From positions 1 to 21,087 of the IMG/VR virus record IMGVR_UViG_3300034093_002639: a stretch of 21,087 bases of DNA; one strand, 5' to 3'. The position numbers were made by a program, and so were the translations under genes. Origin of the DNA: a virus. The notes under the pieces were generated by a model that had not been told where the DNA came from, made no database searches, and worked only from the letters and a program-made list of their open reading frames with translations. Positions 1-21,087 of the stretch are shown here, piece after piece (the stretch's first letter is position 1; each line of letters starts with the position of its first letter).

Positions 1-1
1 T

Positions 2-406
2 GCGGCCTATTATGAAGCTGAGTTAATCGAAGCAAAACAAGATGTCCGCATAGCGGGTAACATCGAGAAGGCAAGTTCGCAGATGCCCGGCATCGTGGAA
101 GAACGCTTTAATCAACTTCAAGAAATTGAGGGCATCCTTGAGTACTTAAACATTGAACTTCGTAGACTTCGCAGTCAACATTTTCGCAAGTATTTGGAAA
201 ACTATCAACGAGCTTTATCTTCAAGAGACTGTGAAAAGTTTGTTGAAGGTGAAGCTGACGTTGTAGACTTTGAAAAAATTATCAACGACTTTGCCCTACT
301 ACGCAACAAATGGCTAGGCATTATTAAAGCACTCGACCAAAAACAATGGCATCTCAGCAACATTGTTAAACTACGAGTATCAGGCCTAGAAGACGCCAGT
401 CTTTAA
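2..406 (+). CDS. uvsY: UvsY-like recombination mediator, 5' end missing
   Basis: The frame is open from base 2, so the start lies left of the window and at least 134 residues are visible. In T4, UvsY loads the UvsX recombinase onto gp32-covered single-stranded DNA. The visible part is almost entirely helical and highly charged. Its end (a leucine-rich helix, then a Trp, a basic stretch and a final Leu-Arg...Gly-Leu-Glu-Asp) has the pattern of UvsY C-termini, and the length matches the roughly 140-residue family. The UvsW-type helicase 15 kb to the right supports the call, since uvsW and uvsY are neighbours in T4; here a glycan island separates them. I recall similar proteins in marine T4-like phages, but identity to T4 UvsY is low, so another small helical phage protein remains possible. 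Confidence 0.5.
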   Translation, partial: AAYYEAELIEAKQDVRIAGNIEKASSQMPGIVEERFNQLQEIEGILEYLNIELRRLRSQHFRKYLENYQRALSSRDCEKFVEGEADVVDFEKIINDFALLRNKWLGIIKALDQKQWHLSNIVKLRVSGLEDASL

Positions 407-422
407 ATACTAGATAATATAC

Positions 423-438
423 GCAGATAAATATCTGC
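423..438. repeat. 16-bp inverted repeat abutting a start codon
   Basis: Two 7-bp perfect arms (GCAGATA and TATCTGC) are separated by AA, and the repeat ends on the base before the ATG at 439. The late-promoter-like octamer GATAAATA lies inside it. It could be an operator, a small RNA hairpin or a by-product of the promoter sequence. There is no T-run, so it does not look like a rho-independent terminator. Confidence 0.6.
426..433 (+). promoter_or_regulatory. T4-type late promoter (GATAAATA)
   Basis: The octamer differs from the T4 late consensus TATAAATA only at its first base, which varies in marine T4-like phages. It lies in the 32-bp gap between the uvsY-like gene and the first island gene. 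By T4 geometry transcription would start about six bases after the octamer, on or next to the A of the ATG at 439, so the transcript would have almost no leader. No Shine-Dalgarno sequence is present between the octamer and the ATG. Confidence 0.6.
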
Positions 439-1206
439 ATGAAAAAGATTGTTTTAGTCACAGGTGGATTTGATCCCCTTCATTCTGGGCACATTGCCTA
501 CTTCCAAGCAGCAAGAGAACTTGGAGACATGCTCCTTGTAGGTCTTAATTCAGATGCATGGCTTGTTCGTAAAAAAGGTGCAGCCTTTATGCCTCTTTCT
601 GAACGAGCAGCTATCGTAGATAATATTAAATGTGTAGACGGTATTGTTTATGACTTTGACGACGCTGACGGCTCATCCAAAGGCGCTATACTAGACGTTA
701 GAAAACAGTTTCCAGAAGATACGATCATCTTTGCCAACGGCGGCGATAGAACAGATAAGAATATTCCAGAAATGGATATTCAAGACACCAACCTAGAATT
801 TGTGTTTAGTGTAGGTGGCGAGAATAAAATGAATTCTAGTTCCTGGATTCTTCAAGAATGGAAAGCTCCTAAAACCGAACGGCCGTGGGGGTACTATCGT
901 GTTCTACACCAAGACGGAGCAGAAGTAAAAGTAAAAGAGCTTACAGTTAATCCTGGATGTAGTTTATCAATGCAACGCCATCAATATCGTCATGAACATT
1001 GGTTCGTAACTGAAGGAACTGCGACAATTAACACCCTGGATGCAGATGACAATACCGTGATGAAAAACTTTGTGATGAAAAATATGCAGACATATATCAG
1101 TAGAAAGGAATGGCATCAATTGGTTAACAAAAGTGACACCCCGTTAAAAGTTATTGAAATTCAATTTGGTGAACAATGCACCGAAGAGGATATTGAAAGA
1201 AAATGA
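439..1206 (+). CDS. HxGH nucleotidyltransferase fused to phosphomannose-isomerase-type cupin
   Basis: Two domains are joined in 255 residues. Residues 1 to about 135 are a cytidylyltransferase-like domain (RfaE2/TagD class): GGFDPLHSGH at the N-terminus gives the HxGH nucleotide-binding signature, and a GG-x2-K-x-NSSS-x-IL stretch near residue 130 replaces the usual C-terminal ISTS-type motif. Residues from about 145 to the end match the C-terminal cupin of ManC-type mannose-6-phosphate isomerases: ERPWG, then H-x-x-R-x-EHW-x-V-x-x-GTA, then WHQLVN and a closing IEIQFGE...EEDI. The metal-binding His and Glu residues are kept. Such a protein could activate a sugar or polyol phosphate with CTP and isomerise a sugar. 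It is the first gene of the left arm, has a late promoter directly upstream, and overlaps the next gene by 4 bp. Domain assignment is firm; the substrate is unknown. Confidence 0.85.
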   Translation: MKKIVLVTGGFDPLHSGHIAYFQAARELGDMLLVGLNSDAWLVRKKGAAFMPLSERAAIVDNIKCVDGIVYDFDDADGSSKGAILDVRKQFPEDTIIFANGGDRTDKNIPEMDIQDTNLEFVFSVGGENKMNSSSWILQEWKAPKTERPWGYYRVLHQDGAEVKVKELTVNPGCSLSMQRHQYRHEHWFVTEGTATINTLDADDNTVMKNFVMKNMQTYISRKEWHQLVNKSDTPLKVIEIQFGEQCTEEDIERK

Positions 1207-2009
1207 AAAATTGGGTTTTCTTAAGTAAAGATGGAACAGACGAATACATAGGAAAATTAGCAAGATCCTGCGGAGGAAAAATAACATCTACAGATGATTT
1301 TGTCTATGAAGATTCAGACCAACCTATTATACTGCGTGGCATATTAAAACACAAAATAATGAAACGCTGTTGGGATGAAGGTCGCGATTTCTATTACATG
1401 GACACTGGCTATTTTGGCAATGAAGTTAATTCACAAAATCCCAACGGATGGAAATACTGGCATCGCATTGTAAAAAACAATCTGCAACATGATGAAATTG
1501 TATCAAGACCAGATGACCGATGGAAACAATTTAATAAAACTATTGAGCCTTGGAAAAAATCAGGAAGAAAGATTTTAATAGCCAAACCCGATGAAAAGCC
1601 CTGCAAGTTTTATGGAATAGACTTAGAACAATGGACTAGAGACACCGTTGAAACAATTAAAAAATACACAGACAGGCCCGTAGAAATACGTGAACGTGCC
1701 CCTAAGCGCATTGATCGAACAATCGGTAACACACTAAAACAGGCCCTTGATGATGATGTATTTGCGTTAGTAACTTTCAACTCCAATGCTGCTACAGAGG
1801 CAATTATGTATGGCTATCCCGTGTTTGTACTAGCACCCTGCAACGCTGCCAAGCCGGTAGCTGCTACCGATTTGAGTCAAATTGACAAGCCTTACTATCC
1901 GGATCAAGATAAATTATATAGCTGGGCTTGCCATTTAGCCTATGGTCAATTTCATAATGACGAATTACGGACTGGATCTGCATTAACAATGATACAAGGA
2001 AATTTATGA
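1203..2009 (+). CDS. Capsule-synthesis/Kdo-transferase-like protein, copy 1
   Basis: This 268-residue protein is closely related to the C-terminal half of the next gene. Shared blocks are Y-x-DTGYFGN (residues 65-73), the L-x-x-W-x-x-[DE]-T-x-x-TIK-x-YTDRP segment (141-159), TFNS-x-AATEA-x-x-x-G-x-P (191-206) and DLSQI-x-KP. The pattern of a basic-Pro or Arg-rich strand followed by a strand, x-N-S, helix and G-x-P resembles the donor-binding half of capsule biosynthesis/Kdo transferases (Capsule_synth superfamily). It is therefore probably a GT-B type transferase in the cytoplasm, although neither donor nor acceptor can be read. The start codon overlaps the upstream stop as ATGA, and the stop overlaps the next start the same way, so translation is probably coupled. 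Superfamily membership is inference from motif order. Confidence 0.55.
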   Translation: MKNWVFLSKDGTDEYIGKLARSCGGKITSTDDFVYEDSDQPIILRGILKHKIMKRCWDEGRDFYYMDTGYFGNEVNSQNPNGWKYWHRIVKNNLQHDEIVSRPDDRWKQFNKTIEPWKKSGRKILIAKPDEKPCKFYGIDLEQWTRDTVETIKKYTDRPVEIRERAPKRIDRTIGNTLKQALDDDVFALVTFNSNAATEAIMYGYPVFVLAPCNAAKPVAATDLSQIDKPYYPDQDKLYSWACHLAYGQFHNDELRTGSALTMIQGNL

Positions 2010-3658
2010 AAGTTTTTGTTGGATATGATCCACGAGAAGATATCGCTTATCGAGTGTGTGAATACAGTATTAAAGCTAGAAGCCTCGGTGTTGAAGTCAT
2101 TCCTCTCAAACAATCTGAATTAAGAGAAGCAGGCATCTATACTAGACAACCAGATGCGTTGAGTTCAACAGAATTTACATTTACTCGATTTCTCGTACCT
2201 TATCTAACAGGATATAAAGGATGGGCAATTTTTGTCGACTGTGACTTTCTATTCCAATGCGATGTTACAGAAATATTCAATGCGGCCGACGATCGATATG
2301 CCGTTATGTGTGTAAAACATGAGTATACTCCACAGGAAGGCGATAAAATGGACGGCTGTAAACAAATGCCGTATCCGAGAAAAAACTGGAGTTCGATGAT
2401 TCTATGGAATTGTGGCCATCCAGCTAATGCTGAACTAGAACCTCGGGTAGTTAATAACGAAGTCAATCTTGGACAATATTTTCACAGATTCATGTGGCTA
2501 CCTGACGAGTTAATCGGGGAGTTGTCTTATCAATACAATTGGTTAGTAAACTGGTATCACGAACCACAAGACGGTTATGCCAAGGCTATTCATTATACAG
2601 AAGGAGGCCCGTGGTTTGAAAATTATAAACACTGCGAGTACGGGTATCAATGGGCAATTGAACATGCAGCAATGATAGAGTCGTCGAAGAAGGCACCGGC
2701 GTCCGGGCCGTTCGATCATATACCGGCAGATATTGAAACTGTTTTTAAAAAAATATTAAAGTATAGAGTCGACCCATCTGGAGAGATTTATAATACTACC
2801 GTTGACGATGTAATTGAGGATATTAAAATGTTAGACAACAATGCAGCAGTGGCCGTTGACGGCGGCCGTGATCCTAATGACGGTAAAGGTGTAGGTTGGG
2901 ATCCGTATATGGAATCTTTTATTCTCGGCTGTGGCGGACAAATCACAAACTATGATAAAATCGCAGAGTCAACAACCCCTGTGGTATTTAGAGGTATTAC
3001 TAAAGCTAAACACATGCGAGCGTGTGAAGAAAACGATCGAGATTACTATTATATTGACACTGGATATTTTGGCAACGTTCGTAAAAAATTCTTCCATAGA
3101 ATCACCAAGAATGCCATGCAGAATACTGGGCCTGTTATTGAAAGACCGTTTGATCGATTAGAAGCAACAGGATGGCATCGTAGTAAATTTAAAAAAGGAA
3201 AAAACATTTTATTGTGTCCACCAAGTGCAAAAGCTATGAGTGCATTTGGCCTAGATCTTGAAACGTGGATGCAAGAAACTATTGCAACAATTAAAACATA
3301 CACTGATCGACCTATTATAGTTAGAAATAAAGTTAGTCGTCGTGAGAGAACAGCAACAGACACCATGGAGATGGCTTTGTCCAGGGATATTCATTGTTTA
3401 GTGACATTTAATAGCATTGCTGCAACTGAGGCAGTATTGTTAGGTAAGCCAGCGTTTACTCTCGGGCCTAATGCTGCACATGCTGTTAGTTTATCGGATC
3501 TTTCACAGATTGAAAAACCAAAAATTCCAACAGCAGAAGAAGTTGAAGCCTGGGCAGCTCATCTGTCATACTGTCAGTTTTCGGAAGCAGAAATGAGGGA
3601 CGGCACTGCTTGGAGAATCTTAAACGATGATGATGTGACTCTCTGGCAACCCGAGTAA
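2006..3658 (+). CDS. GT-A glycosyltransferase fused to Kdo-transferase-like domain, copy 2
   Basis: This 550-residue protein has two parts. Residues 1 to about 225 look like a GT-A fold glycosyltransferase of the kind common in marine myoviruses: MKVFVGYDPRE at the start, R61-F at the helix before the acceptor, and FVDCDFLF with DCD at 78-80 as the metal and nucleotide-sugar DxD motif. A linker (about 225-298) rich in Ala, Asp and Lys follows. Residues 299-540 are a paralogue of the whole preceding protein, with YYYIDTGYFGN at 347-357 and TFNSIAATEA at 467-476. The simplest history is duplication of the preceding gene and fusion to the transferase. Two linked transfer reactions in one chain are likely. 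It overlaps the preceding gene by 4 bp and is followed after 8 bp by the next gene. Confidence 0.75.
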   Translation: MKVFVGYDPREDIAYRVCEYSIKARSLGVEVIPLKQSELREAGIYTRQPDALSSTEFTFTRFLVPYLTGYKGWAIFVDCDFLFQCDVTEIFNAADDRYAVMCVKHEYTPQEGDKMDGCKQMPYPRKNWSSMILWNCGHPANAELEPRVVNNEVNLGQYFHRFMWLPDELIGELSYQYNWLVNWYHEPQDGYAKAIHYTEGGPWFENYKHCEYGYQWAIEHAAMIESSKKAPASGPFDHIPADIETVFKKILKYRVDPSGEIYNTTVDDVIEDIKMLDNNAAVAVDGGRDPNDGKGVGWDPYMESFILGCGGQITNYDKIAESTTPVVFRGITKAKHMRACEENDRDYYYIDTGYFGNVRKKFFHRITKNAMQNTGPVIERPFDRLEATGWHRSKFKKGKNILLCPPSAKAMSAFGLDLETWMQETIATIKTYTDRPIIVRNKVSRRERTATDTMEMALSRDIHCLVTFNSIAATEAVLLGKPAFTLGPNAAHAVSLSDLSQIEKPKIPTAEEVEAWAAHLSYCQFSEAEMRDGTAWRILNDDDVTLWQPE

Positions 3659-3666
3659 GGATAATA

Positions 3667-4566
3667 ATGTTCGACGTTGTTGTTTACCTAAGTTCCTTAC
3701 ATAAACAAACACCTGGTAGAAAGGTGGATACTCTTACAGCATTTGCTGACGGGGCAAGGCTGCAAGGAGCTCGTGTACACATTGAAACTCGATACACTAT
3801 CCAGTCTGCAAAATTAGCTGTCATCCTTGGCTGGCCAAGTCCAATCCAAACAACTGAAAATATTAAATTACGTGCTAAGATAGTCGAGCATCAGAGGCAG
3901 CAAAACAATCACATCATGGCCATAGACGCTAACTGTTTCAAATTCAAAGATCTTGACAGCAAATATCTAAGATACAGTATCAACGGTGTTGATTACGATT
4001 CCAGCGAATACGCTAATAAAAACTCTGACTCTTCTCGTTGGGATATTTTATCCAGTGATATTGGACTAGAAATGAAAGACTGGAAACGACACGGAGAATA
4101 TATTTTATTCTTAGTGCAACGTGACGGCGGATGGAGTATGAAAGGTCAAAGTCCTGTAGAATGGACAAGACAAAAAATAGAAGCAGTAAGAAAAGTATCT
4201 AATCTTCCAATTGTGCTTAGACCGCATCCAGGAAAAATAGCAGATCTAAGACCACTGTTACGGCCCGGAGTAACAATCAGCGACAGCACCAAGATTCCGA
4301 TAGAACACGATCTAAGACGTGCCAAGGCAGCATTTGTGTTTAACAGCAGTAGCGGAGTTGCATCAATCTTAGAAGGTGTTCCGTTATGGGTTGATGACAG
4401 CAGTAGTGTGTGTTGGGATGTTGCCAATTATAACATCGGAGATATTGATCATTCAAAGCAACCCGATAGAAGCCAGTGGATTAATGATCTTGCTGCGTGT
4501 CATTGGACTGATCAAGAAAGTCGACAAGGCCTTGTTTACAAACAGTTCTTGCCTTACTTAACGTAG
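3667..4566 (+). CDS. Capsule-synthesis/Kdo-transferase-like protein, copy 3
   Basis: This 299-residue protein shares the C-terminal architecture of the two preceding genes but is more diverged. Residues 182-190 read IVLRPHPGK, the RPHP motif typical of capsule Kdo transferases; residues 224-239 (VFNSSSGVASILEGVP) match the strand, x-N-S, helix, G-x-P signature; the tail has the family's PDRSQW...W-T...R-x-G pattern. The N-terminal third (residues 1-60) could hold the acceptor-side Rossmann half. A TAAGGA ribosome site at 3657-3662 overlaps the previous stop and sits a few bases before the ATG. The last 9 bases overlap, stop against stop, the leftward gene 4558-5340. Confidence 0.6.
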   Translation: MFDVVVYLSSLHKQTPGRKVDTLTAFADGARLQGARVHIETRYTIQSAKLAVILGWPSPIQTTENIKLRAKIVEHQRQQNNHIMAIDANCFKFKDLDSKYLRYSINGVDYDSSEYANKNSDSSRWDILSSDIGLEMKDWKRHGEYILFLVQRDGGWSMKGQSPVEWTRQKIEAVRKVSNLPIVLRPHPGKIADLRPLLRPGVTISDSTKIPIEHDLRRAKAAFVFNSSSGVASILEGVPLWVDDSSSVCWDVANYNIGDIDHSKQPDRSQWINDLAACHWTDQESRQGLVYKQFLPYLT

Positions 4567-5340
4567 TTTACCAATCGCAGTATCTAGTGCATCACTGATG
4601 TGCTGTATTGGAAATACTGAAAATAATTTATCAACATTCATAACACAATTAGATCTTGGAGCAACTGTGGCGGCTTTAAATTCATCTCTGGTAAACCATT
4701 CTTTATCTAATTCAAGTTTATCAGCAACCTGTTTAGTAGTAGCAGATCCCGGGTTACAAACATTGTAAATTCCACTGGCAGGTTTATTCACTGCAAAGTA
4801 CACAGCTACCTTGGCCACATCAACTATGTAACTAAATGAGTTTTCATAGTCAATTAATTTTTGATAGTTTGATAGTTTTGTAAAAATATTCTTGGGTTCA
4901 TGTGTGTCGCCAAATGGCATGCGGATTCTTAGCAGATATGATTTGTTAAGATACGGAGTCATTAATTCTTGAAACAACGCCTTCGACCCACTGTAAAAAG
5001 ATCCATTATTAAAATCAAAATTAGGAGCATCATCCTCAGTCCACCCGCCGGATTTGTAACCAGTGTATACACATCCGCTGGTGATATGCACGATAGGGGT
5101 AACGGGATTCGCAACTTCTAATTGCAATGGAAATACTACATTGCCATTGATGGTTTCTTGTTTATATTGTTCACAGGCATCGACATTGGGTGAACCTGTG
5201 TAGCCAGCAGCATTGATGATTGCCGTTGTACCAGCGGGAACTATCTGGGAGTGTCCAATCCATGTGTGATGAATATTTTGATCTTCTAATTCTTTTTTAA
5301 TCTGCGTCCCAACATACCCGTGTCCGATTAATGTAATCAT
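4558..5340 (-). CDS. Extended SDR: sugar-nucleotide reductase/epimerase (RmlD/GalE-like)
   Basis: The protein has 260 residues. GHGYVG at 6-11 is the glycine-rich NAD(P)-binding loop, INAAGYTG at 42-49 follows the fourth strand, S88 lies in HITSGCVY, and Y116 and K120 form the YxxxK catalytic pair in YSGSK. Later, ...SYIVDVAKVAVYF and GIYNVCNPG are typical of the dTDP-4-dehydrorhamnose reductase/NAD-dependent epimerase family. It is somewhat shorter than the usual 290-330 residues. It would reduce or epimerise a nucleotide-activated sugar in the cytoplasm. As the last gene of the leftward island operon, it overlaps its upstream neighbour by 4 bp (ATGA) and converges on the rightward gene with a 9-bp overlap. 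Fold and family are clear; the substrate is not. Confidence 0.85.
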   Translation of the reverse strand: MITLIGHGYVGTQIKKELEDQNIHHTWIGHSQIVPAGTTAIINAAGYTGSPNVDACEQYKQETINGNVVFPLQLEVANPVTPIVHITSGCVYTGYKSGGWTEDDAPNFDFNNGSFYSGSKALFQELMTPYLNKSYLLRIRMPFGDTHEPKNIFTKLSNYQKLIDYENSFSYIVDVAKVAVYFAVNKPASGIYNVCNPGSATTKQVADKLELDKEWFTRDEFKAATVAPRSNCVMNVDKLFSVFPIQHISDALDTAIGKLR

Positions 5341-5825
5341 AGTGCGTCTCTTGATTTTATCAATTCGGGAGAATACTGTGGCAATGCCTCGACATTATTG
5401 AGATCTTTGGCATTTTCTAACTTTGCTGTTCTAGCACGTAACTCGCTGGAAGAATACTTGTGACCACGTTTATGGTAGTGCAATTCTATTCCCACGTCCA
5501 TACAATACTGTTTACCTGTGAAATCTCTATTTAAATATTCTTCACTTAAAAATCTAATATGGATTGTCTGTGTTTGTAACAACTGTAATAGATCAAATTC
5601 AGTTTCGTAGATTAAAATTTCATCAACATACTTGCAGGCCTGAAGCTGAACATATCGTTCATATGCACTTTGCACCGGTTTATTTTTTGAACCAGGACGA
5701 TCGACGGTTGGATCGATCTGTAGAGCAACTATGAGATAGTCGCATAATTCTTTCTCCATTTTTAACATTGTTACATGTCCAGCATGTAACAAATCAAAAC
5801 TACTGCAATTAAATCCTATTTTCAT
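5337..5825 (-). CDS. TagD-like cytidylyltransferase
   Basis: This 162-residue protein is of the glycerol-3-phosphate/ADP-heptose nucleotidyltransferase class. FDLLHAGHV carries the HxGH nucleotide-binding signature, RYVQLQACKYVDE matches the R-x-x-x-V-x-x-x-x-x-VDE block, and SSSELRAR near residue 130 stands for the C-terminal ISTS-x-I motif. These enzymes transfer CMP or AMP from a nucleoside triphosphate to a phosphorylated sugar or polyol. I chose the ATG at 5825 because AGGAGAA lies 7 bases before it; a TTG at 5831 would be too close to that site. Its stop overlaps the SDR start by 4 bp. The 48 bp before it, to 5874, is the only clear gap inside the leftward operon. The substrate is unknown. 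Confidence 0.85.
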   Translation of the reverse strand: MKIGFNCSSFDLLHAGHVTMLKMEKELCDYLIVALQIDPTVDRPGSKNKPVQSAYERYVQLQACKYVDEILIYETEFDLLQLLQTQTIHIRFLSEEYLNRDFTGKQYCMDVGIELHYHKRGHKYSSSELRARTAKLENAKDLNNVEALPQYSPELIKSRDAL

Positions 5826-5832
5826 CTGCAAG

Positions 5833-5839
5833 TTCTCCT
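5833..5839 (-). promoter_or_regulatory. Strong ribosome binding site fixing the cytidylyltransferase start
   Basis: Read on the minus strand this is AGGAGAA, 7 bases from the ATG at 5825 and only 1 base from an in-frame TTG at 5831. It supports the ATG and is the strongest Shine-Dalgarno sequence I noticed in the leftward operon, where most genes rely on overlap. Confidence 0.7.
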
Positions 5840-5873
5840 AACTCTACACTTTGTAAGTAACACTCACTGGGCA

Positions 5874-6548
5874 TTATAATTTTCCTATAAACTTTTTATT
5901 ATTCGCCACCCACTGTTGAGCAGCTTCTGACTTATAATATTCACTGGTCCAGTCACTGTATATTTGCCAGTTGTTCGGAACATCATAGTCTTTTCTTATA
6001 AGATACATTTGACAACTAACGCTAACGGCTCTAGCATCTGGTGCTAGAATATATTTAAACATTACATTACCACTCTTATGTTTAGGACCATTCAGTCTAG
6101 TAACAATAGATTCTTCAGAGTCTAATCTAGATTTTTTTGCAATAACAACAAAGTCAGTTATTTTTTTCGTTGCACTAGCATCTAATCTTTCGTGTAGCTT
6201 ATCATAATGATTCTTAAAATCCACTCCCATGAATGCTACATCATTGTTGTCATTTACAATTTCGTCTAGTTCGCTTAGAATTACCGGCATTGAATTATTT
6301 GTAAACCAAGTGTCAGTTCTAAGTTTAATAATAATATCTTCATTGACTTGTTTTACTGCCTGTAAGAAATCCCATACTTGGACCCCACCACTGGATTGAA
6401 ATGGTCCTGTTGTGCTAGGGCCCGGTCTAGTAAAGTCGTAGACGTTCATTTCATATTTTGTTCTAAACAACTCAAATAATCTGTCATGATTAGTCCGAGA
6501 AGTTTTATCAAATTTTCGTTGACCGATGTATACTACGGCAATTGCCAT
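5874..6548 (-). CDS. Probable glycosyltransferase, duplicated pair member B
   Basis: This 224-residue protein is paralogous to the gene just upstream (6533-7390). Shared blocks are NHDRLF (20-25), GGVQVWDF (54-61), KLRTDTWFTNNS (75-86) and C-Q-x-x-LIRK-x-Y near the C-terminus. The order of a short Rossmann-like start, a helix, then a strand ending in R-T-D resembles WavE/GT-A type transferases in which the aspartate after Arg-Thr acts like a DxD motif, but I could not confirm that family. It starts inside the end of its paralogue (16-bp overlap) and is followed by a 48-bp gap. It is 61 residues shorter than the partner, mainly between residues 41 and 54 and at the C-terminus. A role in transferring a sugar in the island pathway is inference. 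Confidence 0.5.
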   Translation of the reverse strand: MAIAVVYIGQRKFDKTSRTNHDRLFELFRTKYEMNVYDFTRPGPSTTGPFQSSGGVQVWDFLQAVKQVNEDIIIKLRTDTWFTNNSMPVILSELDEIVNDNNDVAFMGVDFKNHYDKLHERLDASATKKITDFVVIAKKSRLDSEESIVTRLNGPKHKSGNVMFKYILAPDARAVSVSCQMYLIRKDYDVPNNWQIYSDWTSEYYKSEAAQQWVANNKKFIGKL

Positions 6549-7390
6549 CTTTTGAAATCCTCAATATTTAAATCCTGCGCTTCCCATCCTTGTTGACTTC
6601 TCCACCAATTAACTGCATCTTGCATAGGGTGAGGAATTATAAAAGTTTTCTTTCCTATTTCGGATTTATCATCTAAAATGTAACTTTGTATATAGTCCTT
6701 GCAAACTTCATTATCACCGGGATATGAAGTATATGTTTTTCTAATTAACCATGTTTGACATAATATTCTAAAGGCATTGACGTCTTGAAAATTAAAATGT
6801 TCAGTTTTTGTCATAGGAATCAACAGTTTAAAAAGATTGTTACCGCTGCGACGTTTTTTTGGTGAAAGTGAAATAATGTAGTCTATGACTTCATTACCAG
6901 GCTTTAGTTGAGATCTGTTTGCTACAATTGCAAAATCCTGCACACCGCCAGGAACTCCGTCTATGACAACCATTTTGTGATAGATCTTTCCAGCATTTTC
7001 ATGGATCCAATCACTACCAAAAAAAGCCATATCTGTTTTGCCTACAAGGATTTTTTTCATCTCTTCACATATGATAGAAATACTAGAGTCAGTGAACCAA
7101 ACGTCTGTGCGTAATCTCATCACATATGGTTCCGTGGTACGTTCACAACTTCTGTAAAAATCCCAGACCTGAATGCCGCCGCCTTGTCCTCGACGATATG
7201 CATTGTCAAGATTGGGGTCACCTTCTTCAAAAGGACAAACACCTCGATCAGGGTCGTCTTTGGTAAACCAATAGACGGTAATATCTATAATTTCTTTAAG
7301 ACGATCAAACAGTCGTTGATGATTTTGTTTGACAATTTCTAAGTTATGTCTTTTATCACCGGTATAAAATATTGCCAGTTTTTCTTTCAT
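6533..7390 (-). CDS. Probable glycosyltransferase, duplicated pair member A
   Basis: This 285-residue protein carries the same blocks as its downstream paralogue: NHQRLFDRL (23-31), GGGIQVWDF (70-78), RLRTDVWFTDSS (92-103), a conserved FAIVANRSQL segment and CQTWLIRKTY. The R-L-R-T-D strand and the following W-F-T could form the nucleotide-sugar site of a GT-A like transferase (WavE-like by pattern only). Extra sequence at 45-68 (Asp- and Gly-rich) and a longer Trp-rich tail distinguish it from the partner. Its ATG overlaps the stop of the nucleotidyltransferase-phosphatase gene by 4 bp. No signal peptide or membrane segment is visible, so it is probably cytoplasmic. Confidence 0.5.
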   Translation of the reverse strand: MKEKLAIFYTGDKRHNLEIVKQNHQRLFDRLKEIIDITVYWFTKDDPDRGVCPFEEGDPNLDNAYRRGQGGGIQVWDFYRSCERTTEPYVMRLRTDVWFTDSSISIICEEMKKILVGKTDMAFFGSDWIHENAGKIYHKMVVIDGVPGGVQDFAIVANRSQLKPGNEVIDYIISLSPKKRRSGNNLFKLLIPMTKTEHFNFQDVNAFRILCQTWLIRKTYTSYPGDNEVCKDYIQSYILDDKSEIGKKTFIIPHPMQDAVNWWRSQQGWEAQDLNIEDFKRWQLP

Positions 7391-8409
7391 ATAAAATCGC
7401 TTAAATTATCTTGATCTCTTTTTATATTTACAGCTACCGCACGTGGCCAGGGATTAGCATCGTTGTAATCGTTTATTAAAACACGTTTAGTGTTTGGCAA
7501 TCCGGAAATTAACTTGAAGTCAACAAATCCTAGATCTTTTAGCATTTGCTCTGTTATTGCGTGTGAGTTACTGCTTCGTGCGGTGGTAAAGATTACTTGA
7601 CTGCCATTGGCAATTAATTCTTTAACACATTTTATATTCTTTTCGAGTGGAATCGGCGTAGTTCCTACTTCTAGTCTCGACTGTGCTTTGATTATTGTAC
7701 CGTCAACGTCGCAGAACAGCACAGCCTTATCATTATACTCAAACCATTCTTCTGCGGTGCCTACATCTACATAATTTGTAACAGCACTTTCTTTGAATAT
7801 TGCATTATCATTTAGACATTCTTCAATAATATGACTAACAAAGATTTCTTTTACGTTTGCATCTTTTAATTTTTCAAAAGCCGACATAAACATATCTGCT
7901 GATTCAAATTTGTATCCGCCCACACAGAACTTGTCAGATACAACCTGCTTTTCAATAATACTGGTAATGATGCCTTGGTCGTTAGACACTATAAAACTCT
8001 TGCTAGCTAATCGTTTTAGGATTTCGTGATCTCTAATGTTTGAAACGCAGACGTAATTGCCTTCTTGATAATCGTGGTCAAAAAAACTATCGCAGTCTTT
8101 GATTAAAAATTCTTCTGTGGTTAATTCTGCTTGTTTTAGTATCTGATAAACGGTATCAGCAGGTCCTGTTGTTCTATTTTCTAAAATTATAACCTGTATA
8201 GCATCACCGTATTCATTCTTGATATATTCAGCAGTATTATATTGATCGTTGTGTTCTTTTAGAATACCGAGAGTGATATTGTGCTTGCCTATAAACGATT
8301 CAAGGGACCGTTCAAACATATATTTGCCTTGAAAGTCTGCAAGAATGTATTTTGGGCGCATATTAGGAAATCTTGTAGATAACCCAGCAGCTGGCATTAT
8401 TATTTCCAT
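7387..8409 (-). CDS. Bifunctional nucleotidyltransferase and HAD phosphatase
   Basis: Two enzymes are fused in 340 residues. Residues 1-226 are a sugar-1-phosphate or choline-phosphate nucleotidyltransferase: MPAAGLSTRF (5-14) is the GxGxR-like NTP-binding loop, K20 follows it, DCDSFF at 105-110 holds the metal aspartates, and VDVGTAEEW (215-223) closes the domain. Residues 229-340 are a small HAD-superfamily phosphatase: DVDGT (234-238) with nucleophile D234 and D236, TTAR (275-278) for motif II, and K308 followed by IND-Y-ND (312-317) for motifs III and IV. The pairing suggests one chain that both activates a phosphorylated intermediate and removes another phosphate. The downstream kinase-like gene completes a kinase-phosphatase-nucleotidyltransferase set. 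The exact substrate is unknown. Confidence 0.85.
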   Translation of the reverse strand: MEIIMPAAGLSTRFPNMRPKYILADFQGKYMFERSLESFIGKHNITLGILKEHNDQYNTAEYIKNEYGDAIQVIILENRTTGPADTVYQILKQAELTTEEFLIKDCDSFFDHDYQEGNYVCVSNIRDHEILKRLASKSFIVSNDQGIITSIIEKQVVSDKFCVGGYKFESADMFMSAFEKLKDANVKEIFVSHIIEECLNDNAIFKESAVTNYVDVGTAEEWFEYNDKAVLFCDVDGTIIKAQSRLEVGTTPIPLEKNIKCVKELIANGSQVIFTTARSSNSHAITEQMLKDLGFVDFKLISGLPNTKRVLINDYNDANPWPRAVAVNIKRDQDNLSDFI

Positions 8410-9143
8410 AACAAATTAATTCCTTTTAACAAAAAGTTTCTTTCAAGAGTATCCGGTTTACTATGCCTATACACTCTTAACAACATTAGAATTAACAGAT
8501 AGTCGTTGTTTGCTTCTGGATATCGTTCTAATATTCGTTGTTGTATGTGTTTGGTTTTTACATCTAACATCGCATTATCTTTTCTGGTAAACCAGCCTAA
8601 TTCTAAATCTTGTCTTAATTTTGCAATATCAAATACGTAGGAATCATATTCTATGGTTGCACAGTCGATAAGAAAAAATCCTCGATCAGTGGTAAAAATA
8701 ATATTTTCTAGTGTTAAATCACCGTGATAATTTGAACTCGGTAATATTTTAGGAAGACGCTCTAGTAGTTGTTCACGAGTAAATGGCATCTCATCAAAAC
8801 TAACTTCTTGTAATTTTTTAATATATGTTTCTGTATAATCTTTGTCTACAGCATTATTAGAAAGTTTATCTAAGATAGATAATATAAAATCTAATAATTT
8901 TTCGTAGTTGCTAGTTTTAAGATATGATTTGATATCTAGTCCGTGTAGATATTCCATATCGATCATTTTATTTGATATTGTGTATAGTTGTGGAAGTGGA
9001 TAATCTACTGACAGTACCTGCATACGTTCGATGTTTCTGGATATGTTACCAATCTTTCGTACAAAGAGTTTGTTGTGTTTCTGCATCAATAATATTTGAT
9101 TTCCAGAAAACCCATGAAGCTCTTTAACTACCTTGGCGGCCAT
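8400..9143 (-). CDS. APH/choline-kinase-like phosphotransferase
   Basis: This 247-residue small-molecule kinase belongs to the aminoglycoside phosphotransferase/choline kinase superfamily. Motifs are in the expected order: VRK with K30 as the likely ATP lysine, the hinge-region MEYLHG, NYHGDLTLENI (HGD at 140-142 and N147) as the catalytic loop, and LIDC with D160 as the metal aspartate. Next to the nucleotidyltransferase-HAD gene it resembles LicA-LicC type choline-phosphate activation, but a sugar is equally possible. I prefer the ATG at 9143, one base after the upstream stop; an upstream TTG at 9158 would add five residues and overlap the methyltransferase gene by 14 bp. The 3' end overlaps the next gene by 10 bp. 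Confidence 0.8.
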   Translation of the reverse strand: MAAKVVKELHGFSGNQILLMQKHNKLFVRKIGNISRNIERMQVLSVDYPLPQLYTISNKMIDMEYLHGLDIKSYLKTSNYEKLLDFILSILDKLSNNAVDKDYTETYIKKLQEVSFDEMPFTREQLLERLPKILPSSNYHGDLTLENIIFTTDRGFFLIDCATIEYDSYVFDIAKLRQDLELGWFTRKDNAMLDVKTKHIQQRILERYPEANNDYLLILMLLRVYRHSKPDTLERNFLLKGINLLWK

Positions 9144-9144
9144 A

Positions 9145-9702
9145 TCACTTGTATGCAACTACTCTGCTGTCAATACTGGATTTAGCATGAAGGTTGTTTT
9201 CGATCTGCACTCTTGTGAATCCAACATCGCGAAATAGTCTCGACATGCTTTCTGCGCTATATCCCCACTTGTGTAACATAGTCGGATCTGGATATCTAAC
9301 ACTATCTCCATATATGCCTGCTACAGTTCTTTTATGTAGACGCTTGTCATGCGACCAAAAACAGTCTGGATTATTAACAACTTCTTGACACATTTTTAAT
9401 AAGTCGGGCCATTCGGTAGCTGCTGCACCACCCGGTCTAAGAATTCTATAAAACTCTTTATACATAACAGGAATGTGTTGACGACTAATATGCTCTACTA
9501 CGTGAACACTTAATATTTCATCTACACAGTTGTCCGGTAAGGGAAAAGGTTTAGTAATATCGTGGATCATTACATTCGGATCGTGTGACATGTACTCGCC
9601 GTCAATGTTTAGATAGCCATCAAACAATCGGCTACCGCAACCAAGATGTAACCGTACTTTTTGTCCGCTGTTTGTTAATTCATTTACTTTTTCATTAAGC
9701 AT
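9145..9702 (-). CDS. SAM-dependent methyltransferase (Methyltransf_11 type)
   Basis: This 185-residue class I methyltransferase has LHLGCGSR (18-25) as the SAM-binding motif I, a following LNIDGEY with the acidic residue that holds the ribose, then ILSVHVVEHI (motif IV region) and FYRILRPGG, which is typical of the family. The length is normal for a stand-alone enzyme. The ATG at 9702 is chosen over a TTG at 9714 because a GGAA lies about 7 bases before the ATG. It starts inside the end of another methyltransferase gene (8-bp overlap), so the two are translated together. In this setting O-methylation of a sugar or glycan end is likely, by inference. Confidence 0.85.
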   Translation of the reverse strand: MLNEKVNELTNSGQKVRLHLGCGSRLFDGYLNIDGEYMSHDPNVMIHDITKPFPLPDNCVDEILSVHVVEHISRQHIPVMYKEFYRILRPGGAAATEWPDLLKMCQEVVNNPDCFWSHDKRLHKRTVAGIYGDSVRYPDPTMLHKWGYSAESMSRLFRDVGFTRVQIENNLHAKSSIDSRVVAYK

Positions 9703-10273
9703 TTTTAGTTCCAAACATATTAATCATCGAATAAGGAAGATATTTTTTCATAGAGCCATCTTCACGGGTTTCAATAAAAGCTCTTCTGCGATCAAAGTCG
9801 CTGTCTTTCTCTACAAACTCTACACTATCAGACAGTTCAGTTGAATACGCAAAGTTGTCCCATTGAAATTCTGGAAATAGGAATTCAATGGCCTTAAAAC
9901 TGTACCTGTAGTAATCATCTGGGTATTTATGGTATTTCCAAACCCAGGGACTGTTGATGTACAACTTTCCACCGGGTTTAACTAAATCAGATAATACTTT
10001 GGCCATTAGCCAGGGCGTCGGGGTATGTTCAAGTACACTACAACAAATAATCAAATCAAAATAATTTTTAGGTAACGGGTTATCTTCCTTGGTTAAATCG
10101 CAGACAACATCTACACCGGCACCTTCTTCGAGATCGACACCGACATATTCTACATCTGTGTAATTTTCTCTAAATTCAGATACACTAACAATTTTACTGC
10201 CTATTTCAAGAACAGGGCCTTTGGCTTTAGGATATACTGTTTTTAAATAAACTATATCGTTGGGGCTACCCAT
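9695..10273 (-). CDS. SAM-dependent methyltransferase (second Methyltransf_11 type)
   Basis: This 192-residue class I methyltransferase has VLEIGSKI as motif I, YVGVDLEEG with the ribose-binding aspartate, DVVCDLT, FDLIICCSVLEHT for motif IV and KPGGKLYINSP after it. In place of the usual glycine triad, motif I reads E-I-G-S-K, a common variant. A YYRYSF stretch near residue 140 is frequent in phage and LPS methyltransferases. It begins one base after the GT-B gene ends and overlaps the next methyltransferase by 8 bp. It shares no close identity with that neighbour, so the two probably modify different positions. The substrate is unknown. Confidence 0.85.
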   Translation of the reverse strand: MGSPNDIVYLKTVYPKAKGPVLEIGSKIVSVSEFRENYTDVEYVGVDLEEGAGVDVVCDLTKEDNPLPKNYFDLIICCSVLEHTPTPWLMAKVLSDLVKPGGKLYINSPWVWKYHKYPDDYYRYSFKAIEFLFPEFQWDNFAYSTELSDSVEFVEKDSDFDRRRAFIETREDGSMKKYLPYSMINMFGTKNA

Positions 10274-10274
10274 A

Positions 10275-11237
10275 TTACATACCTAATTGACGTCTAACTT
10301 CTTCTATAAATCGGTTAGATAACACTCGTGCTGAATAGTTTTCTTCTGTGTATTTTTGACCAGCACGGATTCTTTCTAACGTCTTACCGTGATGTGCTAG
10401 AGCCCACTTAATACCAGCAATGTAATCATCCTGCCAAGTGTATGGTGCAAATTCTTCATAGCTGGCTAATGCTGTTGTAATAACAAATTTACCAGACATT
10501 AAACTATCGATTAATCTATTTGCGCTTTTAGTATCTGTTCTTGGATTATCTGTTTGCACAGGCATTAATACGATATCACACTCGGATAACAATTGACCTT
10601 GTCGTTCCCAGGTCCATTCTTGCATGTCGAGTTTGTCAAAATTAATTCCGCTGATTTGACCTTTAGATTGTCTAAGACTCATTTTGCTGAGTAGTCTATC
10701 TGTTTTAGCACTGATCATGGTGTATTTGTAATTGCCAATTTCTTTTTCTAAACGCTGCCAAATTTCTACAACAGGCAAAAATTTAAAACTTGATTGACTG
10801 CCAAACCATAGCAATTTAATTTCCTTGCCAGGAGAAAATGTTGGCTCAAGTTTAGGACGTTCAAATGGATCTGGCATAACAATACTGTCTCGACCAGTAT
10901 GATGCTTGGTACTTACACCCATTTGCACACTGTTAACCGACACAAGGTCTGCTAATCGACAGCAAGGTTCGTATTCTTCTTTTTCTTCAAATTTATTATC
11001 ACACAGGTCGTAAATTGTTTTTGCACCTAGATCTTTAGCCCGTTGAATGCTGGCAGGCTGACTGCGTTTTAAAAATATCACGATGGTAGTGTTGTCCACT
11101 TCTGACCAGTCAGTTAGAATTTTAGCATCGTAGCCTTGATCAGCCAACGCCTGACAGGTAACTTCTCCACGTAATCTATGACTGGCTCGTTTTGGTTTGT
11201 ATGCGTCACTAAAGAATCTAATTTTTACGTTGTGCAT
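10275..11237 (-). CDS. GT-B glycosyltransferase (group 1/GT4-like)
   Basis: This 320-residue protein has two Rossmann-like halves. The N-terminal half begins with IRFFSDAYKPKRASHRLRGE, the acceptor-side pattern of Kxx-R-x-R-G. The C-terminal half has IKLLWFGS (140-147) at its first strand, DIVLMP (221-226), and KSANRLIDSLMSGKFVIT (237-254), which is the donor-binding helix of GT4 enzymes, with K and N where many have E-x7-E. It would transfer a sugar from a nucleotide donor to a growing glycan. The ATG at 11237 is preferred over TTG at 11249 because a GGA lies 7 bases before it. It overlaps the FkbM gene by 13 bp. Confidence 0.8.
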   Translation of the reverse strand: MHNVKIRFFSDAYKPKRASHRLRGEVTCQALADQGYDAKILTDWSEVDNTTIVIFLKRSQPASIQRAKDLGAKTIYDLCDNKFEEKEEYEPCCRLADLVSVNSVQMGVSTKHHTGRDSIVMPDPFERPKLEPTFSPGKEIKLLWFGSQSSFKFLPVVEIWQRLEKEIGNYKYTMISAKTDRLLSKMSLRQSKGQISGINFDKLDMQEWTWERQGQLLSECDIVLMPVQTDNPRTDTKSANRLIDSLMSGKFVITTALASYEEFAPYTWQDDYIAGIKWALAHHGKTLERIRAGQKYTEENYSARVLSNRFIEEVRRQLGM

Positions 11238-11875
11238 TTTAAAATCCAATCTTTTTTATGTTGATCTACTACTCGAAAACCCCAAGACTCTAATATTTTG
11301 ATAGATGGTTTATCGGTCATTGCGTCTTTGTATTCGTGCTTTTGTTGTTCAACAACAATTACTGGTTTATTTCTAAGAATAGTCTGCATTGCACCAGCAA
11401 GGATTTCTTCTTCAAATCCCTCTACGTCAATTTTTATTAAATCAATATTTTCATAGTTGTAACTATCCAGTGTCCTTAACGGAATAGAACCCTTGCCTAC
11501 CGATGTGGGATCGATATGACTATGCCCGGTATTCCCCTGAACGATATTCATTTCTATCAGTGATTCAGTGCGCCCAAGTGCTACTGGTTCAATTATATAA
11601 TTACTGCCTAGCACGTTTTTCTTAAAACATTCTCTAAATTCAGGAACTGGTTCGAAAGCAATAACTTTTTCAAATTGTTTTACAAGATCGCAAGCCCATA
11701 GACCTACGTTTGCACCGATATCAATACAGATTCTTTTGTTATCACAAAATGCAATTGCAGAATCTCTAGCCCTCCATTGATATCGAACTACTCCGTCATT
11801 CTTGAGACTTTTTGCAAGCATCCTAGGAAAATGATCATCATAATCCGGAAACCAAAATCCATGACTTTCTATCAT
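11225..11875 (-). CDS. FkbM-family methyltransferase
   Basis: This 216-residue protein has the full FkbM signature: IDIGANVGLWA at 51-61 as SAM motif I, AFEPVPE at 73-79 with E75-P76, the middle segment LGRTES, and IKIDVEGFEEEIL at 147-159, whose D150, E152 and G153 are hallmark residues. FkbM enzymes O-methylate polyketides, sugars and nodulation factors. It is the third methyltransferase of the operon, which argues for a heavily capped glycan. The start overlaps the upstream stop as ATGA. There is no transmembrane segment, so it is probably a cytoplasmic enzyme. The family assignment is among the firmest in the window. Confidence 0.92.
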   Translation of the reverse strand: MIESHGFWFPDYDDHFPRMLAKSLKNDGVVRYQWRARDSAIAFCDNKRICIDIGANVGLWACDLVKQFEKVIAFEPVPEFRECFKKNVLGSNYIIEPVALGRTESLIEMNIVQGNTGHSHIDPTSVGKGSIPLRTLDSYNYENIDLIKIDVEGFEEEILAGAMQTILRNKPVIVVEQQKHEYKDAMTDKPSIKILESWGFRVVDQHKKDWILKCTT

Positions 11876-12714
11876 TTAAATGTACTCCAATATTTTTCTA
11901 ATCTGTTGACTTTGAGATCTGTTTGTAAACTATGACCGTGATCCTTGCGATCGCCTTTGAGATGATCAAGATATCCGCCCCATTCGCAATTAATCAAAGG
12001 ATGGCCCTCACCTACTGAATTTGTTTTCGATGGTCTTAGGTCGCCAAGCTGTTGACTCCAATTTAATTGTTTTAGTTCTGGTACTGTTTTTCTTACAGCA
12101 TCAAACACAAAACTGTCATGCCACTCACCTAAGGTGAAGATACCATTTTCTGCGTCATCGTAATATCTTTGAAAAGTTTCTAGGAATTTTTTTGTTGCAG
12201 GACTTCTAAGATTCATAGCGTACAGGCCGCATTCACTGTATTTTCCTTCTCTGCCAAGGTAACATAAATCAAAAGACGGTGAACATAGTGCTAAAACTTT
12301 TTCACGGGTAATTGCACTGTGACAAACCATATCAGCATCCATCCATAACAGGATATCAGCATCAGTTGTTCTAGCACAGTGAAAAATTGCATAAACTTTA
12401 TGAGCGAATCTCACAGCATGCCACTTGAACGCTTTCTTTGAATCCTTTCGACCGCCTCTAACAGGATCACCGCTGACATCACCGTTGGCCTTGGGCACAT
12501 CCTTCCAACGGTTTTTAAATTCTGTTAATTCTTGAACATCGTCGAGGCTGAATAGGGTCACATGATTATGATTTCTAACAATGGGATTACATTTTTCTGG
12601 GTATATGTGCAGAGTAATTTCCTCTGGCCAGTTTTCACAGAATCCGTCGATCATCCTCTGTGCATATTTTTTTAAACCTTGTTCATGAAAGGTTGTTACC
12701 ACTGCTATCTTCAT
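11872..12714 (-). CDS. GT-A glycosyltransferase-like protein
   Basis: This 280-residue protein starts with a typical GT-A strand (MKIAVVTTFHEQG) and has TTDADILLWMDADMVCH at 117-132, where DAD (126-128) is the expected metal-binding DxD motif at the end of a hydrophobic strand. ECGLYAMNLRSPATKKFL later fits the acceptor-loop region. Similar proteins are common in marine T4-like phages by my recollection. It overlaps the gene upstream by 4 bp and the FkbM gene downstream by 4 bp. It probably transfers a hexose-type residue; neither donor nor acceptor is evident. Confidence 0.7.
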   Translation of the reverse strand: MKIAVVTTFHEQGLKKYAQRMIDGFCENWPEEITLHIYPEKCNPIVRNHNHVTLFSLDDVQELTEFKNRWKDVPKANGDVSGDPVRGGRKDSKKAFKWHAVRFAHKVYAIFHCARTTDADILLWMDADMVCHSAITREKVLALCSPSFDLCYLGREGKYSECGLYAMNLRSPATKKFLETFQRYYDDAENGIFTLGEWHDSFVFDAVRKTVPELKQLNWSQQLGDLRPSKTNSVGEGHPLINCEWGGYLDHLKGDRKDHGHSLQTDLKVNRLEKYWSTFK

Positions 12715-13109
12715 CTATAATGCTCCCATACGTGAAAAATGCCTTGCAGGCTGGTGCAGGCCCAACCGGAATCGTACAAAGGTTTGGCTATAGCGTTATC
12801 TATACGAACGCCGCCCTCGACGAAAATTTTTGAATTGTGTTTTTTCCATAATGCTTCTACTTTATCAAGATTACACAACTCATTGTGATCGATAAAAATT
12901 GATGCAATATTTTGTATATGATCTAATTTAACAAAAGTTTCTTTATAAACAAGATTTTTAGCCTTAAACGCCGGCTGTGCTGTGCTGACCACAAATACTG
13001 TGTCATATATTTCTACAACTTGCTCTAAAATTCCAAAAGCCGATCCTAGCACCAGGGCATGATCGCGGTCTCTTGAAAGTTTATGCAGTCTTTTTTTGAA
13101 TTTGTTCAT
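12711..13109 (-). CDS. Unknown protein, first gene of the leftward island operon
   Basis: I do not recognise this 132-residue protein. It begins with a basic helix (MNKFKKRLHKLSRDRD), then alternates hydrophobic strands and helices: ALVLGSAFGIL (18-28), DTVFVVST, KNLVYKET, ASIFIDHNEL and SKIFVEGG. That layout resembles a trimmed class I methyltransferase or other Rossmann-like fold, but the glycine-rich SAM loop is weak (GSAFG) and no family motif is complete. It is the promoter-proximal gene, with a late-promoter octamer 36 bp before it on the minus strand, and overlaps the GT-A gene by 4 bp. No Shine-Dalgarno sequence is visible. Confidence 0.6.
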   Translation of the reverse strand: MNKFKKRLHKLSRDRDHALVLGSAFGILEQVVEIYDTVFVVSTAQPAFKAKNLVYKETFVKLDHIQNIASIFIDHNELCNLDKVEALWKKHNSKIFVEGGVRIDNAIAKPLYDSGWACTSLQGIFHVWEHYR

Positions 13110-13113
13110 AATC

Positions 13114-13121
13114 TATAAATA
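13114..13121 (+). promoter_or_regulatory. T4-type late promoter (exact TATAAATA)
   Basis: This is a perfect match to the T4 late promoter octamer on the plus strand, 38 bp before the ATG at 13160. By T4 geometry transcription would start near 13127. It faces right, toward the Kdo-transferase-like gene, and lies in the 50-bp gap between divergent genes. Confidence 0.75.
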
Positions 13122-13135
13122 TACAGCAGTATTAA

Positions 13136-13143
13136 CTACGTAG
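13136..13143. repeat. 8-bp palindrome between divergent promoters
   Basis: CTACGTAG is a perfect palindrome lying between the two oppositely directed late-promoter octamers (13114-13121 and 13146-13153). It could be a protein-binding site serving both directions. It is short enough to occur by chance. Confidence 0.3.
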
Positions 13144-13145
13144 AT

Positions 13146-13153
13146 TATTTATC
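13146..13153 (-). promoter_or_regulatory. T4-type late promoter (GATAAATA) for the leftward operon
   Basis: On the minus strand this reads GATAAATA, one base from the T4 consensus, 36 bp before the start of the leftward operon at 13109. By T4 geometry transcription would start near 13140. Its distance to its gene is almost the same as that of the rightward octamer to its own gene. Confidence 0.65.
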
Positions 13154-13159
13154 AACATT

Positions 13160-13984
13160 ATGCGCTTCAGATTATATCGAGAATACGGTGCTTTGAACAG
13201 TCCCCCAGTGTTTGATGCCATAGAACAGGGGCTAAGACAACAAGGACACGTCATTGTCACCGACAACGAAGATGTTGCAGTGATATGGTCGGTATTATGG
13301 TCTGGCAGAATGCGGCAAAATAAACTGATTTATGATAAATGCCAGCAGCAAGGCACACCCATTCTGATAATAGAAGTGGGTAATCTAAAAAGAGGCGAAA
13401 CTTGGCGGATCAGTCTCGACCATATTAACAATCTTGGTAAATTTGCTAACGAAAGTAATTTAGATATGACCAGACCTGAAAAATTAGGTGTTAAATTACA
13501 GCCGATTGCTACAACCCGGCGCGGTGAAATACTTATTGCCTGCCAACATCAAGAAAGTCTTCAATGGCAAGGCATGCCTGCTATGAAAGATTGGGTAGGA
13601 ACCACTATTGAAAAAATAAAACAGCATACTCATAGAAGAATCCGTGTAAGGTATCACCCTCGATCAGCATTTCCGTTCAAGCAGTCTGGAGTAGAGGTAG
13701 AACGACCTATGCTTGTACCCAATACCTATGACAGTTTTGATATTTTTTACAATTATCACTGCGTGATTAACCACAACAGCGGTCCAGCTGTTCAAGCAGC
13801 CATAAATGGGGTTCCTATATTATGTGATTCATCCAGTCTAGCTGCGGATCTCAGCATCAAGTGGTCAGAACTAGATAATCCCTATGTACCAGACAGGTCT
13901 GAATGGTTTATAAAACTTTGTCACACCGAGTGGACCGTTGACGAAATACGCCAAGGCACCCCAATTTCTAGATTATTCGGTTGA
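13160..13984 (+). CDS. Capsule-synthesis/Kdo-transferase-like protein, copy 4
   Basis: This 274-residue protein is the fourth member of the family also found at 1203-4566. IRVRYHPRS (161-169) is the R-x-HP strand, NHNSGPAVQAAINGVPI (204-220) the x-N-S, helix, G-x-P signature, followed by LCDSSS, which is close to the WVDDSSS of copy 3. The tail PDRSEW...TEWT-x-DEIRQGT matches that of copy 3 (PDRSQW...CHWT...SRQG). It is the only one of the four outside the left arm, across the leftward operon. There is no Shine-Dalgarno sequence. Its TGA stop lies inside the -35 box of the next operon's promoter. Confidence 0.6.
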   Translation: MRFRLYREYGALNSPPVFDAIEQGLRQQGHVIVTDNEDVAVIWSVLWSGRMRQNKLIYDKCQQQGTPILIIEVGNLKRGETWRISLDHINNLGKFANESNLDMTRPEKLGVKLQPIATTRRGEILIACQHQESLQWQGMPAMKDWVGTTIEKIKQHTHRRIRVRYHPRSAFPFKQSGVEVERPMLVPNTYDSFDIFYNYHCVINHNSGPAVQAAINGVPILCDSSSLAADLSIKWSELDNPYVPDRSEWFIKLCHTEWTVDEIRQGTPISRLFG

Positions 13985-14009
13985 CAACCAGAAATCAAGG
14001 CTGTATACT
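13981..14009 (+). promoter_or_regulatory. Near-consensus host sigma70 promoter for the uvsW operon
   Basis: TTGACA (13981-13986) is a perfect -35 box; TATACT (14004-14009) differs from TATAAT at one position; the spacer is exactly 17 bp. The predicted start, about 7 bases after the -10 box, falls at or next to the ATG at 14016, so the mRNA would be leaderless or nearly so. The -35 box contains the TGA stop of the preceding gene. This suggests early transcription by unmodified host polymerase. Confidence 0.8.
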
Positions 14010-14015
14010 TGAATA

Positions 14016-15200
14016 ATGCTATCATCAGAATTTGCCGAAGACATATTTGTTGAATTTTATAATCTTGTTTCCCAACAAAAAATATCCATACAAGGTCAAG
14101 ATTTTTCACCTATCTCAAGTTTCCATGAAAAAATCATCAACAGCGGAGAGCTGACCAAAAATCAGGCAAATTTCCTCATAAAATTATTAGAAAAATACAA
14201 GACTATGTCAGCCATGGCTGGTCTTGACTATGGATCTAAACTTGCTGACCTCAAATGGCAAAGACCGTTTAGAGTATTAGATCTCAGCAAAACAATATAT
14301 GTAGAGCTACGTGAAAACAAACTGGAAATTTGTCTAAAATTTCCTTATCAGTTGAAAAAAGAGTTCGAAGATGAAATCGCAAGTCGAGAGGCATTGCATA
14401 CTCATGGTTTTTGGGATTCAGAAGACAAAGTAAGACGCTTGGATTTTTATCATTATAATTTAATTGCGCTCTACGAATTTGCCTGCAAACATAATTTTGA
14501 AATTGATGACTCGTTTATGATTGCGTTGGGTGATGTTGAAGAAATTTGGCAAAATTCTGAATGCGTATCACCACACAGCACAATAGGCATTTATGGAGTT
14601 GAACTAAAAAATTCCAGTCAAGAAACAAAACAATGGTGGGATGAACATCGACGCAGTTCTCCTGTTAGTGATTTGTTATTAGCCAAAAGCATGGGGTTTG
14701 TATACCAAGAAAAACCTCAAAATTTAGTGGAAAAAATCGCAGCTAGCCAAGAAAACAGTTTCTGGATTAAATCCAATCAAGAGTTTTTTGAATTAGTTAA
14801 ATCTTTTTCTGGAAAAATATGTGTGTTACTAGATCGAAGCAGCGCCACGCTACCTTGGCTGCAGAATTTTGTAGCCGCTGCCGAGAAAAGTGGTGTTAGC
14901 CGTGAAGAAATCAAGGTGTGTTTTAGAGAAAACAAAGAATCTACAACTGGCCTGAATGATTGGATCAAGATCGCAGGAGTTGGCGGCAAAGTCGAAACCG
15001 GCAGGATATTAATTTTTGAATCAAAGCCAGCCAAGTGGTTGTTTAAGTCAGACAATGATGTTACAATGTTAGTAACAAATAACATTTTTCCACCAACAAA
15101 TACCATGGCACGAGATTGGTTTGCGTGTCATCCTTGTGTGATATATCTTGGTGACACTAGACCAACAGAAACTAAAGGACAAAAAATTGTTGAACTGTAA
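14016..15200 (+). CDS. UvsW-linked protein with possible HARP-like domain
   Basis: This 394-residue protein is not a family I can name. Residues 46-62 (LTKNQANFLIKLLEKYK) form an amphipathic helix often seen in phage replication proteins. Residues about 81-165 run W-x-R-P-F-R-V...ICLKFPY...FWDSEDKVRRLDFYHYNLIAL...FEID, which follows the pattern of the HARP domain of SMARCAL1 annealing helicases: a K-F-P-Y strand, W-D-x-x-x-K, an aromatic pair, then a helix. The C-terminal half alternates strands and helices (ICVLLDRS at about 272) but has no Walker A or B motif, so it is not an active helicase. It starts right after a sigma70-like promoter and overlaps uvsW by 14 bp. A DNA-binding partner of UvsW is inference. 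Confidence 0.6.
   Translation: MLSSEFAEDIFVEFYNLVSQQKISIQGQDFSPISSFHEKIINSGELTKNQANFLIKLLEKYKTMSAMAGLDYGSKLADLKWQRPFRVLDLSKTIYVELRENKLEICLKFPYQLKKEFEDEIASREALHTHGFWDSEDKVRRLDFYHYNLIALYEFACKHNFEIDDSFMIALGDVEEIWQNSECVSPHSTIGIYGVELKNSSQETKQWWDEHRRSSPVSDLLLAKSMGFVYQEKPQNLVEKIAASQENSFWIKSNQEFFELVKSFSGKICVLLDRSSATLPWLQNFVAAAEKSGVSREEIKVCFRENKESTTGLNDWIKIAGVGGKVETGRILIFESKPAKWLFKSDNDVTMLVTNNIFPPTNTMARDWFACHPCVIYLGDTRPTETKGQKIVEL
15174..15179 (+). promoter_or_regulatory. Ribosome binding site fixing the uvsW start
   Basis: AAAGGA lies 7 bases before the TTG at 15187, inside the 3' end of the preceding gene. It argues for a TTG start there and against the in-frame GTG at 15148, which has no comparable site. 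Confidence 0.6.
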
Positions 15201-16641
15201 ATTGACAATCAAAGACGAAGTAAACATCAAGGTGGAAGGACTGCGGGTTGAAACACGACGGAAAATTGTCAATAAATTAAAATTCGATTTGCCCTATGCT
15301 CGACATATGCCTGCATATAAACTGGGTCGTTGGGATGGAACTAAAACCTATTTTAACATAGGCGGCAGTGGATATCTTGCACACCTTGATGTGATTCTAG
15401 CAGTGATCGAGGATGAGGGATATGACATCGAAGTCGAAGATCTTAGACCGCATCAGGAATTGAAATTTGCCGCCATCGATGAAAATTATTGGGCTGACCT
15501 TGGCAAGACTTGGCCCAAAGGACATCAGCAGGCAGGAGAACCTATTGTACTGAGAGACTATCAGTATGAAGTGATCAACAAGTTTTTAGAGAATCCCCAG
15601 GCCTTACAAGAAGTTGCCACAGGTGCCGGTAAGACTATCACTACTGCTACGTTAAGTCATCTATGTGAACCATATGGTAGAACAATGGTGGTTGTACCTA
15701 ACAAGTCATTGGTTGTTCAGACTGAAGAAGACTATCGCAATCTAGGACTAGATGTTGGTGTATATTTTGGAGATAGAAAAGAATTAGGCAAGACGCATAC
15801 CATATGTACTTGGCAAAGTTTGAATGTGTTAGACAAGAAAAGCTATGACAATGATACCATGACTTTAGCAGAATTCTGCGAAGGAGTCTGTGCAATTATC
15901 GTCGACGAAGTCCACCAAGCCAAGGCCGAAGTGTTGACCAAACTACTAACACAGAACTTTCGCAACTGTGCCATACGTTGGGGACTCACAGGAACTGTGC
16001 CTAAAGAACAGTGGGAATTCCAAGGCATATTGGCCAGTATAGGACCTGTGATAAATCAGGTGAGTGCTCATGATCTACAGGAAAAAGGAGTGTTGGCGCA
16101 GTTGAACATCAATGTGTTGCAGACTAATGATGTGCAGGTGTTTACATCATTCCAAGACGAATACTCATTTCTTGTCACAGACGACAAGCGATTACAATGG
16201 ATTGCTAACAAGATCACTGCGTTATCCGCCACTGGCAACACCCTGGTATTGATCAATAGGATCGATACTGGTAATAAATTAATCGCACTAATTCCTCAAG
16301 CGGTATTTGTTAGTGGCGGTATGAAATTAGATGACCGCAAGGAAGAATACGATGAAATTAAAACAAGTGATGACAAGATTATTTTGGCGACTTATGGTGT
16401 GGCCGCTGTGGGTATTAATATTCCACGCATTTTTAATCTGGTTCTTCTTGAACCCGGAAAGAGCTTTGTCCGCGTTATACAAAGCATTGGGCGAGGCATT
16501 AGAAAAGCAGAAGACAAAGATCACGTAGAAATTTGGGATATTACCTCTGCTTGCAAATACAGCAAGAGACATCTTACAGAAAGAAAAAAGTTTTATAAAG
16601 AGGCCAAGTACCCCTTTACCATTACCAAGGTTAATATATGA
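15187..16641 (+). CDS. uvsW: UvsW-type superfamily 2 DNA helicase
   Basis: This 484-residue protein is the phage ATPase that regresses stalled forks, unwinds R-loops and controls origin use late in infection. An N-terminal substrate domain (1-120; R-x-x-K-x-x-x-W-DG-x-x-x-Y as in T4 UvsW) is followed by R-x-YQ (Q motif), ATGAGKT (144-150, Walker A), DEVH (240-243, motif II), LTGT (267-270, motif III), ATYGVAAVGIN (motif V region) and QSIGRGIRK (432-440, motif VI). Length is close to the 503 residues of T4 UvsW. The start is TTG at 15187 with AAAGGA 7 bases before it; a GTG at 15148 would add 13 residues within the upstream gene. It overlaps the upstream gene by 14 bp and the next by 4 bp. Confidence 0.95.
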   Translation: MLNCKLTIKDEVNIKVEGLRVETRRKIVNKLKFDLPYARHMPAYKLGRWDGTKTYFNIGGSGYLAHLDVILAVIEDEGYDIEVEDLRPHQELKFAAIDENYWADLGKTWPKGHQQAGEPIVLRDYQYEVINKFLENPQALQEVATGAGKTITTATLSHLCEPYGRTMVVVPNKSLVVQTEEDYRNLGLDVGVYFGDRKELGKTHTICTWQSLNVLDKKSYDNDTMTLAEFCEGVCAIIVDEVHQAKAEVLTKLLTQNFRNCAIRWGLTGTVPKEQWEFQGILASIGPVINQVSAHDLQEKGVLAQLNINVLQTNDVQVFTSFQDEYSFLVTDDKRLQWIANKITALSATGNTLVLINRIDTGNKLIALIPQAVFVSGGMKLDDRKEEYDEIKTSDDKIILATYGVAAVGINIPRIFNLVLLEPGKSFVRVIQSIGRGIRKAEDKDHVEIWDITSACKYSKRHLTERKKFYKEAKYPFTITKVNI

Positions 16642-17144
16642 GAATACTTACACTAAACAATCAAGCATTTGATTTAAACGAACTACCGGACGAGGTAGAC
16701 GAAGACACAAGATTTTCGGTACTGGATAATTCAAATCCTCAAGAACCGGATTTCTTTTTCATGCCGTTGATATTTCTAGAATCATTTAACTCGCCTGCTA
16801 TCGTGTTGAACATAGGCGGCTATGAAGTGCAGATGCCCCTGGACTGGTGCATGGTAGTAGGCGACAAAGACTGCGGACTTGACCCCGAAGTTTTACCGTT
16901 AACATCAATTAATGAACGTGGGTTTGATGCGTTAGTGTTCAATCCAATCAAAGGATTTAGAGCAGAATATATGCCTATAGAAATTGTTAATATCTATCAA
17001 GATGTGCGCTGGTATTTTCCTAAGATGAAAAACGGGCAGTTGCTTACTGTACCACTCAGCGAGGAAGTTAACCCGCCCTGCGTGTTCTTTGTCAAAGAAG
17101 TCAGTAGACAAAGTGAAGTTTTGCAGTTACACAAATTGATTTAA
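16638..17144 (+). CDS. Conserved phage protein of unknown function, UvsW-linked
   Basis: This 168-residue protein starts at an ATGA overlap with the uvsW stop. It is acidic at the start (NELPDEVDEDTRF, then LDNSNPQE), then mostly beta-rich: FFFMPLIFLESFNSPAIVLNIGG, QMPLDWCMVVGD, PLTSINERGFDALVFNP and VRWYFPKMKNG. I recall similar proteins following uvsW in other marine T4-like phages but know no function. No catalytic motif, membrane segment or nucleic-acid-binding motif stands out. Its coupling to UvsW translation suggests a related role in recombination or replication control, which is inference. Confidence 0.7.
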   Translation: MRILTLNNQAFDLNELPDEVDEDTRFSVLDNSNPQEPDFFFMPLIFLESFNSPAIVLNIGGYEVQMPLDWCMVVGDKDCGLDPEVLPLTSINERGFDALVFNPIKGFRAEYMPIEIVNIYQDVRWYFPKMKNGQLLTVPLSEEVNPPCVFFVKEVSRQSEVLQLHKLI

Positions 17145-17170
17145 TTAAATACACATATTAAGGAGTTACT

Positions 17171-17524
17171 ATGAAGGCAGGAAAAGTATGGGGACAAACA
17201 GAATTGCTAGAAGCCAACGGTGTACTTGAGTTTCACCGTATCGAAGCTAAGGCTGGCGGTGTTTGTTCTAAGCACAAACACAAATTTAAATGGAACGGAT
17301 TCTTTGTTGAATCTGGACAGATGATTATCCGTGTATGGAAAAATAATTATGACCTTGTAGATGAAACTGTGCTATCTGCAGGACAATACACAAAAGTGGC
17401 ACCGGGTGAATATCATCAGTTTGAAGCCGTCACTGACTGCGTTGCCTTTGAATTATATTGGGCAGAGTTTGATCACAATGACATCGAACGTGACACTGTT
17501 GGGTACGCCAAAGATAAAAAGTAA
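17171..17524 (+). CDS. Stand-alone cupin protein
   Basis: This 117-residue single-domain cupin has the metal site H-x-H-x3-K (SKHKHKFKWN), then VESGQMII with the conserved Gly, and later APGEYHQFEA with the second-motif His, followed by CVAFELYWAEFD. It resembles small mannose-6-phosphate isomerase/cupin proteins seen in cyanophages, and it could act with the island's sugar enzymes or be a separate small-molecule binder. AAGGAG (17160-17165) sits 5 bases before the ATG. A weak late-promoter-like ATTAAATA (17144-17151) lies upstream but differs from the octamer in a core base. The 26-bp gap before it suggests it can be translated independently of uvsW. Confidence 0.75.
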   Translation: MKAGKVWGQTELLEANGVLEFHRIEAKAGGVCSKHKHKFKWNGFFVESGQMIIRVWKNNYDLVDETVLSAGQYTKVAPGEYHQFEAVTDCVAFELYWAEFDHNDIERDTVGYAKDKK

Positions 17525-17543
17525 ATGCCAACAAAGGTCTAAT

Positions 17544-17786
17544 ATGGGATCTCTTAAACCAGGTACAACTTACATTTATGAAAAGGCCGACGGCATAACC
17601 TATGCTAGAGAATTTCATGCACCTCACAGTGAGCGATTCGAAATTGGCAGAGACTTCGAAATGATTTTAAAAGAAGAGCAGAGTCTTTGGCAAGAAATAG
17701 TTCGAGCAGGTCGAACCAATCAGGCCTTGCAAGAAGCTCTCGATCGTGTTAAAATACTATATCACTTGAGCAAAGACAATGGCTAA
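17544..17786 (+). CDS. Small conserved marine-phage protein (80 residues)
   Basis: The protein is MGSLKPGTTYIYE... with EFHAPHSERFEIG in the middle and a C-terminal helical half (LWQEIVRAGRTNQALQEALD). The ATG at 17544 is supported by AAAGG at 17534-17538 with a spacing of about 6; upstream in-frame ATGs lie inside the cupin gene. By recollection, similar 70-90-residue proteins are widespread in cyanophages, with no known function. The Tyr-Ile-Tyr-Glu start and basic middle are conserved in that memory. It overlaps the gp62-like gene by 8 bp. Confidence 0.7.
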   Translation: MGSLKPGTTYIYEKADGITYAREFHAPHSERFEIGRDFEMILKEEQSLWQEIVRAGRTNQALQEALDRVKILYHLSKDNG

Positions 17787-18258
17787 AAACAAACACGTAG
17801 ACCTATTCAAAGATATCATACCCTGTGTCGATCAGGGTATCAAAGAACTTTGGGATGCTGCCACAGAAGAAGGTCGTAAAGAAATCAAAGGAGATCTTTG
17901 GAATCTCAACAGATATATCAGTAGTGTTGCTACCTCTGACAGAGAAATACAAGAACACTATCTACTCACAGTCAATCAATACTACAATAGAAATTGGGCC
18001 AATGTTAGTCAGCATCCCAAACTGCAATGGCTGACTCTGGCTTCTTGCAGTCATGAAAGCAAGGCCAAACAGTTCCACGAGTGGATTGCATTAAAGAAAG
18101 AAAAGAACAAAAAAGAAGAATTCCTTGCAGACTTATTTCCAACTATGAAGAGAGCGGACCTTGCTACACTTGCAATCATTACCACAGACAGAGAAATCAA
18201 AGACTATTGTCAAAACCTTGGGTGGGACAAAAAAGAAGTCAATGCAATTAAATTTTAA
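17779..18258 (+). CDS. 62: Clamp-loader small subunit, gp62-like
   Basis: This 159-residue protein has a pattern I associate with gp62 of marine T4-like phages: LFKDIIPC near the start, LWNLNRYISSV, VNQYYNRNW, HPKLQWLTLASCS, FHEWIALKKEKNKKEEFL, LFPTMKRADLATLAIITTDREIKDY and the closing LGWDKKEV. In T4, gp62 is the fifth subunit of the gp44/62 ATPase that loads the gp45 sliding clamp; it is itself not an ATPase, and no Walker motifs are seen here. No gp44 or gp45 gene is in the window, so the partner must be elsewhere. The ATG overlaps the upstream stop by 8 bp, and the end overlaps the zinc-finger gene by 17 bp. Confidence 0.65.
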   Translation: MAKNKHVDLFKDIIPCVDQGIKELWDAATEEGRKEIKGDLWNLNRYISSVATSDREIQEHYLLTVNQYYNRNWANVSQHPKLQWLTLASCSHESKAKQFHEWIALKKEKNKKEEFLADLFPTMKRADLATLAIITTDREIKDYCQNLGWDKKEVNAIKF

Positions 18259-18925
18259 ATGCGAACACTGCGAGAAGTTATTTGCCAAAGAAAAGACTTT
18301 GGTGGTGCATGTCTGTGAACAAAAACGCAGACACCTTAGTCGCAATGAAAAACATGTGTTAATGGGATTATTGACCTTTCAGAGATTTTATCAGCTCACG
18401 CAAAAAGCACAACAGCCAAAGACCTTTGAAGAATTTGCTTCATCTAGTTTCTATACAGCCTTTGTGAAGTTTGGTAGTTTCTTGGTTAATACAGCGCCTA
18501 TATATCCTGAACGATTTGTGGATTATGTGGTCAAGAGTGGAGTTAAACTAGATCATTGGTGTAGAGATGAATTGTATCAGAGCTATATTGCAGAATTAAT
18601 CAAAGTCGAACCTGCTGATGGAGCCATACAACGAAGTATCATGACCATGATGAGCTGGGCGGAATCGAATTCGGCAGCGTGGGAACACTATTTTGCCTAT
18701 GTAAATCTAAACAGAGCCACGCATGATATCAAAGAAGGATTAGTAAGTCCTTGGATGATATTGAATGCTCGCTCTGGCAAAGAAATGTTGACTCGCATGA
18801 ATGACGAACAATTAGAAATTATTGGACCTGTGATAGATCCACAGTTTTGGCTGCGTAGATTTAAAACATTACCAGCAGATGTGGAATTAGTCAAGGATGT
18901 TATCAAAGAGGCAAAAATACAGTGA
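18242..18925 (+). CDS. Zinc-finger protein of unknown function, phage-conserved
   Basis: The 227-residue protein starts MQLNFKCEHC. C7 and C10, then H23 and C25 (H-V-C) could hold one zinc ion in a C2HC arrangement. After it comes a basic KRR, then a helical protein with LTFQRFYQL, FVKFGSFLVNT, PERFVDYVVKSGVKLDHWCRD, VEPADGAIQRSIMTMMSWAES and a final FWLRRFKTLPADVELVKD. I recall it as a frequent neighbour of gp62 in cyanophages but know no function. It may bind nucleic acid through the finger. The ATG at 18242 is chosen because the finger begins directly after it; the in-frame sequence upstream is within gp62. It starts 17 bp before the gp62 stop. Confidence 0.7.
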   Translation: MQLNFKCEHCEKLFAKEKTLVVHVCEQKRRHLSRNEKHVLMGLLTFQRFYQLTQKAQQPKTFEEFASSSFYTAFVKFGSFLVNTAPIYPERFVDYVVKSGVKLDHWCRDELYQSYIAELIKVEPADGAIQRSIMTMMSWAESNSAAWEHYFAYVNLNRATHDIKEGLVSPWMILNARSGKEMLTRMNDEQLEIIGPVIDPQFWLRRFKTLPADVELVKDVIKEAKIQ

Positions 18926-19125
18926 TTGAAGAAAACAAACAAGAACTAGAATCCATATCCAGCGACGACATCGATATAGAAGTAATGAGCACTGAGGAAG
19001 ACAACGAACATTGTGTATATGTCAAGTTTTCAAACTTTGCTGATGAGGAATCTGCAGAAGAGTATGCAGAATTTTTAGCAGAAACATTGCCCTTGTTGCT
19101 GTTTGAAACTACAAGGATGCAATGA
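18922..19125 (+). CDS. Small acidic protein (67 residues), unknown
   Basis: The product is rich in Asp and Glu (IEENKQELESISSDDIDIEVM and FADEESAEEYAEF), ending in a hydrophobic LPLLLFETTRMQ. The start is GTG in a GTGA overlap with the zinc-finger stop, indicating coupled translation. No family is recognised. Strong acidity in a small phage protein can fit a DNA mimic or a host-protein inhibitor, but nothing here shows that. Confidence 0.6.
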   Translation: MIEENKQELESISSDDIDIEVMSTEEDNEHCVYVKFSNFADEESAEEYAEFLAETLPLLLFETTRMQ

Positions 19126-19337
19126 TGTTAAGAAAACTCATAGACGGAACCACAGTTCAAGAATTTAGCACAGCAGTGGAATTAACTATCACAACCAAGT
19201 GTCCGGATAAGTGGATGTTGGTTGATAGAGAAACTGGGGAGATATACACTCCTTATACCACACCAGGACCTAGACAGTGGAAGAAAATAGACTATGCCAC
19301 ATGGGCACCACCTGAAGAGATCAAAGACAATGGCTAA
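19122..19337 (+). CDS. Small conserved protein (71 residues), unknown
   Basis: It begins MMLRKLIDGTTVQEF and has a central TTKCPDKWMLVDRETGEIYTP that looks like a short beta-hairpin unit. I recall close small proteins in marine T4-like phages. Two ATG codons lie in a row; the second, at 19125, is 7 bases from an AAGGA (19113-19117) and may be the real start. The first ATG overlaps the upstream stop. The 3' end overlaps the oxygenase-like gene by 8 bp. Confidence 0.6.
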   Translation: MMLRKLIDGTTVQEFSTAVELTITTKCPDKWMLVDRETGEIYTPYTTPGPRQWKKIDYATWAPPEEIKDNG

Positions 19338-20007
19338 ACACGATACAGCAAAACTGCTGCCTTTTACAAATATAGGAGTTCTAGAATCAACTCTTCCGGA
19401 AGATATATTTCAACTTCTAAAAACTTCTATAGATAACTTAACTGAAGATGCTGAAACTTACAATACTAGACTAGTAGGACACATACGAGAAGAATATTCG
19501 TTGGATCATATTAATAATGCAATGTCCGGATATATTATTGGAGTAGCCAATGCGTGGTCAGATGCACATCCCGGGTATATTGCTGGATTTGAAGAAGCAC
19601 ATAAAAATAAGAATTACAAACTAGAACTCACTAGCTTATGGGTCAATAAACAGAAAAAACATGAATTTAATCCGTTGCATACGCATCCATCGGTATTGAG
19701 TTTTGTTATCTGGATTAAGATTCCTTATAGTTTAGAAGATGAAATAAATTATTTTCCTCGGCTATCGGGTAAGGATAGTGATAGGGGAAATGTACATACT
19801 TCAAAGTTTTGTTTTGTTTATGTAGATACACTAGGCAGTATTAAACAAGTACCAATTCCAGTTGATAGCAGTTATGAAGGAACTATTATGATGTTCCCGT
19901 CGGTCTTGAATCATATTGTTTACCCGTTTTATACTTCAGACGAGTATAGAATAAGTGTTTCTGGGAATATTAGAATAAATGTGTTGGACCAGTGTAAAGA
20001 GAATTAG
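19330..20007 (+). CDS. 2OG-Fe(II) oxygenase-like protein
   Basis: This 225-residue protein has a double-stranded beta-helix pattern of the phage putative 2OG-Fe(II) oxygenase family. PLHTHPSVLSFVIWIKIP holds H117 and H119 (the first is the likely iron ligand), and GTIMMFPSVLNHIVYPF supplies H195, followed 12 residues later by YRISVSGNIRIN with R207 as the 2-oxoglutarate anchor. The usual HxD aspartate is replaced by His or absent, so the metal site may differ. Such proteins hydroxylate proteins, nucleotides or sugars. The ATG at 19330 starts MAKHDTAK and avoids reading deep into the preceding gene. An in-frame ATG at 19294 has no supporting site. Confidence 0.65.
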   Translation: MAKHDTAKLLPFTNIGVLESTLPEDIFQLLKTSIDNLTEDAETYNTRLVGHIREEYSLDHINNAMSGYIIGVANAWSDAHPGYIAGFEEAHKNKNYKLELTSLWVNKQKKHEFNPLHTHPSVLSFVIWIKIPYSLEDEINYFPRLSGKDSDRGNVHTSKFCFVYVDTLGSIKQVPIPVDSSYEGTIMMFPSVLNHIVYPFYTSDEYRISVSGNIRINVLDQCKEN

Positions 20008-20008
20008 C

Positions 20009-20584
20009 ATGGATATTGATATAGATTTTTTCGATCGTGAGCAAGCATTGGCCTTGTTCAAACATGTACGAGCTAGTCGTATTGATGATAATAAATTAGT
20101 TAAACATAACACAGGCGTATATCTGCATGAGGTGCCTGTAAATGCTGTGGAAAATCTTTGTGCGGTGCCTTACGAAGAAGCAGAAGAAAAAAACTATTTT
20201 AAGATTGATTTTTTAAATGTTGGCATCTATAAAGGTGTCAGAGACGAAGCACATCTCGTTCAACTCATGGAGACTGAACCGTTATGGGATCTACTACAAG
20301 ACGAAGAATTTATCCAGAACCTATTCCATGTGAATGGGCATGGGTCTACTCTGAGACAGAGCAAACCAGAATCTATCGAGCAATTGGCAGCAGTGTTAGC
20401 GATGATTCGACCCGCGAAACGTTATCTGATTGGGAAAGATTGGACTACGGTGATGACGGAAGTTTGGACCAAGCCCGAGAATGACGAATACTTCTTTAAG
20501 AAATCTCATGCCACTGCCTATGCTGTGGCAGTTGTGGTTCAGATGAATTTAATCTGCGAACAGATTAGCATAGAGTATAGTTAG
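20009..20584 (+). CDS. Stand-alone DNA polymerase III alpha finger-like protein
   Basis: This 191-residue protein shows, in order, four blocks of the finger region of bacterial DnaE/PolC: HNTGVY (33-38, compare hPaGvv), YFKIDFLNVGIYKGV (63-77, compare vKFDFLGLrtLt), KPESIEQLAAVLAMIRPAK (109-127, compare LQPDcFeDmiALvALfRPGP) and YFFKKSHATAYAVAVVV (151-167, compare FnKSHsaaYAlvsy). The palm with its catalytic aspartates, the PHP domain and the clamp-binding tail are all absent. T4-like phages use the unrelated family B polymerase gp43, so this is an orphan fragment. Its open frame and position in the operon argue against a decaying pseudogene. The ATG is one base after the previous stop. The function is unknown. 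Confidence 0.65.
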   Translation: MDIDIDFFDREQALALFKHVRASRIDDNKLVKHNTGVYLHEVPVNAVENLCAVPYEEAEEKNYFKIDFLNVGIYKGVRDEAHLVQLMETEPLWDLLQDEEFIQNLFHVNGHGSTLRQSKPESIEQLAAVLAMIRPAKRYLIGKDWTTVMTEVWTKPENDEYFFKKSHATAYAVAVVVQMNLICEQISIEYS

Positions 20585-20952
20585 ACTATCTTTCTAACCA
20601 AAGTAATCGACTTACGTTTGATTCTCTTTACGATTATGTCGTTTAGACTGGTACAAGGACCGTGCATGAGTTTAACATCTTTGGTCGAAAAGTTTCTAAT
20701 CACGTATCGGAATTCAATGATTTCTCTGGCCAAGAAAATGTTAATAGGAATTTGCCTGTTTGATTCCCACCACCAGACTTCGCCTAGTTCTAGGAATCGC
20801 TGTTTTTCCTCGTCTGTTTTTATCATAGAGTAGTCATACATACTAGTGACTTGAGCATCTTGGTTGATAATGATGCCCACATATTCGTGGCTAACATGCA
20901 CTATAACGCTGATAAAAGGGAAATTTTCTTGTAGGTTAGTTGTTATTCTCAT
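20581..20952 (-). CDS. Conserved marine-phage protein of unknown function
   Basis: This 123-residue leftward gene has a strong pattern: MRITTNLQENFPFISVIV, EYVGIIINQD, FLELGEVWWWESNRQIPINIF, FRYVIRNFSTKDVKLMHGP and a basic end KRIKRKSITLVRKIV. I recall near-identical patterns in many cyanophages and other T4-like marine phages, always without a function. The WWWESNR block is distinctive. Its stop overlaps the stop of the DnaE-like gene, and its start is 31 bp from the rightward gene at the edge, so it sits alone on this strand at a boundary between two modules. Confidence 0.75.
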   Translation of the reverse strand: MRITTNLQENFPFISVIVHVSHEYVGIIINQDAQVTSMYDYSMIKTDEEKQRFLELGEVWWWESNRQIPINIFLAREIIEFRYVIRNFSTKDVKLMHGPCTSLNDIIVKRIKRKSITLVRKIV

Positions 20953-20954
20953 TC

Positions 20955-20962
20955 GATAAATA
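20955..20962 (+). promoter_or_regulatory. T4-type late promoter (GATAAATA) for the edge gene
   Basis: The octamer lies 2 bp from the leftward gene's ATG and 21 bp before the rightward ATG at 20984. By T4 geometry the start would be near 20968. An AAAGG (20968-20972) follows. This fits late transcription of a virion gene. Confidence 0.65.
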
Positions 20963-20983
20963 CTGCTAAAGGTCCATTAGTGT

Positions 20984-21087
20984 ATGCAATTCAATCCTGT
21001 TTATTTGTATGTCAACAAACTCGATGTATTTACCACCCCGACGGACACTTGGTCAACTGAGAGGTATCGTAGAGTGTACAATAGAAA
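20984..21087 (+). CDS. Probable virion structural protein, 3' part missing
   Basis: The first 34 codons are visible and the frame is open at the edge. The start, MQFNPVYLYVNKLDVFTTPT and then TERYRRVYNR, resembles the N-termini of beta-rich virion proteins I recall from T4-like cyanophages, in which an ERYRxVYxRN block comes before the first domain. A late promoter sits 21 bp upstream, in keeping with a structural role. The fragment is too short to name the protein; baseplate and tail proteins are both possible. Confidence 0.5.
   Translation, partial: MQFNPVYLYVNKLDVFTTPTDTWSTERYRRVYNR

Follow-up and report, generated by a model that had tools for sequence, protein, structure and literature searches.

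A gene of an environmental virus contig as the probable C-terminal half of a two-protein minimal DNA polymerase III alpha

The closest described relatives of the gene studied here come from a comparison of jumbo phage genomes, presumably that of Iyer et al. In its accessible part, this comparison (Viruses 2021, 13:63; PMC7824862) describes a split minimal DNA polymerase III (Pol III) alpha in the group 2.2 jumbo phages, which is made as two standalone proteins from distant genes, occurs beside a family B polymerase and lacks other Pol III domains. The same part of PMC7824862 assigns nucleotide binding to the N-terminal protein and metal and template binding to the C-terminal protein, and suggests an ancient minimal polymerase as the origin of the system, the alternative being a broken-down DnaE. 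A 172-aa protein of phage CBB, CBB_328, was noted in 2017 as a truncated Pol III alpha (PMC5259590); by its size and its match in our searches it corresponds to the N-terminal half (hereafter A), and the C-terminal half (hereafter B) is not recognised in the accessible part of that source, which also describes phage CBB, a related phage, as lacking gp62 and gp45. Some copies are already named as Pol III alpha in GenBank records, and the PHROG families of both halves (PHROG 11778 for B, PHROG 11127 for A) are labelled 'DNA polymerase', labels that are silent on their being halves of one enzyme. A literature search exclusive of subscription-only papers and bioRxiv preprints found no laboratory study of a split phage Pol III alpha.

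The gene analysed here lies near the end of a 21,087-nucleotide stretch of IMG/VR record IMGVR_UViG_3300034093_002639 (the window, meaning the whole stretch of DNA that was analysed) and is an environmental member of the split minimal Pol III alpha of the group 2.2 jumbo phages.

The window gene and its relationship to Pol III alpha

The gene and the sequence blocks discussed below are located in the window as follows.

20009–20584, plus strand: B-half gene, an intact open reading frame from ATG 20009 to TAG 20584 (191 aa, PHROG 11778)
20012–20026, plus strand: DIDID, the first palm aspartates, matching D401–D405 of E. coli alpha
20201–20209, plus strand: K-I-D (K65–D67) with the third palm aspartate, equivalent of E. 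coli alpha K553, F554, D555
20408–20419, plus strand: RPAK in the fingers, counterpart of E. coli RPGP (FRPGP at 638)
20498–20521, plus strand: KKSHATAY in the fingers, counterpart of E. coli KSHSAAY (at 758)

The open reading frame is real and related to the alpha subunit of Pol III, and the gene is complete, as had been supposed in the original prediction made from the sequence. An earlier in-frame ATG lies upstream at 19979, but since 72 of the 80 IMG/VR relatives, whose starts were picked by a script, have MPDIDIDF as their N-terminus, position 20009 is the likely start. The window protein matched PHROG 11778 with E=1.1e-68 and phrog_405, a DNA polymerase family of 1190 positions, with E=1.3e-6, and a match to phrog_12219 covered its residues 158–182. 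TIGR00594, a model of Pol III alpha, was matched at E≤1 by all 33 members of the alignment of the window protein, with a best value of 3.1e-6, and by the window protein itself with E=0.0039. The matched NCBIfam models of Pol III carry Pol III alpha, DnaE or error-prone polymerase as names, and these names decide nothing on origin. Pfam returned a sole, weak similarity for the window protein alone, to DNA_pol3_finger (E=0.14), and a match to PF17657, as this family is numbered, passed the E limit in just one of six annotated genomes. A phmmer search of the window protein against the PDB gave no match up to E=10.

When aligned with E. coli DnaE, the N-terminal MDIDIDF corresponds to PDFDVDF (residues 400–406 of E. 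coli alpha) and YFKIDFLNV to LVKFDFLGL (residues 551–559). D401, D403 and D555 of Pol III alpha are taken here to be the catalytic palm aspartates. The DnaE-like blocks that had been named for this protein (IDFLNVG and KSHATAYA) are present, in order and beyond what chance would give, but the accompanying view that the catalytic palm is missing is contradicted by the alignment, in which MDIDIDF is the palm DxD strand and KIDFL carries the third palm aspartate, just the first part of the palm being absent. Nor is the protein a finger-only domain free of palm residues, as D2, D4, D6, K65 and D67 are invariant in all 87 B proteins compared (the window protein, those of 80 IMG/VR contigs, including one identical copy, and those of six named phages with 37–52% identity to the window protein). 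The fingers residues R134, P135, K137, H167, A168 and Y171 are likewise invariant (87/87). Outside this set, the DxDID and KxDIL strands also occur in the distant B copies of Salicola phage SCTP-2 and Alishewanella phage Slicko01. An hhalign comparison of a 10-row B profile with the single E. coli sequence reached a probability of 6% (E=0.0059); in this low-probability alignment the phage KxDxL lies on E. coli KFDFL and the aligned stretch ends at E. coli residue 642. The DxD strand and the H-x-x-G-V block are separated by 25–26 residues in the window protein and by 104 in E. coli (from 406 to HAGGVV at 511, the blocks being paired by eye), which indicates that the thumb is gone from the phage protein. 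The PHP, thumb, clamp-binding and OB domains of full-length DnaE are all absent from the 191-aa chain.

An AlphaFold model of the window protein, calculated with 33 sequences, had a mean pLDDT of 88.4 and a pTM of 0.70. Comparison with PDB structures by VIA-align, which covers only chains ranked high by Foldseek, placed bacterial replicative polymerases in the 14 best entries (Z 9.1 to 5.6), followed by an unrelated entry with Z 3.5; together with the TIGR00594 matches, this fold bears out the DnaE homology originally proposed. The best Foldseek E-value was modest (1.8e-3). The highest score was obtained with 5lew, presumably M. tuberculosis DnaE1 (Z 9.1, 187 residues, rmsd 4.4), and E. coli alpha (2hnh) followed with Z 8.9 over 182 aligned residues (rmsd 4.4), covering E. 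coli residues 402–781. VIA-align pairs residue 1 of the model with E. coli 400–401 and residue 3 with 402. Three 9q.. entries titled just 'DNA polymerase' are read as PolC from their numbering, among them 9qrn (Z 6.8).

A separately encoded partner half in related phages

Six annotated jumbo phage genomes (Phosso, PA5oct, RaK2, Vibrio 2.275.O, XacN1 and PBECO4) were searched with the Pfam family DNA_pol3_alpha (PF07733), and each of the six contained one short, separate A gene over the family cut-off; a profile search added a seventh annotated phage genome (7/7 in total). The A gene comprises approximately 170–180 codons and carries the GRGSS loop and the first part of the palm, and its protein ends near E-F-(L/F)-(N/K/R), at the place of E. 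coli FERFLN (residues 388–393). A six-sequence A profile showed that at least 582 IMG/VR stretches encode a relative, and in the best 80 of these matches, which constitute the IMG/VR A set, G.GRGSS is invariant (80/80). Of 95 A frames, among which some loci are counted twice, 84 stop exactly at the model end, ten continue for 1–6 residues and one for 767 more; this last frame, 1166 residues in total, is read as E. coli DnaE by its length. Three A copies matched PHROG 11127 with E=3.1e-85 to 7.8e-46, and hhalign of A against the E. coli sequence gave a probability of 90% (E=1.5e-6). The AlphaFold model of an A protein (locus L104; pLDDT 92.6) aligned through its residues 78–178 with E. coli alpha 279–393 (2hnh, Z 9.4) and with 5lew (Z 11.8). 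In its PDB comparison, where Pol III alpha or PolC of bacteria made up all 15 rows listed, no counterpart was obtained for residues 1–77, and the best Foldseek E-value of the A model was again modest (5.3e-3).

The split point is thereby defined on the E. coli sequence, A ending at the equivalent of residue 393 and B beginning at 400/401, and the family C palm set of GS loop, DxD and third aspartate is complete only as the sum of both. Among 199 loci none contained both halves (E≤1e-5) in one locus or in one frame, and in the seven annotated genomes the halves lie 11–224 kb apart. These unfused halves and their distances rule out a sequencing break within one gene. Neither half contains intein-sized extra sequence at the A/B junction.

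The two halves largely travel together. Each matched 63 of the 50,697 records of a phage collection, and 59 records were common to the 60 listed for each half. OR228459, among the matches listed for A only, does carry B; PP728206, which is among those listed for B but not A, has a length of 109 kb. Of 16 IMG/VR records, seven picked for B and nine picked for A, 11 contained A, 14 contained B and nine contained both; by pick, A was present in two of the seven large B-picked records and B in seven of the nine A-picked records, B not being found in the remaining two (191 and 156 kb). A is also present in the two IMG/VR records with a 68% identical B (L047 and L069). A search for A in the five A-less B-picked records and three further B-bearing records found none (0/8), even with a 38-row profile. 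As a marker of the clamp loader gene, the Pfam family Gp44_lid matched in two of eight records and missed one with gp44, and a gp44 protein query was used instead; the gp44 queries, from three phages, contain an AAA domain and a Gp44_lid domain that scores below its cut-off. This protein query had no match in the eight A-less records and matched in three of three A-bearing records. As gp44 adjoins A and both are absent, missing sequence rather than a missing gene is suggested, and the eight B-bearing records appear to be fragments without that part of the genome. An A half was found neither on the 21-kb window nor on a 42-kb contig with an identical B protein. In Alishewanella phage Slicko01 (141 kb), A, an RFC/gp44 gene and B all lie within approximately 12 kb.

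Gene neighbourhoods and the family B polymerase

Besides the B-half gene, the following features of the window were compared with the surroundings of 80 related B loci, and the surroundings of A were surveyed in 80 A loci.

15148–16641, plus strand: UvsW-like DNA helicase (ResIII/Helicase_C, PHROG 16), upstream end of the replication/recombination block
17779–18258, plus strand: conserved neighbour, PHROG 11758 (E=1.9e-9), match in 78/80 related loci
18161–18925, plus strand: conserved neighbour, PHROG 11058 (E=4.7e-59), match in 80/80 related loci
20581–20952, minus strand: small convergent gene, PHROG 11637 (E=6e-32)

The suggested position of the gene among replication genes was confirmed in the related loci, where uvsW lies upstream of B in 50 of the 68 loci with at least 4.5 kb upstream, and every one of the 54 loci that extend 4.5 kb or more downstream has a gp61 primase gene after B; a different gene order around B was seen in XacN1. 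The A gene is followed within 5 kb by gp44 in 52 of the 55 loci with 5 kb downstream. A gp62-like neighbour, which had been proposed for the operon with the gene left unspecified, could not be confirmed: the family profile of the protein encoded at 17779–18258 gave a probability of 0.3% against T4 gp62 and 0.1% against three control T4 proteins, a comparison that is weak because a single T4 sequence was used.

Several further genes were observed in these neighbourhoods. The convergent PHROG 11637 gene abuts the end of the B gene in 69 of the 70 loci with at least 600 bp downstream and is thus a strict partner of B in place, possibly also in function. In 77 of the 80 A loci, a GroES/gp31-like co-chaperonin gene with the same orientation as A lies a short distance downstream of it (e.g., L210, 7584–9560). 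Directly upstream of the window B gene lies a 2OG-Fe(II) oxygenase-like gene (19294–20007; PF13759, E=8.6e-11), which had a match in just seven of the 80 related B loci and was upstream in two. An RNase_T protein is encoded 3–5 kb from B in RaK2, PBECO4, Vibrio 2.275.O and XacN1, but as this family was present in only seven of 17 records (six over the cut-off), an obligatory epsilon-like exonuclease subunit is ruled out as constant partner. The window region 439–13984 holds a block of genes of the sugar/surface-glycan type, including a cytidylyltransferase fused to a mannose-6-phosphate isomerase domain, an FkbM methyltransferase and likely glycosyltransferases. An FNS..A..A...G.P-like motif is common to the proteins encoded at 1203–2009, at the end of 2006–3658, at 3667–4566 and at 13160–13984, which by eye look like paralogues; Pfam gave no match for these four proteins at E≤0.01.

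That a family B polymerase coexists with B, as would be expected for a T4-like phage, holds in the relatives, where it is encoded in all 17 records searched (6/6 and 11/11); the family B motifs SLYP[ST] and Y[AG]DTDS were both seen in 11 of 12 loci inspected. In the family B polymerase frame of PA5oct (L099), YGDTDS runs into an intein-like sequence, with a further polymerase match approximately 2.5 kb on. The accessible part of a report on MIJ3, a close relative of PA5oct, describes a split intein in its family B polymerase (PMC6892783); the 'split DNA polymerase' of MIJ3 is this intein-containing family B enzyme and not an instance of the split Pol III alpha. In Slicko01 (L200, OQ508956.1, 3529–5033), the family B polymerase match falls in two separate frames of 578 and 322 aa, so that here the family B polymerase may be split as well as the Pol III alpha.

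A two-chain polymerase, its rivals and known systems

We consider it likely that the window protein forms the C-terminal half of a minimal DNA polymerase of family C whose two parts are encoded as separate proteins; the homology, the fold, the catalytic residues, the partner gene in relatives and the gene neighbourhoods were all established by computation. The A protein would contribute the GRGSS loop together with the initial part of the nucleotidyltransferase palm and hold the nucleotide, and the B protein would supply the metal-binding aspartates and the template-side fingers. Since A stops where B starts on the E. coli sequence, A and B are expected to associate and to restore a single active site between them, and the resulting complex would polymerise DNA. 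This split enzyme would act beside the family B replicase of the phage, most likely as an additional polymerase that synthesises short stretches, with the extension of gp61 primers, gap filling and repair as candidate tasks. Short stretches are expected because the thumb and clamp-binding parts are absent, and low processivity is probable, since neither A nor B is large enough to include PHP, thumb or the C-terminal parts that bind the clamp, tau and DNA. Work in the replisome is favoured by the location of A next to the clamp loader and of B next to the primase-helicase genes. A more far-reaching version, which we regard as possible but doubtful, is that the thumb-less pair is an active, standing second polymerase of the T4-like replisome that takes over gp61 primers and hands them to the family B replicase, each half being encoded next to the machinery to which it contributes, the gp44 clamp loader for A and gp61/gp41 for B. 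If true, the pair would constitute a very small polymerase of family C whose palm is naturally formed by two chains, and a model for how Pol III began.

The original prediction saw in the gene a fragment of no enzymatic use that might act as a decoy for host Pol III. Such a free-standing, non-catalytic Pol III piece, competing with or capturing the host enzyme or its partners, would fit the exclusive Pfam similarity to the finger family, and a fingers piece could still bind template DNA, but the palm metal-binding strands are present, their aspartates are kept in all 87 proteins, including the six phages at 37–52% identity, and a partner gene for the remaining palm co-occurs. On these grounds the finger-only decoy is rejected as highly improbable, and one half of a two-chain catalytic domain, rather than a stray binding domain, is the most likely identity of the protein. 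Less easily dismissed, though still improbable, is an assembly of A and B into a structural part of the replisome whose active site is kept for nucleotide or metal binding only. The loss of the thumb and of the processivity parts speaks for it, as does the family B polymerase found in every one of the 17 records, beside which a second polymerase is not obviously needed; a thumb-less polymerase may also bind primer-template poorly, which counts against an active split enzyme. Yet the three palm aspartates and the KxD strand of B show strict conservation, as does the GS loop of A, and a scaffold would need none of these.

The nucleotidyltransferase core fold is also found in enzymes other than polymerases, and little besides this core and part of the fingers is left in A and B, so that an active nucleotidyltransferase that does not copy a template, such as an end-adding enzyme or one producing a nucleotide-transfer signal, could be envisaged. 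This seems very unlikely to us: the fingers, which in Pol III contact the template and the incoming nucleotide, are kept with their RPAK and KSHxxxY blocks, and both genes are located among replication genes. With the two-chain polymerase as the preferred reading, an active site is divided between two unlinked genes in phages that possess a full replicase, which raises the question of why a stripped-down second polymerase of the replicative type is retained. As the split point and the partner family can be named exactly, this question is directly testable with two small proteins. A seemingly useless fragment gene can thus be half of an enzyme, and for short phage genes annotated as 'DNA polymerase' the other half should be sought.

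In bacteria, the E. coli DnaE chain comprises PHP, thumb, and clamp-, tau- and DNA-binding parts. Its palm catalytic residues, GS loop and fingers blocks occur in the same order as in the phage halves, but it is one chain of 1160 aa, whereas the phage halves are two chains totalling approximately 365 aa. A DnaE in two pieces is also known from cyanobacteria, where dnaE-n and dnaE-c products are joined by a split intein and the break lies far downstream; unlike these, the phage protein is broken inside the palm and lacks intein-sized extra sequence. From the split Pol III alpha of the jumbo phages, as far as the accessible description goes, the window gene does not differ in kind: with its 191 aa, its correspondence to E. 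coli residues 402–781, its invariant aspartates and the lack of a PHP domain, the encoded protein has the features of the C-terminal protein of that system, here from an environmental contig. To that description, the present analysis adds where exactly the enzyme is divided, the loss of the thumb, the residues that are invariant across both sets, the surroundings of each of the two genes, the use of gp44 as a control for records without an A gene and, with Alishewanella phage Slicko01 (141 kb), a member whose genome is smaller than 200 kb.
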